A stretch of DNA of 64,000 nt, taken from an uncultured bacterium (GTDB lineage: Bacteria > Krumholzibacteriota > Krumholzibacteriia > LZORAL124-64-63). The translations under genes were made by a program, and so were the position numbers. The stretch spans positions 94,987-158,986 of the forward strand of contig CAIOLW010000036.1 in assembly GCA_903859215.1 (NCBI GenBank). The letters are read 5' to 3'. Positions 1 to 64,000 of the stretch are shown piece after piece. The number at the start of each line of letters is the position of its first letter. Position 1 is the first letter of the stretch. The notes under the pieces were generated by a model. That model saw only the letters and a list, made by a program, of their open reading frames with translations. It had not been told where the DNA came from and did not search any database.

Positions 1-153
1 GGCGTCTTCGTCGCCCGCGGGTCACGCGTGGCCCAGGGCCAGGTGATCGCCGAGGTCGGCGGTCCCGGCGGCGGCGAGCCGCCTCAGCTCTACTTCGAGG
101 TCCGGCACGGTCGCACGCCCCTGGACCCCGCCGACTGGCTGCGTTCCCGCTGA
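1..153 (+). CDS. M23 (LytM/EnvC-type) peptidase, C-terminal fragment
   Basis: The window opens inside this gene; only the last 50 codons and the TGA stop are present. The frame reads ...GVFVARGSRVAQGQVIAEVG... and then QLYFEVRHGRTPLDPADWL. The LYFEVRHG...DP..WL ending is the usual close of the M23/LytM domain in EnvC-like murein hydrolase activators, and the preceding G..V..GQ.IA.VG stretch is the typical strand-turn before it. Such proteins act in the periplasm, either cutting peptidoglycan cross-links or activating amidases at division. The catalytic His and Asp residues lie outside the window, so active and inactive (EnvC-type) versions cannot be told apart. It runs in the same direction as holB, which starts about 50 bases further on. 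Confidence 0.7.
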   Translation, partial: GVFVARGSRVAQGQVIAEVGGPGGGEPPQLYFEVRHGRTPLDPADWLRSR

Positions 154-205
154 GCGGTGCGCGGTGCGGCCGTCGCGGGCGGCGGTCGCCCCGGGGGGAG
201 CCAGC

Positions 206-1393
206 GTGGCCGCATCATCCTTCATTGCCCGCACTGCGATCCTGGACCGCCTGCTGCGCCTGCGCGATCGCGACCGGCTTGCCCAGCCGCTGCTGCTGGT
301 GGGCCCCGAGGGTTCGGGCAAGGAAGGCACCGCCCTGGAATTCGCCCGCCTGCTGAACTGCGCGGGACCGGGCGCCTGCAGCGATGACCAGCCCTGCGAG
401 AGCTGCGTCAAGACCGCCAGCTTCCAGCACCCGGACATCCGCTGGATCGGGCCGGCCCCGGCCGCCATCGACGAAGCCGATGTGCGCGCACTCCTGGACC
501 GCAAGCTGGCCGACCCGTTCGCGCGCTCCGCCGAGTCGGCCACCGCCCAGGTCAACATCGGCGATCCCGAGCACCCGGGCCCCCTGACGGTCCGCTCGCT
601 CATCCGCTTCCTGCGCGTGCGCGCGTTCCAGGGCCCCTGGAAGGTGGCCGTGGTCGCCGATGCGCAGCGCATGAACACGGCGGCCGCCAACGCCTTCCTC
701 AAGACCCTCGAGGAACCGCCGGCCGACACCGTCATCATGCTGACGACCACCGGCACCGAGGGCATGCTGCCGACCATCCTGTCGCGCTGCCAGAAGGTGC
801 GCTTCGAGCCGTGGCCCGCGGACGAGCTGGCCGGGCACCTGGCCCGCCTGGGCGGGGTCGACCCGGGGCAGGCCGGCTGGGCGGCGCGCCTGGCCCAGGG
901 CAACGCGCGGCTCGCGCACGACCTGCTGCAACCGGAATCACGGGCGCTGGCCGAGTGGGCGGGCCTGATGTTCACCTGGATCGCCGAGGGCCGCCGCGGG
1001 CAGGCGGCGATCGCTGCCGACGAGCTGCACCGGGGCGCCTATTCGCACGCGGTGGAGGCGCCGCCGGCCCGGCGGGGGGCGGGCGCGGCCGGTGAACAGG
1101 GCGCGGCCGACCGACGCGCGCGCGCCATCCGCTTGTGCGAACTGCTGAACCTCCACTACAGTGACGCCCTGGTGTGCCGCGAGGCGGGAGGCACCTGGCA
1201 GCCGCGGTTCCCGCAGGCCGCCGGTGTCGTGAGGCAGGTCGCGGCCGCGCGGCCCACCGGGGATCTCCTGGCCGACATGGCGCGCATCGACGCCGCCTGC
1301 GGCGAGATCGACCGCAACCTGAACATCGGCCTGGTGATGGCCGTTCTCTTCGAAGGGCTGTTGGCGCATGGCCGACCCGGAACGGCATCCTGA
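206..1393 (+). CDS. holB: DNA polymerase III delta-prime-like clamp-loader subunit
   Basis: This encodes a 395-residue AAA+ clamp-loader subunit that helps load the sliding clamp at replication forks. Visible features are a Walker A-like loop (GPEGSGKEGT, about residues 33-42), a four-cysteine zinc module directly after it (NCAGPGACSDDQPCESC), the sensor region FLKTLEEPP and the SRC motif near residue 193. The SRC arginine acts in trans on a neighbouring subunit in this family. I start the gene at GTG 206 because GGGGGGAG lies 5 bases upstream; an in-frame GTG at 164 would add 14 residues with no homology signal. At 395 residues it is longer than the E. coli protein (334), partly from an Ala/Arg/Gly-rich insertion near residues 285-310. 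The next gene overlaps its end by 26 bases, suggesting coupled expression. Confidence 0.85.
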   Translation: MAASSFIARTAILDRLLRLRDRDRLAQPLLLVGPEGSGKEGTALEFARLLNCAGPGACSDDQPCESCVKTASFQHPDIRWIGPAPAAIDEADVRALLDRKLADPFARSAESATAQVNIGDPEHPGPLTVRSLIRFLRVRAFQGPWKVAVVADAQRMNTAAANAFLKTLEEPPADTVIMLTTTGTEGMLPTILSRCQKVRFEPWPADELAGHLARLGGVDPGQAGWAARLAQGNARLAHDLLQPESRALAEWAGLMFTWIAEGRRGQAAIAADELHRGAYSHAVEAPPARRGAGAAGEQGAADRRARAIRLCELLNLHYSDALVCREAGGTWQPRFPQAAGVVRQVAAARPTGDLLADMARIDAACGEIDRNLNIGLVMAVLFEGLLAHGRPGTAS

Positions 1394-2390
1394 ACCCGGC
1401 CCACCCGCGCGGCAAGGCCCGCGTCGGCGACCGCCCGTGAGCGCGGACGAAGCCCCGACACCGGCGGTCGATGCCACGCCTGTTGATGAGGCCACGCCTG
1501 TTGATGAGGCCACGCCTGCTGGTGGCGACGAGACCATTGTCGTGCTGCAGTTCAAGGGGCGCCGCAGGGCCTACTACCACAACCGGCGCGGCGTCGAGAT
1601 CAGGGTCGGCGATCACTGCCTGGTCGACGCGGACCGGGGCCGGGACCTCGGGCGCGTCACCTACATCGGGCCGGGCCGGGCCGAGTGGTGGGCCGTCGCC
1701 GAGCACCAGGGTGTGATCGGGCTCGCCGGCCAGAAGGACCTCGAGCGCCTGGCCGCCACCCGCGAGGAGGAGTCCTCGCTGTGGGACGTGTGCCGCGAGC
1801 GCATCGGGCGCCGCGGGCTGGACATGAACCTGGTGACCGTCGAGCGCCAGCACGACGGCCGCAAGATCACGTTCTACTTCACCGCCGAAGGGCGCGTCGA
1901 CTTCCGCGACCTGGTCCGCGACCTTGCGGCGGCGTTCCGCACCCGCATCGAACTGCGGCAGATCGGGGTGCGCGACGAGACCCGCCTGCAGGGCGGCCTC
2001 GCGGTGTGTGGCCGCGAATTCTGCTGTTCCGGATTCCTCCACGAATTCGCGCCGGTCACTCTGAAGATGGCCAAGACGCAGCAGCTGCCGCTCAACCCGG
2101 CCAAGCTCTCCGGCCCCTGCGGCCGCCTGCGCTGCTGCCTGGCGTTCGAGGACGACCACTACCGCGAGGCCCGTCGTCGCCTGCCGCGCGTCGGCCACCT
2201 CGTGACGACGCCCGACGGGCCGGCCACGGTGCGCCAGGTCGACCTCCTGTGCGAGACGGTCACCGTCGATGGTCGCGAGCCCGGCAGCCTGCTCAAGTGG
2301 CCGGTCGATCGCGTGCACTGGGACGAGCAGCTTCCCCCGGGCGAGCGGGGCGGCTGCGGGGGCGGCAATTGCCGCCGGGGTCCCGCGTGA
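1368..2390 (+). CDS. PSP1 / YaaT (RicT) family protein
   Basis: This is a 340-residue protein of the PSP1 family, to which Bacillus YaaT/RicT belongs. The family hallmark is a conserved cysteine set: CGREFCCSGF (about residues 214-223) and GPCGRLRCCLAFE (about 249-261). In Bacillus the Cys residues of the RicT/RicA/RicF complex bind Fe-S clusters and the complex affects RNA maturation; whether that role holds here is inference. The gene sits between holB and tatD, the same arrangement seen around holB in many bacteria. The N-terminal 60 residues are disordered and hold a small tandem repeat (ATPVDE). Start choice is open: ATG 1368 has a spaced GAAGGG upstream, and an in-frame GTG at 1437 would remove the low-complexity head. 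The stop overlaps the tatD start as GTGA. Confidence 0.85.
   Translation: MADPERHPEPGPPARQGPRRRPPVSADEAPTPAVDATPVDEATPVDEATPAGGDETIVVLQFKGRRRAYYHNRRGVEIRVGDHCLVDADRGRDLGRVTYIGPGRAEWWAVAEHQGVIGLAGQKDLERLAATREEESSLWDVCRERIGRRGLDMNLVTVERQHDGRKITFYFTAEGRVDFRDLVRDLAAAFRTRIELRQIGVRDETRLQGGLAVCGREFCCSGFLHEFAPVTLKMAKTQQLPLNPAKLSGPCGRLRCCLAFEDDHYREARRRLPRVGHLVTTPDGPATVRQVDLLCETVTVDGREPGSLLKWPVDRVHWDEQLPPGERGGCGGGNCRRGPA
1473..1526 (+). repeat. 18-bp in-frame tandem repeat, about 3 copies
   Basis: Three consecutive 18-base units begin at 1473, 1491 and 1509. The first two are identical (gccacgcctgttgatgag) and the third diverges after ten bases. They encode ATPVDE ATPVDE ATPAGG in the disordered N-terminus of the PSP1-family protein. 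Copy-number change would keep the reading frame. Confidence 0.85.
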
Positions 2391-3193
2391 TCGACAGCCA
2401 TGTCCACCTGAACCGCCACGAATTCGGGGACGAGGCCGGGGAGGTCGTCGCGCGCGCGCGCGCCGCGGGCGTGACCGCGTTCCTGAACGTGGGCTACGAC
2501 CTCCAGACGAGCCGCGCCTCGCTGGCGCTCGCCGAACAGTACGCCGACGTCTGGGCCACGGTGGGCATCCACCCGCACGACGCCCTCCTGTTGGCTGATG
2601 AGGAAGGCCGCCTGACCGACGATGGCCGCCGCCGCCTCGAGGAACTGGAGGCGCTGAGCCGCCACCCGAAGGTGGTGGCCATCGGCGAGATCGGCCTCGA
2701 CTTCTTCCGCGACCTGTCGCCGCGGCCGGCGCAGCACGCGGCGCTGGCGGCCCAGCTGGAACTCGCCGCGCGGCGCGACCTGCCGGTGGTCTTCCACGTC
2801 CGCGACGCCTGGGAGCCGATGCTCGCCTTCGTCGACCAGGTGGGCCTGCCGCCCCGGCGCGGCGTGCTGCACGCCTTCAGCGGTGACAACCGGGCGGTGG
2901 ACTGGGCCCTCGAGCGCGGTTTCAGGCTGGGCATCGGGGGCGTGGTCACCTATCGTCAGTCCACGCTGCCGGGGATGGTGGCCCGCGCGGGCTGTGACCC
3001 GCTCCTGCTGGAAACCGATGCGCCCTGGCTGCCGCCGGTGCCGCACAGGGGGCAGCGGAACGAGCCGGCCTGGCTGGGGCTCGTGCTTGACACCGTGGCC
3101 GGGATCTTGCAAATGGAACCCGGCGAGGTCGAGCGGCGCACCGACGCGTCGTTCACCGCGCTGTTCCGTCCCGGGAAGGCCATCACGCCGTGA
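2387..3193 (+). CDS. tatD: TatD family metal-dependent deoxyribonuclease
   Basis: This is a 268-residue TIM-barrel amidohydrolase of the TatD family. Metal-binding motifs are in place: DSHVHL at the N-terminus (residues 3-8), GEIGLDFF near residue 98, the histidine in FHVRDAW near 135, HAFSG near 162 and the ETDAPWL motif near 209. TatD enzymes are Mg-dependent 3'-5' exonucleases, or act on D-aminoacyl or other ester substrates in some lineages; substrate here is unproven. The GTG start at 2387 overlaps the stop of the upstream gene (GTGA), and its own stop overlaps the rsmA start, so it lies in the middle of a translationally coupled run. Length is normal for the family. Confidence 0.9.
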   Translation: MIDSHVHLNRHEFGDEAGEVVARARAAGVTAFLNVGYDLQTSRASLALAEQYADVWATVGIHPHDALLLADEEGRLTDDGRRRLEELEALSRHPKVVAIGEIGLDFFRDLSPRPAQHAALAAQLELAARRDLPVVFHVRDAWEPMLAFVDQVGLPPRRGVLHAFSGDNRAVDWALERGFRLGIGGVVTYRQSTLPGMVARAGCDPLLLETDAPWLPPVPHRGQRNEPAWLGLVLDTVAGILQMEPGEVERRTDASFTALFRPGKAITP

Positions 3194-4026
3194 GTCGCAG
3201 CCAGCAGGAAGTGCTCCGGCAGTACGGCATCCGCCCGGTCAAGCGCCGCGGGCAGAACTTCCTGCTCGACGGCAACCTGGCCCGGGCGATCGCCGGCGAT
3301 GCGCTCGCCCTGGGCGACGAGATCCTGGAACTGGGCGCCGGCGGCGGGGCGCTGACCGTGCACCTGCTGGCGGGCGCGCGCACCGTGGCCTGTGTCGAGG
3401 TGGACCGCGAGCTCTGCGCGTTGCTGCAGAACGAATTCGGCGACCGGCCCGGGTTCCGGGTCGTCGCCGGCGACCTGACGAAGCTGGACTGGGATGCGGC
3501 CCTGGCCGCGGCGGGGCAGCGGCCGGTGATCGCCGGCAACCTGCCCTACGTGCTGACGAGCCTGGTCCTGTTCCGGGCCGCGGAACTGCGGGCCCGCATC
3601 GCCGGCGCGGTCTTCATGATCCAGAAGGAAGTCGCCGAGCGGCTGACTTCCACGCCCGGCGGGCGCGACTACGGGGTATTGTCGATCCTGCTCGGCTCGG
3701 TGTTCGACATCCGCCTGGTGCGCACGGTGCCGGCCAGCGTGTTCTGGCCGCGGCCGCAGGTGCAGTCGGCGGTGGTCAGCCTGACCCCCGCGGGGGACAT
3801 GGGCGACGACGAGTTCGCGTATTTCCGCGAGGTCGTGAAGAAGATTTTCGGGCAGCGCCGCAAGAAGCTGGTGTCCCAGCTGCGGACGCAGTTCACGCTG
3901 GAGCCGGCCGTGGCCGAGGCGCTGGCGCGCGAGGCGGGCCTCGATCCCGAGGCGCGCCCCGAACAGATCACCCCGGAAGGGTACCGGTCCCTGGCCCGGT
4001 TGCTGCGACGGAAGGACGTGGGTTGA
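3190..4026 (+). CDS. rsmA: 16S rRNA (adenine(1518)-N6/adenine(1519)-N6) dimethyltransferase
   Basis: This 278-residue KsgA/RsmA enzyme dimethylates the two adjacent adenines in the 3'-terminal hairpin of 16S rRNA using S-adenosylmethionine. Diagnostic motifs are GQNFLLD (about residues 20-26), the SAM-binding loop LELGAGGGALT (about 47-57) and the catalytic NLPY (residues 117-120). The C-terminal helical domain contains FFGQRRKKL-like residues (IFGQRRKKLVSQL). GTG is the start codon, overlapping the tatD stop by four bases; its own TGA overlaps the ATG of the next gene. The tatD-rsmA pairing is common in bacteria. Confidence 0.95.
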   Translation: MSRSQQEVLRQYGIRPVKRRGQNFLLDGNLARAIAGDALALGDEILELGAGGGALTVHLLAGARTVACVEVDRELCALLQNEFGDRPGFRVVAGDLTKLDWDAALAAAGQRPVIAGNLPYVLTSLVLFRAAELRARIAGAVFMIQKEVAERLTSTPGGRDYGVLSILLGSVFDIRLVRTVPASVFWPRPQVQSAVVSLTPAGDMGDDEFAYFREVVKKIFGQRRKKLVSQLRTQFTLEPAVAEALAREAGLDPEARPEQITPEGYRSLARLLRRKDVG

Positions 4027-6101
4027 TGCGCGTGGCTGCGTCGAAGCGAAACAACCACTTCCTGTGCGGCCTGTGCCGCGTCAGCCCTTGGCGGCCGCTG
4101 GCAACGGGCTTGTTCCTGCTGCTGGCCCTGGCGCCGGTGGCGACGCGCGCGCAGGACGACTCGGAATCCGCGCCGGTCGACTCGACGGCGACGGGCCTCG
4201 GTGCGGCCCTCAGCCAGGCGGCTGCGAGCGGTTTTGCCGCCGACAACGGCGCATTCTTCCTCGGCATGACGCAGGAACCCAAGGCCGGCATCAAGGCCAA
4301 TGTGCAGAAATACACCTGGTTCGGCGAGTGGAACACGGTCGCCCAGCTTCATGCCGGCGCGCAGGCGCAGTCGCACCTCGAATGGTACTGGGACCAGTTC
4401 CGCAAGCAGGAGAAGAACGTCGAAAGCCGGAAGGGGACCCTCTCGTACGGCTTCGGCAAGCAACTGCCCCTGGTGACGACCATCGACGGCAACTGGAACT
4501 GGAGCGAGGACCGCACGACCAACACGGCCGGTTATGCCAACCTGTACAAGATGGACAACAAGCTGGTGAACCTGTCGTCGTCACAGCAGAAGTTCCAGGG
4601 GCTCGGGCTGATGAACTCGGTGAGGCTGGGCGCGAACTTCAACGACCAGGCGGGACTGAACCAGAACCAGCGCAGCGAATTCCGCGAGGGCACGGCGCAG
4701 GGCGGCGTGCAGAGCGGCTGGGCCCTGGCGCCGGGCCTTATCCTGGCCGGGCGCCTGGCGGGCACGGCAACCGGGGGCACGCGCCTGCTGGCCGCGTTGT
4801 CCAGCCCGTCTTCGGCGCACGGGGACAGCATCGGCGTGGGGGTCTACTTCAACCGCGGCATCGGTACGGGCCACGTGGCGATGACGCGCAGCAGTTTCGC
4901 GAAGAAGTACCTCGAGTTCCGGCGCAACGCGAACGGCCTTGTCGATACCGTGGGCATCGACGAGCCCGACAAGGTCCTCACCGAGCTCGAGACGCACGAT
5001 GCGTTGACCTTTGACGTTGCCCACAAGTTCAAGCTCGGGCGCTTCGGCGGCGAGATCAAGGGCGGCCACACCACGGACGACCTGGCCTATGCGACGGGAC
5101 TTGCCGGCCTGAAGCAGCGCGCCCAGGACAGCGCCGACATGACGCTGACCTACAACGCCGGGCGCGATTCGCTCGTGGCGTTCGGCACCGTCGGCGAGAG
5201 CTGGGACGACCAGCGCATCAAGGCCGCGACCAGCAGTCGTGGCCGCCAGCTCGTCCGCAGGCGCGAGTTCCAGTTCAACTGGTACCGTCGGCTGTTCAAG
5301 GCGACCCGCCTGAACCTGCAGTACCACGAGGACCTGACGCAGGACGTGGCCGAGAACCGCTTCAACGAGAACGACAAGGATCGCCTGCAGGCCGATTTCG
5401 CGGGCAAGCTCGAACGCGCGTGGGCCGGACGGTTCCGCACGAGCATGGTCTTCAGCTACCGCCAGACGCGGGACATCTCGATCCGCGGCAGCAGTTCGTC
5501 CAACAACAACATCAAGGAATCCTACGAACTCGTGCCGGGGTTCAGCTGGAACCTGGCGCCGTGGATCACGATCGACCAGAACTACCGCGTCTACATCCAG
5601 TACACCGACTACCTGTACTCGTACTTGCCGTCGGTCACGCGCAAGGACGACTACAACAAGCGCGGCGACCTCGTGACGAAGGTCATGCTGGTGCCCAACG
5701 AGCGCCTGCGGGTCACCGTCCGCCACGATTCAAACCGGCGCTTCAACGCCACGAAGTCGGTCGAGGACGCCGCCGGGAGCGCTTTCTACAACCGCGACCT
5801 CGAGCAGGACATCTCGAAGATCCGCCTCGACCTGGCCTACACCGTGACGCCGGGCGTCTCGCTCGAGTGCGGCACGTACCGGACGCGGGATGACAAGACC
5901 TCGCTCGGTCGCACCACGACCAAGACGCGCACCGATTCGGGCGAGATCGTCGTGGGCACGCGCGTCGACAGGACCTGGGGCGCCCAGCGGGACTTCGAGG
6001 TCTCGGCCATGGTCAAGAAGATCAGCGCCTACGGACCGAGCGTCACCGCCAGCAGCGCGGACTTCTGGGAGGCCGATGTATGGCTCAAGTGGCTGTTCTG
6101 A
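4026..6101 (+). CDS. Putative outer-membrane beta-barrel protein of unknown function
   Basis: This is a 691-residue secreted protein I could not assign to a named family. A basic N-terminus and hydrophobic stretch (ATGLFLLLALAPVAT, about residues 26-40) form a signal peptide with likely cleavage after ATRA, before QDDSES. The mature part is rich in alternating polar/aromatic strands (for example KYTWFGEWNTVAQLHAG, YGFGKQLPLV, FQFNWYRRL) separated by charged turns, and it ends in EADVWLKWLF. A terminal Phe after such a strand is the usual outer-membrane insertion signal. Its ATG overlaps the rsmA stop by one base, and the following lipoprotein gene begins 22 bases before its end, so the barrel and lipoproteins are probably co-expressed and may form one envelope complex. 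Confidence 0.7.
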   Translation: MRVAASKRNNHFLCGLCRVSPWRPLATGLFLLLALAPVATRAQDDSESAPVDSTATGLGAALSQAAASGFAADNGAFFLGMTQEPKAGIKANVQKYTWFGEWNTVAQLHAGAQAQSHLEWYWDQFRKQEKNVESRKGTLSYGFGKQLPLVTTIDGNWNWSEDRTTNTAGYANLYKMDNKLVNLSSSQQKFQGLGLMNSVRLGANFNDQAGLNQNQRSEFREGTAQGGVQSGWALAPGLILAGRLAGTATGGTRLLAALSSPSSAHGDSIGVGVYFNRGIGTGHVAMTRSSFAKKYLEFRRNANGLVDTVGIDEPDKVLTELETHDALTFDVAHKFKLGRFGGEIKGGHTTDDLAYATGLAGLKQRAQDSADMTLTYNAGRDSLVAFGTVGESWDDQRIKAATSSRGRQLVRRREFQFNWYRRLFKATRLNLQYHEDLTQDVAENRFNENDKDRLQADFAGKLERAWAGRFRTSMVFSYRQTRDISIRGSSSSNNNIKESYELVPGFSWNLAPWITIDQNYRVYIQYTDYLYSYLPSVTRKDDYNKRGDLVTKVMLVPNERLRVTVRHDSNRRFNATKSVEDAAGSAFYNRDLEQDISKIRLDLAYTVTPGVSLECGTYRTRDDKTSLGRTTTKTRTDSGEIVVGTRVDRTWGAQRDFEVSAMVKKISAYGPSVTASSADFWEADVWLKWLF

Positions 6102-6706
6102 GCCGGGTGCGCCTTGCGGCGCAGGTGGCGGCGGCGCTACTGGCGTGCGCTGTGGTGGGCGGCTGCCTGCTGACTCCGCGCGAGGCCGAGCCCCCCGAGA
6201 CCGGGAACATCGTGCGCTATCTCGAGCAGATCGCGCCGGTCAACACATGGGACAACCTCGAGACGTCCGCCAACGCGACGCACGCGCCGGGGTGGGAGGC
6301 TGCCATCAGTTCCATGTCGTTCCTCTACGAACCGGATTCGGCGGCGGACAACCAGTTTCCCGGCGTCTTCGCCACGTGGAACCGCGACAAGGAACTGGCG
6401 TTCATCAATGCTCTCTACAACTCGAAGGTCACCATCGTGGCCCAGATGCGGAACCCGGAGTTCGTCGTGCCGCCGTCCTCGGGCAGCGAGTCGCTTTGGG
6501 AAAACGTCATTTATGACGTGATCGTCACCAGCAAGGTCGATGCGTCGCGTGTGCGCTACCGGGGCCTGGCCGATATCAAGTTTACTCTGGAAGGAAACTT
6601 TTGGTATATTAGTGAGTGGCGTGACCGGCAGGGGGAAAGCGATCCTGACTCGGGCCAGTTGCTGTCAACGTTGGGGGTGCTGCGGGGAAGTTTTGCTAGC
6701 AAATAA
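6080..6706 (+). CDS. Lipoprotein of unknown function (first of a pair)
   Basis: This is a 208-residue predicted lipoprotein: a hydrophobic stretch (AAQVAAALLACAVVGGC) ends in a lipobox with Cys at about residue 29. The next residues, LLTPREAEPPETGNIV, give no Lol-avoidance Asp at +2, so outer-membrane sorting is likely. The mature part contains WDNLETSANA, WNRDKELAFINALYNSKVTIVAQM and ends with a pattern (YRGLADIKFTLEGNFWYISEWRD) that resembles small NTF2-like or cystatin-like folds; that fold guess is weak. It overlaps the end of the barrel gene by 22 bases. The following gene encodes another lipoprotein of exactly the same length and similar layout, so the two may be distant paralogues. Confidence 0.7.
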   Translation: MAQVAVLSRVRLAAQVAAALLACAVVGGCLLTPREAEPPETGNIVRYLEQIAPVNTWDNLETSANATHAPGWEAAISSMSFLYEPDSAADNQFPGVFATWNRDKELAFINALYNSKVTIVAQMRNPEFVVPPSSGSESLWENVIYDVIVTSKVDASRVRYRGLADIKFTLEGNFWYISEWRDRQGESDPDSGQLLSTLGVLRGSFASK

Positions 6707-6720
6707 TCGTTCTATATGGT
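6693..6720 (+). promoter_or_regulatory. Candidate sigma-70 promoter for the second lipoprotein gene
   Basis: A TTGCTA -35-like hexamer (6693-6698), a 16-base spacer and a TATGGT -10-like hexamer (6715-6720) lie in a locally AT-rich stretch that spans the end of the first lipoprotein gene. It would give a leader of roughly 85 bases before ATG 6813. Matches are partial, so this is a candidate only. Confidence 0.35.
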
Positions 6721-6812
6721 AAAATCGGGGGATGGACCCCGTAGGTGAACGACGGCTTCCTTATCCATCGATCCCTGTCACCCCGGGGAGCCCTGGCCAC
6801 GCGGAGGACAAC

Positions 6813-7439
6813 ATGTTGAGAGTAAATAGGTTGGGCCTTGTGGCGCTGGTTCTGTTGCTCGCGGCGGCGGGTGGCTGCATCTTTTCGCCCCCCGACGTCC
6901 CGCCGTGCACGGACTGCAATCCGACCCAGAAACTGCAGTTCCCTGATTCCGAAGACAAGCTGATGGCGAATTTCCAGTACATCTACGAGACGATGGACTA
7001 TCAGGAATTTCGCAAGATGCTGGGCCATAACTACATCACGGTCCTGCAGCAGAGCACGCGCAATACGTTTCCTGACGTTGGCGAGACCTTCGACCTCGAG
7101 GAAGAACTGCGCATCCACGAGCGCATGTTCTCCAAGCAGGATGTGTACGACCCGAACAACGTGGCGGTACCCGGCGTGCAGACGATCCAGTTCAACACCT
7201 TCCAGCGCGTGGGTGTGTGGTTGACTTCGCCGGCGAACGACAGGATCCCGAATGCGCGCAGTGCGCTGTATTCGGTGCAGTTCCTGTTCGATCGCGGGGC
7301 GACCTATTCGATTCTGAAGGTCACCGGCAACATCCAATTCTATGTGACGTCGCGGGACTCGACGGTCGGCGGCGTGACCAAGCCGTACTTCCAGATGGTC
7401 GGTCAGATCGACCTGACGGATGATCCCCCGGCGAAGTAG
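6813..7439 (+). CDS. Lipoprotein of unknown function (second of a pair)
   Basis: This is a 208-residue lipoprotein: MLRVNRLGLVALVLLLAAAGGC places the lipobox Cys at residue 22. The mature protein contains CTDCNPTQKLQFPDSEDKLMANFQYIYE, a stretch of about 110 residues around DYQEFRKMLGHNYITVL, and a terminal strand-rich part ending GQIDLTDDPPAK. This pattern (short helix with a conserved tyrosine, then beta strands) recalls NTF2-like proteins of FCB bacteria, but I cannot name a family. I chose ATG 6813 because GCGGAGG lies 8 bases upstream and the signal peptide starts there; an in-frame ATG at 6732 would add 27 residues lacking sense. A perfect 10-bp hairpin follows the stop. Confidence 0.7.
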   Translation: MLRVNRLGLVALVLLLAAAGGCIFSPPDVPPCTDCNPTQKLQFPDSEDKLMANFQYIYETMDYQEFRKMLGHNYITVLQQSTRNTFPDVGETFDLEEELRIHERMFSKQDVYDPNNVAVPGVQTIQFNTFQRVGVWLTSPANDRIPNARSALYSVQFLFDRGATYSILKVTGNIQFYVTSRDSTVGGVTKPYFQMVGQIDLTDDPPAK

Positions 7440-7486
7440 CGCCCCCCGGGCGCCGGTCCGGACCGGTCATCGGTGAGCTTTCCCGG

Positions 7487-7517
7487 GCCCGGCGGTCACC
7501 ACCGCCGGGCTCTTCGT
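7487..7517 (+). terminator. Candidate intrinsic terminator after the lipoprotein gene
   Basis: GCCCGGCGGT (7487-7496), loop CACC, and ACCGCCGGGC (7501-7510) form a perfect 10-bp stem followed by TCTTCGTTC. The T-tract is weak, so termination may be partial. The remainder of the 7440-7666 gap shows no gene; a TAGAAT -10-like hexamer is at 7620-7625, without a convincing -35. Confidence 0.55.
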
Positions 7518-7666
7518 TCGAGTCGGGGCCGGCGGGCCTTGTCCTGGCCACGACGGGGCGCGAAGGCCCAGTCTGTTGCCCCGGGATGGCGCGTGCTGGC
7601 CACCTGGGCTCCCGTGGCTTAGAATGCCGCGTACCACCGCCGTGACCGTCCCGCCCGGAGAGCGCC

Positions 7667-8704
7667 GTGAATCCCAGTGCCCGCCACCGACCCGCCCGCT
7701 GCGCCCGCTTCGTGCGCCGTGTGGCGGCTGTGTGCCTGGTCCTGGGGTGGGTCGTCAACCTGGCGGGCTGCGGCGGTGACGACCGCGGCCCGAAGGGAAC
7801 CCCAGATGGTCGCGCGCGCAACGCATCCGGCGGCGCGGCGTCGACTGCGGCCGGCGGCGACTCGGGCCCCGGAGGCGATCGTGTGCCGCCGCCGGCATTC
7901 GATGCCGCAGCGGGTCCGTTGGTCGCGATCATCGTCGACGACTGGGGCCAGGCGCTGAACGGCCCGCAGGTCGTGATCCTGGCGCTGCCGCAACCGCTGA
8001 CGTTTGCCGTGCTGCCCTGCCTGCCGCGGTCGGGCGAGATCGCGGCGCTGGCGACGGCGCTCGACCTGCCGGCGGGAACGGGCCCCGGCGAAGATATTGC
8101 GACGACCTCGCTCGTCCCGCCGTACCCGGCCACGGCGCGGCGGGAGATCTTCCTGCACCTTCCCATGCAGCCGCTGGACTACCCCGAGAGCGATCCGGGT
8201 CAGCCGGTGCTTGTGCCCGGCATGGAGGCCGCCGAGGTCGAGCGACGCCTGGCCCTGGCCCTGGCGTCCGTGCCCGGCGCCCGCGGCGTGAACAACCACA
8301 TGGGGAGCGCCGCCACGGCCGACTCGACGCTGATGTCAGTCCTCATGCGCGGCCTGGCCCGTCGTCACCTGCGGTTCGTGGACAGCCTGACGTCGCCGGC
8401 CTCCGTCGCCTTTTTCGAGGCGTGCCGCGCCGGCGTGCCGGCCCTCCGCAATCGCATCTTCCTGGACGCCGACCGCTGGAGCGAAGAAGCGATCACGGCG
8501 AACCTGGCCACACTGGTGGCCGCCGCCCGGGCCCAGGGCGGCGCCGTCGGCATTGCGCATCCGTACGTCGCGACGGCCGAGGTGCTGGCCCGCGAGCTGC
8601 CGCGCTACGAGGCGGAAGGCGTCCGTTTCGTCACGGTGTCGGAGCTGATGGCGCACCAGAAAGCCACCGCCGCCGGGGCGAAGGAGGTGGCGAATGGCCG
8701 CTGA
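7667..8704 (+). CDS. Divergent polysaccharide deacetylase family lipoprotein
   Basis: This 345-residue protein belongs to the divergent polysaccharide deacetylase (YibQ-like) family, a beta/alpha-barrel NodB relative. Key stretches are VAIIVDDWG (about residue 86), FAVLPCLPRSGEIA, a HLPMQPLDYP segment, the GVNNHMGSAATAD motif (about residue 206), RFVDSLTSP and a late IAHPYVAT. A lipobox-like end (VVNLAGC) of the N-terminal hydrophobic segment indicates a lipoprotein; a Gly/Ala/Arg-rich linker of about 50 residues follows. The family is periplasmic; substrate is unknown although cell-wall sugars are assumed. GTG 7667 is preceded by CGGAGAG. The next gene overlaps its end by 11 bases. Confidence 0.8.
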   Translation: MNPSARHRPARCARFVRRVAAVCLVLGWVVNLAGCGGDDRGPKGTPDGRARNASGGAASTAAGGDSGPGGDRVPPPAFDAAAGPLVAIIVDDWGQALNGPQVVILALPQPLTFAVLPCLPRSGEIAALATALDLPAGTGPGEDIATTSLVPPYPATARREIFLHLPMQPLDYPESDPGQPVLVPGMEAAEVERRLALALASVPGARGVNNHMGSAATADSTLMSVLMRGLARRHLRFVDSLTSPASVAFFEACRAGVPALRNRIFLDADRWSEEAITANLATLVAAARAQGGAVGIAHPYVATAEVLARELPRYEAEGVRFVTVSELMAHQKATAAGAKEVANGR

Positions 8705-9794
8705 GGTCTTCCTGTGGCGCCTGCCGTCGCAAGGCGGCGCGGACCTTGCGCCGGCCGACCCGCGTCCCGGCTTGCGGCGCCTGCTCCAGGCCACCGGTCC
8801 GCATCCGCGCGGCGCGGGCGGCGGGCCGTGGGTGGTCAAGGTGCACGTGGGGCCGCCCGGCCGCCCGGCGGGCATTGCCCCGGCCTGGGCGCTGGAGGCT
8901 GCCACGTCGCTCGTGGGCGCGCGCGGCGGCGCTGTGACCACCGACACGCTTTCGGTCAGCACGCGCGGGCTCGAGACCACCCAGGCCCTCGAGGCCACGG
9001 CCCGGGCCAAGGGTTTCGGCGCCCTGCCGGACCTGCCGTTCGTCGTTGCGGACGACCCGGGCGGGCCGCCCGCGCTGCCGGTCCCGGGCCAGCCCGGCCG
9101 GCGCCTGGCCGGCCACGCGCTGGCCGGTATCCTGCGCGGGGCGGGGGGGCTGTGCGTGCTGAACCCGGTGCGGGCGCACCCGCACCTGGGCGCTGTCGGT
9201 GCGGTGGCGACGCTGGGCCTGGACCTGGCCGACCGGCTGGCGAAGCTGTCCCTGCACCAGGGGATCCGCCCGCAGGTGGACACACCCCTGTGCGCGGGCT
9301 GCGGCAGCTGCCTGGACGTGTGCCTGTACGACGCGATCGTGATCCGGGCCGGCCGTGCCACCATCGACCACAACCTGTGCACGGGCTGCGGGGAGTGCAT
9401 GGGGGTGTGTTTCATGGCGGGGATCGCTCCCGAGGAAGCCGGCGGCCTGCAGGCGTTCCAGGAGGCGGTCGCTGAGGCCGCTGCCGGTTCCGCGCCCGCC
9501 TTGCCTGTCGGCGCTGCGGGCCAATCTGGCGCCATCTATGTGAATTTCCTTGTTCAATTGAGCGGGCCGGTCACCGCCTCGAAGACCCGCCGGCGTCTGC
9601 CGATCGCCGGCATCGGTTTGGTCGCCTCGCGGGACCCCGTGGCCCTCGACGCCGCGACATTCGAACTGCTGGGAAACCGCCTGTCGGCGCCCCTGGCGGA
9701 GTGGACGGGGTACGCGCAGGATCCGGGGCCCCTTCTGGCCCGGGCCGAGGCCCTGGGATTGGGGTCCCGGGCCCATCGATTACGGGAAGTCTGA
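8694..9794 (+). CDS. DUF362 domain protein with two [4Fe-4S] ferredoxin motifs
   Basis: This 366-residue protein combines a DUF362 domain, split around the middle, with a bacterial ferredoxin segment. Two cluster motifs are visible: CAGCGSCLDVC (about residues 199-209) and CTGCGECMGVC (about 229-239). The DUF362 part shows WVVKVHVGPPG near residue 45, a VVADDP-type segment and the late ASRDPVALDAATFELL. Proteins of this layout are common in anaerobes and are thought to be electron carriers or iron-sulfur enzymes of unknown reaction. It overlaps the deacetylase gene by 11 bases. With the pyruvate:ferredoxin oxidoreductase at 58945-61990 it fits a ferredoxin-rich metabolism, but no link to that enzyme is shown. 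Confidence 0.8.
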   Translation: MAAEVFLWRLPSQGGADLAPADPRPGLRRLLQATGPHPRGAGGGPWVVKVHVGPPGRPAGIAPAWALEAATSLVGARGGAVTTDTLSVSTRGLETTQALEATARAKGFGALPDLPFVVADDPGGPPALPVPGQPGRRLAGHALAGILRGAGGLCVLNPVRAHPHLGAVGAVATLGLDLADRLAKLSLHQGIRPQVDTPLCAGCGSCLDVCLYDAIVIRAGRATIDHNLCTGCGECMGVCFMAGIAPEEAGGLQAFQEAVAEAAAGSAPALPVGAAGQSGAIYVNFLVQLSGPVTASKTRRRLPIAGIGLVASRDPVALDAATFELLGNRLSAPLAEWTGYAQDPGPLLARAEALGLGSRAHRLREV

Positions 9795-9810
9795 GCCAGA
9801 CCTGAATTTC

Positions 9811-9839
9811 TGGATTACGCCCGGCCGTTGTGCTATCAT
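9811..9839 (+). promoter_or_regulatory. Candidate extended -10 promoter for secDF
   Basis: TGGATT (9811-9816), a 17-base spacer and TATCAT (9834-9839) preceded by TG-C (extended -10) lie 17 bases after the DUF362 stop. This would start a transcript near 9846 with a 5' leader of about 175 bases before secD, containing the hairpin and leader ORF listed below. Confidence 0.45.
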
Positions 9840-9909
9840 GTTCACCGCCATTTAAGGCGCGAGGCCGGGTTCCGCGACCCCACCGGGAGCGCGGGCGACA
9901 CGCCGGCAG

Positions 9910-9947
9910 GCATGCCGATGCGTGCGATCAACGGCGTGCTTTTTTTT
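9910..9947 (+). terminator. Terminator-like hairpin in the secD leader (possible attenuator)
   Basis: GCATGCCG (9910-9917) pairs with CGGCGTGC (9932-9939) with one G-U wobble, and eight T residues follow at 9940-9947. This is the architecture of an intrinsic terminator. It lies between the candidate promoter and secD and within a short ORF, so it could end the DUF362 transcript, attenuate secDF, or both. Confidence 0.5.
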
Positions 9948-10001
9948 GTCGTGCTTCTCTTTGTTCTTGCTTCTCTTTGTCGTGACCACGGTTGGGCTTG
10001 A
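9912..10001 (+). CDS. Candidate hydrophobic leader peptide upstream of secD
   Basis: A 29-codon frame, ATG 9912 to TGA 10001, encodes MPMRAINGVLFFVVLLFVLA followed by SLCRDHGWA: two basic-side residues, a 12-residue hydrophobic core and a polar tail, like a short signal or membrane peptide. The second ATG (9918) has GGCAGG 7 bases upstream. It ends 18 bases before secD. Upstream peptides of export genes in other bacteria (SecM before secA, VemP before secDF in Vibrio) sense secretion by translation arrest; I see no conserved arrest sequence here. Its codons are unusually T-rich because it spans the T-tract of the terminator-like hairpin, so it may be fortuitous. A degraded YajC remnant is another possibility. 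Confidence 0.3.
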   Translation: MPMRAINGVLFFVVLLFVLASLCRDHGWA

Positions 10002-10019
10002 TGTCCGGGGAGTGCCAAG

Positions 10020-11624
10020 ATGAACCGTTCCCTGCAGATGAAAGCAGGGCTGTGTGCCGTCATTATCCTTCTGGCGACTTACGGCATGCTGCCGACTTTC
10101 AAGGCCCTTTCGATCTCGCACGCCGAGCGGGAGGCCGCCAAGGCCAACCCGACGCGCCTGGCGCAGATCGAGGAGATCGATTCCAAGGCCATCCGCCGCG
10201 GACTCGACCTCAAGGGCGGTATGTACCTGGTCCTTGAAGTGGACCAGGCCGGCATGGATCCGAACCAGGCCGCCGATTCGCTGAAGCGGGTGAAGGAGAT
10301 CCTTTACAACCGCATCGACAAATTCGGCGTCTCGGAGCCCGAGATCACCACCTTCGGTACGAACCGCATCGTGGTGAAGCTGCCCGGCCTGCAGGACCCC
10401 GAGCGCGCCAAGGCGCTTCTGGGCAAGACCGCCAAGCTGGAGTTCCGCCTGGTGCGGCAGCCCGAGGAACTGACCGACGCGCTGGCGCGCCTCGACCAGG
10501 CGTTCCTGGGCGACAAGCCCGCGCCCGTCGCTGCGGACACTTCGCTTGCGGCTACCGATCCCACCGAGTTGGCCCAGCGCCCGTTCTCGGGCCTGCTCGT
10601 CACGCAGCCGGGCATTTCCAGCACGCCCATGTTCGTGCCGGAAGAGGACGTCGAGCGCATCGCCGCCATGCTGGAGGACCCCCGCGCGCTGTCCCGCCTG
10701 CGCGGCGTCGAGTTCCAGCTCGGCATGGAGCCGGTGACGTCCGGCGCGCGCAAGCTGCGCCCGCTCTACCTGGTGGACGGCAAGGCTTCCGTCGCGGGTG
10801 ACCAGCTCACCGACGCCCAGGCCGGGGCCGACCACGAACACCCCGGTATGTGGATGGTCAACTTCAGCCTGAACAATCGCGGCGCACGCGAATTCGCGCG
10901 CCTGACGGGCGAGAACATCGGCCGCAGCCTGGCGATCTCGCTGGACGGACGCATCTCGTCGGCCCCGACCATCCAGTCCCGCATCGCGGGCAGCGGGCAA
11001 ATCTCGGGTCGCTTCAGCAACGCCGAGGCGACTGACCTGGCCCTGCTGCTGCGCGCCGGCGCCCTGCCCACGGACATCTCGATCGCCGAAGAGCGCACGG
11101 TCGGCCCGAGCCTCGGCTCGGACTCGATCCGCATGGGCGTCAACGCGTCGCTCGTCGGCTCGCTGCTGGTCGTCCTGTTCATGGTCGTCTACTACCGCGT
11201 CAGCGGCCTGATCGCCGTCGCCGCGCTGACGGCCAATATCCTGATCCTGCTGGCGGTGCTGGCCCAGTTCAACCTGGTGCTGACGCTGCCGGGCCTGGCC
11301 GGCGTGGCCTTGACGGTCGGCATGGCGGTGGACGCCAACGTGCTGATCAACGAGCGCATCCGCGAGGAGCTGCGGAAGGACAAGTCGGTGCGTGCCGCGG
11401 TGCAGGCCGGCTACCACAACGCCCAGCGGACGATCATCGACTCGAACCTGACAACGCTGATCTCGGGCATCGTGCTGCTGTGGTTCGGCACCGGTCCGAT
11501 CAAGGGCTTCGCGGTCACGATGTCCATCGGCATCCTGACGAGCATGTTCACCGCGCTGGTCATGACGCAGGTCATCACCGAAATCATGCTTCTGAACCCG
11601 AAGAAGCAGTCGCTCAGCATCTGA
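10020..11624 (+). CDS. secD: Protein translocase subunit SecD
   Basis: SecD (534 residues) forms with SecF an RND-like membrane complex that uses the proton motive force to complete export through SecYEG. It has one N-terminal membrane segment (ALCAVIILLATYGMLP-like, residues 9-24), a large periplasmic part opening with RRGLDLKGGMYLVLEV (about residues 60-75), a second periplasmic block ending ISLDGRISSAPTIQSRI, then the conserved LRAGALPTDI...VGPSLGSDSI region and five further membrane segments (about 385-525) with GMAVDANVLI.ER. The periplasmic insert is standard in size. YajC, often found before secD, is not recognisable here. secF follows after about 75 bases. Confidence 0.95.
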   Translation: MNRSLQMKAGLCAVIILLATYGMLPTFKALSISHAEREAAKANPTRLAQIEEIDSKAIRRGLDLKGGMYLVLEVDQAGMDPNQAADSLKRVKEILYNRIDKFGVSEPEITTFGTNRIVVKLPGLQDPERAKALLGKTAKLEFRLVRQPEELTDALARLDQAFLGDKPAPVAADTSLAATDPTELAQRPFSGLLVTQPGISSTPMFVPEEDVERIAAMLEDPRALSRLRGVEFQLGMEPVTSGARKLRPLYLVDGKASVAGDQLTDAQAGADHEHPGMWMVNFSLNNRGAREFARLTGENIGRSLAISLDGRISSAPTIQSRIAGSGQISGRFSNAEATDLALLLRAGALPTDISIAEERTVGPSLGSDSIRMGVNASLVGSLLVVLFMVVYYRVSGLIAVAALTANILILLAVLAQFNLVLTLPGLAGVALTVGMAVDANVLINERIREELRKDKSVRAAVQAGYHNAQRTIIDSNLTTLISGIVLLWFGTGPIKGFAVTMSIGILTSMFTALVMTQVITEIMLLNPKKQSLSI

Positions 11625-11698
11625 CCAACGCGCAGTGCGGCCGGGCGCCCTGGCGGGCGCCGCCGCCGCCGGGCCGGAACCCGGGAAAGGCCAACAGC

Positions 11699-12634
11699 AT
11701 GATGGAATTCTTCACGAAGACAAACTTCAAGTTCACCGGAGCAATGAAGTTCAACTTCACGCTATCGGGGATCGCCTTTGTCGCGAGCATTGTCCTGCTC
11801 ATCGCGCACGGCGGGCCGCGCTACAGCATCGACTTCACCGGCGGTTCCGTGCTGCAGGTGAAGTTTGCGCCGTCGCCGGGTATCAGCCAGGTGCGCGGCG
11901 TGCTCGAGAAGGGCGGCGAGGCGGGCGTCCAGGTGACGGAATTCGGCGCTTCCGACGAGTTCCTCGTCACCCTGCCGGCCAGGAAGGGCGCCGAGAGCAC
12001 CGACGCCACGCGCGTGGCGAAGGTGGCGCTGGATCAGTTGCACCAGGCCTTCCCGAACTCGCAGATCGATGTGCGGCGCACCGAGTCGGTGGGCCCCAAG
12101 GTCGGTGGCGAATTGCGTACCGCCGCCGTCAATTCGGTCATCGTCGGCGTGTTCCTGATCGCCGTCTATGTCTGGTTCCGGTTCGTCTTCCGGTACGGCA
12201 TCGCCGCCATCATCGCGCTGTTGCACGACGTGATGCTGACGCTGGGTATCTTCTCGCTGCTGAACCTCGAGGTCAGCCTGCAGATCGTTGCCGCGCTGTT
12301 GACCATCGTCGGTTACTCGATCAACGATACGATCGTGGTCTTCGACCGCATCCGCGAGAACATGGGGCTGCGCCGCAAGGAGAGCTACCGTGAGGTGATC
12401 AACCGGTCGATCAACGAGACGCTCAGCCGCACGATCCTGACCTCGCTGACCACCTTCACGGTGGCGGTGGTGCTGTGGGCCATGGGCGGTCCGGTGATCC
12501 GGGACTTTGCGTTTGCGATGAGCTTCGGCGTGTTCGTTGGTACGTACAGTTCGATCTTTATTGCCAGTCCGTTGTTGGTGTGGTGGTCGGACAAGCAGAT
12601 CAACGACAAGAAGCGCGCCTCCCCGGCGATGTAG
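11699..12634 (+). CDS. secF: Protein translocase subunit SecF
   Basis: SecF (311 residues) partners SecD. Diagnostic sequence includes the first membrane segment followed by YSIDFTGGS (about residues 42-50), the post-periplasmic block RRTESVGPKVGGELR, and the membrane core with LHDVMLTLG and SINDTIVVFDRIREN. GG...SRTILTSLTT is also typical. Two adjacent ATG codons (11699 and 11702) are possible starts; GGGAAAGG is upstream. An earlier in-frame extension would read through the SecD C-terminus and is not used. Two bases after its stop codon the terminal repeat of an insertion sequence begins, so its native downstream region has been displaced. Confidence 0.95.
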   Translation: MMEFFTKTNFKFTGAMKFNFTLSGIAFVASIVLLIAHGGPRYSIDFTGGSVLQVKFAPSPGISQVRGVLEKGGEAGVQVTEFGASDEFLVTLPARKGAESTDATRVAKVALDQLHQAFPNSQIDVRRTESVGPKVGGELRTAAVNSVIVGVFLIAVYVWFRFVFRYGIAAIIALLHDVMLTLGIFSLLNLEVSLQIVAALLTIVGYSINDTIVVFDRIRENMGLRRKESYREVINRSINETLSRTILTSLTTFTVAVVLWAMGGPVIRDFAFAMSFGVFVGTYSSIFIASPLLVWWSDKQINDKKRASPAM

Positions 12635-12636
12635 TG

Positions 12637-12663
12637 GTTGTGCCGCCGAGATTGTGTCTGGCC
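12637..12663 (+). repeat. Left terminal inverted repeat of the insertion sequence
   Basis: This starts GTTGTGCCGCCGAGATTG and matches the reverse complement of 13823-13849 at 24 of 27 positions; mismatches are at the 14th, 16th and 21st bases. Confidence 0.85.
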
Positions 12664-12692
12664 GCGCCGTTGATCGGCGCGGCCTTTTCTTT
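12660..12692 (+). terminator. Perfect 10-bp hairpin with T-tract downstream of secF
   Basis: GGCCGCGCCG (12660-12669), loop TTGAT, CGGCGCGGCC (12675-12684), then TTTTCTTTC. It reads as an intrinsic terminator for transcripts coming from secF. It overlaps the inner edge of the insertion-sequence repeat, so it probably belongs to the element and insulates the transposase from read-in, while also ending the secDF message. Confidence 0.75.
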
Positions 12693-12700
12693 CTGCCGGA

Positions 12701-13801
12701 TCACACGGCGAATTTCAGTTCATGCCGCCTCTGCAACGCCAGTACTCGGGTGTCGATTGTTTTCCTGTAGTATTCGCCCCATCGCTGCGGCAGGTCGATC
12801 CGGCTGACGAACAGGCGTCGGCTGAGCACCTCATCAACTTCCAGTCGGTGGTCCAGCATCCCTCGTTCCTGCGCCGGCGTGGGGCTCCACCGCACCTTTT
12901 CACGTCGTCCCTTCATGTAGTTGCGCCACACCAGGAACACCGCCAGCCGTTCCGCGCTTGCCTGCCGACGCTTCGACCAGGCGATCGTCTCCCGTTTGTG
13001 GTTCGCGCTGCTGTGTCGCAACAGGAGATCGGCGAGATTCACCGGGAACAACGGGTTCCGGCCATCACGGCGTTCCCGGCTCGACGTCACGATGTGCGTC
13101 ACCTGGCAGTCCAGTGTCGCGATCGCCCGGGGGTACGTCCGGTGGTCGTCGCTCAGCACGGTCAGGCGCGGTTGGCTCCCTGCCACGACCTGCAGCAGGT
13201 GGGTGACGTCCTTGAGCACCGCTTGGGGGTCCGGTCGCCCGTGCTGCGCTTCGAGGCGCTCCCGCTTGAGCTTCTGGGCGGGAGTCATGGAGCCGGAACG
13301 GCGAACTTCACTGTCGGTGAAATAGACGATGAAGTCGGACCCGGGTTCGATCGCCAAATGGTGGTGGAAGGGCCAGTACTGGGAGTGCTCGAAGGTGACG
13401 AAGCCGTCGATCGCCACGGTTGATACCGGAGGGGCTTTGCGCATCAGTTGAGTGTGCAACAGCAGGCAGTGGCGCCCAAGGCGTCCGAGCTGACGATCGA
13501 CGGTCGATGGCGCCACGCGCAGGTCGCGCGCAATCTGCCGGTTGGCCATTCCGCCGGTGGTCTTGGTCATCAGCAGGGGTAAGACGTCCGGCCGCTTCAG
13601 CCAATAGGTCGCGCTGAAGGTCTGGGAGCTGAAAGAGCGCCGGCAGTGCTTGCAGATCCACCTGGGGATACGGTGTGGGGCCAGGCGTCGCCCGTAGTAG
13701 CCAATGCGTTTGTAGCGGGAAACGGAATCGAACTGCTTGTGATACATGCAGTTCGGGTTGGGGCAGTGCGGCGGGATGTAGTGTGCGGTGTTGTTGTCCA
13801 T
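12701..13801 (-). CDS. Zinc-ribbon DDE-type transposase
   Basis: This is a 366-residue transposase and the only gene of the element. Its N-terminus is a zinc ribbon (CPNPNC, residues 13-18; CKHC, 50-53, then RRSFSSQTF). A helix-turn-helix follows (GGMANRQIARDLRVAPSTVD, about 83-102). The catalytic core shows AIDGF (Asp132) and VLSDDH (Asp218/219), with Glu271 or Glu284 as candidates for the third acidic residue. N-terminal zinc ribbon plus HTH plus DDE recalls the IS1/IS1595/ISL3 group, but I cannot place it in a named family. The ATG is preceded by a hairpin at the right end of the element. The gene appears intact, with no stop or frameshift. Confidence 0.75.
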   Translation of the reverse strand: MDNNTAHYIPPHCPNPNCMYHKQFDSVSRYKRIGYYGRRLAPHRIPRWICKHCRRSFSSQTFSATYWLKRPDVLPLLMTKTTGGMANRQIARDLRVAPSTVDRQLGRLGRHCLLLHTQLMRKAPPVSTVAIDGFVTFEHSQYWPFHHHLAIEPGSDFIVYFTDSEVRRSGSMTPAQKLKRERLEAQHGRPDPQAVLKDVTHLLQVVAGSQPRLTVLSDDHRTYPRAIATLDCQVTHIVTSSRERRDGRNPLFPVNLADLLLRHSSANHKRETIAWSKRRQASAERLAVFLVWRNYMKGRREKVRWSPTPAQERGMLDHRLEVDEVLSRRLFVSRIDLPQRWGEYYRKTIDTRVLALQRRHELKFAV

Positions 13802-13822
13802 CCCTGATAGGGGCAGCTATCG

Positions 13823-13849
13823 GGCCAGGCACATTTTCGGCGGCACAAC
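13823..13849 (-). repeat. Right terminal inverted repeat of the insertion sequence
   Basis: Reverse complement begins GTTGTGCCGCCGAAAATG and pairs with 12637-12663 at 24 of 27 positions. Confidence 0.85.
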
Positions 13850-13855
13850 ATAGGG

Positions 13856-14998
13856 CTAGCGGATCATCGGGAAGGGCGATTCGCCCGTTGCCCCATGGCA
13901 ACTCAAACACGCCCTCCCCTCGTCATGCCCCTCATCATGGCACTTCTTGCACAACTGCCCCTGCCCGTTCCCCGGATAAGGGCTCGGCAACGGGTACGAC
14001 CCCGACGCCACGCCGTCATCCACCAGTCGCACCAGCCGGAAATCCCAGCGACCCGCCGCCGGCGCCGACGAGGCGTGCGCGCGGTGGCAGGTCAGGCACA
14101 TGATGCGGTCGGTCGCCACCGGCCCGTCCGTCCCGGTGGTGGATGTCGCCGGGCCCTCGAAGGGCACCTGGGGGATGTATGCGGTCGCCGTCATCCCGCC
14201 CCTGGGATTCGCGTCGCCTTCGTAGCGGTTGTACCGGTTGCGGACGTCGTCCTCGAGGTTGTCGTCGACCGGATGCCGGAAAGCCGAGCCGCTGCCCTCG
14301 CTGTGGTATTGCCCGTGGCAGTTCGCGCACCACAGGGACATGCCGGCGTGGTAGGCCGTGTGCCGGTTCGGCGATTCGCCGGCGCCGGGGTTCGTGATAT
14401 CGAGCCCCTCGGCGACGGGCGCCGGGTAGACGAAGACGGCCAGGCCGCCCTGAACCGGCCCCGGGCCGTGCAGCATGCGGTAGCCGCCGCCGCCGTGGGG
14501 GTCGTGGCAACTGGTGCAGCCGAGGCTGGCCGATGGGAAGGTCCCGCCGGGGGCGCGATCCCAGCGGGAGTCCGCGCCGGTGCCGCGATCCGGCGAGTTG
14601 ATGCAGTGGCCCGCGGCGTCGCCCGCGATGGCGCTGCCGGCGCCGTCGTTGAGGTTGTCCTCGAGCAGCCACGTGAAGTTTCCGGCCCCGTATTCGGTCG
14701 GGGGCGCCATCGGCGTCGCGCCGAAGACGCCGTTGCCGCGGCCGTGGCAGGTCAGGCAGAGGTCGGTGGACGATTCGGCGGCCAGCAGCGGGCGCGAGCC
14801 GTCGAGGGCGATCTGGCCGGTCGCGGCATCGTGCATCAGGTGGCAGATGGCGCAGGAACCGACGCTGCCGCCGTGCACGACGGCGGCGGCGGGTGCGGGC
14901 ATCGCCGCCAGCCCGAAGAACGCCGTACCCGCTGCGGCAAGCACGGCGCGAACCCGGGGGCCGCGGCGGAAGTGATGGGCCATGTGGGACAGTGACAT
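13856..14998 (-). CDS. OmcS-like multiheme c-type cytochrome with a seventh heme motif
   Basis: This is a 380-residue secreted cytochrome with seven CxxCH motifs (CAICH, CLTCH, CTSCH, CANCH, CLTCH, CKKCH, CLSCH). The first six align in order and context with the six of OmcS, the Geobacter nanowire subunit, as I remember its sequence: VHGGSVG..C..CH..H at the mature N-terminus, APGGTFP...L.CTSCHDPHG, GMSLWCANCH, CLTCHRAHAS and a final C.KCH. The His three residues after the first heme motif (His56, mature position 16 if cleavage precedes Val41) corresponds to the OmcS residue that ligates a heme in the next subunit. The seventh motif lies in an added tail (EGRACLSCHGATGE). ATG 14998 is chosen; a TTG at 15016 would extend it by six residues. 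It lies just downstream of the hexaheme paralogue. Confidence 0.85.
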   Translation of the reverse strand: MSLSHMAHHFRRGPRVRAVLAAAGTAFFGLAAMPAPAAAVVHGGSVGSCAICHLMHDAATGQIALDGSRPLLAAESSTDLCLTCHGRGNGVFGATPMAPPTEYGAGNFTWLLEDNLNDGAGSAIAGDAAGHCINSPDRGTGADSRWDRAPGGTFPSASLGCTSCHDPHGGGGYRMLHGPGPVQGGLAVFVYPAPVAEGLDITNPGAGESPNRHTAYHAGMSLWCANCHGQYHSEGSGSAFRHPVDDNLEDDVRNRYNRYEGDANPRGGMTATAYIPQVPFEGPATSTTGTDGPVATDRIMCLTCHRAHASSAPAAGRWDFRLVRLVDDGVASGSYPLPSPYPGNGQGQLCKKCHDEGHDEGRACLSCHGATGESPFPMIR

Positions 14999-15079
14999 CG
15001 GTTCGGCCGTCTCCAACCAGGGTGGGTGTTGCCCGTTGATTCTAACACGGAGATCGAGCCCCGGCTACTTTCCAAAACG

Positions 15080-15118
15080 CCGATGGGCCCGGCGGGAATC
15101 TCCCGCCGGGCCCATCGG
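15080..15118 (-). terminator. Strong intrinsic terminator after the OmcS-like gene
   Basis: An 18-bp perfect stem (CCGATGGGCCCGGCGGGA, 15080-15097, with its complement 15101-15118) has a 3-base loop. On the minus strand it is followed by CGTTTTGG. It lies 30 bases past the stop of the hexaheme gene and so could cap abundant cytochrome mRNA, with partial read-through to the heptaheme paralogue. Confidence 0.85.
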
Positions 15119-15147
15119 TTCAGCCTTTGGTCAAGGCCCTACCTCGA

Positions 15148-16239
15148 CTACAGCTTGTCGAAGGCGTCCTTCGCATGGCACTTGTTGCACAGCGACTTCT
15201 GCTCAGCCACGAACGTGTAGCCGTAGTACTTCCGGTCCACGTCGGTCTGGATGAAGCCGGTGTCCGTCGCCAGCGGGTGCGACTCGGACATGATGCGGGC
15301 CGTCATGTCCCAGCGCGCGCTGTCCTGGAACGGCGAGGCATGGGCGCGGTGGCAGGTCAGGCACATGACTTCGTCGGTGCCCGTGGGGCCCTGCGTGTAG
15401 TTCGTCGAGTTGACGGTGGCCACGTCGACGGTGACGGCCTCGAAGGGCACCAGGCCCCAGTACGAGGTGGCAGCGTTGCCGCTGACCAGGTCGTCCGTGC
15501 TCACGTAGGCGTTGTAGGCGCCGGCGATCGACGAGCCCATCGCGCGGGTCGGGTGCACGAAGTTGGTCGTGTTGTCGTCATGGAAGTTGGCGTGGCAGTT
15601 CGCGCACCACTTGCTCATGCCGCTCTTGTACACGGTGTGGGCGACGTTGGACTCGATGCCCGTGCCCGACGTGGTCGTGCGGCTGTTGCCCTTGGCCAGG
15701 GGAGCCGGGTTGGCGAACGAGTAGCGGCCGCCGGCGTAGTAGGGGCCCATCTCGGTGCCGTACAGCAGGCGGAAGTTGTCGTTGCCGTGGGGGTCGTGGC
15801 AGCTGGTGCAGCCCATCTGGCCGCTGACGAACGTGCCGCCCGGCGCGCTGGCCAGCGTGGCGTCGGCAGCGAGGCCCTTGGTCGGCGCCACGATGTTGTG
15901 GCCGTGGCTGTCGCCCTTGCTCATGACCGTCGAGCCGCGGCTCACCCAGCTGAACGTGCGGCTGACCCAGTAGAAGTCGCCGCCGGCGCCGAAGCCGGTG
16001 CCGCTGGCAAACTGACCGTAGGCGGCGTGGCAGCGCAGGCAGGTGTCGCTGGCGGTGCCGGTGTTCAGCAGGAACTCGTTGCCACTGGGATGAGCGGCAT
16101 CCACGAGGGCGCCATTCTGGCTGTTGTGCATGGTGTGACAGCCGGCGCAGTAGGCAACGCCACCGTCATGGAATGCGAGCACCGAGCTGGCCGACAGGCC
16201 GAGCGCCAGCACCAGGGCGATCTTGATGAGAGTCTTCAC
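15148..16239 (-). CDS. OmcS-like hexaheme cytochrome, probable nanowire subunit
   Basis: This 363-residue protein has a clean signal peptide (MKTLIKIALVLALGLSASSV then LA) and six CxxCH motifs: CAGCH, CLRCH, CTSCH, CANCH, CLTCH, CNKCH. Its resemblance to Geobacter OmcS, recalled from memory, runs over the full length: FHDGGVA.C.GCHTMHNS at the mature start, GGDFYWVSRTFSW, GHNIVA, SAPGGT, CTSCHDPHG, GMSKWCANCH, a VPFE segment, CLTCHRAHASPF and the final LCNKCHAKD. OmcS polymerises into micrometre-long conductive filaments; His16 of one subunit ligates a heme of the next, and the equivalent His (residue 38 of the precursor) is present. GTG 16239 has GGAGG 8 bases upstream. It follows the beta-propeller gene and is capped by an 18-bp hairpin. 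Confidence 0.9.
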   Translation of the reverse strand: MKTLIKIALVLALGLSASSVLAFHDGGVAYCAGCHTMHNSQNGALVDAAHPSGNEFLLNTGTASDTCLRCHAAYGQFASGTGFGAGGDFYWVSRTFSWVSRGSTVMSKGDSHGHNIVAPTKGLAADATLASAPGGTFVSGQMGCTSCHDPHGNDNFRLLYGTEMGPYYAGGRYSFANPAPLAKGNSRTTTSGTGIESNVAHTVYKSGMSKWCANCHANFHDDNTTNFVHPTRAMGSSIAGAYNAYVSTDDLVSGNAATSYWGLVPFEAVTVDVATVNSTNYTQGPTGTDEVMCLTCHRAHASPFQDSARWDMTARIMSESHPLATDTGFIQTDVDRKYYGYTFVAEQKSLCNKCHAKDAFDKL

Positions 16240-16352
16240 GAGTGAGCCTCCAAGTGCAAGTTTCGTTTGTCCCGCCGTTGGCGCGGAACGCTTCTGTGAA
16301 CGTCTACCTCGAACCGAGGACCGGCGCCGGACATTCGGCAGCGCCGACCTTT

Positions 16353-17321
16353 CTATTCAACTGCCCCGTCGGCCAGGACGCTGAATACCTGCACACGGCC
16401 TTTGAAACCCTGCGCCACGTAGAGGTGGCCGGTCCCATCCGCCGCCATCGACACCGGGTGATAGAAGGCGCCCGGGGCGTCCCCGATCGACCCGTATTCG
16501 TACTTGAACTCGTGTCCGGCATTGAAGGCCAGGATCTTGTGCCGCAACTGGTCCAGGACGAACAGGCCGCCGTCGGGCCCGGCAGCGGCCGCTACGGGGA
16601 AGAACATCCGGCCCGGCGACGAGCCGACCCGACCGAACGACTCCAGCTGCTTGCCTTCCGCACTCAGGACCAGCACCACGTGCAGGTTGCCGCCCGGCAC
16701 GCAGATCGTGCCATCGCCCAGTTCCGCGGGACGGCCGAGGTCCATTTCCAGCGACTTGTCGTCGGACTGCCCGTCGCCGATGGTCGCCGACCACAGGAGG
16801 GCGCCGGTGTTCGCATCGTGCTTGGCCAGGACGCCGCTGGTCGTGTCGAGCGTCAGGTAGTTCCCGTCGTGCATGACGACCAGGTGGCCCGGCTTCCAGC
16901 CGTTCGCCGGCGCTTCCGGCCGGTAGCCGTCGGGCTCGCCGTAGATGTCGAGCCGGGAGATCGTGCCGCGCTGGCCATCGACCAGCGTCGTCGCCACCAG
17001 CCGTCCTTCGTGGTCGACCGTGCCGTCATTCGGGCTCAGGAGGTTCGCGAAGCCGCCCGAGCGGAAAGTCTCGACGCCGGCGGCATTGAACACGTGCAGG
17101 GCGCTGTAGGCGGATTCGGTGACGCAGACTTCGCCGTGGTTCGCGTCACAGGAAACCGCCACCGGCCGCGCCTGGCCGTTGTGGTCCTGGGAGAGTTCCA
17201 GCGTGCGCTCGTACCGGATCGACATGGCACCCGCGACAGACGCGAACCCCGACAGCGCTGTTAGCGCGGCAACACCTGCAACGGTCATCTTCAGGTGGTG
17301 ATGGGGGCGATGGGGGTTCAC
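16353..17321 (-). CDS. Secreted NHL/beta-propeller protein
   Basis: This 322-residue protein has a His-rich N-terminus and a hydrophobic signal (MTVAGVAALTALSGFASVA, cleavage near VAGA). The mature part is built of repeated blades of about 45 residues with NHL-like character: PVAVSCDANHGEVCVTESAYSAL, FANLLSPNDGTVDHEGRLVA, FFPVAAAAGPDGGLFVLDQL and YHPVSMAADGTGHLYVAQGF are recognisable blade cores. NHL-repeat genes stand next to omcS/omcT in Geobacter as I recall, so it may assist assembly or surface attachment of the cytochrome filament; it carries no CxxCH itself. The start may be GTG 17321 or ATG 17288. It is the first gene after a strong promoter (17387-17414) and the cytochrome gene follows 113 bases later. 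Confidence 0.75.
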   Translation of the reverse strand: MNPHRPHHHLKMTVAGVAALTALSGFASVAGAMSIRYERTLELSQDHNGQARPVAVSCDANHGEVCVTESAYSALHVFNAAGVETFRSGGFANLLSPNDGTVDHEGRLVATTLVDGQRGTISRLDIYGEPDGYRPEAPANGWKPGHLVVMHDGNYLTLDTTSGVLAKHDANTGALLWSATIGDGQSDDKSLEMDLGRPAELGDGTICVPGGNLHVVLVLSAEGKQLESFGRVGSSPGRMFFPVAAAAGPDGGLFVLDQLRHKILAFNAGHEFKYEYGSIGDAPGAFYHPVSMAADGTGHLYVAQGFKGRVQVFSVLADGAVE

Positions 17322-17357
17322 TCGTCACGCTCTTGTCATGGGTTGCCCGAAACTCCG

Positions 17358-17382
17358 CCGTGACCGTGGTCACTTGTCACGG
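17358..17382 (-). promoter_or_regulatory. Nested inverted repeats just downstream of the promoter
   Basis: Two interleaved palindromes sit around the predicted transcription start: GTGACC-GT-GGTCAC (17360-17373) and the outer CCGTGAC (17358-17364) with GTCACGG (17376-17382). They could be an operator for a dimeric regulator or alternative RNA hairpins in the 5' leader of the propeller-cytochrome transcript. Confidence 0.5.
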
Positions 17383-17386
17383 ATAT

Positions 17387-17414
17387 ATCATACCACACGG
17401 GCAGACGAAGTCAA
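17387..17414 (-). promoter_or_regulatory. Strong sigma-70 promoter for the propeller-OmcS-like operon
   Basis: On the minus strand TTGACT (17409-17414) is separated by 16 bases from TATGAT (17387-17392), which is preceded by TGG (extended -10). Both hexamers match consensus at five of six positions. The start point would be near 17380, about 60 bases before GTG 17321. The 17415-17516 stretch upstream is AT-richer than its surroundings and holds no gene. Confidence 0.65.
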
Positions 17415-17516
17415 CTGAAACGCCAAAAAATAAACGTGGTTTCGCGCATAGGACATGACATTCGTCCTCAAAATCTAACTTGCGGTATATCCTACAATTA
17501 GGTTGGTGGTTCGCCG

Positions 17517-17600
17517 AAAAAAGTGCGGCAGGCCGGTGACCCGACCTGCCGCGCCGTCTTGCCGGACCCTGCGGCGGCGGTGTGGAACCCCGCCGCAGGG
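17517..17600 (-). terminator. Tandem hairpins ending the giant cytochrome transcript
   Basis: On the minus strand the first hairpin uses 17591-17600 with 17567-17576 (10-bp stem, CCCTGCGGCG type). The second uses 17541-17552 with 17525-17536 (one wobble pair) and is followed by six T residues (17517-17522 read in reverse). The second is a standard intrinsic terminator; the first has no T-tract and may be a 3'-end stabiliser or backup. Confidence 0.7.
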
Positions 17601-17612
17601 CTTGTTTCCAGG

Positions 17613-20600
17613 CTAGGAACCATCCCGCTTGGCGCGCAGCTTGTCGGTGTGGCAGCCGATGCAGAGCGCGCCTTCGGGGTTGTCCCGGAGGAACCGCACG
17701 AACGCGGTGCCGTGCGGCTCATGGCAGCTGACGCAGGTCATCTTGCCCCCGGTGCGCGGGTCCTTGAAGTTGTCGCCCATCGGGTGGTCGGTGTGGTCCC
17801 GGTAGGCATGGCAGTTCAGGCACACCTCCCGGATCTTCGTGCCGTCGGCCGCCTTTTCCGCCACCAGGTGCGGATTGTGGCAGACCGTGCATTCCTTGCC
17901 GTCAACCAGCGGGTGCTTGTGCGCCGCGGTCCGGTTCGTTTCCACCTTGGCCTGGTGGCACTTCCCGCAGACGGCCGACTGCTGCCGCGGCAACAGCGGC
18001 GCGTACGGTGCCGTGTGTGGTGAATGGCAGATGGTGCAGGCTTTCTCGCCCTTCAGCGGCGCATGCATCTCTCCGGTCTTGAGGTCCTCCTTCACGCCGT
18101 CGTGGCACCCGAAGCACAGCTCCGGCTGGCGCGCCTTCGTGGCGGTGGTGGTGCCGACATGGCACGCCGCGCAATTGCCCGCGGCGAACGGCTTGTGCAC
18201 GTTCTCATGCGGCAGGTTGGCCAGCTTGGACGCATGGGGCGTGTGGCAGCCGGCGCAATCTGCGGTCGCCACCGGGAAGCCCTTGTGCTTGGCAGCCAGG
18301 GACGCCGGTTCATGGCATTTCACGCACAGCACCTTCGTCTCGGCGATCAGGCTCATGGCCACGGGGCCCCCGTGCGGGCTGTGGCAGCGTGTGCAGGCGC
18401 CCGTCTTGAAAGGCGCATGCACAACCGGCAGCTTCTTCAGTTCGTCGATCTTCTGGTGGCAACTTGTGCAGAGCACGGCGGCCGGCTGCGTCAGCAGTTT
18501 CGGTTCGGACGAAGCGTGGGGGTTGTGGCACGCTTCACAACGACCCTCACGGAACGGGGTGTGCGCCAGCTCGGGCTTCGGCGCCAGCCCGGCCAGGTCG
18601 TGGCAGGCGGCGCAGGTGTCGGCCGTCCGCTTGCTGTTGAGCTGGTGATCGCCCCGGGCCACGTGCGGGTTGTGGCAGGCGGTGCATTCCCCTTCACCGA
18701 ACGGGGGATGCACGGTCTTGCCCTTGGCCGTCGCATCGGGCAGGCCGTCGTGGCACTGCGTGCACGTGGCGGTCTGGTTGACGATCGGCTGGGCGTCCAC
18801 ATGACACGTGGCACAGTCTCGGTCCGCGAAGGGCGGGTGCTCCTTGGCCACCAGCAGGCCCTTCACGGTCGAGTTGTGCGGCTCGTGGCAACCGAGGCAG
18901 TTCAGCCCGGCCGCCTCGCGCCCGAGGTGCTTGTCGGCGAAACCCTTGCTCTTCTCGTCGTGGCACTGGAAGCACAGCGCCGGGACCTTTGCCCGCAGGA
19001 AGGCGTGCCCCTGGCCACCGTGAGGCAGGTGGCAGGACAGGCATTCGCCCTGGCTCGGCGGGTGGATCGACACGGCGTTCTTGGGCGCGGCGATGGACTC
19101 GTGGCACAGGCCGCACAGCTTCGTGGCGTCCGTCGACAGCAGCGCCTTGCGGGGGGCGTTGTGTGGGTCGTGGCAGGCCGTGCAGTTGCCCTTGGCCACG
19201 GGTTCGTGGCCCTGCCAGTTGTCGCCGGTCGGCTGGCCGACATCGTGGCATCCGGCACAGGTGGCGGCCACGGGCTGCCGCAGCAGTGCGCGCTCCGCGC
19301 CGCCGTGCGGCAGGTGGCAGTCCACGCAGGCGCCGTCGGCCGCGGGCGGGTGCACCGTACCGCCGGCCGGCTGCTTGGAGAGATCACCGTGGCAGTCCGC
19401 GCACAAGGCGGCCGCGGGCTTCTTCAGAAGCGCCGGCTGGTCTGAAGTGTGCGGCAGGTGGCAGGCCAGGCACTCGCCCCGCGCGGCGATGTCGTGCGTG
19501 TGCGGTGCCGCGAGTTCCATCGCGACCTTCGTGTGGCAGCCCAGGCACAGGTTCCCGGGTCCCTTGACCAGGAGCTTCTGCTCCTCGGAACTGTGCGGGT
19601 CGTGGCACACCGTGCAGGCCTGCTTGGCGACGGGAGCATGCACCAGTCGGCCTTCCACGGGCGGCACCGGCACGATGTCGCCGTGGCAGCCCACGCACAG
19701 CTTGTTCGTCTCTTCCTTGAGCAGCTTCGGCCTCTCGCCGCCGTGGGGGGCGTGGCACGTGGTGCAGTTGCCCTCGGCGGCCGGCGCGTGCCGGTTCGTG
19801 TGGTCGAACGCGGTCTTGTCGTGGCACTCGAGGCACAGCTTGCGCTGGCCGGAAACCAGCATCCCGGGCCGTGCGCTCCCGTGCGCGGCATGGCACTTCG
19901 TGCACTCATGCTCGGCGGCAGGCGGATGGGCGACCTTGGTCGTGGTCGCCGGGTCGTCGTGGCACTGCACGCAGAGGTCGGCGAGCGGTACGGTGAGGGC
20001 GCCGGGCGCGGCTCCCGGTGTCGCGTCGTGGCACGAGGAGCATTCTCCGCCGGCCACGGGTGCGTGCAGCACCGCGTAGTCGAGGTGCTCGCCGTCGGAG
20101 CCGTGCGGGTCGTGGCAGGACACGCAGCCGGCGACGCCGCCCTTGTCGCCGTGCACCTTGGCGAGCTTCGCCTGGTCCTTGTGACAGGACAGGCACAGCT
20201 GGTCGCTCGGCTGCTTCAGCAGGCCGGCGTTGGCCGAAGCGTGGGGGTCATGGCACGCGATGCAGCCGCCCTGCGCCAGCGCCTTGTGCGGGTGCTTGCG
20301 GTTGAACGGGACGCGGTCGTGGCAGGCGAAGCAGCTCTCGTCGCCGGCCGCCTTCAGCAGGTTCGGCTGGCCCGTGCCGTGCGGGTTGTGGCAGCCCGTG
20401 CAGTCGCCCTGGCGCAGCGGGGCGTGCACGGGACCGCTCTTGAGGATCTCGCCGAATTCCTTGTGGCACTCCAGGCACAGTTCGCGCCCGGTGGCCTTGA
20501 GGACGAGCTTGCCGATGACGCCGTGCCGCCGGTGGCAACCCTCGCATTCGCGCGCGGCGAAGGGCGCGTGCGCATTGCGCGTGCTGACCTTCTTGATCGC

Positions 20601-20747
20601 TTCCTGGTGGCAGTCCGCGCAGGCCTTGCTCTTGAAGCCGCCGGCAGCTCGGGCCGGCCCGGCGTGGAACGCGACCGAGGCCACCAGCGCCAGCGCCAGT
20701 GCGGCCGCGCGAAGGCGGCGGGGGTGTACATCGATGCAGCGAATCAC
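17613..20747 (-). CDS. Giant multiheme cytochrome c with 42 CxxCH motifs
   Basis: This is a 1044-residue secreted protein with a signal peptide (AAALALALVASVAFHAGPARA) and, by my count, 42 CxxCH motifs, or about one heme per 24 residues. The repeat is a paired-motif unit of about 50-60 residues: HAP...G.C..CH.PHG....LL.......LC..CH, matching the doubled-CXXCH families. It is iterated about twenty times with little else. Extra histidines (HAP, HPP, CHDPH) supply the second axial ligands, so most hemes are probably bis-His. There is no membrane anchor or lipobox, so it is periplasmic or exported. GTG 20747 has AGGAGG 7 bases upstream. It ends a run with the barrel, CsgG-like and prolyl isomerase genes, 20 bases after the latter. 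Likely role: long-range electron wire or charge store between inner membrane and surface. Confidence 0.9.
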   Translation of the reverse strand: MIRCIDVHPRRLRAAALALALVASVAFHAGPARAAGGFKSKACADCHQEAIKKVSTRNAHAPFAARECEGCHRRHGVIGKLVLKATGRELCLECHKEFGEILKSGPVHAPLRQGDCTGCHNPHGTGQPNLLKAAGDESCFACHDRVPFNRKHPHKALAQGGCIACHDPHASANAGLLKQPSDQLCLSCHKDQAKLAKVHGDKGGVAGCVSCHDPHGSDGEHLDYAVLHAPVAGGECSSCHDATPGAAPGALTVPLADLCVQCHDDPATTTKVAHPPAAEHECTKCHAAHGSARPGMLVSGQRKLCLECHDKTAFDHTNRHAPAAEGNCTTCHAPHGGERPKLLKEETNKLCVGCHGDIVPVPPVEGRLVHAPVAKQACTVCHDPHSSEEQKLLVKGPGNLCLGCHTKVAMELAAPHTHDIAARGECLACHLPHTSDQPALLKKPAAALCADCHGDLSKQPAGGTVHPPAADGACVDCHLPHGGAERALLRQPVAATCAGCHDVGQPTGDNWQGHEPVAKGNCTACHDPHNAPRKALLSTDATKLCGLCHESIAAPKNAVSIHPPSQGECLSCHLPHGGQGHAFLRAKVPALCFQCHDEKSKGFADKHLGREAAGLNCLGCHEPHNSTVKGLLVAKEHPPFADRDCATCHVDAQPIVNQTATCTQCHDGLPDATAKGKTVHPPFGEGECTACHNPHVARGDHQLNSKRTADTCAACHDLAGLAPKPELAHTPFREGRCEACHNPHASSEPKLLTQPAAVLCTSCHQKIDELKKLPVVHAPFKTGACTRCHSPHGGPVAMSLIAETKVLCVKCHEPASLAAKHKGFPVATADCAGCHTPHASKLANLPHENVHKPFAAGNCAACHVGTTTATKARQPELCFGCHDGVKEDLKTGEMHAPLKGEKACTICHSPHTAPYAPLLPRQQSAVCGKCHQAKVETNRTAAHKHPLVDGKECTVCHNPHLVAEKAADGTKIREVCLNCHAYRDHTDHPMGDNFKDPRTGGKMTCVSCHEPHGTAFVRFLRDNPEGALCIGCHTDKLRAKRDGS

Positions 20748-20767
20748 GGTCGAGCCTCCTGCTTAAC

Positions 20768-22117
20768 TCAGTGGGCCGCGGGGGCGGCGGGCTGCGCGGT
20801 GGCCTTCTTGAATTCCTCGATCGCCTTCAGGACTTCCGCCTCGGCGCCGGGCAGCACGACAACGGGGGAAGCGGCCTTGAGCCGGGCCAGGATTTCGACG
20901 AGGTGGTCGCGCGTCGCGTCCCGTTTCATCATCGCCAGGACCTGGTCCCGGCACGACTCCAGCGGCTGGGGCTGCCCGCCCTCGAGGCCGCTGATCTGCG
21001 CCACGACCCAGCCGTCGGGGACCTCGTACGGTTCCGGCACCGCGTTCAGCTTGAGGTCGGCCGGTTTGAGGCCCATCTCCACGGGCTGCAGCCAGACATC
21101 GGGGAACGGGGGCGGGCCCTGGATGACGCGCTTGTCGTTCTCGGCCAGCCATTTGAGGGCCGTGCCCGACTCGAGCCGCGCGCGCAGGTCGCCCGCGATC
21201 TCCTTCGTCTTGACCTTGAGGCTGCCGACCTTCACGCGTGACGGCATCAGGAGATCGCCCGTGTGCCCCCGGTAGTAGTGCGAGACTTCGGCGTCGGCCG
21301 GCTTGAAGTCGAATTCCAACAGGACGCGCAGCGCCTCTTCCTGGATCGAACTGCGCTCCATGCGCTGGCGGAGAAGCACCATCCCGGGCTGGCGATCCAT
21401 CTTCTGCGCCCTCATCTGGGCGTTCGCCAGCACTTCCTCGACGTACGAGCGCAGGCACAGGTCGCGTTTTTCGGCGGCATCGGGCTTGCCGACCAGGCCG
21501 TGGTATTGCTGGAACCGGAGTTCACGCGAGAAATCGGCAACCGTCAGCTTGCGTCCGTTCACCAGGTTGGCGAGCACCTCAGTGCTTTCGCGCAGCCGCT
21601 TCTGCACGGCGGGGTCGGCCGACCCGTAGTCCAGCGACTTCAGCAACATGGAATCGACCGTGACGTTGAAGGTGCGGGCCAGCCCGGCGAGATAGCCCTT
21701 CACCGCGTCCCGACGCTTGTCGTGCACGGCGGGAGCATCCGCGGGGATCGACAGCGCGACCGAGTCGAGCAGCGCCTTCATGCATTCGTGGCGCACGGCC
21801 TCGTTGCCCTCGTTGCGGACGGCGAACTCCTGGTCCAGGCCCATGCGGTAGCCTTCCTGGATGATGAGTTCGTTCTGCGTCAGCCGCTCGAGGATCGCTT
21901 TCGGATCCGCGAATTTCGCGGCCACGTTGTCCGCGTTCCTGGCCTGCATGAGGCCCAGTTCGAGGTCCAGTTCGGCCGTCGTCACCGTGTCGGTCCCGAC
22001 GGTGGCGAGCGGCACGGGCCGCTGGTCGGCCGCGCGGGCCGCGGCTGCGCTCACGAGCGCGAACACGGCGATGAGCGCCAGGTTGGACCGCAACGGGCGA
22101 AGTGGGCGGGTGGTCAT
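20768..22117 (-). CDS. Periplasmic peptidyl-prolyl isomerase / chaperone (SurA/PpiC-like)
   Basis: This is a 449-residue protein with a signal peptide (NLALIAVFALVSAAAARA), then a SurA N-terminal-like helical part (VGTDTVTTAELDLELGL, ERLTQNELIIQEGY) and a C-terminal parvulin-like domain: VKVGSLKVKTKEIAGDLRARL, then VPEPYEVPDGWVVAQISGL near residues 360-380 and the helix LESCRDQVLAMMKRD. It should fold or escort exported proteins in the periplasm. Genes for prolyl isomerases accompany omcS-type loci in Geobacter as I recall, so it probably serves the multiheme cytochromes or the barrel. ATG 22117 overlaps the stop of the upstream gene (ATGA) and has GGAGG 9 bases upstream. It ends in a short Ala/Pro tail. 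Confidence 0.75.
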   Translation of the reverse strand: MTTRPLRPLRSNLALIAVFALVSAAAARAADQRPVPLATVGTDTVTTAELDLELGLMQARNADNVAAKFADPKAILERLTQNELIIQEGYRMGLDQEFAVRNEGNEAVRHECMKALLDSVALSIPADAPAVHDKRRDAVKGYLAGLARTFNVTVDSMLLKSLDYGSADPAVQKRLRESTEVLANLVNGRKLTVADFSRELRFQQYHGLVGKPDAAEKRDLCLRSYVEEVLANAQMRAQKMDRQPGMVLLRQRMERSSIQEEALRVLLEFDFKPADAEVSHYYRGHTGDLLMPSRVKVGSLKVKTKEIAGDLRARLESGTALKWLAENDKRVIQGPPPFPDVWLQPVEMGLKPADLKLNAVPEPYEVPDGWVVAQISGLEGGQPQPLESCRDQVLAMMKRDATRDHLVEILARLKAASPVVVLPGAEAEVLKAIEEFKKATAQPAAPAAH

Positions 22118-23166
22118 GAGGTAGGATCCTCCAGCAGGTGTTTGAAACGCGGCCACAGGTTCTCGGCGCCTTCGCGCATCTGGTCCAGTTCGGTCATCGG
22201 GTGGATGACGCCGAACCAGCCGGTCGGCGTTCCTCCCGGCATCATGATGCTCGACGCCGCCCGGATCCGGCCGGTGCGCAGGTCGAGCAGGCGCAGCGTG
22301 ATGGTCATGTCGGTCACCTGGCGGGGACCGGCAGCCGGGCCGTCGGCCAGGTAGTCGGGCGCGGCGTTGGCGTTGCCGTCGACCTGCCCGAAGGACACAA
22401 CCTCGGGCAATACGACCCACGTGATGCCGAAGCGTTCCGCCAGCTGGGCCCTGCCTTCCTTGTCCAGGCGCGCGGGGTCTCTTCCCGTGTCCAGGGCCGA
22501 GCCCGCCGCCAGCGCGGGGTCGATGACGGACCAGTTCGTATCGGCCACGGCCGCCGCCAGGAGGCAGGCGGTCGCCGTGCGCACGGCCTGCGCATCCAGC
22601 CCGATGCCCCGGCTGGACAGGATCAGGAGCGGCGCGCCGCCTCGATGGCCGGGCGCGTCGGGCGGCATGGCCCGCCGCAGGGCGTCGGCCAGCGACCGCT
22701 GCCAGGTGCCCTCCGAAACAGTCGCCGCGGCGATGCCGAGCGCCTCGACGCGTCCCTGGCCCGTGCCGATGGCCCGTACCGTCGCGGTGAGCGATCCGTT
22801 GTCCGCCAACACGGTCACCGCCAGCAGTGTTTCCGCTCCGAGCTCGCTGCGCAGGTCGGCCAGGAAGGCGGCAGGCAATGCGGCGCAGCTGCGCACGCGG
22901 TGGCGCCGCACCAGGTCCTCGGTCCCCGCGCGGTCGGCCGCCGGACGATGGGAAGCTCCCGTCAAGGCTGTCAGGATCTCGAGGGCTGCCTGGCGGATCA
23001 CGGCGGCATCAGGCGGCAGGCCGGGCATCGGCGCGCCTTCGAGGTTGAACACGATGGCGACGGACTCGGGTTCGTCGGCACGGGCCGCGCTGGGCACGGA
23101 CAGGAGCGCCGTCAGGAGCAACCCGGCAGCCAGGCCCAGGTGAGTTCCGTGCCTGAGGGTCTTCAT
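22114..23166 (-). CDS. Secreted CsgG/TolB-like protein of unknown function
   Basis: This is a 350-residue exported protein (signal peptide LGLAAGLLLTALLSVPSAARA). The mature part contains two similar-looking alpha/beta stretches: DAAVIRQAALEILTAL...LGAETLLAVTVLADNGSLTATV, and AVRTATACLLAAAVADTNWSVIDPALAA...ERFGITWVVLPEVVSFGQ, ending in TITLRLLDLRTGRIRAASS. That strand-helix order, with a conserved 'level of component is variable, type of response' layout, resembles the nucleotide-free TolB-N/CsgG fold. Assignment is tentative. Its ATG shares one base with the stop of the lipoprotein gene before it (TGATG), and its end overlaps the prolyl isomerase start, so the three are translationally coupled. 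Confidence 0.5.
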   Translation of the reverse strand: MKTLRHGTHLGLAAGLLLTALLSVPSAARADEPESVAIVFNLEGAPMPGLPPDAAVIRQAALEILTALTGASHRPAADRAGTEDLVRRHRVRSCAALPAAFLADLRSELGAETLLAVTVLADNGSLTATVRAIGTGQGRVEALGIAAATVSEGTWQRSLADALRRAMPPDAPGHRGGAPLLILSSRGIGLDAQAVRTATACLLAAAVADTNWSVIDPALAAGSALDTGRDPARLDKEGRAQLAERFGITWVVLPEVVSFGQVDGNANAAPDYLADGPAAGPRQVTDMTITLRLLDLRTGRIRAASSIMMPGGTPTGWFGVIHPMTELDQMREGAENLWPRFKHLLEDPTS

Positions 23167-23747
23167 CAGAACAACGTCTCCAGCGCGGCGCGGACATTGG
23201 CGCGCGCCACGTCGTAGATGCCGGCCGTGCCGCCGCCGAAGAACTTCCGCAGGAGCGACGAGCCGTCGGTCCGGGTCTGCGACGACCAGATCGTGCCGCC
23301 GGTCTGCGTCTCGCACAGCTGGTAGACGCTGGTCACGACCTCGGACGGGTCATGGCTGGTGCGGTCCAGGCCGTATTCCTCGATGGTGCCGAAGAAGATG
23401 CCCTCGGCGCCGAGGCGCTTGCCGAGGTCCTTGATCTGCTCAGGGCTCAGGATGCGGTCGAGCGGGAGCTTCATTTCCGCCACGGCCGCTAGGGTCGCGC
23501 CGCGATCGATCACTTCGAGGTCCTTGTTGGCCAGCACTTCGGTCACGAAGATCGACTGCACGCGCTGTGCAGCGTAGACGTCCTGCGTGAGGTTGTAGAA
23601 CGGGTAGACGGCGACGCGCCGGATGAAGCTGAAGTCGACGTCCTCGCGCACGTACTGGCTGGCCCTGGGCGCACAGCCGATCGCGGCGAGGCATACGGCG
23701 AGCAACAGGATGGTCGTGCCTCTGACAAGGCGTCGCGTGCTCTTCAT
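23166..23747 (-). CDS. CsgG/GNA1162-like outer-membrane lipoprotein
   Basis: This is a 193-residue lipoprotein with lipobox LAAIGC (Cys25). The mature protein follows the CsgG/GNA1162 (DUF799) pattern: VDFSFIRRVAVYPFYNLTQDVYAAQRVQSIFV near the start, a LEVIDRGATLAAVAEM strand-helix, then LGKRLGAEGIFFGTIEEYGL and WSSQTRTDG. CsgG itself is the outer-membrane channel that exports curli subunits; the shorter relatives lack a proven pore. In this cytochrome locus it might take part in secretion of filament subunits, or act as a periplasmic brace for the barrel. It lies 57 bases after the barrel gene and overlaps the next gene by one base. Confidence 0.65.
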   Translation of the reverse strand: MKSTRRLVRGTTILLLAVCLAAIGCAPRASQYVREDVDFSFIRRVAVYPFYNLTQDVYAAQRVQSIFVTEVLANKDLEVIDRGATLAAVAEMKLPLDRILSPEQIKDLGKRLGAEGIFFGTIEEYGLDRTSHDPSEVVTSVYQLCETQTGGTIWSSQTRTDGSSLLRKFFGGGTAGIYDVARANVRAALETLF

Positions 23748-23804
23748 GGTTCGTTCTTTCCTCCCGTCAGCAGCCGTACCCGGGACAAAATTGGGATAAA
23801 GTGG

Positions 23805-26012
23805 TCAAAATGTCCAATAACCCCGCAACTGGAATCCGAACGGCCAGCTTTCGCGGCCGAGGAGGCGCTCGTAGCTCTTTTCGGCGCTTCCCGAGAGGGT
23901 CAGGCGGGGACGTGCCTGCCAGTCGACCCCGACGCTGCCGCCGCGGCGCAGGTCGTCGGCCCGCGAGTCCTGGTAGTCGTTCGCCGAGAAGGAGAGCAGC
24001 ACGCTGCCGCCCCGCAGGGGGATCCAGGACAGGGAATTGCGGTAGATCCAGTCTTCCCTCTCGCGCCGCTGGCCGACAGCCTGCCCGGACCACGACAGCA
24101 GGGGCGTGATCTCCCACGAGGCGTCGATCTCCGTCTCGGCGAACGAGGTGAACCCGGCGCCTGCTTCCTGGCCGACCCAGCGCGTGGTGCGCACGAAGTC
24201 CAGCCGCATGCTCGGTCGCGGGGAACTGCGGACCTCGGACGACACGACCCACGAATCGGAATTGCCGTCCAGGGCCGCACTGGTCCGCCAGCCGCGGGTC
24301 ACCTTCTGGTTGAACGTCAGCGCCGGCGCTGCGCGCCAGGTGCCGTCAGCCATGACCGATTCGGTCACCTGGCGGACGCTGTAGGTGTTGTCGTTGGTGC
24401 GCACCCAGGCCATGTGCGCGCCGAAGCGGTCGGTGTTCCGCCGCTGCAGCGAGACCTGGCGGGAGTTGGAGTCGGTCCTGAGCCTCTTCGGGCTGTGCTC
24501 GGCGCTCTCCTGGTACTGGCCGGTCAGGGACCAGCCCCCCAGCAGCCAGGAAGCGAGCACGCCGCCGTTCGTCCGCTCCTGGCGTCCATCGCCGGCGCGG
24601 TCGCGACGGTCGAGGGCGATGTCGCCGTGGACTCGCAGCCGGGACGAGAGCCTGACTTCGACGCCGCCCGTCGCGGTCGTCCGCTCCTGGCGCGAACGCA
24701 ACTCCGGCTGGGCTGTCGTCGCATTCTCCAGAATCTCGAACTCGGTGACGAAGAGGTCCCCGATCGTGGGGCCGATCTTCCGGTCCACAAGCTTGAGGCG
24801 CCGGTGCGTTGCGCCGCCGACGAAGGTGATTTCCCAGCCTTGCCGACCCGTCTCGGACTCCACGTAGCGGGCGCTCCAACTGCCGGCCGGGACCGGGGAG
24901 CCCCAGTCCCTGCCTTCTGCCTCGTCGCAGAAATACAGGTCCCACTGCAGCATTTCCGGCAGGAACGTGACCTTGCGGTCGACATACAGGAACGCGGACA
25001 CCATCGCGACCGGTTCCCCGAAGTCGAGGTAGATGTTGCGGAAGTCGCCGCCGTAGTCGCGACCGGGCGTCGCGTTGTCGCCGAGGTTGATCACCGTGGG
25101 CGTCGAGCGGTCGTTGTCGAAGAGCGCCGGCACGGGCTGAGGCTGGTTCTCCAGGGGGTCGAGGAAACCCGGCGTGTCGTCCAGCCAGAAGCCTCCGGCG
25201 AGCGGCGGCAGGTACTGCTGGCCCGCATCGGCGCTGAAAGTGTTGCGCTGGTTGAATCGACGGTGGTTGATCGACCAGGTCGCGTGGACTGCCTTGTCGC
25301 GAACGAGGTCCCGGTCACCACGAATCTGCAGTTGCTGCGTGTCGTAAACCGTTCGCTGCGAGAGCGTGATCGAATTCAGGTCGACGCGGGAATAGGTGAA
25401 CTCCACGTCTTCGTGGCGGGTCAGGTCCAGGCGCAGCCGGCCGGTGCCGTTGCGCTCGCGGTTCTCGCGATCCTCCGCGTTGCCGCGCCGCCAGCTCGAG
25501 TCGTCCTGATAGTTGGCATCGCCGGACAGGTGCCCGAAACGACCGCTGGTCCAGAGGCCGAATTCGAGGTTGTCGTCGCGCAGCGTCGGCAAACCGGTGT
25601 TGTCCTGGTCGACGCGATTGCCACGGGCGAACAGGCTGGCGCGCAACGGCGTGGACTGCCAGGACAACGTGGCCGACGGCGTCAGCGTGACGGTCGTGTT
25701 GTCGACGCTGGTGCCGGCGGCCGTGCCCTTCAGCAGTTCGCGGCGGGCCAGGTACTGCAGCCTGAAGGAAGCGTTGGGAGACAAGCGGATGGCCTGCTCG
25801 AGGCCGAAGATCTCCCATAGGTTGTCACTGCTGTAGGCCTGGTCGCCGGAACGCCCTTCCTGGTGAAGGGTGCGCACATCCACGCGGCCGTCCAGCGCCA
25901 CAGCCGGCGACCCCACGACGGTGACCAAGGCCAGGCCGACCAGCGCGGAACCGATCGCCAGCGAGGCGCGCCCGCGGCGACTGCGACGCGAATGTTCGTT
26001 CCGTGGCAGCAT
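23805..26012 (-). CDS. Large outer-membrane beta-barrel, candidate porin of an electron conduit
   Basis: From ATG 26012 this encodes 735 residues: an arginine-rich head (RNEHSRRSRRGR), a hydrophobic signal segment (ASLAIGSALVGLALVTVVGS), and a mature part of many short amphipathic strands ending LRGYWTF, with Phe last, as outer-membrane proteins do. Around residues 240-430 there is a globular insert (DYGGDFRNIYLDFGEPVAMV, YVESETGRQGWEITFVGG) that looks like a discoidin/F5-8-type beta-sandwich strand set. The frame is open upstream to a TTG at 26171. Flanked by cytochrome genes on both sides, it is a candidate barrel around a multiheme cytochrome, in the manner of MtrB or PioB, although I see no direct sequence similarity to those. 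Confidence 0.6.
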   Translation of the reverse strand: MLPRNEHSRRSRRGRASLAIGSALVGLALVTVVGSPAVALDGRVDVRTLHQEGRSGDQAYSSDNLWEIFGLEQAIRLSPNASFRLQYLARRELLKGTAAGTSVDNTTVTLTPSATLSWQSTPLRASLFARGNRVDQDNTGLPTLRDDNLEFGLWTSGRFGHLSGDANYQDDSSWRRGNAEDRENRERNGTGRLRLDLTRHEDVEFTYSRVDLNSITLSQRTVYDTQQLQIRGDRDLVRDKAVHATWSINHRRFNQRNTFSADAGQQYLPPLAGGFWLDDTPGFLDPLENQPQPVPALFDNDRSTPTVINLGDNATPGRDYGGDFRNIYLDFGEPVAMVSAFLYVDRKVTFLPEMLQWDLYFCDEAEGRDWGSPVPAGSWSARYVESETGRQGWEITFVGGATHRRLKLVDRKIGPTIGDLFVTEFEILENATTAQPELRSRQERTTATGGVEVRLSSRLRVHGDIALDRRDRAGDGRQERTNGGVLASWLLGGWSLTGQYQESAEHSPKRLRTDSNSRQVSLQRRNTDRFGAHMAWVRTNDNTYSVRQVTESVMADGTWRAAPALTFNQKVTRGWRTSAALDGNSDSWVVSSEVRSSPRPSMRLDFVRTTRWVGQEAGAGFTSFAETEIDASWEITPLLSWSGQAVGQRREREDWIYRNSLSWIPLRGGSVLLSFSANDYQDSRADDLRRGGSVGVDWQARPRLTLSGSAEKSYERLLGRESWPFGFQLRGYWTF

Positions 26013-26217
26013 GGGTTGGACTGCAGCCTCGGCTGGGGATGCTTCGGCGACAGGCCTCGGCCGCGGGCGCTCCCGGGTGCCGGGGCGCGACGGCGCTTCT
26101 AAGTCCTTGTCAGCCGCAGGATTTCGACCGTTACGAGTTAAAAAAATAACAAATCGGACGAAAATAAGCAATCATGAACTTGAGGAATCGCGGCGGGTTA
26201 GGAAATGCCCGGATCGC
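26013..26217 (-). other. Gap between the heptaheme cytochrome and barrel genes
   Basis: The barrel reading frame stays open through most of this gap as far as TTG 26171 but encodes a proline/arginine-rich stretch without a signal peptide. A TTGCTT and TTATTT pair (16-base spacer) on the minus strand next to an A/T run around 26130-26175 could be a promoter for the barrel operon. Nothing else stands out. Confidence 0.35.
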
Positions 26218-27063
26218 CTAGGGGACATTCGCCATCACGGCCATGAGGCGCGTGTCGGCGGACTGGCCGGAGTTCCTCAACTGGTGGCAGCCGAGGCAAA
26301 GTTCGGGCTGCGACGGGAAGGCGACCAGGAGGTCGCGCTGACCGCCGGTCAGCGAGTGGCAGGTCTGGCATTCGACCTTGCCGTCGAACAGGCGCAGGCG
26401 CGGGTCGATGGGTGAACGCAGCCGGCGCTCGTCCCGGCCGGCGCCGGCGACGGCCATGACCCCGAGGGGATGCGTGGCGTGCTGGTCGAACGTCAGCGAC
26501 TGCCCGCCGGTCTCCGCCTGCCAGGTCGAGCCGCCGCCACTGCCGTGGCAGTTCAGGCAACCCTGGCTCGGCGACTGGCCGGCCAGCAGCGCGGCATCGC
26601 GATGGTACAGAGCGGCTGCGGCGCGGTGTGCGGTCGAGAGCTTGCCGAGATCGGCCCCGGGCTCGTGGCAGCCCGCGCAATGGGCGGGCACGCCTTCACC
26701 GAGGCCCTGGACCGACATCTTCAACTCGCCGAGCGATGTCTTGAGGCGACCCAGTTCGTGGAACGTATGGCAACCCGCGCAGTCGGCCGTGGGGTTGTCG
26801 TGGAAGCCGAGCTGGACCATGGCTGGCGAGTCCTTCGCCGCGAGGTCGCGGTGGCAGCTGCGGCAGGTCCGCGAGCGGGGGTCGGGGTCGTTCGGACCGG
26901 CAGCCGCCACGGCCCTCGCGGTGGCGCCCTGGTGGCACCGCGAGCACGCGATGCCTTCATGCGGGTCCGTACCCGACGCCGAAAGCCCGTTCGCAACCAG
27001 GGGGGTCGCGGACAGGATCAGTGCCGATACGACGGCGGGGAGCGTGCGCAAGGTGTCCTTCAT
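26218..27063 (-). CDS. Heptaheme c-type cytochrome, periplasmic
   Basis: This is a 281-residue secreted cytochrome (signal TLPAVVSALILSATPLVA) with seven CxxCH motifs: CSRCH, CRSCH, CAGCH, CAGCH, CLNCH, CQTCH, CLGCH. It lacks the OmcS pattern; instead it carries HEGIACSRCH, FHDNPTADCAGCH, and a long stretch without motifs (about residues 180-235) before the last two. Heme spacing and length suggest a periplasmic or conduit-embedded electron carrier. It is the first gene of the minus-strand series that continues with the barrel. ATG 27063 begins the signal peptide; an earlier in-frame start lies in AT-rich non-coding sequence. Confidence 0.85.
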   Translation of the reverse strand: MKDTLRTLPAVVSALILSATPLVANGLSASGTDPHEGIACSRCHQGATARAVAAAGPNDPDPRSRTCRSCHRDLAAKDSPAMVQLGFHDNPTADCAGCHTFHELGRLKTSLGELKMSVQGLGEGVPAHCAGCHEPGADLGKLSTAHRAAAALYHRDAALLAGQSPSQGCLNCHGSGGGSTWQAETGGQSLTFDQHATHPLGVMAVAGAGRDERRLRSPIDPRLRLFDGKVECQTCHSLTGGQRDLLVAFPSQPELCLGCHQLRNSGQSADTRLMAVMANVP

Positions 27064-27337
27064 GCCGCAAGGTTTCGGATCATTTCTCAAATGCTTTAGT
27101 ATTTTGTTGTTTTGTAATATGGGCCGACAACGCCATGACGGGTCACTTGCAGGACACAATCTGTATTCTGCGGGATACGCGCCGGTGTGTGCGTGTTAAC
27201 ATGGTGCGGAGCGAAACACCGTGCGGACAGGGGCTTGGCGCTCCGCGGGTTGCCATCACCACCCGGCGACTTGCGGCACAGGGATTGCAACCCTTCCCTG
27301 CCCGTGGTCCATCACCGGTACCAACGAAGGTTTCCCG
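27064..27337. other. Divergent intergenic region
   Basis: This region separates the leftward cytochrome series from the rightward kinase operon. The first 60 bases are markedly AT-rich (GTATTTTGTTGTTTTGTAATAT and neighbours), as expected of a promoter for the minus-strand genes, but I cannot define confident -35/-10 pairs on either strand. GAAGG lies 7 bases before ATG 27338. Confidence 0.4.
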
Positions 27338-27847
27338 ATGCGTGTCCGGCGACACCGCCTTGCCCTGCCGCGCTGCCGCGCCGGGGCCGCCAGCCTGCTG
27401 GTGGTCCTGGCCGCCGGCTGTGCCCTTCTGGGCCCGGTGGCGGGTGGCGCCCTCGCCGCGAAGGATGAGGGCGCGCGTCCGGCTGCCGACTCGCCGGGAG
27501 CCGTGTTCGGCAAGCTCGCCTCGGCGTTCGAGGCCGGTGACGCCGCATCGCTGGCGACGCTCGTCCACCGCGAGGGGCTCACGGTCACCGACCAGGGCCA
27601 GCGTTCCAGCGAATACAGCCCCAGCCAGGCCGTCTACTTCTTCAAGAACCTGTTCCAGGGCCAGCGCACGCTGCTGTTCGCCTACAAGATGACGCAGGAC
27701 GATGTCGACGGCGGCCGCGCGCGCGCGATGGCCGAGTGGAAGCGCCGACGGGTCGATTCCGAGCGCGTCGTCGAACTGCAGATTGTCCTGGTGCTCGCCC
27801 TCGACGAGGGCCGCTGGCGGCTCGCCGAAATCAACATGATCCGCTAG
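27338..27847 (+). CDS. Small secreted NTF2-like (DUF4783-like) protein
   Basis: This 169-residue protein has an Arg-rich start, a hydrophobic signal (GAASLLVVLAAGCALLGPVAGG) that could be a lipobox at Cys28 or a cleaved signal, and a domain of about 115 residues: VFGKLASAFEAGDAASLATL, SPSQAVYFFKNLFQ, LQIVLVLALDEGRWRLAEINM. The helix with FEAGD, the S..QA...F..LF motif and the closing strand pair W.L.EI.. match small cone-shaped NTF2-like proteins typical of FCB bacteria. Function is unknown. It lies 10 bases before the giant kinase gene, in the same direction, and is presumably co-transcribed. Confidence 0.6.
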   Translation: MRVRRHRLALPRCRAGAASLLVVLAAGCALLGPVAGGALAAKDEGARPAADSPGAVFGKLASAFEAGDAASLATLVHREGLTVTDQGQRSSEYSPSQAVYFFKNLFQGQRTLLFAYKMTQDDVDGGRARAMAEWKRRRVDSERVVELQIVLVLALDEGRWRLAEINMIR

Positions 27848-27857
27848 GAGGCGTCGC

Positions 27858-30800
27858 ATGAGCTGGTCCCGGGCCCGCGCGACGGCCGTGGCTGGAATCG
27901 CCTGCGTGGCGGCCCAGGGCGTCGTCCTGACGCTGGCCAGCCGCAGCGCGGAAGCGGCGTCGCTTCCGTGGCGCGGCGTTTTCGCGTTGCTGGCGGTCGG
28001 GCCGTTGCTGACGGGCGTGCGTGCGGCGCGGCGGCCCGGACATCGGGCCTGGGGTCTGGCGACCGTCGTCCTGGCTGTCGGTCTGGCCGCGGGTGCGCTC
28101 TTCCTGCCGAAACCAGGTGCGCACCAGGCCCGGAACGCCGTCGCGCAGGCGCCGACCGAAGCGGTCGGAAAGATCGCCGCAGACCTCGAGCGCGATGTAG
28201 CCCGGCTCGCCGCCCTGGCTGCGCGGGAGGCTTCCGGCCTGACCGGGGCGGTGACCGGCGCCGGGGGCGAAGCCTTCCGCGCGCTCGCTCCGATCCCCGC
28301 GACGTGGGCGGCGGGCGACGCGGAACTGCGCCTGCCGGTCGCCGCCGCGCTCTGGCGCGACGGCCAACTCGCCGCCTGGACGGCCGGCGCCCTGCCCCTG
28401 TCGTCCCCGGCTGATGGGTCTGTCGCTGCGGTTTCGCGGCTCGAGCCGTACCGCGACGGCTGGGTGCTGCGTCGCCTGCAGCCGTGCCCGGGCGGAGCGT
28501 TGCTCGAACTGCAGTGGATGCTGCCGCGCGCGGACGACGTGCGCGGCGTGTACGGCCTGGAAGTCACTGTCGGCGAGGGGAGATCCGGCGCCGCGTTCCG
28601 CGACGTGGACCTCGACGGCAACACCACGCCGATGGTCGTGCGGGTGCGCGCAGCGGTCGGGGCTCCGGCGACGGCGGCAGCCTCCGCCGGCGCGCGCCTT
28701 TTGGCGCTGATGCTGGTGTCGTGGGCCGTGCTCCTGGTGGCGCAGGCGGCGCTGACCGGCCGGGGCCAGGTCGTGTTGGCAGCGGCGCTGCTTGCGCGCG
28801 CCTTCCTGGCCGCCGTCGATCTCCGCCAGTGGCTCGTGGCGTCATTTCCCGCGGTCGAGATGCCGACCCCTCCGGGTTCCTGGTCCAGCCTGATCGACCC
28901 GTCCTACTTCGCGACACCCGCGTTCGGCGGCTGGTTCGCGACCACCGCCGACGCGCTGCTGACGGCGATCCTGCTCGCGGTGGGTGTGCGCCATGTCCAC
29001 GCGCGGCTGGCGCGGCGGCTGGAGTCCGGCCCACGGCGTCTCGACAGACGCGGATCATGGTGGCTGGCCGCCGCCTTCGGCGTTGTTGCCGCCGTGTTGC
29101 TGCCGTCCCTGCGCGCGTTCGTGATCCTGCTGGCCGACAACGCTAACCCCCGCCTGATCGGTCCCGGCGTCTCCCTGTCGCTGCTCACGTTCTGGGGGCT
29201 GCACGTCGTCCTGCTGCTGCTGTCGGTCTCGGCGCTCGGTCTTCTCGGGCTCCTTGCGGTGGGTGCGCGCTCGACGGCCCGCGGCGCGACGCCGGCACGG
29301 GTCGGCGGCATCGCGGTGTTCGTGTTGGCTGTGGCCGGGGCGTGGCTGGCCCGCGCAGGAACGATGACCGGCGTGCTTGCCGGCGCGCTCGCTGCAGCGG
29401 TGTGGTGGTTCCAGGCCTGGGTGCGGGCGTCCGACGGACGCGGGGCGCGCTTGGCGTGGCCGGCGCTCGTGCTGGTGGCCGCCCTGTGGAACTACGCATC
29501 CTTGCACCACGTCCACGACGCGGCGGAAAGGGCGTGGCTCCAGCGTCGCGCCGGCGAGATCACGGATGACCAGTCGGGCTGGTCCCGCAGCCTCATCCAG
29601 ACCGTGCTCATGGAGATGCAGCAGGTGGACGATGTCGCCCCCGCCGAGACGGTGGATGAACCCTGGCGTGACGAGGCGGCCTGGCGCCTGTACCGGAGTT
29701 CGCTGCTCAATGGCCTGCACTTTGCGGGCCTCGTGGAGATCCTCGATCGCGAGGAGCGCAGCGAGAGCCTGTTCGCTGCGGGTTTCCTGCGCGATTTCCA
29801 CTACGAGACCATGTCACGCTCCGGCTGGGTGACATCCACCGGTGCGGCCGCGGGTCCCGGCGATGATATCGTGTTCCGGTCGGAACGGCGGCTCTACAGC
29901 GGCGGTCAGGAAGACATCCTGGTTGCCGAGGCCCCGCGGCGTTCGGGTCGCGGCTGGCTGCGCGTGGAGGCGCCGCTGCGGTCATGGCGAGTGTCGACGC
30001 TCACCGCGCCCCAGGACAACCCGGATGCCGCCGGCGGCGGCCGTTACCAGCCACGCCAGGAAGTGGATCGCCCGGTCCTTCTCCTGCTGGCCGATGACGG
30101 CGGGTGGCGGGGCTCGGGCGCCGAGGGATTCCCCGGCCCCGATGGCGACGAGCCCGTGGCGCAGTTGCGCGCGGGCCGGCGCGAGTGGGCCGTGATCCCG
30201 GTCGGCGGGCACGACTGGCTCTGCCGCTGGACGTTCGTGCCGGCGGCGGCGGCCCGCGCGCCGGGCGAGGGGTTCCTCATCGGCATCGAGCGGCCGACGT
30301 TCGGCGACACAATGCTCGACGCGTCGCGCATGATCCTCATCGACGTGCTCGTGTTCGTCATGCTCGGGGCGCTGGTCCGGTTCCGGCGGGTCGTCTCGCC
30401 GAGGGGCTGGCAGCCCGGCTTCCAGGAGAAGTTCCTGGCCGGGTACCTGCTGCTGGGGCTGGTCCTGCTGCTCATGGTCGGCCTTTCGGTCGACCGCGTC
30501 GGTTACGAACGGGTACGCGCCGAGGCGCGGCAGCAGGCGCGCGACGGACTGACGATGGCCCTCCAGCAACTGGGCGGCCTGCTGTCCGACCAGGCGCGCG
30601 AACTGGCCGACAGTGGCCGGTTGGACGATGCGTTGCGCGGGTCGGCTGCGGACGCGCCCGTCGATGCCGACCTGCGCCGCGCCGTGCTGTTCGCAGGCGA
30701 TGGCAGCGTGCTCTTCGACGGCTCGTCCATTCCCCTGGCGCCGGCGGAAGCCGCGGCGCTGCTCGAGGCGGCCCGTTCGTCGCCGGCGCTGCTCGTTCGC

Positions 30801-32531
30801 GAGGGCGGGGATGTCTATGCGGGTGTCATGGTTCCGGTGGCCCTCGGTCGCGGCGGCGGCGACCGCTCTTCGGCAGCGGGGGTCGATGCGGGCCACGGCG
30901 GCGTCATGAACAACGGCCTGCTGCTCTACCGGCAGCGGATCGACGGGACACTCGTGGCGGGGCTGTCGGACCTGCTGCAGGGCGAAGTCACGCTGAGCCT
31001 CGACGGCAGGCCGCGCCTGACGAGCCATCCCGAGGAACTGTTCGAGGGAACGCGGCCCCCGCTCGTGGACGCCGGGCTGATGGCCACGCTGTTCGACCAT
31101 CCGCAGGGCCCCGGCCTGTCGTCACCGGCCGGGCGGCCTTTCGCCTGTGACGCGGGGCAGCCCCTGCCGGCGTTCGCCCGGGGCGGGGACGGCGGTCTCG
31201 TGCGGCTCGTGGCGCCGGCGGTCCTCGGTGTGTCTTTCCCGGGCCGCGAACGCGAATTCGCGGCGCAGCGCCGGGCGAACCTCCTGTTCCTGGCCGGCCT
31301 GGCCAACCTGATCCTGCTGACCGCGCTGCTGCTCGCCGCGCTGATGTCGTGGAACCTCTCGCGGCCCCTGCGGGTGCTCATGGGCGCCACGCACTCGTTG
31401 GCGCAGGGCGACTACGCGGCGCCGCTGCCGGCGGCGGGCCACGACGAGGTGGGGCGTCTGGCCTCCGCCTTCGGCGACATGCGCGCGCAGTTGCAGCACG
31501 CGCGTGACGACCTCGCGGCGCGCGAGCGCTTCCTGGCGACGGTGCTCGAGCGCGTGCCGGTGGGCGTGGCCGTGCTGTCGGGCGGCGGGGAGCCGCTCGT
31601 GATCAACCCCGCCGGCCTGGCGATCCTCGGCAAGTCATGGCCGGGCGAGCCGGTCGCCGTCGCGGCCCGGCGCCTGCGCGACGGGCTCGGGCCGCGCGGC
31701 CGGGGCCTGGCTCCGGCGGCCGGGGAACTCGCCGGCGGCGACGGCCGTTCGACGCTGCGCGGCGCGGTGGCGCCGCTGGACGAGGCCGCGACGGCGGGCG
31801 ACCTGATGATCGTCTTCGAGGACATCAGCGAGTTCCTGGCCACGAAGAAGCTGGCGCTCAATGCCGAACTTGCGCGGCAGGTGGCGCATGAAATCAAGAA
31901 TCCGCTGACGCCGATCCAACTCTCGGTCCAGTTGCTGGGACAGGCGTGGCGCGACCGCCATCCGCAACTGGAGCGTATCGTGCCGGAGACCGTCGACCGC
32001 GTGCTCGACCAGGTGAACCTGCTGCGGCGGATCGCCTCGGAATTCAGCCTGCTCGGGCGGCCTGACGAGTTGGCGCTCCGGCCGCTCGACCTGCCGACGG
32101 TCGTTGCGCGCGTCGTCGATGGCTATGCGGGATCGGGCGTGGTCGTGCAGGGCGCCGCGCCCGGAGACCTGCCCCTGGTGCTCGCGCACGAGGAATCGTT
32201 GCAGAAGATCCTGGGCAACCTGATGCAGAACTCGCTCGACGCGGCGCGGCCCGGGGTGCCGCCGCTCATCGAGCTCCTGTGGAGCCGCGCCGGGGACCGC
32301 GTGCAACTGAGGTGGCGCGACAACGGCGTGGGCCTGGGGGCGGACGTGGCTGCGCGGCTGTTCGAGCCGTATTTTTCCACCAAGAGCAAGGGCACGGGGC
32401 TGGGGCTGGCGATCTGCCGCAGCCTGGCCGAACGCATGGGCGGCAACATCAGCCTGGCCGGCCGCGAGGACGGGCCCGGCGCCGAAGCGGCGCTGGACCT
32501 GGCCGTGGCGGTCGGCGGGGAGACTTCGTGA
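27858..32531 (+). CDS. Very large NtrY-like membrane histidine kinase
   Basis: This is a 1557-residue sensor kinase. The first 560 residues hold about nine hydrophobic segments (for example LLALMLVSWAVLLVAQAAL, FWGLHVVLLLLSVSALGLLG). A soluble part follows, then two more segments near 825-880 (ILIDVLVFVMLGALV, LLLGLVLLLMVGLSV), a periplasmic sensor block, a last membrane segment (about 1145-1165), HAMP (about 1166-1215), a PAS-like region (VLERVPVGVAVLSGGG), the H-box QVAHEIKNPLTPIQLS with phospho-accepting His near residue 1344, and HATPase boxes NLMQNSLDAA, DNGVGLG and GTGLGLA. The EIKNPLTPI form is typical of NtrY/NtrB kinases that work with sigma-54 activators. No response regulator is adjacent. 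RBS TAGGAGG precedes ATG 27858; the stop overlaps the next start. Confidence 0.85.
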   Translation: MSWSRARATAVAGIACVAAQGVVLTLASRSAEAASLPWRGVFALLAVGPLLTGVRAARRPGHRAWGLATVVLAVGLAAGALFLPKPGAHQARNAVAQAPTEAVGKIAADLERDVARLAALAAREASGLTGAVTGAGGEAFRALAPIPATWAAGDAELRLPVAAALWRDGQLAAWTAGALPLSSPADGSVAAVSRLEPYRDGWVLRRLQPCPGGALLELQWMLPRADDVRGVYGLEVTVGEGRSGAAFRDVDLDGNTTPMVVRVRAAVGAPATAAASAGARLLALMLVSWAVLLVAQAALTGRGQVVLAAALLARAFLAAVDLRQWLVASFPAVEMPTPPGSWSSLIDPSYFATPAFGGWFATTADALLTAILLAVGVRHVHARLARRLESGPRRLDRRGSWWLAAAFGVVAAVLLPSLRAFVILLADNANPRLIGPGVSLSLLTFWGLHVVLLLLSVSALGLLGLLAVGARSTARGATPARVGGIAVFVLAVAGAWLARAGTMTGVLAGALAAAVWWFQAWVRASDGRGARLAWPALVLVAALWNYASLHHVHDAAERAWLQRRAGEITDDQSGWSRSLIQTVLMEMQQVDDVAPAETVDEPWRDEAAWRLYRSSLLNGLHFAGLVEILDREERSESLFAAGFLRDFHYETMSRSGWVTSTGAAAGPGDDIVFRSERRLYSGGQEDILVAEAPRRSGRGWLRVEAPLRSWRVSTLTAPQDNPDAAGGGRYQPRQEVDRPVLLLLADDGGWRGSGAEGFPGPDGDEPVAQLRAGRREWAVIPVGGHDWLCRWTFVPAAAARAPGEGFLIGIERPTFGDTMLDASRMILIDVLVFVMLGALVRFRRVVSPRGWQPGFQEKFLAGYLLLGLVLLLMVGLSVDRVGYERVRAEARQQARDGLTMALQQLGGLLSDQARELADSGRLDDALRGSAADAPVDADLRRAVLFAGDGSVLFDGSSIPLAPAEAAALLEAARSSPALLVREGGDVYAGVMVPVALGRGGGDRSSAAGVDAGHGGVMNNGLLLYRQRIDGTLVAGLSDLLQGEVTLSLDGRPRLTSHPEELFEGTRPPLVDAGLMATLFDHPQGPGLSSPAGRPFACDAGQPLPAFARGGDGGLVRLVAPAVLGVSFPGREREFAAQRRANLLFLAGLANLILLTALLLAALMSWNLSRPLRVLMGATHSLAQGDYAAPLPAAGHDEVGRLASAFGDMRAQLQHARDDLAARERFLATVLERVPVGVAVLSGGGEPLVINPAGLAILGKSWPGEPVAVAARRLRDGLGPRGRGLAPAAGELAGGDGRSTLRGAVAPLDEAATAGDLMIVFEDISEFLATKKLALNAELARQVAHEIKNPLTPIQLSVQLLGQAWRDRHPQLERIVPETVDRVLDQVNLLRRIASEFSLLGRPDELALRPLDLPTVVARVVDGYAGSGVVVQGAAPGDLPLVLAHEESLQKILGNLMQNSLDAARPGVPPLIELLWSRAGDRVQLRWRDNGVGLGADVAARLFEPYFSTKSKGTGLGLAICRSLAERMGGNISLAGREDGPGAEAALDLAVAVGGETS

Positions 32532-33226
32532 CGATCCTGGGGCAGAACTGGCGCCGCCTCGCGTGCGCGGCGGCGTGGTCGCTGGCCCTCCTCGCCGGCA
32601 ACGGGCCCGCGCGCGCCGCGACCGGCGACGACGGGCTGGTGAACGTGGCGCGGCTGCAGTACGGGGGCGGCGGCGACTGGTACTGCAACCCGACCAGCCT
32701 GCCGAACTGGCTGGCCCTGTTCACGCAGCGCACCGGTATCCCGACCGCAGCGCGCGAAGCCGTCGTCACGCTCGACAGCGAGGACCTGCACAGGCACCCG
32801 CTGCTCTACATGTCGGGGCACGGGCGCGTGGCGCTGACCGCGGCCGAGCTCGACGCGCTGCGCCGATACCTCGATGCGGGCGGTTTCCTGTGGGCCGACG
32901 ACAACTACGGGCTGAACGCCTCGTTCCGGGAGATGGTGTCACAGCTGTATCCCGACGGGAAGCTGGTGCCGCTGGGCAGCGACCACCCGCTGTACCACTG
33001 CTACTACGACCTGCCCGGCCTGCCGAAGATTCACGAGCACGACGGTGACCCCGCGCAGGGGTTCGGCGTCGTGCGGAACGGCCGGCTGGTGATCTTCTAC
33101 AGCTGGTCGTCCGATATCGGCGACGGGCTCGAGGACGCCGATGTGCACGGCGATCCTCCCGATGTGCGCGAGGCTGCATCGCGCATGGCCGTCAACGTCC
33201 TGACCTACGCGCTGACGCGACCCTGA
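32528..33226 (+). CDS. DUF4159 family secreted protein
   Basis: This is a 232-residue protein with a signal peptide (LACAAAWSLALLAGNGPARA). The mature sequence fits DUF4159: VARLQYGGGGDWYCNP, LYMSGHGRVALTAAELDALR, FLWADDNYGLNASFREMV, HPLYHCYYDLPGLPKIH and a final AVNVLTYALTR. The fold resembles class I glutamine-amidotransferase-like domains, without a clear nucleophile I can point to. DUF4159 genes accompany a TPR gene and a DUF4175-like gene in Bacteroidota and relatives. GTG 32528 overlaps the kinase stop (GTGA); the next gene begins 13 bases later. Confidence 0.8.
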   Translation: MTILGQNWRRLACAAAWSLALLAGNGPARAATGDDGLVNVARLQYGGGGDWYCNPTSLPNWLALFTQRTGIPTAAREAVVTLDSEDLHRHPLLYMSGHGRVALTAAELDALRRYLDAGGFLWADDNYGLNASFREMVSQLYPDGKLVPLGSDHPLYHCYYDLPGLPKIHEHDGDPAQGFGVVRNGRLVIFYSWSSDIGDGLEDADVHGDPPDVREAASRMAVNVLTYALTRP

Positions 33227-33239
33227 ACAGGCGAAGATC

Positions 33240-36200
33240 ATGGAACGATTGCCGCACACCGCCGTGCACGAACTGAAGCGCCTGCAGCGGCGCGTGCGCC
33301 GGCGCGCGCTCGCGTTCGGCCTGTTCGGGTGGTGCGCAGCGGCTGTGCCGCTGGTGACGGCGACGGTCTGGTTGGCCGGCGGCCAGGCCGCGCGCGGCGG
33401 GTTCATCGCGGCCGGGTTGAGCGTCTCCCTGCTGGCGGCGCTCGGCGGCGCGGCCTTCCACTTCCTGTGGCGGCCGTGGCGTCGCTATGCCGGGCTGCCC
33501 GCCTTTGCGCGGCACGTCGAGGCGCGCGGCGGTTTCGACAACCTGCTCGTCGCCGCCGAAGAGGCGACGCGGCTGCCCGGGCGCTGGCCCGCGACGGATG
33601 CCGTCGCGCGGGAATTGTCGCATCGCCTGGATGTGCGCGCGGCGCAGATGCTGGAAGGGGTCACGCCCGCACAGGTGCATCCGGCCGGGCGCACGCGCCT
33701 GCAGGCGCTGGCCCTGGGCGTCGGCATCGCCGCGGCCGTCGCGATGTTCGCCGGCTGGCCGGCCGCGGCGGGCCGGGGCTTCGCGCTGCTGCTCGATCCG
33801 TTGGGCGACGGGGGTGCGCGCGCCGACGGTGGACTGTTCGCGGAACCCGCGCCGCCATGGGTGATGTTCGGGGGCGGCGTCACGTTGGCTGCCAGCGACC
33901 GCGCGGCCGAATTGCAGGCCGTGCGTTGCGAGGTGCGGTACGGCGAGGCCGCCTGGACGACATTCGACGCGAGCCCGGCTGCGGCGGCGACGCCGGCTGC
34001 CGGGTCCGCTCCGCTGGCTGTGGCCGGCCGGCGCTGGACGGCCTCGGTCTCGGACGTGCGAGAGGATTTCAGCTGGCGTTTCCGGCGCGGCGACGTGACC
34101 ACGGCGATCGGCCATGTCGTCGTGCGGCGCCCGCCGCTGCTGGCGCAACTTTCGGCGCGTGTCGAGCCTCCGGCCTACACGGGCCTGCCCGCGACGCAGG
34201 TCGAACGCCTGCCCGCGCTGAGCGAGGTGCCAGCGGGAAGCCACGTCACGTTGTCGGGTCGCGCCGGCCACGATGTGGCGGCGGCGTGGCTGGCCCTGGC
34301 CGGCGGGGACAGCGTGGCGATGAAGGTCGACGGCGCGGGTGTCTCGACGACCCTGGCCGTGACGTCGGATGTCGCGTTCTCGGTCGGCCTGCGCGACGGG
34401 TTCGGCCTCGAGACGCACGACCCGCTCGAATACCGCCTCAGCGCGCTGGCAGACCAGCCTCCCGGCGTGATGCTCACGCGGCCGGGGGATGACGGTCGCC
34501 TGCCTCTGGACGGCAAGCTCAACCTCCTGGTCGAGGCCAGCGACGACTTCGGCCTGCGGCGGTTGGACCTGCTCGCCGGTCGGGGCGGCGGCGCCGAAGG
34601 TCGCCGCGATCCAGGCGCGGCGCTCGCCTTCGGGCCCCGCGCCTCGGGGCAGTGGCAGGCGCTGCACACGGCGGCGGGCGACCTGCGCGTGCGCGCCCAG
34701 GCGGCGGACGCCTCGGGATTGCCCCTGCGCGCAGCGCTGGCGCTCGAGGTCGACGCGGGCGCGCTCGAACTCGTGCCGGGCGACATCCTGGAGATCGCGG
34801 TCGAAGCCAGGGACAACCTTTCGCCGGGCGATGGACAGGTGGGGCGGTCGGTGGTGCTGCGCCTCCTGCTGCCCTCGGCCTCGAGCGTGCTGACGGCCCA
34901 GGCCGATTCGGCGCGCGCAAGCCGGGCCCAGCTCGCGGACGCGCAGGGCCGCAGCCGGCAACTGGACGCGGACCTCGAACGGCTGGCCCGCGAGCTGCTC
35001 AAGAACCCGGTCACCGACTGGGCCCGCCAGCAGGAGATCCAGGCGGCGCTGGAGCGCCAGCAGCAGATGCAGAAGGAACTCGCCAGGGTGGCGGCGGAGC
35101 TGCAGCGCCAGATGGATGAACTGGCGCGCGGCGGGTTGACTTCCGAGGAGCAGATGAACCGGTCCGAACAGTTGTCGGACCTGCTGACGCCGCCCACCTC
35201 CGAGCCCCTCGAGGAACTGCTCAAGCGCCTCGAGGCGGCGGACGGGAAGGTGGCTCCCGAGGATGTCGCGCGCGCGATGGAACAGGTCTCTCAGGCGCAG
35301 AAGGACCTGGCGCGGCGGCTCGACGCCGCGCTCGCGGTGATGAAGCGCATGGCGGACGAACAGCGCCTCGAGGGAATGACGTCCCTGCTCGAGGACCTGA
35401 TGCGGAAGCAGCAGGAGCTTGCGGACCTCAGTCGCGAACTGGACGCAAGCCCTCCGTCCGAACACGGCGACCAGGGCAAGCAGCAGGGCGACCGCGACGC
35501 GAAGAGCGCCGAACTGGCCCGCCGGCAGGAGGCGCTTGCCCGCCAACTCGACGAATTGCGCCAGAAGCTCGAGCAGGCGCTGGCCGAGCGGAGCGAATCG
35601 AAGCCAGGCGACAGCAAATCCGGCGACAGCAAGCCCGGGGAGAGCAAGTCCGGGGAGAGCAAGCCCGGCGACAGCAAGTCCGGCGAGAGCAAGCCCGGCG
35701 ACAGCAAGTCCGGCCAGTCGTCCTCGCAGCAGGAACAGGCCATGCGCGACGCGCTGGACAAGCTGAAGAAGCAGCAGTCCGACGGGCGCATGGACAAGGC
35801 CTCGAAGGCGCTCCAGCAGCTGGACCCGGAACAGGCGGCGCGCATGCAACAGCAGGCCCTGCGCGACCTCGGCTCGCTGTACAGCGTCCTTGTGGCTTCG
35901 CAGCAGGCCATGCAGTCCGCCCTCAAGATGGAGCAGGTTTCGTCATTGCGCGGGCTGGCCGCGGACCTGCTTGCGCTGTCCGAGCGGCAGGAGGACCTGG
36001 GGTCGCGCATCCCTGTCCAGCTGCAGGACGTGCGCAACGTCGAACTGACGCGGCAGCAGCATCGCCTCCAGAAGGCCGCGATCGGCACGCGCGAAAGGCT
36101 GGCCGTGCTCATGCGCGAGGCGCCGAACCGGATCATGAAGCTGCTCGAGAAGCTGGACGGCCTCATCGAGGAGATGGGCGGCGGCGTGCGCGCGCTCGAC

Positions 36201-36920
36201 GAGGGACGCGCGGCCGCGGCCCGCGAATCGGCTGGGCGCAGCCTTGCCGAGTGCAACCGCATCGTCATCGGCCTGCTCACCGAGGCGCAGATGTCCAGCA
36301 GCGGCGGCAGCGGCGGTGGCGGGCAGCAGTCGGCGAGCGAGCAGTTGCAGGAACTGGCGAGGAAGCAGGCGGAGGTCAACGGCGTCACCGAGGAGCTTCG
36401 GCAGATGCTCGCCGACCGGGGCATCAGCCAGTCCGCCCGCGCGCAGATGCAGCGCCTCGGGCAGCAGCAGGCCCAACTGGGCCAGGAACTGGGCCGCATC
36501 GCCGAGGCCGAGCGCCAGCGCCCGAGCGGCGACGGGGCGCGTCTGCTGGGGGATCTCGGCGAACTGGGCCGGCAGATGGAGCGGGTCGGCGGCGACCTCG
36601 GTGACGGCCAGGTGGACCAGGCAACGCTGCAGAGGCAGGATCGCATCCTGGGCCGGCTGCTCGACGCCCGCAATTCGGCGCGCGAGCGCGACTACAGTTC
36701 GCGGCGCGAGAGCCGCTCGGCGTCGCGGATGTACGCGCCGCAGACCGGCGAGGCCGGGCGGGGCGAAAGCGATGGCGGGCCGGACGCGCGCCAGCGCTAC
36801 CGGCGGCTGGAGGACGCGCCCCTGGAGTACCGCGAGCTGGTGCGGCGCTATTTCGCCGCCATCGATTCGCTGCGTCGCAGTGACGCCGTCCGTCCCGGCG
36901 AGCCGGGGGTGCTGCCGTGA
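33240..36920 (+). CDS. DUF4175-like membrane protein with long coiled coils
   Basis: This is a 1226-residue protein. Two hydrophobic segments (about residues 25-75) and another near 165-185 place the N-terminus in the inner membrane. The following 400 residues contain Ig-like stretches (SARVEPPAYTGLP, GSHVTLSGRAGHDVAAAWLAL). From about 570 it is mostly Gln/Glu/Arg-rich helix (QQEIQAALERQQQMQKELARV) predicted as coiled coil, interrupted at 788-827 by eight five-residue repeats (KPGDS/KSGES). A Gly-rich hinge (SSGGSGGGGQQ) is near 1020. The layout matches DUF4175-type proteins; function is unknown, though the neighbourhood suggests an envelope stress or secretion role. It overlaps the TPR gene by four bases. 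Confidence 0.7.
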   Translation: MERLPHTAVHELKRLQRRVRRRALAFGLFGWCAAAVPLVTATVWLAGGQAARGGFIAAGLSVSLLAALGGAAFHFLWRPWRRYAGLPAFARHVEARGGFDNLLVAAEEATRLPGRWPATDAVARELSHRLDVRAAQMLEGVTPAQVHPAGRTRLQALALGVGIAAAVAMFAGWPAAAGRGFALLLDPLGDGGARADGGLFAEPAPPWVMFGGGVTLAASDRAAELQAVRCEVRYGEAAWTTFDASPAAAATPAAGSAPLAVAGRRWTASVSDVREDFSWRFRRGDVTTAIGHVVVRRPPLLAQLSARVEPPAYTGLPATQVERLPALSEVPAGSHVTLSGRAGHDVAAAWLALAGGDSVAMKVDGAGVSTTLAVTSDVAFSVGLRDGFGLETHDPLEYRLSALADQPPGVMLTRPGDDGRLPLDGKLNLLVEASDDFGLRRLDLLAGRGGGAEGRRDPGAALAFGPRASGQWQALHTAAGDLRVRAQAADASGLPLRAALALEVDAGALELVPGDILEIAVEARDNLSPGDGQVGRSVVLRLLLPSASSVLTAQADSARASRAQLADAQGRSRQLDADLERLARELLKNPVTDWARQQEIQAALERQQQMQKELARVAAELQRQMDELARGGLTSEEQMNRSEQLSDLLTPPTSEPLEELLKRLEAADGKVAPEDVARAMEQVSQAQKDLARRLDAALAVMKRMADEQRLEGMTSLLEDLMRKQQELADLSRELDASPPSEHGDQGKQQGDRDAKSAELARRQEALARQLDELRQKLEQALAERSESKPGDSKSGDSKPGESKSGESKPGDSKSGESKPGDSKSGQSSSQQEQAMRDALDKLKKQQSDGRMDKASKALQQLDPEQAARMQQQALRDLGSLYSVLVASQQAMQSALKMEQVSSLRGLAADLLALSERQEDLGSRIPVQLQDVRNVELTRQQHRLQKAAIGTRERLAVLMREAPNRIMKLLEKLDGLIEEMGGGVRALDEGRAAAARESAGRSLAECNRIVIGLLTEAQMSSSGGSGGGGQQSASEQLQELARKQAEVNGVTEELRQMLADRGISQSARAQMQRLGQQQAQLGQELGRIAEAERQRPSGDGARLLGDLGELGRQMERVGGDLGDGQVDQATLQRQDRILGRLLDARNSARERDYSSRRESRSASRMYAPQTGEAGRGESDGGPDARQRYRRLEDAPLEYRELVRRYFAAIDSLRRSDAVRPGEPGVLP
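35601..35720 (+). repeat. 15-bp in-frame minisatellite, 8 copies
   Basis: Eight consecutive 15-base units of the type aagcccggcgacagc encode alternating KPG[DE]S and KSG[DEQ]S in the coiled-coil protein. Units differ at a few positions, so this is an old expansion that could still change length without shifting frame. Confidence 0.9.
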
Positions 36921-38929
36921 AGCGGCGCGCCACCCTGGTCCGGCGCGTCTGCGCCGCGCTCCTGCTCGCCCTCGTCGCGGCGGCGCCGCTCGCCGTCCGG
37001 GCCCAGGCGGGGGGCGGTGCGCCCGCCGAGCCCGGGTTGCCGCCGCTGCCGACGCGCCCGCCGCTGTCCGAGCGCCTCCCGAAGGGGGCGGCGATGGGGA
37101 GCGTGGACATCATGGAACTGCGTCGTCGCCTGGGCGAGCTCGACCGCCTGCTGCTGCTGGGCAGCGCGGCGCGTGCGCAGGCGATGCTGGACGACCTCGC
37201 GCAGCACTCGGCGCTGGAACGGGAACTCGTGCCCCGGCGCATCACGCTGGACCAGCTTCGCGGCGACCATGCCGCGGCCGTAGAGTTGTGCCGCAAGGCG
37301 GTCACCGACGAACCGCGCAACGCCGGCCTGTGGCGCGAACTGGCCGTGTCGCTGCTCGCGCTCGACAAACCCGACTCGGCGCGGCTGGCCCTGGACAGGT
37401 TCCTGGCCAACAGCCCCAACGCGCGCAGCGCGGGCATCGTCGCGGTCGACATGCTACGCGGCGCCGCGCGGCCGCGCGCGGCGCTGGCGGTGATCGACTC
37501 GCTGCGCGGCGTCCTCAGCGAACCGCACTTCCTCGGCATCGAGCGCGCCTCCGTGCTGCTGGCGGTCGATCGCCAGGAAGACGCGGCGGACGAGGCCCAC
37601 GCCGAACTCGTGGCGGGACCCTACAACCTGGCGTTGCTGCGCACGGGACTCCTGGAGGGGCCCTACAAGGCGGGGCACGCCGCGCGATTCCTGGCGCGGT
37701 TGCAGGTCCTGGCCGGGCAGCCGGGCGGGTCGACGGCGGCGCTCGTGCTGGCGGCAGACCTCGAGATCGTCGAGGGGAGGGCCGCCGCCGCGTTCGCGAT
37801 CGCCGAGCCGATGCTGGCCCGGCCGGACGGGGCGATGCAACTGCTCCAGAACGCGGTCGTGCTGCTTCGCGAGCGGAACCAGGACGCGGCCGGGGCGGCG
37901 AAGACGCCCGAGGCCCAGGCGACGATCGATTACCTGCTCCCGCTGCTGGACCGCCTTGTCGTCGCCGGCGGCGCGGCCAGCCTGCGCGCGAGCGCCGCCG
38001 ACCTGCTGGCCGAGACCTGCGAACTGGCGCTCGGGCGAGGCCTGTTGGGCAATGATCCGCGCGCTGCCGTGGTGCGGTTCGACGACATGCTCGGCCGGGT
38101 GCGCGCGGCGAATCCCGGCAGCGAGTACCTTTACTCGTCTCGCATCAAGCTGGCGGCCTACCGGCGCGACGTGCTGCACGAGGCGGCCGCTGCCGCCCGT
38201 GGCCTCGAGCGGCTCGCCACCGACATGAACCTGCCGACCGAGGGCCTGGCCATGGTGCGCCTGACGCTCGGCGAGTGCTACCTGGCGGCGGGAGACACCG
38301 CGCGCGGCCGACAGGTGCTGACGGCGCTCGGCCGCGACCCGCAGTTCCGGCTGGCCGGCGGCGACGCGCACTTCAACCTGGCCCGGCTCGACCTGGCCGA
38401 GGGCAACTACGCGACCGCGCGCGATCGTTTCGCCGTCATCGCCATGGACAATCCCGCGGCGCCCTATGCCAATGACGCACTGGACCTCGGCCTGGCGCTG
38501 GCCGAGGAGCTGGAAAATCCCGGGGGCGGCCCGACGATCCTGCAGTGGTACGCGCAGGCCGTATACGCGGACCTGACCGCGCAGCCGGTGGCGCACCTGC
38601 AGGCGCTCGAACGGTTCGTGCAGGAGGCCTCGACGCGCCTGGACCCGACCGAGCCGCAGCACCTGCTTGAACGCGGCCGCTGGGAACTGGCCCACGCGCT
38701 GGTCGTCGCCGGCAGGCGCGCGGACGGCCTCGCGCAACTGGACGAGATCGTCGCGCGCCACCCCGACGGCCGCTACCCGGCGGCGGCCCTGCAACTGAAG
38801 GGACAGCTGCTGGTCGAGGACGGGCAGGCCGACCTGGCCCGCGACGCCTGGCAACGGCTGCTGTCGCAGTACCCCGGTTTCCTGTTCAGTGACGATGTTC
38901 GAGACGACCTGCGGAGGCTGCCGCATTGA
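36917..38929 (+). CDS. Secreted tetratricopeptide-repeat protein
   Basis: This 670-residue protein has a signal peptide (VCAALLLALVAAAPLAVRA) and a disordered proline-rich segment before about 16 helix-turn-helix units. TPR features are evident: HAAAVELCRKAVTDEPRNAGLWRELAVSLLALDKPDSARLALDRFL near residues 115-160, and near 440-510 the run YLAAGDTARGRQVLTALG...FNLARLDLAEGNYATARDRF. It is probably periplasmic and acts as a scaffold. It begins with GTG 36917 overlapping the coiled-coil gene and ends overlapping the TTG of the next gene, so translation is coupled on both sides. Confidence 0.8.
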   Translation: MKRRATLVRRVCAALLLALVAAAPLAVRAQAGGGAPAEPGLPPLPTRPPLSERLPKGAAMGSVDIMELRRRLGELDRLLLLGSAARAQAMLDDLAQHSALERELVPRRITLDQLRGDHAAAVELCRKAVTDEPRNAGLWRELAVSLLALDKPDSARLALDRFLANSPNARSAGIVAVDMLRGAARPRAALAVIDSLRGVLSEPHFLGIERASVLLAVDRQEDAADEAHAELVAGPYNLALLRTGLLEGPYKAGHAARFLARLQVLAGQPGGSTAALVLAADLEIVEGRAAAAFAIAEPMLARPDGAMQLLQNAVVLLRERNQDAAGAAKTPEAQATIDYLLPLLDRLVVAGGAASLRASAADLLAETCELALGRGLLGNDPRAAVVRFDDMLGRVRAANPGSEYLYSSRIKLAAYRRDVLHEAAAAARGLERLATDMNLPTEGLAMVRLTLGECYLAAGDTARGRQVLTALGRDPQFRLAGGDAHFNLARLDLAEGNYATARDRFAVIAMDNPAAPYANDALDLGLALAEELENPGGGPTILQWYAQAVYADLTAQPVAHLQALERFVQEASTRLDPTEPQHLLERGRWELAHALVVAGRRADGLAQLDEIVARHPDGRYPAAALQLKGQLLVEDGQADLARDAWQRLLSQYPGFLFSDDVRDDLRRLPH

Positions 38930-40236
38930 CCACGACGCCAGGCAACTTGACAACGCGCCGCCGCCCGGGCCCCTGCCTGCGCGTCGCGCTGTTCCTCGCC
39001 CTGCTGTTCACCACGGCGGCAGGGCCCGCCCGCGCCGCGAACTGGCTGCTGCTGCCGATGGACTTGACGCAGCACAACCACCTGCGCGCCTACGGCGTGG
39101 CGTTCCACACGCTGCAGGCCGGCGACAAGGTCAACTGGCTGCTCAACTACCGCGGAGGCAGCTTTCTTCTGAAGGATACCGAACGCGTGCGCCTGGACGC
39201 GCGGCTGCTGGGTGTGGACTTCGAGGAGAAGACCGATGCCGACGTGGCGTCGATCAGGGCGGTCGTGGCGCAGGAGAACATGGACGACGTGCTGCTCGAA
39301 ACGCCGCCGCGCATTGCCGTCTACAGCCCGCCGTACATGCAGCCGTGGGATGACGCCGTCACGCTGGCGCTGACCTATGCCGAAGTGCCCTATGACATCG
39401 TGTACGACACCGACGTGCTGTCGGGGAAGCTGCACGACTACGACTGGCTGCACCTGCACCACGAGGATTTCACGGGGCAGTACGGCAAGTTCTACGCGAG
39501 CTTCGGGCTCGAGCCGTGGTACCTGGAGCAGAAGCACTTCCAGGAGGAGCTGGCGGCGAAGCTCGGCTACGCCACGGTCTGGCAGGAGAAGCACGCCGTG
39601 GCCCTGACCATCCACAACTACGTCGAGGGCGGCGGCTTCCTGTTCGCGATGTGCTCGGCGACCGATTCGATCGACATCGCCCTGGCGTGGCTCGGGGTGG
39701 ACATCGTCGGCGAACCGTACGACGGCACCCCGATCGATCCGGATTACCGGCGAAAGGCCGACTTCTCGCGCACGTTCGCCTTCGAGAACATCAAGCTGAC
39801 GACCAACCCGATGGTGTACGAGTATTCGGATCTCGACACGAGCAACTACTCGCAGATGCGCGGGGCCGAGGCCGACTACTTCACGCTCTTCGCCTTCGCC
39901 GCCAAGTACGACCCCGTGCCGGCGATGCTGACCCAGGACCACGCCAACGTCATCAACGGGTTCCTGGGCCAGACCACCGGTTACCACAGCCGGTACATCA
40001 AGCGCTCGGTGATCCCGCTGGCGCAGGTCGACGGCACCGACGAGGTGAAGTACCTGCACGGCAAATGCGGCCAGGGCACGTTCACGTTCCTGGGCGGGCA
40101 CGACCCGGAGGACTACCAGCACCGCGTCGGTGACCCGCCCACGGACCTGGACCTGTATCCCACTTCGCCGGGTTACCGCCTGATCCTCAACAACGTCCTG
40201 TTCCCGGCGGCCCGCCAAAAGCCCCAGAAGACGTAG
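38926..40236 (+). CDS. FCB-conserved secreted protein often labelled 'asparagine synthetase B'
   Basis: This is a 436-residue protein with a signal peptide (VALFLALLFTTAAGPARA). It is strongly similar, from memory, to a family in Bacteroidota: LLLPMDLTQHNHLRAYGVAF, VNWLLNYRGGSF, PPRIAVYSP, WLHLHHEDFTGQYGKF, GGGFLFAMCSATDSIDIALA, GFLGQTTGY, TFLGGHDPEDYQHRVGDPPT and the ending LILNNVLFPAARQKPQKT all belong to it. Databases call the family asparagine synthetase B, but no ATP-pyrophosphatase or glutaminase motif of AsnB is visible; a GATase1-like or DUF4159-like fold is more plausible. TTG 38926 has GGAGG 8 bases upstream and overlaps the TPR gene stop. Confidence 0.75.
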   Translation: MTTTPGNLTTRRRPGPCLRVALFLALLFTTAAGPARAANWLLLPMDLTQHNHLRAYGVAFHTLQAGDKVNWLLNYRGGSFLLKDTERVRLDARLLGVDFEEKTDADVASIRAVVAQENMDDVLLETPPRIAVYSPPYMQPWDDAVTLALTYAEVPYDIVYDTDVLSGKLHDYDWLHLHHEDFTGQYGKFYASFGLEPWYLEQKHFQEELAAKLGYATVWQEKHAVALTIHNYVEGGGFLFAMCSATDSIDIALAWLGVDIVGEPYDGTPIDPDYRRKADFSRTFAFENIKLTTNPMVYEYSDLDTSNYSQMRGAEADYFTLFAFAAKYDPVPAMLTQDHANVINGFLGQTTGYHSRYIKRSVIPLAQVDGTDEVKYLHGKCGQGTFTFLGGHDPEDYQHRVGDPPTDLDLYPTSPGYRLILNNVLFPAARQKPQKT

Positions 40237-40345
40237 CACCGGGGAGGCGCGTTTTGGGGGGCGCGATACCTGAGTATTTTGCTATGTTATTGACCGGCCT
40301 GCGGGGCTTTCACCTTATCCGAAGGGCCGAGGGAGGGCATGGGGG

Positions 40346-40531
40346 ATGGAATATCCGGAATGCAGGAAATGCGGCGAAGGCGTACTGCTGCCGTTGTCCG
40401 ATTACGGCCGTGACGGTGCGGCGATCCACTTCAAGGCGTGGGTCTGCCACAATCCCGGGTGCGGGTTCAGCATCCGCATCGACAACGGGGAGATCAGCTT
40501 CGGCAAGGGGCTGCGCGAGTCCGTGAAGTAG
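40346..40531 (+). CDS. Small zinc-ribbon protein
   Basis: This 61-residue protein has two cysteine pairs, CRKCG near the start and CHNPGC in the middle (Cys 6, 9, 33, 38), separated by LLPLSDYGRDGAAIHFKAWV. This is the pattern of a single treble-clef or rubredoxin-like zinc ribbon. Function is unknown. GGGAGGGCATGGGGG precedes ATG 40346. The gap before it (40237-40345) carries an extended -10-like TGC-TATGTT at 40280-40288 without a good -35. Confidence 0.6.
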   Translation: MEYPECRKCGEGVLLPLSDYGRDGAAIHFKAWVCHNPGCGFSIRIDNGEISFGKGLRESVK

Positions 40532-40545
40532 GGGCGACGTTCCGC

Positions 40546-41355
40546 TCAGTGCCGCGTCGCCCGCCGGAGCCACCGGCCGACCAGGACCAGCATGACCAGC
40601 GAGGCGGCCGACAGGGCCACATCCGCGGGAGCGATCTTCTGCGGAACGGCGCCGGCCGGGCCCTGCGCCAGCATCACGCCCAGCGAAATCCCGTTGTGGA
40701 CGGCGTGGGCCACCCAGCACGCGGTCAGGGACCGGGTCGCCTCCCAGACGAACGCCAGCATCAATCCCACCGCGACGAGCCCGAACAGGTACCACGGTTC
40801 GCCGTGGATCAGCCCGAACACCAGCGCCGACGCTACAATCGCCGGCCACGGCCCCCACGTACGACTGAAGACGCGGTGCACCAGGCCGCGGAACACCAGT
40901 TCCTCGGCCAACGGGCCCACCAGGACCACGGCTGCGAAGGCGACGGCGATCTGGGCCGGCGTGTGCGGCAGGTTCTGTGCATAGTGGGCCAGCCACTCCG
41001 GGTCGGCGGGGTGCAGGCGCAGGGACAGTTCGGCGAGCAGGGAGCCCGGCGCCAGGGCGGCCAGGGCCATCATCACGGCGCCGACCAGCACGACGGGTTT
41101 GGGGCGATCGAGGCCGAAGTCGTGCACCGCCCGCCAGTGCCAGCGCCGGCCCAGGGCCAGCAGGGGCAGGAAGACGCCGCCGACGCTGCCGATGAGCACC
41201 GGCCCGAAGAGGCCGCGGTCGACCTGGTACCACAGCAGCTGGCAGGTGAAATTGCCCAGCATCAGGATCGCCGCCAGGGCCAGGAGGCGACCGTGGCTCC
41301 AGGTCTCCCAAAGGCCCGGTGGGGCGCCGGGCGACGCGGGCTGCTGGTTCTGCAT
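40546..41355 (-). CDS. CPBP (CAAX/Abi) family intramembrane metalloprotease
   Basis: This is a 269-residue membrane protein, from ATG 41355. Hydrophobic segments include LLALAAILMLGNFTCQLLWY, LVGAVMMALAALAPGSLLAE and IVASALVFGLIHG. The family motifs are complete: EELVFRG (Glu-Glu-x-x-x-Arg), FGLIHG (Phe-x-x-x-His) and HAVHNG (His-x-x-x-Asn). Members cleave prenylated or membrane substrates or act in bacteriocin self-protection; the substrate here is unknown. The in-frame extension to 41451 is unlikely: AAGG lies 9 bases before ATG 41355. It is the only minus-strand gene between 27338 and 57512 and stands divergent to the HAD gene. Confidence 0.85.
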   Translation of the reverse strand: MQNQQPASPGAPPGLWETWSHGRLLALAAILMLGNFTCQLLWYQVDRGLFGPVLIGSVGGVFLPLLALGRRWHWRAVHDFGLDRPKPVVLVGAVMMALAALAPGSLLAELSLRLHPADPEWLAHYAQNLPHTPAQIAVAFAAVVLVGPLAEELVFRGLVHRVFSRTWGPWPAIVASALVFGLIHGEPWYLFGLVAVGLMLAFVWEATRSLTACWVAHAVHNGISLGVMLAQGPAGAVPQKIAPADVALSAASLVMLVLVGRWLRRATRH

Positions 41356-41450
41356 GGGACGGGGCCCTTCGTGGCGGCGCGGCAGGGGCCGGAAGCCGGG
41401 TATGTGCATTCGATGCGGGAAAAGGTTAGTATGGCCCGCGGGATTCGCCA

Positions 41451-42203
41451 ATGAAAGGTGCCGATGTGGCCGTGCGCGCGATCGATGCAGTGATCTTCGA
41501 CCTCGACAATACGCTGACCGACTTCATGAAGGCGAAGGAGGACTCCATCGCCGCCGCAGTCGACGCCATGATCGATGCGGGCCTCGTGATGGGCCGGCGC
41601 GAGGCGATCGACGCCATCTTCGCGATCTACAAGGAGAAGGGCATCGAGCACCAGCGGGTGTTCAACTTCTTCCTCGAACAGACCGTCGGCCGCTCGGACG
41701 ACCGGATGCTGGCCGCCGCGGTCATCGCCTACCGGCGCGCGCGCGACGCCTCGCTGGTTCTCTACCCGCACGCGAAGCTCGTGCTCAACCGCCTGCTGAA
41801 GGACGGCTACAAGCTGGCCGTGGTCAGCGATGCGCCGCGGTTCGAAGCGTGGCTGCGCCTGACGGCGCTCGGCCTGCAGCACGCGTTCGACGTGGTCCTG
41901 ACGTTTGACGACACCGGCCATCGCAAGCCGGACCCCGAGGGGTTCCGGATGGCGTTGCAGAAGCTCGGCGTTTCCGCGGATCGCGCCATCGTCATCGGCG
42001 ACTGGAAGGAGCGCGACATCCTGGGCGGCCGCAATGCGGGCATCCACACCGTCTATGCGCGCTACGGCGACCTCTACTCGCAGTACGCCGACAAGGTGGC
42101 CGGGCAGGGGCCCGAGCCGGATGACGTGGTCGACGACCTCCTGCAACTGCTGGACGTGCTGGCGCGCCTGAACGGCACCGCCGTCGACGGAAAGGCCCAA
42201 TGA
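41451..42203 (+). CDS. HAD superfamily hydrolase
   Basis: This is a 250-residue haloacid dehalogenase-type phosphatase. Motif I is FDLDNTLTD (Asp17/Asp19 region), motif II includes VVSDAP near residue 124, motif III the Lys in HRKPDP near 162, and motif IV VIGDWKERDI near 183. A helical cap of about 70 residues lies between motifs I and II (KEDSIAAAVDAM...). Substrate cannot be deduced; class IA members act on small phosphorylated metabolites. An alternative GTG start at 41466 has AAAGG 8 bases upstream, which is better than the sequence before ATG 41451. Its end overlaps the nnr start by four bases. Confidence 0.85.
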   Translation: MKGADVAVRAIDAVIFDLDNTLTDFMKAKEDSIAAAVDAMIDAGLVMGRREAIDAIFAIYKEKGIEHQRVFNFFLEQTVGRSDDRMLAAAVIAYRRARDASLVLYPHAKLVLNRLLKDGYKLAVVSDAPRFEAWLRLTALGLQHAFDVVLTFDDTGHRKPDPEGFRMALQKLGVSADRAIVIGDWKERDILGGRNAGIHTVYARYGDLYSQYADKVAGQGPEPDDVVDDLLQLLDVLARLNGTAVDGKAQ

Positions 42204-43918
42204 TGAGGGTGTGCACCGCTCTGCAGATGGCGGCCATCGACCGCGCGACGATCGACGGGGGCGTGTCCTCGCTGGAACTGATGGAGCGCGCCGGGCGCGT
42301 CGTGGCCGACCATGCGCTGGAATTCCTCGCCGAACACGCGGGTGGCGGCCACGGTCACGATCATGGCCACGAGCATCCGTGCGGTGGCGGTCCCGAGGGC
42401 TGCGGCGATGCCGATTGCGGCGATGATTGCGGCCACGGCGAATCGGCCGACGCCGTGCTGGTCGTCTGCGGACGCGGCAACAACGGCGGCGACGGCCTGG
42501 TGGTTGCGCGCCTGCTGGCCGAGGAGGGCGCGCCGGTCGTCGTGATGCTGCTGGCCGCGCCGAAGGAACTGACCGCCGACGCGCGCGCGAACCTCGAGCG
42601 CCTGCCCGAGGGCGTCGAGGTCGTGGCGCCGCGCCCGTCCGATTGGCCCGACGTCTACCGCGAGCTTGCTTCGGGGTGCGCCGTCACGATCGATGCCGTG
42701 CTCGGCACCGGCGCGCGCCTCCCGCTTCCGGACGACCTGGCCGACCTTCTGCGCGCGATGAACGACACGGCCGTGCCCACGCTGGCGATCGACATCCCGT
42801 CGGGCGTGTCCGGGGATGACGGCCTCGTCGCCCCCGTGGCCGTGGCGGCCGACCTGACGGTGACCATCGGCCTGCCCAAGCTGGGCCTGCTGCTGCCGCC
42901 CGGGCGCGACTACGCGGGACAGGTCGAGGTGGCCGACATCGGTTTCGATCCCGGCCTCTGCGATCGCCTGGCCGGGCCGTGGCACTGGCTGGAGCGCGGT
43001 GAATACCTGTGCCTGCTGCCGCCGCGCCCGACCTCCGTGCACAAGGGGCAGTGCGGGCGGCTGCTGGTGGTGGCCGGCTCGCGCGCCTACGGCGGCGCCG
43101 CGCACCTGGCGGGCCTTGGCGGGCTGCGCTCGGGGATCGGGCTGCTGACGCTGGCGGCGCCGGCGGGCCTCGAGGTGCCGCTGCGCATTGCGCTCCCGGA
43201 AGCGCTGGTCCGCGCCCTGCCCGAGACCGTTGCCGGCACGCTGGCGCCCCTGTCGGTCGAGGCCGCCGCGGCGCTCGTGGCGGGCGCCGATGCGGTCGTG
43301 CTCGGGCCCGGCCTGGGCGACGACCCGGCGACCGACGCCTGGGTGCGCGACCTGCTGCCGACGCTGGCGGGGCCGCTCGTCCTGGACGCCGACGGCCTCA
43401 ACGCGCTGGCGCGTATCGGCCAGGCGCCTGCCTTCGCCTCGCGCGCGGTCGTGCTGACGCCGCACCCGGGCGAGTTCGCGAGGCTGCTGGGCTTGTCGAC
43501 GGCCGATGTCGCGGCGCGCCGGCTGGAACTGGCCGCCGAGGCGGCCGACCGCTGGGGCTGCGTCGTCGTGCTGAAGGGCTCGCCGGCGGTCATCGGCGTG
43601 CCGGGTGAAGGCGTGTACGTGAACGCGAGCGGCGACGACGCCCTGGCCCGCGGCGGCTCGGGCGACGTGCTGGCCGGGCTCATCGGCGGCCTGTTGGCGC
43701 AGGGCCTGGCCGCGCGCGATGCGGCGCTGCTCGGCTGCTACGTGCACGGCCTGGCCGGCACGGCGGCCGCGCGCGAGATGTCCAGCCGCGGCGTGCTCGT
43801 GCGCGAGGTCGCGGCCGCCATCGGCCCGCAGTGGCTGGCGATGGAGCGCGAGGCCAGCAGCGACGCGGCGTTGCGCGAGCGCCTGTGGCCGTCGCTGCCT
43901 CCGGAGGCCGCGCGGTGA
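42200..43918 (+). CDS. nnr: Bifunctional NAD(P)H-hydrate epimerase / ADP-dependent dehydratase, with His/Cys-rich insertion
   Basis: This 572-residue protein repairs hydrated NADH and NADPH. The N-terminal NnrE (YjeF-N) domain opens with CTALQMAAIDRATI and shows GRGNNGGDGLVVARLL, IDAVLGTG and IDIPSGVSGDDG. The C-terminal NnrD (carbohydrate-kinase-like) domain shows VHKGQCGRLLVVAGS, AVVLGPGLG, LDADGLNAL, LTPHPGEFARL, VLKGSP and GSGDVLAGLIGG. Unusual is an insertion of about 32 residues after the first helix (about residues 48-80), rich in His and Cys (GGGHGHDHGHEHPCGGG, then four more Cys). It looks like a metal-binding loop. ATG 42200 overlaps the HAD gene stop; the next gene overlaps its own stop as GTGA. 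Confidence 0.9.
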   Translation: MMRVCTALQMAAIDRATIDGGVSSLELMERAGRVVADHALEFLAEHAGGGHGHDHGHEHPCGGGPEGCGDADCGDDCGHGESADAVLVVCGRGNNGGDGLVVARLLAEEGAPVVVMLLAAPKELTADARANLERLPEGVEVVAPRPSDWPDVYRELASGCAVTIDAVLGTGARLPLPDDLADLLRAMNDTAVPTLAIDIPSGVSGDDGLVAPVAVAADLTVTIGLPKLGLLLPPGRDYAGQVEVADIGFDPGLCDRLAGPWHWLERGEYLCLLPPRPTSVHKGQCGRLLVVAGSRAYGGAAHLAGLGGLRSGIGLLTLAAPAGLEVPLRIALPEALVRALPETVAGTLAPLSVEAAAALVAGADAVVLGPGLGDDPATDAWVRDLLPTLAGPLVLDADGLNALARIGQAPAFASRAVVLTPHPGEFARLLGLSTADVAARRLELAAEAADRWGCVVVLKGSPAVIGVPGEGVYVNASGDDALARGGSGDVLAGLIGGLLAQGLAARDAALLGCYVHGLAGTAAAREMSSRGVLVREVAAAIGPQWLAMEREASSDAALRERLWPSLPPEAAR

Positions 43919-44940
43919 GGGTCCTCGGCATCGAGACGTCCTGTGACGACACGTCGGTGGCGCTCTACGACACCGACGGCGGCGTGGCGGCGAACCTGCT
44001 CAGCTCGCAGGTCGACCTGCACGGCGTGTTCGGCGGCGTCGTGCCCGAACTGGCCAGCCGCGCGCACCTGGTGAACCTGCTGCCGATGGTCGACCTGCTG
44101 CTCAAGCGCGAACAGATCGGGCTGGGCGACCTGGGCGGCGTGGCGGTCACGGCCGGCCCGGGCCTGCTCGGGGCGCTGCTGGTGGGGCTGTCCACGGCCA
44201 AGGCCATCTGCTTCGCCGCCGACCTGCCGCTGGTGGGCGTGCACCACCTCGAAGGGCACATCCTGGCCAACGCGCTGACGGCCGACCTCGTCCTGCCGGC
44301 CACGGTGCTGATCGTCTCGGGCGGGCACACCGAGGTCGTGCACATGCCGGAGATCGGCGTGTACGAGCGCCTCGGCGGCACGCTCGACGACGCCGCGGGC
44401 GAGGCCTTCGACAAGACCGCCAAGCTGCTGGGCCTGCCCTACCCGGGCGGGCCGCACATCGACGCGGCGGCGAAGGGCGGCGTGCCCGGCCGCTTCCGGT
44501 TCCCGCGACCGCTCGCGGCGGACCAGCGCATCGTGTTCAGCTTCAGCGGCCTGAAGACCGCCGTGCGCACGGTCGTGGAGGAACTGCCGCGCCCGCTGGA
44601 CGACCAGACGATCGCCGATGTCTGCTTCGAGGCCCAGGAGGCCATCGTCGATGTGCTCTGCCAGCGTCTTTTCCAGGCCGCCCGCCTCAAGCGCGCGCGC
44701 GCGGTGTACCTGGCCGGTGGCGTGGCCGCCAATGGGCGCCTGCGGGAGCGCGTTGCCGCCGAAGCCGCGAAGCGCGGATTGCACTTCGTGGCTCCCGAGC
44801 GCGTCTATTGCACCGACAATGCCGCGATGATCGCATACGCCGGGTCGTGCCACCTGGCCGCCGGGCGCCGCGATGCCCTCTCGCTCGACAGCTTTGCCCG
44901 CGCCCCGCTGGCGTCCTGGCGCCCGTCGCCCGCCTCCTGA
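43915..44940 (+). CDS. tsaD: tRNA N6-adenosine threonylcarbamoyltransferase
   Basis: TsaD (341 residues) transfers threonylcarbamoyl to A37 of ANN-decoding tRNAs, with TsaB and TsaE. Family motifs are GIETSCDDTSVA at the N-terminus, ELASRAHL, VTAGPGLLGALLVG, the metal-binding HHLEGH (about residues 110-115), VSGGHTE, KLLGLPYPGGP, FSFSGLKTA and DNAAMIAYAG at the end. GTG 43915 overlaps the nnr stop and GGAGG lies 7 bases upstream. Length and motifs are normal. Confidence 0.95.
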   Translation: MRVLGIETSCDDTSVALYDTDGGVAANLLSSQVDLHGVFGGVVPELASRAHLVNLLPMVDLLLKREQIGLGDLGGVAVTAGPGLLGALLVGLSTAKAICFAADLPLVGVHHLEGHILANALTADLVLPATVLIVSGGHTEVVHMPEIGVYERLGGTLDDAAGEAFDKTAKLLGLPYPGGPHIDAAAKGGVPGRFRFPRPLAADQRIVFSFSGLKTAVRTVVEELPRPLDDQTIADVCFEAQEAIVDVLCQRLFQAARLKRARAVYLAGGVAANGRLRERVAAEAAKRGLHFVAPERVYCTDNAAMIAYAGSCHLAAGRRDALSLDSFARAPLASWRPSPAS

Positions 44941-44985
44941 CCCGCCGGACCCCCGCCGGACCCCGCCGGCCCCCATTTGACCTGC

Positions 44986-45000
44986 TGGCATGAGCTTTGC
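44986..45000 (+). promoter_or_regulatory. Candidate sigma-54 promoter for the signalling block
   Basis: TGGCATGAGCTTTGC has the GG dinucleotide (44987-44988) and GC dinucleotide (44999-45000) exactly 12 bases apart, with TGGCA and TTGC matching the -24/-12 consensus (TGGCAC-N5-TTGC). A start near 45012 would give a leader of about 60 bases. No sigma-54 activator gene is in the window. Confidence 0.45.
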
Positions 45001-45071
45001 GTTCCGTCCTCCGGAAGACGGTTCCCGCCCAGGGACCGCTCGCGCCGTGCCTGTCAGTTGGGGGATCGAGA

Positions 45072-46103
45072 ATGGTCGCCAAAGCCCGGATTCTGGTTGC
45101 GGATGACGAACCGCACATCCGCCGGATCCTGCAGTTCCTGCTCGAACAGGACGGATACGAGGTCGGCCTGGCCGAGGATGGGGAGGAAGCCTGGCAGGCC
45201 GTGGCCAGCTTCCGGCCGGACCTCGTGCTGCTCGACGTCATGATGCCCCGCAGGGACGGGTTTTCCGTGTTGGAGATCATTCGTGCCGGGTTCGAGACCG
45301 CGCGCCTGCCCGTCATCATGCTGACGGCCAAGAGCGACACGGTCGACAAGGTCACGGGCCTGAAGGGCGGCGCTAACGACTACATCGTTAAGCCATTTAA
45401 CCATGAGGAGTTGCTGCTGCGGGTGACCAACCTGCTTGAAGCAACGCGGCGCGAGCGCGAGGCCAATCCACTGACGGGCCTGCCGGGTAACCTGGCCATT
45501 GAGCGTGAAGTCCAGTCGCGGCTGACGGCCGGGGAGGACTTCGCGCTGATGTACATCGATATCGATCGTTTCAAGAGCTTCAACGACCACTACGGCTACG
45601 CGCGCGGCGACCGGGCGATCTCGTTCCTGGCGGGTGTGCTCGTCTCGTGCGCCCACAAATACGGCGCCGGCGGCGACTTCGTCGGGCATGTCGGCGGCGA
45701 CGACTTCGTGCTGGCGACCGGCACCGGGGTCTGTGACCAGCTGTCGCGGCGCATCATCGAGGATTTCGACGCGGGTGTGCTCGCCCTGCACGACGCCGAG
45801 GACGCGCAGCGGGGTTGGCTGGAATTGGAAAACCGGGCCGGCGCGCGCGAGCGCTTCCCGTTGATCTCGCTGACGGTCGCGCTCATTCCCGGCGTTCACG
45901 GCCGCTTCACGCATCCTGCCGAGCTGAGCGATACGCTGGCCGAGCTGAAGCGCTTCGGGAAGGCGAATCCGCGCAGCGTGGTGGTGCGCGAGCGGCGCCA
46001 GCGCGCGGGGGAACCCGAATTGATCATGTCCGGCGCAGCCGTGGCGGGGCCCGCAGCCCCGTCGGCGACCGGTGACGGCAACGACCCGCACACGGGCGAC
46101 TGA
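45072..46103 (+). CDS. Response regulator with GGDEF-type output domain (GGDDF variant)
   Basis: This is a 343-residue two-domain protein. The receiver (about residues 4-118) has DDEPH, the phospho-acceptor context VLLDVMMPRRDG (Asp near 55), the LTAKS switch Thr and VKPFNHEELLL. A GGDEF-like domain (about 150-310) follows a PLTGLPGNLAIERE start, with FALMYIDIDRFKSFNDHYGY and the signature HVGGDDFVLA. The signature is GGDDF rather than GGDEF, so diguanylate cyclase activity is uncertain; it could be a c-di-GMP or GTP sensor. ATG 45072 follows GGGGATCGAGA. It is the first gene of a five-gene signalling run. Confidence 0.85.
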   Translation: MVAKARILVADDEPHIRRILQFLLEQDGYEVGLAEDGEEAWQAVASFRPDLVLLDVMMPRRDGFSVLEIIRAGFETARLPVIMLTAKSDTVDKVTGLKGGANDYIVKPFNHEELLLRVTNLLEATRREREANPLTGLPGNLAIEREVQSRLTAGEDFALMYIDIDRFKSFNDHYGYARGDRAISFLAGVLVSCAHKYGAGGDFVGHVGGDDFVLATGTGVCDQLSRRIIEDFDAGVLALHDAEDAQRGWLELENRAGARERFPLISLTVALIPGVHGRFTHPAELSDTLAELKRFGKANPRSVVVRERRQRAGEPELIMSGAAVAGPAAPSATGDGNDPHTGD

Positions 46104-46116
46104 GGCGGGAGTACGC

Positions 46117-48408
46117 ATGCACACAGTCATTCATCGCTCCATTGCGCGCGCGCGGGACGTCGATCCGGTCGGCGCCTTCTGGTCGTGCGTGTCGCTGGCC
46201 GGCGAGACCTCGCCCGTGATCGGGACGATGGAAGCGGCCCTGGCCGCACTGCGCCTGGTACCCGGCGTTGCCGGCGTCGCCGTTGCGGTGGACGCGAGCC
46301 AGGCCTCCGTGCTGGATGCGGGCTGGGAAGGAGGCGCCCCATGGTGCCTGGTTACCGGCCCTGCCGACGGCGACCCGCGCTGGTGCAGCCCCGCGGGCGG
46401 TTGGGCACTGCTGCAGCCGGCGCTCGCCGGGCGCGGCGGCTGGGCCCAGGCGCCGCTGGACGGTGCCGTGACCATCGTGCCGGTGGGCGGGCCTTCCGGT
46501 CAGGTGACGCTGGCGCTGGCCATTGCCGGCGCGGACGGGATCGAAGCCGATGCCGCGCGTCGCGCTGCGTTGCTGCCGGTGGCAGCCTCGGCTTCCGCGG
46601 CGCTCAACGCGCTGGCGGCGTTGACGGCGTTGCAGTCGGAAGTCGTGCGACTGGCCGGCGAGAACCACGCGATCGGGCGCCTCAACCGGCTGCAGGGCAG
46701 GTTCGTGGCGATGGCGAGCCACGACTTCAAGGCGCCGCTGACGGCCATCACCGCCTACACCGAAGTCCTGCTGGGGCAGCCGGGCAACGAGGCGTTCCCG
46801 CAGTCGGCGGAGTTCCTGGGCGTGATCCGGTCGGAAGCGGCGCGACTGCTGCGCATGGTCGACCGCATCCTCGATTTCACGCGGGTCGAGTTCGGGCCGC
46901 AGCTCATGACGCTGGCGCCGGCCATGCTGACCGACCTGGTGCAGGAAGCCGTGCGCGCGCTGGCGCCCGTCGCGGCGGCGCGGCGGCTGCAGGTCGTCGT
47001 CGAGGCGCCGCCCGGGCTGCCGCGGGCCGAGGTGGATGCCGACCTCATTCGCCAGGTCATCGTGAACCTGCTCGGCAACGCCGTGAAGTACACGCCGGCG
47101 GGCGGGCACGTCCGCATCGTGCTGTCCGAGGAGGAATCCTCGGTGGCCGTCAGCGTGCGGGACGACGGCCCCGGCATCCCCAGCGAGGACATCCGGCGCA
47201 TCTTCCGCGAGTTCTACCGGGCGGAGGGCGCGGCGGAGCAGGCCGAGGGCACCGGCCTGGGCCTGAGCATCGCGCGGCACATCGTGCAGCTGCACGGCGG
47301 GCACATCGAGGCGCGCCGCCTGCCCGAGGGCGGCAGCGAGTTCCGCTTCCTGGTGCCGAAGGAACTGGGCGAGTTGACGGCGCTGCCGCAGGCGACCGGC
47401 CTGGACGTGGCGCCGGAGAAGGCCTCGCAGGTCATCTCGGTGGTGCTGCGCGCGATCGGCGAGTTGACCGGCTCGATGTCGGTGGCGCTGCTGCTGGTGG
47501 ACGGTCGTGGCGCCCTGATTCCCGTCGGGTCGATGGGCCTGCCGCGGAATGCCAAACGCATGCAGCCGGTAATCCTGACCGAGGGCTGGCGCCGCTTCCT
47601 GATGGACGGCCACGCGCAGGCCGAGCCGGCGGTCGTCGCCGGCGATGCGCACGGCGGCCCGTGGGCAGGGGAAGGCGACCGCCTCTATTGCCCGCTCGTC
47701 GACGGGGACGAGCCGCTGGGCCTGATCATCGCCGGCCGTCGCGCGGGCGAGGCCGGGTACGGCGAGCCCGAGCGCCACCAGCTTGATGTGCTGACACGCA
47801 TCGTGGCGACGGCGCTGCGCCATCTCGAAGGCCAGGAGGCGCGTGTGCTCGAGGCCCTGCAGGTGCTCCTGCAGGCGCGGCGCAGCGGCATTCCCACCTC
47901 GACGCCCGAGGCCCTGCACCTGACGGCGCGGCTCGCGCGCGCGCTCGGGCTCAGCCCGGCCGACACGCGCCGCCTGCTCTACGCGGCGACGCTGCACGAC
48001 GCCGGGATGGCGCGGGTCGAGGACGAGATCGTGCTGGGCGCGGCGCCGCTCAGCTGGGACGAGCGCGACGAGGTCGACCGCCACGTCGAACAGGGCTGCG
48101 AACTGGTTGCGCCGCTGGTCCAGGACCCGGTCGTCCGCGGCTTCATCCGCCACCACCACGAGCGCATGGACGGCACCGGCCACCCGGACGGGCTGGCGGG
48201 CGACCGGATCCCGCTGGGCGCGCGCGTGCTGGCGGTCATCGACGCCTGGTTCTCGCTCACGAAGGACCGGCCTTACCGGCGCGGACTGGACCCGGCGGCG
48301 GCGCTGGCGGAGATCCGCCAGCACGCCGGCACGCAGTTCGATGCCGCTGTGGTGGCGACGTTCGCCGCCCTGGTGGATCCCGACGGCGCCGTGGCGCCGC
48401 GAACCTGA
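46117..48408 (+). CDS. Hybrid histidine kinase - GAF - HD-GYP protein
   Basis: This is a 763-residue soluble protein. An N-terminal GAF-like region (about 20-185) precedes the H-box MASHDFKAPLTAITAY (His near 207), HATPase boxes NLLGNAVKYTPAGG, DDGPGIPSEDI and GTGLGLSIAR. Then comes a second GAF-like domain (about 430-575) and a C-terminal HD domain with LHDAGM, RHVEQG and HHHERMDGTGHPDGL. HD-GYP enzymes hydrolyse c-di-GMP; here GYP reads GHP and the usual Lys after HD.G is Met, while the metal-binding His/Asp set seems present. Kinase and HD-GYP in a single chain is unusual. ATG 46117 has GGGAG 8 bases upstream. Confidence 0.8.
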   Translation: MHTVIHRSIARARDVDPVGAFWSCVSLAGETSPVIGTMEAALAALRLVPGVAGVAVAVDASQASVLDAGWEGGAPWCLVTGPADGDPRWCSPAGGWALLQPALAGRGGWAQAPLDGAVTIVPVGGPSGQVTLALAIAGADGIEADAARRAALLPVAASASAALNALAALTALQSEVVRLAGENHAIGRLNRLQGRFVAMASHDFKAPLTAITAYTEVLLGQPGNEAFPQSAEFLGVIRSEAARLLRMVDRILDFTRVEFGPQLMTLAPAMLTDLVQEAVRALAPVAAARRLQVVVEAPPGLPRAEVDADLIRQVIVNLLGNAVKYTPAGGHVRIVLSEEESSVAVSVRDDGPGIPSEDIRRIFREFYRAEGAAEQAEGTGLGLSIARHIVQLHGGHIEARRLPEGGSEFRFLVPKELGELTALPQATGLDVAPEKASQVISVVLRAIGELTGSMSVALLLVDGRGALIPVGSMGLPRNAKRMQPVILTEGWRRFLMDGHAQAEPAVVAGDAHGGPWAGEGDRLYCPLVDGDEPLGLIIAGRRAGEAGYGEPERHQLDVLTRIVATALRHLEGQEARVLEALQVLLQARRSGIPTSTPEALHLTARLARALGLSPADTRRLLYAATLHDAGMARVEDEIVLGAAPLSWDERDEVDRHVEQGCELVAPLVQDPVVRGFIRHHHERMDGTGHPDGLAGDRIPLGARVLAVIDAWFSLTKDRPYRRGLDPAAALAEIRQHAGTQFDAAVVATFAALVDPDGAVAPRT

Positions 48409-48428
48409 ACCGAAGCCTGGAGGATCCC

Positions 48429-48830
48429 ATGGCCCCCCGTCCGCGCATCCTGATCGTCGACGACGAGAAGCCGATCGCGACCCTGCTGGCGCAGACCTTT
48501 ACCAGCGAGGGCTACGAAGTGGCCAACGCCCACGACGGCATCGACTGCATGAACAAGATCGCGTCCTTCCAGCCCGACGTCGTGATCATGGACATCATGA
48601 TGCCGCGCCTCGACGGCGTGGACGCCACGCGACTGATCCGGCGCAACCGGATGCAGAACGGCACGCTCATCGTGGCCCTGTCCGCGCGCGCGGACGAGGA
48701 GACGCGGGGGCGCATGAAGGAGGCGGGCGCCGACCTGTTCATGCGCAAGCCGTTCGTGATCGCCAAGCTTGTCGACCGCGTGGGACGCATGCTCGCCGCC
48801 CGGGCGGGACAGGTGCAGGAAGGGCGTTAG
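48429..48830 (+). CDS. Single-domain response regulator
   Basis: This is a 133-residue receiver-only protein: ILIVDDEKPIATL at the N-terminus, phospho-acceptor Asp in DVVIMDIMMPRLDG (near residue 55), the LSARA switch, and the conserved Lys in MRKPF near 106. With no output domain it may shuttle phosphate, in the manner of CheY or Spo0F, between the two hybrid kinases that flank it. GGAGG lies 6 bases before ATG 48429; the next gene starts immediately after its stop. Confidence 0.85.
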   Translation: MAPRPRILIVDDEKPIATLLAQTFTSEGYEVANAHDGIDCMNKIASFQPDVVIMDIMMPRLDGVDATRLIRRNRMQNGTLIVALSARADEETRGRMKEAGADLFMRKPFVIAKLVDRVGRMLAARAGQVQEGR

Positions 48831-51533
48831 ATGACTCCCGTGCGCGCCGTTCAGCGTCTCGTTGCCCCGCTGGCCATGCTGGCGGTGGCATCCGTGTTGC
48901 TGGGCGTCGCGCTGCGGTGGATGTGGCTGGGGTTCACGGGCGGGCTGGTGCTGGTGGCGACCACGTGGATGCACCGTCGCCTGCTCAAGACCCTGGAGGA
49001 AGCGCAGCGGGCAGGCGAAGCTGTCGACGATCCGCTTCCGGACATCGACATGTTCGACGTCGCCGAACCGGTCGCGGCCGTCGACCCGCTGCGCGCGCGT
49101 GTGCGCACGCTCGAGCGCATGCTGGCTTCGGCCAACCGCCTGAGCGCCACGCGCGGGCGCGGCGAACTGGCCGAGGGCATTGTGGCGGCGGCCTCGGAAC
49201 TGGGCGGGTTCCGGCGGGTGCGCCTGAGCCTGTGGGACGACGCGGTGAACGCCTTCGTGACACGCGCGTTCGCCGGCCACGCGCCGCACGAGGTGGCGGC
49301 GCTGACGGCGGTCCCGCAGTCGACGGAGGCCTTCGCCGACCTGGCCGCGCCGGCCTGCCGCTACTCAGACTGCTTCCTCGTGCGCCCGGGCCGCGGCGTT
49401 GGCGAGGACCTGCCTTCTTCTTCTTCTTCTTCTTCTTCTTCTTCTTCGCTCGCCGCCGGGCCGTGGCGCGCCGGCCTGCAGTTGATCGCGCCGCTGGTCG
49501 CATCGTCGGGCGACCGGTTGGGGTTCCTCAGCCTGGAAGACCCGGTCGATGGCCGGGTGCCCGACCCCGAAGGCATGCGCCTGCTCGAGTTCCTCGTGCG
49601 CCAGGCGGCAACGGCCCTGGAGTCGGCGGGAATCTACGATCGCCTCGCCGAGCGGAACGCGGAACTGTCGATCGCTTCGCGTCGCCTCGACAGCCTGGCC
49701 AAGATGAAGCGCAACTTCGTGGCGAACGTAAGCCACGAACTGCGGACGCCGTTGACCTCGATCTCGGCCTACAGCGAACTGCTGCAGTCCAACCTGGGCA
49801 ACCTCTCGGGTGATGCCCTCACCGAGTTCCTGGGCGTCATCCACAGCGAGAGCCAGCGCCTGAGCGGCGTGATCAGCGACATTCTCGAGATCAACAGCAT
49901 GGAACAGGGGCGGCCGGCGTTGAACACCGCCGAGGTCGACCTTGCGCAGCTCATCCGGCGGCAGGCCGAGGGCTGGGCGCCGCGCGCCCGGGCCGAGGAC
50001 CTGCACCTGGTCGTCGAGTCCGACGACCGTCCGGTGCACCTCTCGGCCGACCATGTCCTGCTGCGCCAGCTGTTCGACCACCTGCTCGACAACGCGATCA
50101 AGTTCACGCCGGCCGGCGGCACGGTCCGGGTGACGGTCGGCGAGTCGGGCACGGCCGCGCGCGTCGTCATCGAGGACACCGGGATCGGGATCCCGGACGA
50201 CAAGCTGGGCGAGATCTTCCAGTCGTTCTTCCAGGTCGACGGTTCGACGACGCGCATGCACAGCGGACAGGGCGTTGGCCTGACGATCTGCCATGACATC
50301 GTGCAGCACCACGACGGGCGCATCTGGGCCGAGAACGTCGAACCGCGCGGCACCCGGTTCACGGTGCTGCTGCCGCGCCGGTCGCCGGTGGTCCTGAACC
50401 GCGAACTCGAGAACGTGGGGGCCGGCGGGCTCGAGCCCGGCGAGTTCCTGCAGCGCCTGATGCACTGGGTGGTTGAGACCCTGGGCGTGCATGCCGCCGC
50501 CCTGATGCTGCCGGACAATGAGGACCAGGCGCTCGTGATCCGGGCGGCCGTCGGCCTGCCCGGGTCCGTCGTGCAGGGAACGCGGCTGCGTCGCGGCGCG
50601 GGCTTCGCCGGCCGCGTCTGGGGAAGCGGCCGCACGCTGCTGGTGGCGGACGTGACGGCGGACGGGACCGCCCTGCGCGAGGTGAACGAGCCCCGGTACA
50701 CGACGCCGTCGCTGCTGTGCGTGCCCTTGCGCGACGGCGAACGCTGCGTGGGCGTCCTGACGGTGAACAACAAGGTCGACGGCAGCGCGCTGGACGACGA
50801 CGACCGCCTGCTGCTCGAGGGCATGGCCCCGCGCCTGGTTGCGTTGATGACCCGCTACGGGGCGTGGCACGACGAAGGCCTCGCGCTGCAGCAGGTGCGG
50901 CTGGCCCTGCGCGCGACGACGGCTGTCGGGCAGCCGCGGCGCGAGAGCCTGCACGGCCTGTGCCGCGAGATCTGCCTGGCTGCCGCCCGACGCTCGTCGT
51001 TCGACCAGCAGGAACTGGCGGCGCTGGCGTTCGCGCTCGTCAATTACGACGTCGGCCTCAGCCGCGTGCCGCCCCAGTTGCTGGCGCGCGCCGGCCGGCT
51101 GGACCGCGAGGAGGAGCGCCTCGTGCAGGGCCACGTGACGGCCGGGCTGGAGATCCTGGCCCCGCTCGCCGTCGATCCGCAGGTGCGGCGCCTGATCGGG
51201 CACCACCACGAGAACATGGACGGCACGGGCTACCCCGCCGGGCTGGCCGGCGAGGCGATCCCCGCCGGCGCCCGCCTGCTGCGGCTGACCGACACGCTGG
51301 CCGCCCTGCTCAGCCGCCGCCCGTGGCGCGGGGCCTGGACCCTGGACAAGGCGGTCGCCGAGCTGGCGGGCCAGGCGGGGCGTTGCTATTGCCCGCGCCT
51401 GCTGCCGGTGTTCCTGGCCGAGGTCGAGGCGCGCCGGGACCGGATCCTGGCGCTGCAGAGCGACGGCTGTGACGGCTGGGACCTGCGCCGCCCCCTGCTG
51501 GACCGCGAGGGCATGGTGTCGCTCAGGGACTGA
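48831..51533 (+). CDS. Membrane-anchored GAF - histidine kinase - GAF - degenerate HD-GYP protein
   Basis: This is a 900-residue protein. Two hydrophobic segments (about 10-45) anchor it. A GAF-like domain (about 95-280) is interrupted by 11 serines encoded by a TCT tract. The H-box is FVANVSHELRTPLTSISAY (His near 304), with HATPase boxes NAIKFTPAGG, DTGIGIPDDKLG and GVGLTICHD. A second GAF (about 540-680) and a C-terminal HD-GYP-like domain follow. In the latter the HD motif reads NYDVGL (His lost), while HHHENMDGTGYPAGL is intact, so phosphodiesterase activity is doubtful. It shares architecture with the 46117 protein and is probably a paralogue that diverged by gaining membrane segments. 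Confidence 0.8.
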   Translation: MTPVRAVQRLVAPLAMLAVASVLLGVALRWMWLGFTGGLVLVATTWMHRRLLKTLEEAQRAGEAVDDPLPDIDMFDVAEPVAAVDPLRARVRTLERMLASANRLSATRGRGELAEGIVAAASELGGFRRVRLSLWDDAVNAFVTRAFAGHAPHEVAALTAVPQSTEAFADLAAPACRYSDCFLVRPGRGVGEDLPSSSSSSSSSSSLAAGPWRAGLQLIAPLVASSGDRLGFLSLEDPVDGRVPDPEGMRLLEFLVRQAATALESAGIYDRLAERNAELSIASRRLDSLAKMKRNFVANVSHELRTPLTSISAYSELLQSNLGNLSGDALTEFLGVIHSESQRLSGVISDILEINSMEQGRPALNTAEVDLAQLIRRQAEGWAPRARAEDLHLVVESDDRPVHLSADHVLLRQLFDHLLDNAIKFTPAGGTVRVTVGESGTAARVVIEDTGIGIPDDKLGEIFQSFFQVDGSTTRMHSGQGVGLTICHDIVQHHDGRIWAENVEPRGTRFTVLLPRRSPVVLNRELENVGAGGLEPGEFLQRLMHWVVETLGVHAAALMLPDNEDQALVIRAAVGLPGSVVQGTRLRRGAGFAGRVWGSGRTLLVADVTADGTALREVNEPRYTTPSLLCVPLRDGERCVGVLTVNNKVDGSALDDDDRLLLEGMAPRLVALMTRYGAWHDEGLALQQVRLALRATTAVGQPRRESLHGLCREICLAAARRSSFDQQELAALAFALVNYDVGLSRVPPQLLARAGRLDREEERLVQGHVTAGLEILAPLAVDPQVRRLIGHHHENMDGTGYPAGLAGEAIPAGARLLRLTDTLAALLSRRPWRGAWTLDKAVAELAGQAGRCYCPRLLPVFLAEVEARRDRILALQSDGCDGWDLRRPLLDREGMVSLRD
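49415..49447 (+). repeat. TTC trinucleotide microsatellite, 11 copies
   Basis: Thirty-three bases of pure TTC repeat are read in frame as TCT codons, giving eleven serines in the first GAF domain of the membrane kinase. A pure tract of this length is rare in this GC-rich sequence. Length change by slippage would add or remove serines without a frameshift. Confidence 0.95.
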
Positions 51534-51622
51534 ACGGACGGGGGCGTTCTCGGGACTCAATACGCCGCCGCGCCTGCCGATATGGGGACGAACACCGGAA
51601 CATTGGCGAGGAGGCCGCAGAC

Positions 51623-51997
51623 GTGCGCAGGATCCTGATTGCCGACGACGAGCACAACATCCGCCATATTCTCGATTTCAGCCTGCATGCCGAGGGTTTC
51701 GACGTCCTCGTGGCGCAGGACGGCGAGGAAGCCGTGGCGATGGCGGCCAGCGAGTCGCCCGACCTGGTGATCATGGACGTCATGATGCCCGGCTGCGGCG
51801 GCATCGAGGCCTGCCGGCAGTTGAAGCAGAACCAGCGCACGCGCCACATCCCGGTGATCCTGCTGAGCGCGCGCTCCAGTCGCGAGGATCGCGAGGCCGG
51901 CGAGGCCGCAGGGGCCGCCGAATACGTGACCAAGCCGTTCAGCCCGCAGAAGGTCATCGACCTGGTGCAGTCCATCCTCGGCGTGGCCCACGAGTAG
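51623..51997 (+). CDS. Single-domain response regulator
   Basis: This is a 124-residue receiver: ILIADDEHNIRHIL, DLVIMDVMMPGCGG with Asp near residue 53, LLSARSS and VTKPFSPQKV. No output domain. It lies about 90 bases after the membrane kinase and closes the signalling block; GAGGAGG lies 9 bases before the GTG start. A hairpin terminator follows. Like the regulator at 48429 it may carry phosphate between the kinases and an unlinked target. Confidence 0.85.
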   Translation: MRRILIADDEHNIRHILDFSLHAEGFDVLVAQDGEEAVAMAASESPDLVIMDVMMPGCGGIEACRQLKQNQRTRHIPVILLSARSSREDREAGEAAGAAEYVTKPFSPQKVIDLVQSILGVAHE

Positions 51998-52020
51998 GGC
52001 CGCTGCCGTCGCCTCCCGCT

Positions 52021-52050
52021 GGCCCGGCGGTCGCTGATCGCCGGGCCTTT
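52021..52050 (+). terminator. Intrinsic terminator after the signalling block
   Basis: GGCCCGGCG (52021-52029), loop GTCGCTGAT, CGCCGGGCC (52039-52047), then TTT. This is a 9-bp perfect stem located 24 bases after the receiver stop. Confidence 0.65.
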
Positions 52051-52135
52051 GCGCGCCCGGGTCCGGTCGTGGACGCCCGCGCCCCGACGCGCTACCATGG
52101 CGGACCCGGCGACTTGACGACTTCAGGGAGCGGCG

Positions 52136-54211
52136 ATGGCAGCGGTCAGGGACTCAGACAAGGCCGGCGGGCCGCGACCTGTGCAACGCCTGGAGGTGGC
52201 GCTGCCGGTGCCGTTGCCGCAGACCTTCACGTACCTGCACCTGCCGGGTGAGGCCGACGCCTCGCGCATCGTCACCCCCGGCGACCTCGTCGAAGTCGTG
52301 TTCGGCCGGCGGCGCAGCGTGACCGGGCTGGTCGTCGCCGCCACGGAGCCGGCCCCGCCGCACGACGCGGCCGCTGACGCGCCCGGCGACGGCGAACCCC
52401 GGCGCCTGCGGGACATCACGCGCGTGCTTCCCCCCGAATACCGTGTCGATGCCGATCGCCGCCGGCTGGCCGACTGGATGGCCGGGTACTACGCGCTGCC
52501 CCTGGGCGAAGTCCTGCCGCTGTTCCACCCGCCGAACCCGGGCACGGCGGTGGGCAAGGGGGGACGCGCCGCCCCGGTGCGCTATCCGACGGTTGATGGA
52601 GAGATCACGTCGCTCACGTCCGCCCAGGCCGTGGCGGTGACCGACGGTCGTCGCCGGTTGTCCGAGCGCACGTTCTCGGCCATGCTCCTGCACGGCGTGA
52701 CCGGCAGCGGCAAGACCGAGGTCTACCTGACGCTGATCGCCGCGGCGCTCGAGGCGGGGCGCAGCGCGCTCTTCCTGCTGCCCGAGATCGCCCTGACGCC
52801 GCAGACGCTCTCGCGGATCGCGGCGCGCTTCGGCGACCGCGTCGAGGCGATCCACAGCGGGCTGTCGGCGGGCCAGCGTTGCCGCGTCCACGAGCACGCG
52901 GCGAAGGGAGTGACGCGGGTGGTGGTCGGGCCGCGCTCGGCCCTGTTCGCGCCGGTCAGGGACCTCGGCCTGATCGTCGTCGACGAGGAACACGAGACGT
53001 CCTACAAGCAGGACGAGAAGCCGCGCTACCATGCCCGCCACGCGGCGCTCGTGCGCGGTCGCGAATGCGGCGCGCTGGTCGTGCTGGGGTCGGCGACGCC
53101 CGACCTCGAGTCGCTGGCCAACGCCCGCGCCGGCCGCTACGGGCTGTGGGAACTGCCCGAGCGCCTCGGCGCGCCCATGCCCACGATCGACATCGTGGAC
53201 GTGCGCGGCGGCGCATCGCCCGACGGCCTGTCGCCGGCGCTCGACCAGGCGCTGGAGGAGACCCTGGCGCGCGGCGAGCAGGCGATCCTGTTCTACAACC
53301 GCCGTGGCTTCGCGCGGTCGCTGCAGTGCTCGGGCTGCGGCGCCGCGGCGGCCTGCCCCGACTGCGACATCGCCGTCACCTACCACGTTCGGCCGCGCCG
53401 CCTCCTGTGCCACTACTGCGGCCACGCGCGGCCCGTGCCGACGGCATGCGAGGCGTGCGGCCACACGACGTTCCTGCCGTCGGGCGCCGGCACCGAGCGC
53501 ATCGAACTGCACCTGCAGGGGCGCTTCCCGCAGGCGCGCCTGTTGCGCCTCGACCGCGACACCACCAGCGGCCGCGACAGCCACCACCGCATCCTCGGCG
53601 CGTTCGCGCGCGGCGAGGCCGACATCCTGCTCGGCACGCAGATGGTGGCCAAGGGGCACCACTTCCCGGGCGTGTCGCTGGTCGGCGTGCTGGCGGCCGA
53701 CGACGGGCTGGGCATCCCCGACTTCCGCGCCGCCGAACGCTCCTTCCAACTGCTGTCCCAGGTGGCCGGCCGGGCCGGGCGCACCGGGGCCGGCCGCGTG
53801 CTGCTGCAGACGTGGCAGCCGGAACACCCGGTGATCGTCGCGGCCGCCGCGCACGACTTCGCCGCGTTCGCCGCGACGGAGCTCGAACTGCGGCGGCAAC
53901 TGGGCTACCCGCCGCACCGCCGGCTGGCGCGCATCGGGATCGCCGCCCGGCGCCAGGTCGATGCCGCCGCCGCCGCGGGGGCCCTGGCGGCGGCGCTTCG
54001 CGAAGGCTTCGCCGGCACGCCGGTGACGCTGCTTGGGCCGGCGCCGGCCGTGTTCGAGCGGCTGATGGACCGTTACCGCTTCCAGATCCTCCTGAAGGGC
54101 GACCTTTCCCTGAGCCGCAAGGCGTGGGTGGCCGGTTGCCTGCGGTCGCTGGCGGCGTCGTTCCCGGGGGTGGACGCGATGCTCGATATCGACCCGGTAT
54201 CGTCGTATTGA
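52136..54211 (+). CDS. priA: Primosomal protein N' (replication restart helicase)
   Basis: PriA (691 residues) restarts stalled forks by loading the replicative helicase. The N-terminal 3'-DNA-binding part begins VALPVPLPQTFTYLHLPG. Walker A is GVTGSGKTEVY (about residues 186-196), the DEEH box is VVDEEHETSYKQ (about 282), and ATPDLESL follows. The eight zinc-binding cysteines appear as CSGCGAAAACPDCD and CHYCGHARPVPTACEACG. GTERIE, DRDTT, LGTQMVAKGHHFPGV and QVAGRAGR are the later helicase motifs. ATG 52136 lies after CAGGGAG. Length is normal. Confidence 0.95.
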   Translation: MAAVRDSDKAGGPRPVQRLEVALPVPLPQTFTYLHLPGEADASRIVTPGDLVEVVFGRRRSVTGLVVAATEPAPPHDAAADAPGDGEPRRLRDITRVLPPEYRVDADRRRLADWMAGYYALPLGEVLPLFHPPNPGTAVGKGGRAAPVRYPTVDGEITSLTSAQAVAVTDGRRRLSERTFSAMLLHGVTGSGKTEVYLTLIAAALEAGRSALFLLPEIALTPQTLSRIAARFGDRVEAIHSGLSAGQRCRVHEHAAKGVTRVVVGPRSALFAPVRDLGLIVVDEEHETSYKQDEKPRYHARHAALVRGRECGALVVLGSATPDLESLANARAGRYGLWELPERLGAPMPTIDIVDVRGGASPDGLSPALDQALEETLARGEQAILFYNRRGFARSLQCSGCGAAAACPDCDIAVTYHVRPRRLLCHYCGHARPVPTACEACGHTTFLPSGAGTERIELHLQGRFPQARLLRLDRDTTSGRDSHHRILGAFARGEADILLGTQMVAKGHHFPGVSLVGVLAADDGLGIPDFRAAERSFQLLSQVAGRAGRTGAGRVLLQTWQPEHPVIVAAAAHDFAAFAATELELRRQLGYPPHRRLARIGIAARRQVDAAAAAGALAAALREGFAGTPVTLLGPAPAVFERLMDRYRFQILLKGDLSLSRKAWVAGCLRSLAASFPGVDAMLDIDPVSSY

Positions 54212-54241
54212 CAATGACTTGCGGCGACTGAAGCTTTGCGG

Positions 54242-54271
54242 ATGACGCTCTCCACAGTGGTATGGTATGAT
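54242..54271 (+). promoter_or_regulatory. Candidate extended -10 promoter for the secreted protease
   Basis: ATGACG (54242-54247, four of six matches to -35), 18-base spacer, and TATGAT (54266-54271) preceded by TGG. The start would be near 54278, about 95 bases before ATG 54372. Confidence 0.5.
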
Positions 54272-54371
54272 CAAACGTCAATCAGTGTGATCTTGCGGCG
54301 GCCTGTTCATCCCCACGGGGCGGGTCGTTGCGCCCGCGCGCGCCGCCAGGCCGGCGCGAAAGGATGCCCCG

Positions 54372-57300
54372 ATGCCGAATGCCCGTCGCCCATTGGCGCT
54401 CACCGTGTCCGCCGCGCTGCTCCTTCTGGCCCTCGGCGCCGCCACGCCGGCCCTGGCCGCCGGTCCGGTGGACATCGAATCGCTGCGCGCCCGGATCCGG
54501 GACAACGGCTGGTCGTTCACGGTCGATGACCACTTCACGTCGACGTTGACCGAGGAACAGCACGCATCGCTGACCGGCTTCGTGCCGCCGCCGGGCTACC
54601 AGCAGGAACTGGACAAGCACCTGGTGATCCTGCCGGTCGACAAGACGCTTCCGAGCAGCTTCAGCTGGGTCGAGAAGGGCGGCGTGACCCCGGTGGCGGA
54701 CCAGAGTACGTGCGGGAGCTGCTGGGCCTTCGCGGCGACGGCCGAGCTCGAGGCGCACATGCTCATCAAGTACGGCGTGTCGCTGAACCTCTCGGAGCAG
54801 CAGGTCGTGTCCTGCAACCCCTACGGCGCCGGCTGCGGCGGCGGCTGGGCGTCGGCCGCGTACAACGTCTTCCAGACGACCGGCGCCGTCCTGGAGGACT
54901 GCCATCCGTACCTGGCGGCCGATCCCCCGACCGCTCCCTGCCAGCAGACGCAGTTCCTGAAGTTCGGGTGGATCTCCGGCTGGCGCTACATCTCGAACGA
55001 TGTCACGCAGATCAAGACCGCCCTGATGGACGGGCCCGTTTGCACCGGCATCGACGGCGGCGACGCCCTGCAGGCGTACACGAACGGTTGTTTCGACGCG
55101 CCCGGAAACACGATCAACCACCTGGTCCTGATCGTCGGCTACGATGACCGCAGCTGCGGCGGCAACGGCGCCTGGCTGATCAAGAACAGCTGGGGTCCGG
55201 GCTTCGGCCAGAACGGCTATGTCTGGGTGCAGTACGGCGCCGCGCTGACCGGCAACAGCGTCACCCAGCTGACCTGCGCGTCGCCGACGACGGCCTTCGA
55301 CTTCTCGCCGCAGCTCGGGACGACGCCGCTGATGGCCGGCACGGTCGTGCCCGTGACCTGGACCACCAGCGGCATCGGCACGTCCTCGGTCGACCTGCGC
55401 CTGGGCTGGGACGGGGAATGCAGCGACACGGTGATCGCCTCGGGCGTCCCCAACACCGGTACGTACAACTGGCTGGTGCCCAACCATTCGGCGACCGCCG
55501 CCCGGCTGCTGATCAGTTCGACGAACGGAACGCGCTACGGATTCGCCTTCGCGCGGCATCCGCTGGAGATTGTCGGTCACGCGACCCGCTATGTCAGCGC
55601 CGCGGGCAGCAACACGGCGCCCTACGCCACGCCGGCCACGGCCGCGCATACCATCGCCGACGCGGTGGCCGCCTGTTCGGGGCAGGACACCGTCCTGGTT
55701 GCCGGTGGCGACTACAACTCGCGCGTCAGCGTCAGTTCGAACGTCCGGCTGCGCGGCAGCTGGAATGTTTCGTTCACCGTGCAGGACCGGCAGGCCACGC
55801 CGACCCGCCTGCAATGCGGCAATTCCGCAATGCGCTTCAACGCCGGCGCAGGCAGCTTCTCGTCGGTCGACAATTTCGTCTTCGAGAATTGCTACGGCGG
55901 CAACGGTTCGGCGCCGGTGCTGGGCCAGCACGGCGGCGCCATCTTCGTGCAGGACGCGTCTCCCACCATCCGCAACTGCGAGTTCCGCAACAACCGCGCC
56001 GGGCTCGGCTCGACCATCGGCTACGGCGGCGCGGTGTGCGTCGTCGGCGGCCAGCCCCGCGTCGAATCCTGTGTCTTTTCCGGCAACAAGGCGACGCGCG
56101 GCGGCGCGATCAGCGCCGTGGGCGCCACGGTCACCGTTGTCGGTTGCACGTTCACGGGCAATGCCTGCGCCGACAGCGCCGACGGCTGCTTCGGGGCCGC
56201 CGTCTACGGCCAGTCGTCCCAGTTGGACATCAGCGGCGGGTCGCTGACGGGCAACGGCTCGTGCTATCGCGGCGGCGCCCTGTACCTGGGCGGCGGGTCG
56301 GCCACGCTCTCGGACGTGATCCTGCAGGGCAACCGGGCGCGCAGCGGCGGCGGCGCGATCAGCGCCTCGGGCGGCGTGCTCACCCTGGCTCGGGCCCTCG
56401 TCGAGCGCAACACCACCGGGATGGGCAACGGCGGCGGCTGCGAACTGGACGGCACGACGCTGCAGGTGCACAACACGATCCTGCGCGCGAACCGGGCGCC
56501 GGTCCTGGGCGGCGGCCTGGTGGGCTTCGGCCTGAGCGGCGAGATCGCGAACTGCCTGGTGGACGGCAATTCGGGCGGCTCGGCGGGCGGCGTGCTGGCG
56601 ATGGCCACGAGCCCGATGAAGTTCCGCAACAACATCGTCGTGCGGAACACCGGCGGCGGCCTGGCGGCCGTCGGCGGCGGCATGGTCGCCGACTGGAACA
56701 ATGTCTGGAGCAACACGGGCGGCGACTACGCCGCCGGCGCCGTGGCCGGGGCGCACGACCTGAGCCGCGATCCCCTGCTGGCGGCGGCGCCGGGCGACTG
56801 CGCCCTGGGACAGCACTCGCCCTGCCTGGACCGGGGCGATCCGGACGCAGCCTGCGTGGACCCCGACGGGTCGCGGGCCGACATCGGCGCGCACGGCGGC
56901 CCGGGCGCGATCCAGGTGGCGCCGTCGGCCGTGACCGGCGCCGCGGTCACCGCCCAGGGCGGCGGCCAGGTGCGCCTGCACTGGGACGCCTCGCAGGCCG
57001 GCGACATCCACCATTACGTGGTCTACCGCGACACGGCAGCGACCTTCATGCCGTCCGCCGACAAGATGATGTCGCTTGTGAACCACCCGGTGACGCAGTG
57101 GTTCGAGACACCGCCGTCCGGTCCCTGGTACTACGTCGTGTCCGCGGTGGACACGGGCGGCCATGCCGGCGGCTTCAGCGAACGCGTCCTGGCGACGCCG
57201 GTGGCCTCGCCGGTGCCGGGCCAGCAGCTGCCCTCGGTGCTGGCCGTGACCGGCGTCAGGCCGAACCCGTTCAACCCGCGCACGGTCGTCTCGTTCGACG

Positions 57301-57512
57301 TGCCGCGCGACGGTCGCGCCCGCGTCGCGATCTACGACCTGGCCGGCCGGCTCGTGCGCCGGCTCGTGGACGGGAACCTGACCGCCGGACGCCACACGGT
57401 GACATGGGACGGCGCCGATGACGCGGGCCGTTCCGCCGCGGCGGGCGTCTACCTGTTGCGGCTGGCCGATGGTTCGGCTGCCGTGTCGGTGAAGCTGGTC
57501 CTGGCGAAATAG
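54372..57512 (+). CDS. Secreted papain-like (C1A) protease with beta-helix and FlgD/T9SS-like C-terminus
   Basis: This is a 1046-residue exported protein (signal ALTVSAALLLLALGAATPALA). The C1A protease domain (about 90-300) has the nucleophile in VADQSTCGSCWAFAA, the catalytic His in INHLVLIVGYDD and the Asn in WLIKNSWGPGFGQNGY. A beta-sandwich (about 310-400, PVTWTTSGIGTSSVDL) follows, then a right-handed parallel beta-helix (about 405-830; repeated IRNCEFRNNRAG, VESCVFSGNKAT, GGAI motifs), an FN3-like module (VRLHWDASQAGDIHHYVVYR) and a C-terminal domain RPNPFNPRTVVSFDVP...GRLVRRL...GVYLLRLADG. The last is the FlgD-Ig/T9SS-type sorting-like tail of FCB bacteria. AAAGGA lies 7 bases before the ATG. 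It probably degrades proteins at the surface or outside the cell. Confidence 0.85.
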   Translation: MPNARRPLALTVSAALLLLALGAATPALAAGPVDIESLRARIRDNGWSFTVDDHFTSTLTEEQHASLTGFVPPPGYQQELDKHLVILPVDKTLPSSFSWVEKGGVTPVADQSTCGSCWAFAATAELEAHMLIKYGVSLNLSEQQVVSCNPYGAGCGGGWASAAYNVFQTTGAVLEDCHPYLAADPPTAPCQQTQFLKFGWISGWRYISNDVTQIKTALMDGPVCTGIDGGDALQAYTNGCFDAPGNTINHLVLIVGYDDRSCGGNGAWLIKNSWGPGFGQNGYVWVQYGAALTGNSVTQLTCASPTTAFDFSPQLGTTPLMAGTVVPVTWTTSGIGTSSVDLRLGWDGECSDTVIASGVPNTGTYNWLVPNHSATAARLLISSTNGTRYGFAFARHPLEIVGHATRYVSAAGSNTAPYATPATAAHTIADAVAACSGQDTVLVAGGDYNSRVSVSSNVRLRGSWNVSFTVQDRQATPTRLQCGNSAMRFNAGAGSFSSVDNFVFENCYGGNGSAPVLGQHGGAIFVQDASPTIRNCEFRNNRAGLGSTIGYGGAVCVVGGQPRVESCVFSGNKATRGGAISAVGATVTVVGCTFTGNACADSADGCFGAAVYGQSSQLDISGGSLTGNGSCYRGGALYLGGGSATLSDVILQGNRARSGGGAISASGGVLTLARALVERNTTGMGNGGGCELDGTTLQVHNTILRANRAPVLGGGLVGFGLSGEIANCLVDGNSGGSAGGVLAMATSPMKFRNNIVVRNTGGGLAAVGGGMVADWNNVWSNTGGDYAAGAVAGAHDLSRDPLLAAAPGDCALGQHSPCLDRGDPDAACVDPDGSRADIGAHGGPGAIQVAPSAVTGAAVTAQGGGQVRLHWDASQAGDIHHYVVYRDTAATFMPSADKMMSLVNHPVTQWFETPPSGPWYYVVSAVDTGGHAGGFSERVLATPVASPVPGQQLPSVLAVTGVRPNPFNPRTVVSFDVPRDGRARVAIYDLAGRLVRRLVDGNLTAGRHTVTWDGADDAGRSAAAGVYLLRLADGSAAVSVKLVLAK

Positions 57513-57536
57513 CGCCGCGCGCAATGCGGCATGCGA

Positions 57537-57580
57537 ACGGCCCGCGCCTTCCCTGTCGGGGAGGGCGCGGGCCGTTTCCG
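57537..57580. terminator. Bidirectional hairpin between the protease and aroB genes
   Basis: ACGGCCCGCGCC (57537-57548) pairs with GGCGCGGGCCGT (57564-57575), extended by a weaker inner pairing. T residues follow on the plus strand (TTTCCG); on the minus strand a short T run is absent. It lies between convergent genes and may serve both. Confidence 0.6.
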
Positions 57581-57596
57581 TTCCGGGCGTGACCGG

Positions 57597-58727
57597 TCAG
57601 TCGAGCCAGCGCAGGAGGTCGGCGATGGCGACATCGCCGTCGAGGTCGACCTGGCCCAGGCCGCGCGGAAGCACCCAGCGCACGCGGCCGTCGCGGCGCT
57701 TCTTGTCGGCCGACAGCAGGCGCTCGAGTTCGGGGACGGGCGGGGCGGCACAGCGTGTCGGGAGGCCGCAGGCGTCGAGCAGCTCGTTGACGCGCACGGC
57801 GACGAGCAACGGGCACTGCCCGCGCTCGACCGCGATGCGGAACACGACTGCCATCCCGATGGCGACGGCCTGTCCGTGCGAGAGCGGCTCGGGCGTGCCG
57901 GCGCGCCAGGATTCCAGGGCGTGGCCAAGGGTGTGCCCGAGGTTCAGCGCGCGCCGCGGTCCCTGCTCGAGGAAGTCCCGCCTGACGACGTCGGCTTTCA
58001 CGGTCACCGCGCGCGCCACCCAGTCGCGCCACGGCAGGGCGCCCAGCACGCCGGGTACCGCGTCACCGGCGTCGCCCGAGCCGGCGCCGAACAGGGCGCG
58101 CAGCTGGGGCCCCGCGGCCTCGAGGTCGTCGAACAGCAGTGTGTCGCCGATGACGGCCGCCTTGATCATCTCGGCCAGCCCGTCGCGCCAGCCCGTTCGC
58201 GGCAGCGAGACGAGGAACCCGCAATCGACCATGACGCCGGACGCGGGGTGGAAGGCGCCGACCTGGTTCTTCAGCCCGGCAGCGTTGATCCCCGTCTTGC
58301 CGCCGATCGCCGCATCGATCATCGCCAGCAGCGTGGTCGGCACACTGACCCAGCCCACGCCGCGCTGCCACGTCGCCGCGGCGAAGCCGGCCACGTCGAG
58401 CAGGGCGCCGCCGCCGATGCCCACCACCGTGCCGTCGCGCGGCAGGCCGCGCTCCGCGAGCCAGCCGTAGATGTGCGCCAGGCGTTCGAGTTGCTTCCCC
58501 GATTCCCCGCCGGCCAGCACGAGCGTCCCGGAGCGATCGGGATCGCACCCCGATTGCAGGGCCGCCAGCCAGGCCGGCTGCAGGCGCGCGACGGCCTCGT
58601 CGACCAGGTACACCGGAGGTGGCTGGGGGATGAACCGCGACAGTTCGAGGGCCGCGAGGGGCCCCAGCACGATGCGGCTCGGCTGCCCGCCGAGCATGAT
58701 CTCGATGACGCGTGACGTATCGTTCAT
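57597..58727 (-). CDS. aroB: 3-dehydroquinate synthase
   Basis: AroB (376 residues) converts DAHP to 3-dehydroquinate, step two of the shikimate pathway, using NAD and a divalent metal. Motifs present are VGIGGGALLDVAGFAAATWQRG (NAD-binding, near residues 108-130), VPTTLLAMIDAAIGGKTGIN, EMIKAAVIGD (Glu and Lys), and the metal ligands in LNLGHTLGHALE and SHGQAVAIGM. The ATG at 58727 starts with MNDTSRVIEIML; the frame is open further upstream but only through the antisense of the next operon. It is divergent from the pyruvate oxidoreductase genes; the 58728-58944 gap holds a possible TTGTCT/TACCTT pair at 58809-58837 for the plus strand. Confidence 0.95.
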   Translation of the reverse strand: MNDTSRVIEIMLGGQPSRIVLGPLAALELSRFIPQPPPVYLVDEAVARLQPAWLAALQSGCDPDRSGTLVLAGGESGKQLERLAHIYGWLAERGLPRDGTVVGIGGGALLDVAGFAAATWQRGVGWVSVPTTLLAMIDAAIGGKTGINAAGLKNQVGAFHPASGVMVDCGFLVSLPRTGWRDGLAEMIKAAVIGDTLLFDDLEAAGPQLRALFGAGSGDAGDAVPGVLGALPWRDWVARAVTVKADVVRRDFLEQGPRRALNLGHTLGHALESWRAGTPEPLSHGQAVAIGMAVVFRIAVERGQCPLLVAVRVNELLDACGLPTRCAAPPVPELERLLSADKKRRDGRVRWVLPRGLGQVDLDGDVAIADLLRWLD

Positions 58728-58944
58728 CGTCTGCCTGTCGTCGCGGTAAGTCGCTGTGTTGATGTTAATTCTCAAATTCGGAACAAGCGGTTTCAACGGC
58801 GTTTTGGTTTGTCTCGCGCTGCCGCCGACACTACCTTTCGCCCGTCCGATGGCCGAATCTATCACGGCGGCGCATGGAATGCCATCGCAGCCCCCCAACA
58901 CAGCCATCAAGCGACAGGGATGCACACCACAAGGAGACAGGCGC

Positions 58945-59526
58945 ATGTCAGGTAAGATGGTCGAGATCCGCTGGCACGCCCGCGGCGGCCAGGGTGCCAA
59001 GACCGCCGCCATGTTCCTGGCCGAGGCTGTCCTGACCAAGGGCAAGTACGGACAGGGATTCCCCGAGTACGGACCGGAACGACGCGGCGCGCCCATGCGG
59101 GGATTCACCCGCATCTCCGACGTACCCATCCGCCGGCACTGCATGATCGAGAACCCCGGCATCGTCATCGTGCTGGATTCCAGCCTGCTGGACAGCCCGG
59201 CGGCGGGCGTGACGGCCGGCACCTCGGAAACCACGGTGTTCCTGGTCAACACCACCGATGCGCCGGCTACGGTGAGCAAGAAGCTCGGCGTCAAAGGCGC
59301 CAAGGTGCATACGGTCGACGCCACCGGCATTGCGCTGGAGACCATCGGCCGCCCGATCCCGAACATGCCGATGGTCGGCGCGTTGCTCGCCGTCAACGAC
59401 ATGCTCTCCCTGGACGAACTCAAGGGCGCGCTGGTCGAGCAGTTGAGCAGCAAGTTCTCGCAGGTGGTCATCGACGGCAACCTGGCCGCGATCGACCGCG
59501 CCAACAAGGAACTGGTGTCGGCATGA
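58945..59526 (+). CDS. porG: Pyruvate:ferredoxin oxidoreductase, gamma subunit
   Basis: This is a 193-residue gamma subunit of a four-subunit 2-oxoacid:ferredoxin oxidoreductase. It opens with VEIRWHARGGQGAKTAAMFLAEAVL, the typical start of the family, and has GPERRGAPMRGFTRIS. The enzyme oxidatively decarboxylates pyruvate to acetyl-CoA and CO2, reducing ferredoxin. AAGGAG lies 8 bases before ATG 58945. The delta subunit gene overlaps its end by four bases. Order gamma-delta-alpha-beta is the usual one for the pyruvate-type enzyme. Confidence 0.9.
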   Translation: MSGKMVEIRWHARGGQGAKTAAMFLAEAVLTKGKYGQGFPEYGPERRGAPMRGFTRISDVPIRRHCMIENPGIVIVLDSSLLDSPAAGVTAGTSETTVFLVNTTDAPATVSKKLGVKGAKVHTVDATGIALETIGRPIPNMPMVGALLAVNDMLSLDELKGALVEQLSSKFSQVVIDGNLAAIDRANKELVSA

Positions 59527-59831
59527 GCATGATCAGCACGAAAGACCTGCACGAGGGCGGCATCATCCGCGAAGCGGGCAACTCCGCCACGTACAAGACC
59601 GGCGACTGGCGCACGTTCGTGCCGAGGTTCGTCGAGGAGAACTGCATCCACTGCATGTTCTGCTGGATCTACTGTCCGGACACCGCCATCGAGATCGACG
59701 CGTCCGGTCCCAAGCCCGTCATGAAGGGCATCGTCCTGGACCACTGCAAGGGCTGCGGCATCTGCGCCCACGAGTGCCCGCCCGCGAAGAAGGGCAAGGC
59801 TGCCCTCGTCATGGTCCGGGAAGAGAAATAA
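59523..59831 (+). CDS. porD: Pyruvate:ferredoxin oxidoreductase, delta (ferredoxin) subunit
   Basis: This is a 102-residue delta subunit with two [4Fe-4S] sites: CIHCMFCWIYCP (about residues 42-53) and CKGCGICAHECP (about 76-87). It passes electrons from the thiamine-containing beta subunit side to external ferredoxin. ATG 59523 overlaps the gamma gene stop (ATGA). Size and motifs are normal. Confidence 0.9.
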   Translation: MSMISTKDLHEGGIIREAGNSATYKTGDWRTFVPRFVEENCIHCMFCWIYCPDTAIEIDASGPKPVMKGIVLDHCKGCGICAHECPPAKKGKAALVMVREEK

Positions 59832-59857
59832 GGCGAAGGCCGGAAAGGAACCGAGGC

Positions 59858-61033
59858 ATGGAACAGAAACTCGTCGCGCTGTCCGGCAATGAAGCGGTGG
59901 CCTACGCCTTCAAGCAGGCCCGCCCTCATGTCGCCGCAGCGTTCCCCATCACTCCGCAGACGGAGATGATGCACAAGTACGCGGAATTCGTCGCCAACGG
60001 CGAATCGACCACCGAGATGATCCTGGTCGAGAGCGAGCACTCGGCGATGAGCGCGGCCATCGGGTCCGCTGCCGCCGGCGCCCGCACGTTCACGGCCACC
60101 AGCAGCGCGGGCTTCGCGCTGATGTGGGAAGTCGTGTACATCGCTGCGTCGCTGCGGCTGCCGATCTGCATGGCGATGGTCAATCGCGCGCTGAGCGGCA
60201 ACATCAACATCCACTGCGACCACTCCGACTCGATGGGCGGCCGGGATGCCGGCTGGCTCCACCTGTTCAGCGAGAACGCGCAGGAGTCGTACGACAACAG
60301 CATCATGGCCTGGCGCATCGCCGAGCACATGGATGTCCGCCTGCCGGTCATGGTGAACTACGACGGCTTCATCATCAGCCATACGGCCGACGCGCTGTAC
60401 ATGCTGCCGGATGACGCTGCCTGGAAGTTCATCGGCAAGTACAATGCCGCGTACACGCTGCTGAATCCCGAGAAGCCCATCACGGTGGGTCCGCTGGACC
60501 TGACCGACTACTACTTCGAGCACAAGACCAGCCAGATGGCCGCGTACGAGAAGGCGCCGGCGATCATCCAGCAGGTGAGCGACGAGTTCGCCGACCTGAC
60601 CGGGCGCCGCTACGGCTTCGCCGAGGAGTACAAGCTCGACGACGCCGAGATGGTGATGGTGCTGCTGGGTTCGAGTGCGGGCACCTGCAAGGACGTCATC
60701 GACGAGTACCGCGAGAAGGGCGTCAAGGTCGGCCTGCTGAAGCTGCGCACGTTCCGCCCGTTCCCCGCCGCCTACCTGGCGAAGGTGCTGGGCGGCCGCA
60801 AGGCCGTCTGCGTGCTCGATCGCTCGGCCAGTTTCGGCGGCCAGGGCGGCCCGCTGTTCACCGAGACCCGCTCGGCCATGTACGGCCAGCAGGTGCCGGT
60901 GCACGGTTACATCTACGGCCTCGGCGGCCGTGACTTCGACCTGCGGCAGGCCGCGACGGTCATCGAGAACCTGAAGAAGGTCGCCGCCGGCGGCGAAATC
61001 GCGGACATCAACCTGCTGGGCGTCAGGCTCTAG
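59858..61033 (+). CDS. porA: Pyruvate:ferredoxin oxidoreductase, alpha subunit
   Basis: This is a 391-residue alpha subunit: ALSGNEAVAYAFKQARPHVAAAFPITPQTEM at the start, VESEHSAMSAAIGSAAAGARTFTATSSAGFALM and MVNRALSGNINIH follow. This part binds and shapes the thiamine diphosphate/substrate site with the beta subunit. The C-terminal domain has KLRTFRPFPAAYL and DRSASFGGQGGPLF. GGAACCGAGG precedes ATG 59858. The PFPAAYL and GHNIN-like details favour pyruvate as substrate over 2-oxoglutarate, but a broad-range enzyme is possible. Confidence 0.9.
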   Translation: MEQKLVALSGNEAVAYAFKQARPHVAAAFPITPQTEMMHKYAEFVANGESTTEMILVESEHSAMSAAIGSAAAGARTFTATSSAGFALMWEVVYIAASLRLPICMAMVNRALSGNINIHCDHSDSMGGRDAGWLHLFSENAQESYDNSIMAWRIAEHMDVRLPVMVNYDGFIISHTADALYMLPDDAAWKFIGKYNAAYTLLNPEKPITVGPLDLTDYYFEHKTSQMAAYEKAPAIIQQVSDEFADLTGRRYGFAEEYKLDDAEMVMVLLGSSAGTCKDVIDEYREKGVKVGLLKLRTFRPFPAAYLAKVLGGRKAVCVLDRSASFGGQGGPLFTETRSAMYGQQVPVHGYIYGLGGRDFDLRQAATVIENLKKVAAGGEIADINLLGVRL

Positions 61034-61048
61034 GAAAGGAGGCACGAC

Positions 61049-61990
61049 ATGGCTGTCAATCTCAAGCAGTTGACCCAGAACGAAGACCTCCTGGCCGGGG
61101 GCCACCGGGCCTGCGCGGGCTGCACGGGCGCGAACATCCTGCGCCAGATCATGCTGACCGCCGGCAAGGACACCGTCATGGGCGGCGCCACCGGGTGCAT
61201 GGAAGTCATCACGACGATCTTCCCGTACACCGCGTGGAAGACCTCGTTCATCCACAGCGCGTTCGAGAACTGCGCCGCGACCATCAGCGGCGTCGAGACC
61301 GCGTTCCGTTCGCTGAAGAAGCACGGCGAGCTGCCCGTGCAGCGCGAGAAGATGAACTTCATCGCGTTCGGCGGCGACGGCGGCACCTACGACATCGGCC
61401 TGCAGTCGCTGTCGGGCGCCATGGAGCGCGGCCACAACATGCTGTACGTCTGCTACGACAACGAGGCGTACATGAACACCGGCATCCAGCGGTCGAGCGC
61501 GACGCCCCTGGGCGCGCACACCTCGACGGCGCCCGCCGGCTCGGTCAAGCAGGGCAAGGAGCAGAACCGCAAGGACCTGACCAAGATCCTCGTGGCTCAC
61601 AACATCCCCTACGTGGCCCAGACCACGCCGTACCACTGGAAGGACCTCGCCACCAAGGTGGAGAAGGCCCTCGCCGCGGACGGCCCGGCGTTCCTGAACA
61701 TCCTCATGCCGTGCACCGTGGGTTGGCACTTCGACCCGGCCATCGGCATGGAGCTGGCGAAGGAGGCGGCCGACAACAACTTCTGGCCGCTGTTCGAGGT
61801 CGAGAACGGCGTCTACACCATCAACCACAAGCCGAAGGACCCCGGTCCGGTGGCCGAGTGGATGAAGAAGCAGGGCCGCTTCAAGCACCTGTTCAAGCCG
61901 GGCAACGAGCACCTGCTCGAGGCCAGCCAGGCTTATGTGGACAGCGAGTGGAAGAAGCTGCTGAAGCTCGAGGCGATGACCGCGGAGTAG
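61049..61990 (+). CDS. porB: Pyruvate:ferredoxin oxidoreductase, beta subunit
   Basis: This is a 313-residue beta subunit carrying thiamine diphosphate and one [4Fe-4S] cluster. Cluster ligands appear in GHRACAGCTGANI and PCTVGWHFDP, with GATGCMEVITTIFPYTAW in between; the ThDP motif is GGDGGTYDIGLQSLSGAMERGHN with YDNEAYMNTGIQRS. GAAAGGAGG lies 9 bases before the ATG. A hairpin with a T-tract follows the stop, closing the four-gene operon. Confidence 0.9.
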   Translation: MAVNLKQLTQNEDLLAGGHRACAGCTGANILRQIMLTAGKDTVMGGATGCMEVITTIFPYTAWKTSFIHSAFENCAATISGVETAFRSLKKHGELPVQREKMNFIAFGGDGGTYDIGLQSLSGAMERGHNMLYVCYDNEAYMNTGIQRSSATPLGAHTSTAPAGSVKQGKEQNRKDLTKILVAHNIPYVAQTTPYHWKDLATKVEKALAADGPAFLNILMPCTVGWHFDPAIGMELAKEAADNNFWPLFEVENGVYTINHKPKDPGPVAEWMKKQGRFKHLFKPGNEHLLEASQAYVDSEWKKLLKLEAMTAE

Positions 61991-62015
61991 CGGCGCCCCG
62001 ACAGCTGCGATCGAA

Positions 62016-62048
62016 GGGCCCGGGCCGCAAGCCCGGGTCCTTTCCTTT
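62016..62048 (+). terminator. Intrinsic terminator of the por operon
   Basis: GGGCCCGGGC (62016-62025), loop CGCAA, GCCCGGGTCC (62031-62040; one wobble), then TTTCCTTT. It lies 26 bases after the porB stop. Confidence 0.75.
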
Positions 62049-62131
62049 GGCACACGGATCGGGTTGCCGGATGCGGGAGGCCACGGTACCGTGGCCGTGA
62101 TCCCGCGCGAAAACCCGCAAGGAGTGGTGTG

Positions 62132-63277
62132 ATGGCCGACCTGCGCGAACTGTTCCTGTTGCGGCCGGATGTCGTGTTCCTCAACCACGGCTCGTTCGGG
62201 GCCTGCCCGCGGCCGGTATTCGACGAATACCAGCGCCTGCAGCGCGAACTGGAGGCCGAGCCGGTCGATTTCCTGCACACGGGCCGCACACTGCCGGCGC
62301 GCATGGCCGCCGCGCGTGCCGAACTGGCGGTCTTCCTGGGCGCGCAGCGGGACGACCTGGCCTTCGTGCCGAACGCGACCTGGGGCGGCAACGTCATCGC
62401 CCGCTCGCTGCAGCTGCAGGCGGGCGACGAGGTGCTGACCACCGACCAGGAATACGGGGCGATGGAGCGCACCTGGACGTTCGCGTGCGAGAAGGCGGGG
62501 GCGAGCCTGGTGCGTCGCGCGCTGCCGCTGCCGCTGGAGGACCCGCAGGACGTCGTCGAGGCGGTCTGGGGGGGCGTCACGGCGCGTACGCGGGTGCTGA
62601 TGCTCAGCCACATCACGTCGTCGACGGGCGTTGTCCTGCCCGTGGCCGAACTGGTGCGGCGCGCGCGCGAGCGCGACATCCTCACCTTCATCGACGGCGC
62701 GCATGCGCCCGGCCAGGTGCCGCTCGACCTCGACGCGCTGGGAGCCGACTTCTACACGGGCAACTGCCACAAGTGGCTGCTCTCGCCCAAGGGAGCCGCC
62801 TTCCTGCACGTCAGGCGCGACCGGCAGGAACTGGTGGAGCCGCTGGTGGTCAGCTGGGGCTGGCGCGCCGAGAAGCCGGGCCCCAGCCGCTTCGTCGACG
62901 AGCACGACTGGACGGGCACGCGCGACCCGTCCGCGTGCCTGGCCGTGCCGGCGGCGCTGGCCTTCCGGCGCGACCACGACTGGGAGCGCGTGTCGGCCGG
63001 TTGCCGCGCGCTGGCCCGCGAGGCGCGCGGGATGCTGCTGGCCGAGACCGGCCTTTCCGCGCTGTGCCGGCCGGACCCGTGGCTGGCCCAGATGGTGGCC
63101 GTGCCCCTGCCGCCGGTGGACCCGGAGGGCCTGAACGCCGCGCTCCGCCATCGGCACGGCATCGAGGCGCCGGTCACCAGCCATGCCGGACGGGCCTGGC
63201 TGCGGGTCTCGCTCCAGGCCTACAACTCGTTGCAGGACATCGAAAAACTGGTCGTGGCCCTCCGCGCCGAGCTCTAG
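62132..63277 (+). CDS. PLP-dependent class V aminotransferase-like enzyme
   Basis: This is a 381-residue fold-type I PLP enzyme of the class V group, close to isopenicillin-N-epimerase-like proteins. It begins LRPDVVFLNHGSFGACPRPV (substrate/PLP loop), and has FVPNATWGGNVI, LSHITSSTGVVLPV, FIDGAHAPGQ with the PLP-binding Asp, and the Schiff-base Lys in YTGNCHKWLLSPKG near residue 210. WTGTRDPSA follows. Substrate is unknown; epimerase, cysteine desulfurase-like or racemase roles are possible. I choose ATG 62132 (AGGAG 7 bases upstream) over the GTG one codon earlier. It stands alone after the por terminator. Confidence 0.8.
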   Translation: MADLRELFLLRPDVVFLNHGSFGACPRPVFDEYQRLQRELEAEPVDFLHTGRTLPARMAAARAELAVFLGAQRDDLAFVPNATWGGNVIARSLQLQAGDEVLTTDQEYGAMERTWTFACEKAGASLVRRALPLPLEDPQDVVEAVWGGVTARTRVLMLSHITSSTGVVLPVAELVRRARERDILTFIDGAHAPGQVPLDLDALGADFYTGNCHKWLLSPKGAAFLHVRRDRQELVEPLVVSWGWRAEKPGPSRFVDEHDWTGTRDPSACLAVPAALAFRRDHDWERVSAGCRALAREARGMLLAETGLSALCRPDPWLAQMVAVPLPPVDPEGLNAALRHRHGIEAPVTSHAGRAWLRVSLQAYNSLQDIEKLVVALRAEL

Positions 63278-63319
63278 GCCGGCGGGCTGCGCGTGCGGGT
63301 CCGCCGAATCCGCAAATAC

Positions 63320-63351
63320 TTGTGGCAACAAATAACGCACAAACGTATATT
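63320..63351 (+). promoter_or_regulatory. Candidate promoter and operator of the marR-yceI pair
   Basis: TTGTGGCAACAA (63320-63331) is a short palindrome (TTGT-N4-ACAA) directly upstream of a TATATT -10-like hexamer (63346-63351). The AT-rich stretch stands out from its surroundings. MarR-type regulators commonly bind palindromes over their own promoter, so autoregulation is plausible. Confidence 0.4.
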
Positions 63352-63377
63352 GTCAAAACACTGGAACGGGGGAGGCG

Positions 63378-63863
63378 ATGGTGACGCTCAAACAGGAACT
63401 CCGCATGACGCGGCAGTTCAGTTCCCCGGAAGAGGAACTGAACCTCAACCTGCAGCGCACGGTCGGGCTGCTCAGCCGCCCGATGCTGCAGTTCCTCAAG
63501 AAGCACGGCCTGAGCCCGGCCCAGTACAACATCCTGCGGATCCTGCGCGGGCAGCCTGACGGCGGTCTTCCCTGCCGGCAGATCGGCCTGCGCATGGTGA
63601 CGCGGGAACCGGACGTCACGCGACTGCTGGACCGCCTCGAGAAGGACGGCCTGGTGTCACGCGAGCGCTCGGACACCGATCGCCGCGTGGTGACGATCTC
63701 GATCACGAAAGCCGGCCGGTCCCTGCTGGCCGGACTCGACGAACCGATGCGGGTTGTCCACAAGGAATCGTTGGGGCACCTGACCCGCGTGGAGATAAGG
63801 GAACTCAACAGGCTGCTGGTCAAGGCCAGGCAGCCTTTCCTGGAGGGAGATAACGATGACTAG
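63378..63863 (+). CDS. MarR family transcriptional regulator
   Basis: This is a 161-residue winged-helix regulator: LQRTVGLLSRPMLQFLKKHGLSPAQYNILRIL, then the recognition part CRQIGLRMVTREPDVTRLLDRLEKDGLVSRERSDTDRRVV, the wing with DRR, and TKAGRSLLAGLDEP leading to the dimerisation helices. The D.RR..I.IT..G motif is typical. Its ATG has GGGGGAGG 3 bases upstream. It overlaps the yceI start by 8 bases, so regulator and target are made from one message. Confidence 0.9.
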   Translation: MVTLKQELRMTRQFSSPEEELNLNLQRTVGLLSRPMLQFLKKHGLSPAQYNILRILRGQPDGGLPCRQIGLRMVTREPDVTRLLDRLEKDGLVSRERSDTDRRVVTISITKAGRSLLAGLDEPMRVVHKESLGHLTRVEIRELNRLLVKARQPFLEGDNDD

Positions 63864-64000
63864 GCAACTGAAGACGATGCCGGTCCTGCTGGCGGTCGTG
63901 CTCGCGACGGCGCTGCCCGCGTTCGGCGCGGAGTACAACATCGACGCGGCGCACAGCGCCGTCAGTTTCAAGGTCAAGCACCTGACCATCAGCAACGTGA
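63856..64000 (+). CDS. YceI-like periplasmic protein, N-terminal part
   Basis: Only the first 48 codons are in the window. A signal peptide (MTRQLKTMPVLLAVVLATAL then PAFGA) is followed by EYNIDAAHSAVSFKVKHLTISNV, the typical first strands of YceI lipocalin-like proteins (Y.ID..HS.V.F.V.HL.IS.V). YceI members bind isoprenoid chains such as polyprenyl or quinone tails in the periplasm. GGAGG lies 9 bases before the ATG, which overlaps the marR stop region. The gene runs off the end of the window. Confidence 0.85.
   Translation, partial: MTRQLKTMPVLLAVVLATALPAFGAEYNIDAAHSAVSFKVKHLTISNV

Follow-up and report, generated by a model that had tools for sequence, protein, structure and literature searches.

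Seven-heme paralogue beside a canonical OmcS-like cytochrome

The window analysed here, a stretch of 64,000 nucleotides, encodes two adjacent OmcS-like cytochromes, a six-heme protein (P0002) and, downstream of it, a seven-heme protein (P0001), and thereby raises the question whether the second protein builds a nanowire, as its neighbour presumably does, or serves the wire in another way. To our knowledge, no end piece or connector of OmcS-type cytochrome wires has been identified so far, and the position of P0001 beside P0002 makes the question of how such a wire starts, stops or is connected testable. The coordinates of all features are given in Table 1.

The gene of P0001 runs from an ATG at 14998 to 13856 on the minus strand. 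The N-terminus of the protein comprises an arginine n-region, a hydrophobic segment and a site resembling a cleavage site (AAA), as in a Sec-type signal peptide. The CxxCH motifs follow in the order CAICH, CLTCH, CTSCH, CANCH, CLTCH, CKKCH and CLSCH. While a wire-forming OmcS subunit carries exactly six hemes, this exported reading frame contains seven motifs; P0002 contains six. Both proteins match OmcS (PDB 6ef8) in phmmer, P0001 with an E-value of 5.3e-23 in two stretches spanning residues 42-321 and P0002 with 5e-55, and a pairwise alignment of the two (38% identity) keeps all six shared motifs in register. The initial annotation had described P0001 as an OmcS-like paralogue whose first six hemes are equivalent to those of the neighbour, and both statements are borne out by these alignments. 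It had also noted that the inter-subunit histidine at mature position 16 is kept. This residue, His16 of OmcS, was found as His56 of P0001, whose mature number varies with the cleavage site (17 for AAA|VVHGG, 16 for AAAV|VHGG). An origin of P0001 as a recent tandem duplicate or near copy of P0002 was ruled out by the trees, which place it in a separate, older clade.

Table 1. Positions of the features discussed in the text (window coordinates unless a locus is named).
Feature	Position	Strand	Basis
Seven-heme OmcS-like cytochrome P0001, clade B3, 380 aa	13856..14998	minus	ORF, OmcS match, tree, predicted fold
C-terminal tail, residues 355-380, past the OmcS end, with seventh heme motif	13859..13936	minus	homologue comparison, VIA alignment, dN/dS
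Seventh heme motif CLSCH, residues 364-368	13895..13909	minus	ORF translation, homologue comparison
Tail His358, candidate second axial ligand	13925..13927	minus	homologue comparison
Sixth heme motif CKKCH; wire-type consensus CNKCHxKD lost here	13937..13951	minus	alignment
His56, equivalent of OmcS His16, presumed inter-protomer heme-5 ligand	14831..14833	minus	OmcS match, family alignment; 18/18 B3
TGTTAGAAT, an extended -10-like element ahead of the P0001 gene	15039..15047	minus	comparison of five genomes
Hairpin of 18 bp, GC-rich, downstream of the P0002 gene	15080..15118	minus	hairpin at the same place in 5/5 genomes with the gene pair (loci of shared ancestry)
P0002 (clade A), canonical OmcS-like protein with six hemes, presumably the wire subunit	15148..16239	minus	OmcS match, alignment, model
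NHL-repeat exported protein	16353..17321	minus	cluster comparison
42-heme cytochrome	17613..20747	minus	motif count, alignment to related genera
PPIC-type prolyl isomerase domain protein; alternative start 22420	20768..22303	minus	domain
788-aa exported protein, aromatic C-terminal end, conserved in the cluster	23805..26171	minus	no Pfam match
Seven-motif cytochrome, not OmcS-like, beside the presumed barrel	26218..27159	minus	motif count
Clade B1 gene	L049 14276-15274	minus
Clade B1 gene	L050 3475-4689	minus
Clade B1 gene	L056 9954-11060	plus
Clade B1 gene	L058 10337-11476	plus

OmcS fold and six-heme core

The AF2 model of P0001 (pTM 0.78, mean pLDDT 73) was compared with the PDB by Foldseek, where 6ef8 was the sole match with an E-value below 0.001 (1.9e-13, TM 0.68). 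The VIA alignment of the model with OmcS gave a Z of 20.2 and an rmsd of 3.6 over 299 aligned residues; it pairs model residues 2-318 with OmcS 1-407 and stops just past heme motif 6. Although the model of P0002 is weaker (pLDDT 64, pTM 0.65), it showed the same OmcS match. Based on its own model, P0001 is predicted to fold like OmcS.

In the family alignment of 54 members, in which the heme 6 region of P0001 is also aligned with OmcS, the histidines of the six CxxCH motifs are kept in essentially all rows, and so is a histidine in each of seven further columns. The further columns correspond to OmcS His2, 16, 110, 147, 216, 226 and 304, numbered as in the OmcS pieces used, from which about 31 residues are missing; the His216 column is kept in 51 of 54 rows. 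Within clade B3, the group of P0001, the same columns are kept in 18 of 18 rows (one column in 17), including the equivalents of His2 and His16 (both 18/18). Sequence and predicted fold show that P0001 carries the six-heme stack of OmcS.

His16 of OmcS is the axial histidine donated across the joint to heme 5 of the neighbouring subunit. Of the 12 axial histidines of OmcS, 11 belong to the subunit itself and the twelfth is contributed by the following subunit; in the fibre, the hemes follow the order of the motifs, and heme 505 is ligated by one histidine of the next subunit (Filman et al. 2019; PMC6584659). P0001 shares with OmcS of Geobacter sulfurreducens (GSU2504, PDB 6ef8/6nef) the fold, the six motifs in order, the family histidines including His2 and His16, and the export. 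It differs in overall sequence (25-28% identity), in altered N- and C-terminal joint segments and in a 26-residue tail with the seventh motif.

C-terminal tail and seventh heme motif

Since the alignment of P0001 to OmcS ends where OmcS itself ends, the tail is a true extension. Its placement in the AF2 model is of low confidence (mostly pLDDT below 50). The tail was found in eight of the 18 B3 members, from two families of the phylum, and is absent in ten; the seventh motif is kept throughout the genus (four of four genomes) and in another four genomes. All eight tailed members carry a histidine in the stretch that joins motif 6 to motif 7, and in seven the spacing is H-x5-CxxCH. Heme 7 is probably bis-His ligated, by His368 of CLSCH and the conserved His358.

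The tail codons showed a dN of 0.07-0.18 and a dS of 1.6-2.8 (saturated), corresponding to a dN/dS of about 0.1 or lower, and the tail is accordingly under strong purifying selection. Within the genus, the conservation of tail versus body was 0.69 and 0.73 versus 0.75 and 0.71 for the two nearest species, and 0.38 versus 0.62 for the third. An origin of the seventh motif by chance or by a reading-frame error was ruled out by its conservation and the dN/dS. The claim of the initial annotation that a short tail of P0001 brings a seventh motif holds, and the motif, whose absence from close homologues would have spoken against it, was found in all homologues of the same genus.

On the tree, the distribution of the tail requires two or three gains or losses; one origin followed by losses is possible. 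The tail is absent from the OmcS-family proteins read from samples of two other phyla, that of a Desulfovibrio MAG (395 genomes) and that of a Nitrospirota MAG (295 genomes), and the open-licence literature yielded no seven-heme OmcS relative. Since ten of the 18 B3 members have no seventh heme, heme 7 is not essential to the role of the clade.

Terminal segments

The joint between subunits is likely formed by the first and last motif segments, as the hemes are stacked along the fibre in the order of the sequence and one ligand reaches across to the neighbour. For a comparison of these segments with the interior, 91 wire-type positions were defined by at least 90% conservation in clades A and B2 and OmcS, of which 27 are terminal (first and last motif segments) and 64 interior; a position below half in B3 was counted as lost. 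According to this definition, 13 of the 91 positions were lost in B3, namely 11 of the 27 terminal but only two of the 64 interior ones (Fisher 1.4e-5). The consensus within B3 amounted to 0.56 for terminal positions, with the invariant C and H left out, versus 0.91 for interior positions, while in A and B2 both classes showed about 0.99-1.00. The terminal positions of B3 vary rather than being conserved anew, and the wire-type sequence no longer constrains the ends.

The wire-type terminal segments read FHxGGVAxCxGCHTMHNS and QRSLCNKCHxKD, and P0001 carries neither of them. Taking both segments as a mark of wire formation is our own reading of the present alignment and is unpublished; they might instead serve export or assembly. 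On the N-terminal side, the joint residues T14, N17 and S18 are also lost in B3. Since this segment is changed too, docking of P0001 on a canonical subunit via His16 is not assured.

Distribution and canonical partner

The sample of the phylum comprised 80 genomes, 27 of them with OmcS-family members, and the family tree resolves clades A (P0002 type), B1, B2 and B3 (18 rows, including P0001). Each of the 18 B3 genomes encodes exactly one B3 protein together with one or more canonical proteins of type A or B2, in 11 cases on the same contig, while six genomes encode a canonical protein without B3. In the genus of the window and in one further genome (G060), the partner is of type A and adjacent to B3. 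In the other genera it is of type B2, and the genes of a 26-heme and a 16-heme cytochrome precede B3. In all 64 genome pairs (36 of 36 with B2, 28 of 28 with A), which share ancestry and are not independent counts, B3 was less conserved than the canonical partner.

A recurrent neighbour is secF, which lies beside B3 in A-type genomes and beside the pair of NHL-repeat and B2 genes in B2-type genomes (window 11699-12634, plus strand; L042, L045, L048, L051, L055, L057, L060). This neighbourhood suggests that the type of the major subunit was exchanged while B3 stayed.

The genome of the window encodes a third OmcS-like protein (G000:C352 7062-8141; L067 7107-8216) with six hemes and a long non-heme C-terminal extension past NKCHAKD.

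Gene cluster and intergenic region

In Geobacter, an eight-gene block by omcS (GSU2500-GSU2493, including the 26-heme GSU2495) has been associated with the maturation and secretion of nanowires, and every genome that bears the block also encodes the OmcS-like paralogue GSU2501 alongside it (PMC12977616). Since the block next to omcS has a like arrangement, the cluster in the window is of a known kind; its new part is the seven-heme paralogue with relaxed joints. Proteins of the GSU2501 type resemble P0001 as long-diverged OmcS-like paralogues beside nanowire secretion genes, but they are described as hexaheme (PMC12977616), and the two were set side by side by description only. OmcT (GSU2503) is likewise an OmcS paralogue encoded beside OmcS; it is, however, reportedly a more recent OmcS-related duplicate (PMC12977616), whereas P0001 and P0002 fall into deeply separate clades.

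The 788-aa exported protein of the cluster is possibly an outer-membrane barrel. Residues 39-649 and 656-1033 of the 42-heme cytochrome align, end to end, with a 26-heme and a 16-heme protein that are separate in related genera, apparently as the result of a fusion or a split. A transposase-like gene without Pfam match adjoins the seven-heme gene (window 12701-13801, minus strand). It occupies the same site in two other species at 71-73% identity (L039 14640-15737, L041 7040-8137), an unusual persistence for a mobile element.

Between the two OmcS-like genes, the stop of P0002 is followed by the hairpin, then by TGTTAGAAT and then by the start of P0001. TGnTAGAAT or TGGTATAAT was found at the equivalent place in all five genomes with the gene pair, while the stem sequences of the hairpin differ among them; as the five loci are related, they do not count as independent cases. 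The hairpin was not listed by the terminator scan, probably owing to its short T run. The simplest reading of this order would be a separate transcription of the seven-heme gene. Alternatively, the hairpin could attenuate read-through or protect the 3' end of the upstream transcript.

Possible role of P0001

The explanation we tentatively favour is that P0001 is a subunit of OmcS fold and low copy number that does not propagate the filament, either an end piece or an adaptor, and that heme 7 lengthens the heme chain at the heme 6 end. Exported, apparently OmcS-folded with a six-heme stack, and encoded together with a cytochrome-nanowire cluster, P0001 would probably donate His56 to heme 5 of an adjoining OmcS-like subunit. 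Since the wire-type end sequence is no longer kept, P0001 most likely does not extend the filament; it would rather sit at the filament end or link the wire to another redox partner. Heme 7, just past heme 6, would lie roughly at the site of heme 1 of a next subunit and could act as an electron entry or exit port at this terminal position. Of the two functions proposed by the initial annotation, capping of the filament end fits better with these data than a side heme on each filament subunit.

The latter proposal corresponds to a homopolymer of P0001 with a seventh, surface-exposed heme per subunit. It could draw on the conservation of His2 and His16 in all 18 B3 members, as the role of His16 in OmcS is tied to polymerisation, and on heme 506 of OmcS, which is already exposed to solvent beside the joint (PMC6584659). 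The filament of the octaheme OmcZ offers a precedent, since each subunit carries a branched, solvent-exposed heme (heme 6) off the main chain, but its fold is unrelated and its axial ligands all come from the same subunit (PMC9473688). We nonetheless consider a homopolymer unlikely: the joint segments vary among B3 orthologues, unlike in clades A and B2, the P0001 type is less conserved than its partner in every genome pair, the tail is lacking in ten of the 18 clade members, and the gene appears insulated from that of the presumed wire subunit.

Variable ends would also suit a monomer outside the filament, a carrier on the outer surface or in the periplasm that shuttles electrons between the wire and the large cytochromes, and the position of B3 directly after the 26-heme and 16-heme cytochromes in B2-type clusters would agree with such a function. 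In a monomer of OmcS fold, however, heme 5 would have no sixth ligand and His16 no task, yet His16 is invariant in B3, which makes a monomeric carrier improbable as well. Sparse mixing of P0001 into the P0002 filament, with side hemes as branch points along the wire, is compatible with the common fold, the common gene cluster and the kept His16, but it is very unlikely, as canonical residues are lost on both joint faces and insertion between canonical subunits is the arrangement least compatible with this loss.

As an end piece or adaptor, a B3 paralogue with its intact heme core, relaxed joints and added end heme would represent a concrete candidate for the end or connecting part of a wire. 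Counts of OmcS-like genes would then overstate the number of wire subunits. The OmcZ study explicitly leaves possible tip proteins out of consideration (PMC9473688).

Related end modifications in other clades

Modified ends are not restricted to B3. Clade B1 (G039, G053, G056, G070) carries an extra, seventh CxxCH ahead of the His2 equivalent, on the heme 1 side, and a canonical C-terminus. A number of Desulfobacterota paralogues combine a canonical N-terminus with an altered C-terminus, and changed C-termini recur in the OmcS-family proteins of Nitrospirota. Together with the Desulfobacterota paralogues without His16 listed below, this pattern would fit two kinds of end subunit. It is conceivable, though on balance doubtful, that OmcS-type nanowires have dedicated end subunits in the manner of minor pilins, with B3 modified and heme-extended at the heme 6 end, B1 bearing an extra heme before heme 1 and parallels in Desulfobacterota that lack either His16 or the canonical C-terminus, each closing off one wire end by an added heme or a dead-end joint.

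The OmcS-like paralogues without His16 but with a canonical C-terminus were observed in Desulfobacterota (L113 2491-3891 and 4073-5446, minus strand; L115 17744-19201, plus strand; L110 1357-2649, plus strand; L125 676-1893, minus strand). In two genomes (G443 and G234), paralogues lacking His16 occur near canonical copies and copies with a changed C-terminus.

Follow-up and report, generated by a model that had tools for sequence, protein, structure and literature searches.

Filaments of the hexaheme cytochrome OmcS are known from Geobacter sulfurreducens, and a gene on contig CAIOLW010000036.1 of an uncultured Krumholzibacteriia bacterium raises the question of whether a member of a different phylum builds a comparable wire. 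We examined this gene within a 64,000-nucleotide stretch of the contig, referred to as the window. The first-pass annotation had read the gene as encoding an OmcS-type cytochrome that polymerizes into conductive filaments in a lineage probably of the FCB superphylum. The lineage was correctly recognized, as the host belongs to the Krumholzibacteriia (FCB) and a Candidatus Krumholzibacteriia relative (L007) falls in the same family; three other genomes of this family (L009, L011, and L012) are titled Latescibacterota, Gemmatimonas, and Gemmatimonadales, respectively, and these titles look misassigned. Profile matches to the cytochrome family, some of them weak, were recovered in 32 of 80 Krumholzibacteriota genomes. 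Homologues of OmcS beyond Geobacter have already been published (PMC10954620; Shen et al. 2025, as cited in PMC12977616), as has the widespread occurrence of osc machinery. The locus is best seen as a variant of this known kind of system, one in which 26-heme and 16-heme cytochromes are fused.

The gene product, which we call OmcS1, is translated from a GTG start codon and has six CxxCH motifs (residues 31, 67, 144, 212, 293, and 351) and a mature N terminus of FHDGGVAYCAGCHTMHNS following a signal peptide of 22 residues; translation and motif count confirmed the motifs and signal peptide seen at first pass. The stretches GCHTMHNS, GMSKWCANCH, CLTCHRAHAS, and LCNKCHAKD, previously placed in OmcS order, do align in that order, and precursor His38, which is mature His16, shares an alignment column with OmcS His16, bearing out the claim that this residue is kept. 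The full-length alignment to OmcS proposed as a check was run as a phmmer search over all PDB chains; OmcS (6ef8/6nef) was the sole entry matched (E = 4.9e-55), in two stretches that jointly cover its residues 1 to 407 except for a missing loop at about 151 to 184, with 42% identity across 324 aligned positions. Mature OmcS1 has 341 residues versus 407 in OmcS.

Pfam and NCBIfam searches of OmcS1 yielded generic paired-CxxCH families only, which would also fit a generic periplasmic multiheme cytochrome that resembles OmcS by chance. An AF2 model built from 64 sequences (the window and its relatives; pLDDT 87, pTM 0.86) points elsewhere, aligning with the OmcS filament subunit 6ef8 at Z 32.8 and 2.4 Å over 327 residues (VIA-align; Foldseek E = 7e-25), whereas the next-best chain reached Z 5.3. 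OmcE and OmcZ are polymeric multiheme wires, and OmcE likewise uses an inter-subunit His; OmcE scored only Z 4.1 against the OmcS1 model, and OmcZ was not among its matches. A chance likeness is very improbable given the full-length match to OmcS and to no other PDB entry (E about 5e-55), the distance to the next chain, and the conserved gene cluster; the agreement in overall fold and in cluster content is enough, in our view, to refute a generic identity. Sequence, fold, and the full ligand set including His16 agree in upholding the OmcS-type assignment. That OmcS1 belongs to the OmcS/OscC family and is accompanied by a cluster of the osc/oet type is nearly certain.

In a family tree of 123 members, OmcS1 falls within a well-supported clade whose 48 rows come from Krumholzibacteriota, Zixibacteria, Calditrichota, Acidobacteriota, and others; OmcS, OmcT, and OscC are joined with the tail paralogues of Geobacter in a second clade of 54 rows. 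Since OmcS1 lies outside the latter clade, the tree makes it co-orthologous to OmcS, OmcT, and OscC jointly, and to the tail paralogues; it did not support orthology to OmcS rather than to OscC or OmcT. To our knowledge, OmcS is the only family member proven to polymerize, and we know of no other G. sulfurreducens homologue that forms wires. OmcS1 might instead be an OscC-like hexaheme cytochrome that forms no long filaments and acts, singly or in short oligomers, on the cell surface or within the periplasm as part of an Oet-type porin-cytochrome conduit. Its equal relatedness to OmcS, OmcT, and OscC would suit such a role, a published study treats this cluster as the OetABI electron conduit (PMC10553843), and in Geobacter GSU2501/oscC invariably accompanies the osc block whereas omcS does so only in some cases (PMC12977616).

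The histidines of OmcS1 argue for a polymer. In the alignment of 64 rows, exactly 12 of the 17 His residues of the mature protein are invariant, namely, the six CxxCH histidines together with H2, H16, H92, H129, H207, and H278, and the invariance of these last six marks them as the probable distal heme ligands. In the OmcS structure, His16 is the inter-subunit ligand, which fits an account in which one ligand comes from the neighbor. In that account OmcS has 12 His ligands, the same number as the invariant histidines of the OmcS1 family, with 11 from its own chain and 1, on heme 505 (the fifth), supplied by the neighboring subunit (PMC6584659). OmcS1 shares with OmcS of G. sulfurreducens (GSU2504; PDB 6ef8 and 6nef) the same six hemes, the fold, and all 12 ligand positions including His16; the OmcS filament is known, whereas OmcS1 is known here from its sequence and predicted fold. 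With Cys and His left aside, no other 19-residue window of OmcS1 is as conserved as residues 1 to 19 of the mature protein (rank 1 of 322), and AF2 confidence is low there; conservation despite low model confidence is what an arm packing against a neighboring subunit should show.

His16 is present in 92% of the 123 family members. The 10 rows without it include the cluster-tail OmcS-like gene of three Geobacter relatives and none of the OmcT/OscC-position proteins of G. sulfurreducens relatives, which retain it. Because the tail paralogues lack His16, family membership alone does not imply an inter-subunit ligand or polymerization. Their loss of the residue also shows that it can be dropped when not needed, and in a monomeric OmcS1 a His16 invariant across 64 relatives would be useless unless it bound the protein's own heme, and the strong conservation of the N-terminal arm also speaks against that role. 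We consider an OscC-like monomer or short oligomer unlikely and polymerization of OmcS1 likely. Two seven-heme OmcS-like proteins without His16, their genes in divergent orientation, were also observed upstream of the Geobacteraceae omcS cluster (L077:906-2057 and L078:2074-3222, both minus strand).

OmcS1 sits in a cluster of nine same-strand genes homologous to the Geobacter osc/oet cluster (Table 1), transcribed in the order seven-heme cytochrome, barrel, lipoprotein-like protein, OscG counterpart, peptidyl-prolyl isomerase (PPIase), 42-heme cytochrome, NHL protein, OmcS1, and OmcS2. The first-pass annotation had noted neither this cluster, which strengthens its reading of the gene, nor the other OmcS-like genes of the genome. 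The names OscD to OscK follow PMC12977616 and PMC13194489 and were transferred according to gene order; near relatives (G096, G085, and G152) stood in for G. sulfurreducens, which was not one of the matching genomes.

Table 1. Features of the OmcS1 gene cluster in the window, in order of transcription
Feature	Coordinates	Strand	Basis or remark
Seven-heme periplasmic-type cytochrome, cluster head	26218..27159	-	Pfam class III cytochrome; likely start 27063
Outer-membrane beta-barrel with inserted beta domain, OscE/OetI counterpart	23805..26171	-	AF2, hhalign; actual start likely close to 26012
LpoB/GNA1162-like protein with lipoprotein-like signal sequence, OscF counterpart	23166..23747	-	Weak Pfam match
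OscG counterpart	22114..23166	-	Position and hhalign; likely start 23166, overlapping neighbors by a few bases
PpiC-type peptidyl-prolyl isomerase, OscH counterpart	20768..22117	-	Pfam Rotamase_2; likely start 22117, ORF open to 22420
42-heme cytochrome, OscI-type plus OscJ-type fusion	17613..20747	-	blastp alignment with unfused 26- and 16-heme proteins
Terminator-like hairpin between 42-heme and NHL genes	17525..17552	-	Comparable hairpins in L004, L005, and L011
NHL-repeat protein, head type	16353..17321	-	Pfam NHL
OmcS1, OmcS-family hexaheme cytochrome	15148..16239	-	363-aa precursor, signal peptide 1-22; phmmer, AF2 model
Codon of precursor His38 (mature His16)	16126..16128	-	OmcS column match; expected ligand of neighbor's heme 5
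Strong hairpin between OmcS1 and OmcS2	15082..15125	-	-37.5 kcal/mol, TTTT following stem; likely terminator or attenuator
OmcS2, second OmcS-like cytochrome	13856..15016	-	phmmer; first ATGs inside listed ORF

The AF2 model of the barrel (pLDDT 86) has about 30 long strands and matches barrels that include MtrB (6r2q_B, Z 17.7); assignment of the OscE/OetI counterpart to a specific barrel family was dropped, as many unrelated porins match about as well as MtrB. Profile alignment with hhalign indicates firm between-clade homology of the barrel (99.4%) and the PPIase (99.8%) to their Geobacter counterparts, and the OscF counterpart has direct phmmer matches to Geobacteraceae loci (E about 1e-27). 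The presence of the PPIase, barrel, lipoprotein, and 26- and 16-heme cytochrome sequences beside an OmcS-family gene marks the cluster as osc/oet type, with the OscG counterpart as its weakest assignment and only tentatively homologous to the Geobacter gene (hhalign 63%, E = 7e-5). The NHL protein scored 279 bits on the head-type profile versus 126 bits on the tail-type profile; the head type is the one found immediately 5' of omcS in Geobacter relatives, and in G. sulfurreducens, as here, an NHL gene lies directly 5' of the OmcS gene. A counterpart of the seven-heme gene, 81% identical, occupies the same place in congener L118.

The Geobacter relatives have the order NHL, OmcS and its copies, OscD, barrel, OscF, OscG, PPIase, 26-heme, 16-heme, NHL, and OmcS-like gene, and the portion of this order that starts at OmcS and takes in the barrel, both accessory proteins, the PPIase, and the 26-heme cytochrome recurs in many phyla. 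The window's order is not a simple permutation of this operon, a reading we rejected since its NHL-OmcS pair is of the head type and the tail pair is missing. In the Geobacter osc cluster (GSU2500 to GSU2493; Shen et al. 2025, as described in PMC12977616 and PMC13194489), the barrel, the two accessory proteins, the PPIase, and the 26- and 16-heme sequences come in the same order as in the window, whereas the Geobacter cluster also has OscD, a tail NHL gene, and a His16-less OmcS-like gene, none of which was found in the window's cluster. The window differs further in its additional seven-heme gene at the cluster head and in an NHL-OmcS pair that lies 3' of the machinery, apparently in separate transcription units. 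The Geobacter osc block has been tied to OmcS maturation and secretion (PMC12977616, PMC13194489). OscD, proposed to affect wire morphology, is absent from our cluster, and the genome gave no match to one OscD query, taken from another Krumholzibacteriia genome and searched without a positive control. Divergent from the cytochrome cluster is a gene for a 1,557-residue HAMP-domain sensor histidine kinase (27858-32531, plus strand), a possible regulator that is 79% identical to a protein encoded at the corresponding position in a congener; just past the cluster end, an ORF with a weak HTH_38 match (12701-13801, minus strand) is possibly a transposase-like remnant.

One gene of the cluster encodes a 42-heme cytochrome. 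Residues 1 to 653, with exactly 26 CxxCH motifs, align by blastp with the whole of the 26-heme protein, and residues from about 656 to 1041, with 16 motifs, align with the mature 16-heme protein, the separate comparison proteins being from Geobacter relatives and others. GSU2495 is given as the 26-heme OscI and GSU2494 as OscJ (PMC12977616, PMC13194489); in Geobacter these proteins are separate. The fusion is common to at least eight related genomes, with the same fused ORF in L004, L005, L006, L008, L011, and L012 and a 41-heme version in L010, and this recurrence indicates that the ORF is no assembly error. Other genomes, including those of Krumholzibacteriia, keep a separate 26-heme gene (e.g., L026 and L022 to L024), indicating that the fusion is derived. 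The OetABI conduit of syntrophic sulfate reducers, which have OmcS-like/OmcX genes (PMC10553843), shares with the window a barrel, large cytochromes, and an OmcS-like cytochrome; this likeness is at the cluster level, and no lipobox is evident in either the 42-heme or the seven-heme protein of the window. In Anaeromyxobacter soli, a 2,029-residue, 49-heme ORF was observed immediately 3' of an OmcS-family gene (L080:10499-16588, plus strand); its heme spacing repeats internally, and its N terminus resembles that of a lipoprotein.

The placement of hairpins suggests separate units for the machinery, the NHL-OmcS1 pair, and OmcS2. Hairpins like the one that follows OmcS1 occur at the same position in L005, L006, and L010 to L012; because shuffled sequence gave a similar number of terminator-like sites in the scan, single hairpins are not proof of termination. 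OmcS2, encoded directly 3' of OmcS1, also matches OmcS (phmmer E = 4e-23) and retains all 12 ligand histidines; six of its seven CxxCH motifs are in OmcS register, and the seventh, an extra C-terminal motif 14 residues past the sixth, is conserved in L004 to L006. A third OmcS-like gene is present on another contig of the host genome. We regard OmcS2 as a candidate end or adapter subunit. A more specific proposal, in which the single 42-heme polypeptide forms a covalent periplasmic heme chain to the wire base and OmcS2 serves as the terminal or adapter unit to the OmcS1 filament, is speculative and on balance unlikely; if true, this would be a streamlined machine with one polypeptide replacing two relay cytochromes.

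Taken as a whole, the account that we consider reasonably probable is that this Krumholzibacteriia bacterium builds extracellular cytochrome filaments with OmcS1 as their main subunit and the cluster as their machinery. OmcS1 would be exported by Sec and loaded with heme, helped to fold by the PPIase, and exported by the beta-barrel and its two accessory proteins; it would then polymerize, with the N-terminal arm of each subunit giving His16 to heme 5 of the next, and electrons would cross the periplasm by way of the fused 42-heme cytochrome and the seven-heme one to reach the foot of a putatively conductive wire. Even in Geobacter, what OmcS filaments do physiologically is a matter of dispute (PMC11077965, PMC13194489). 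OmcS1 might instead pass electrons inward through the same cluster, from minerals or partner cells: the cluster has been proposed to serve electron uptake in sulfate reducers that partner methane-oxidizing archaea (PMC10553843), and homologues of the iron oxidase Cyc2 have been reported in Krumholzibacteriota MAGs (PMC9769843). The window holds no feature that fixes the direction of flow, which concerns the use of a wire and not its formation, and we consider inward flow possible though rather doubtful.

The predicted wire system of this bacterium looks real and old. Sequence alone cannot separate OmcS from its Geobacter paralogues. In this locus, within a phylum distant from Geobacter, a subunit with a conserved inter-subunit arm is found together with most of the genes for assembly, and the paralogues that lack His16 provide a natural contrast. 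From the fusion it seems that OscI and OscJ function jointly, the simplest case being that both reside in a single compartment; this would constrain models of electron delivery to the wire, and the compact gene set makes the wire-assembly model testable.
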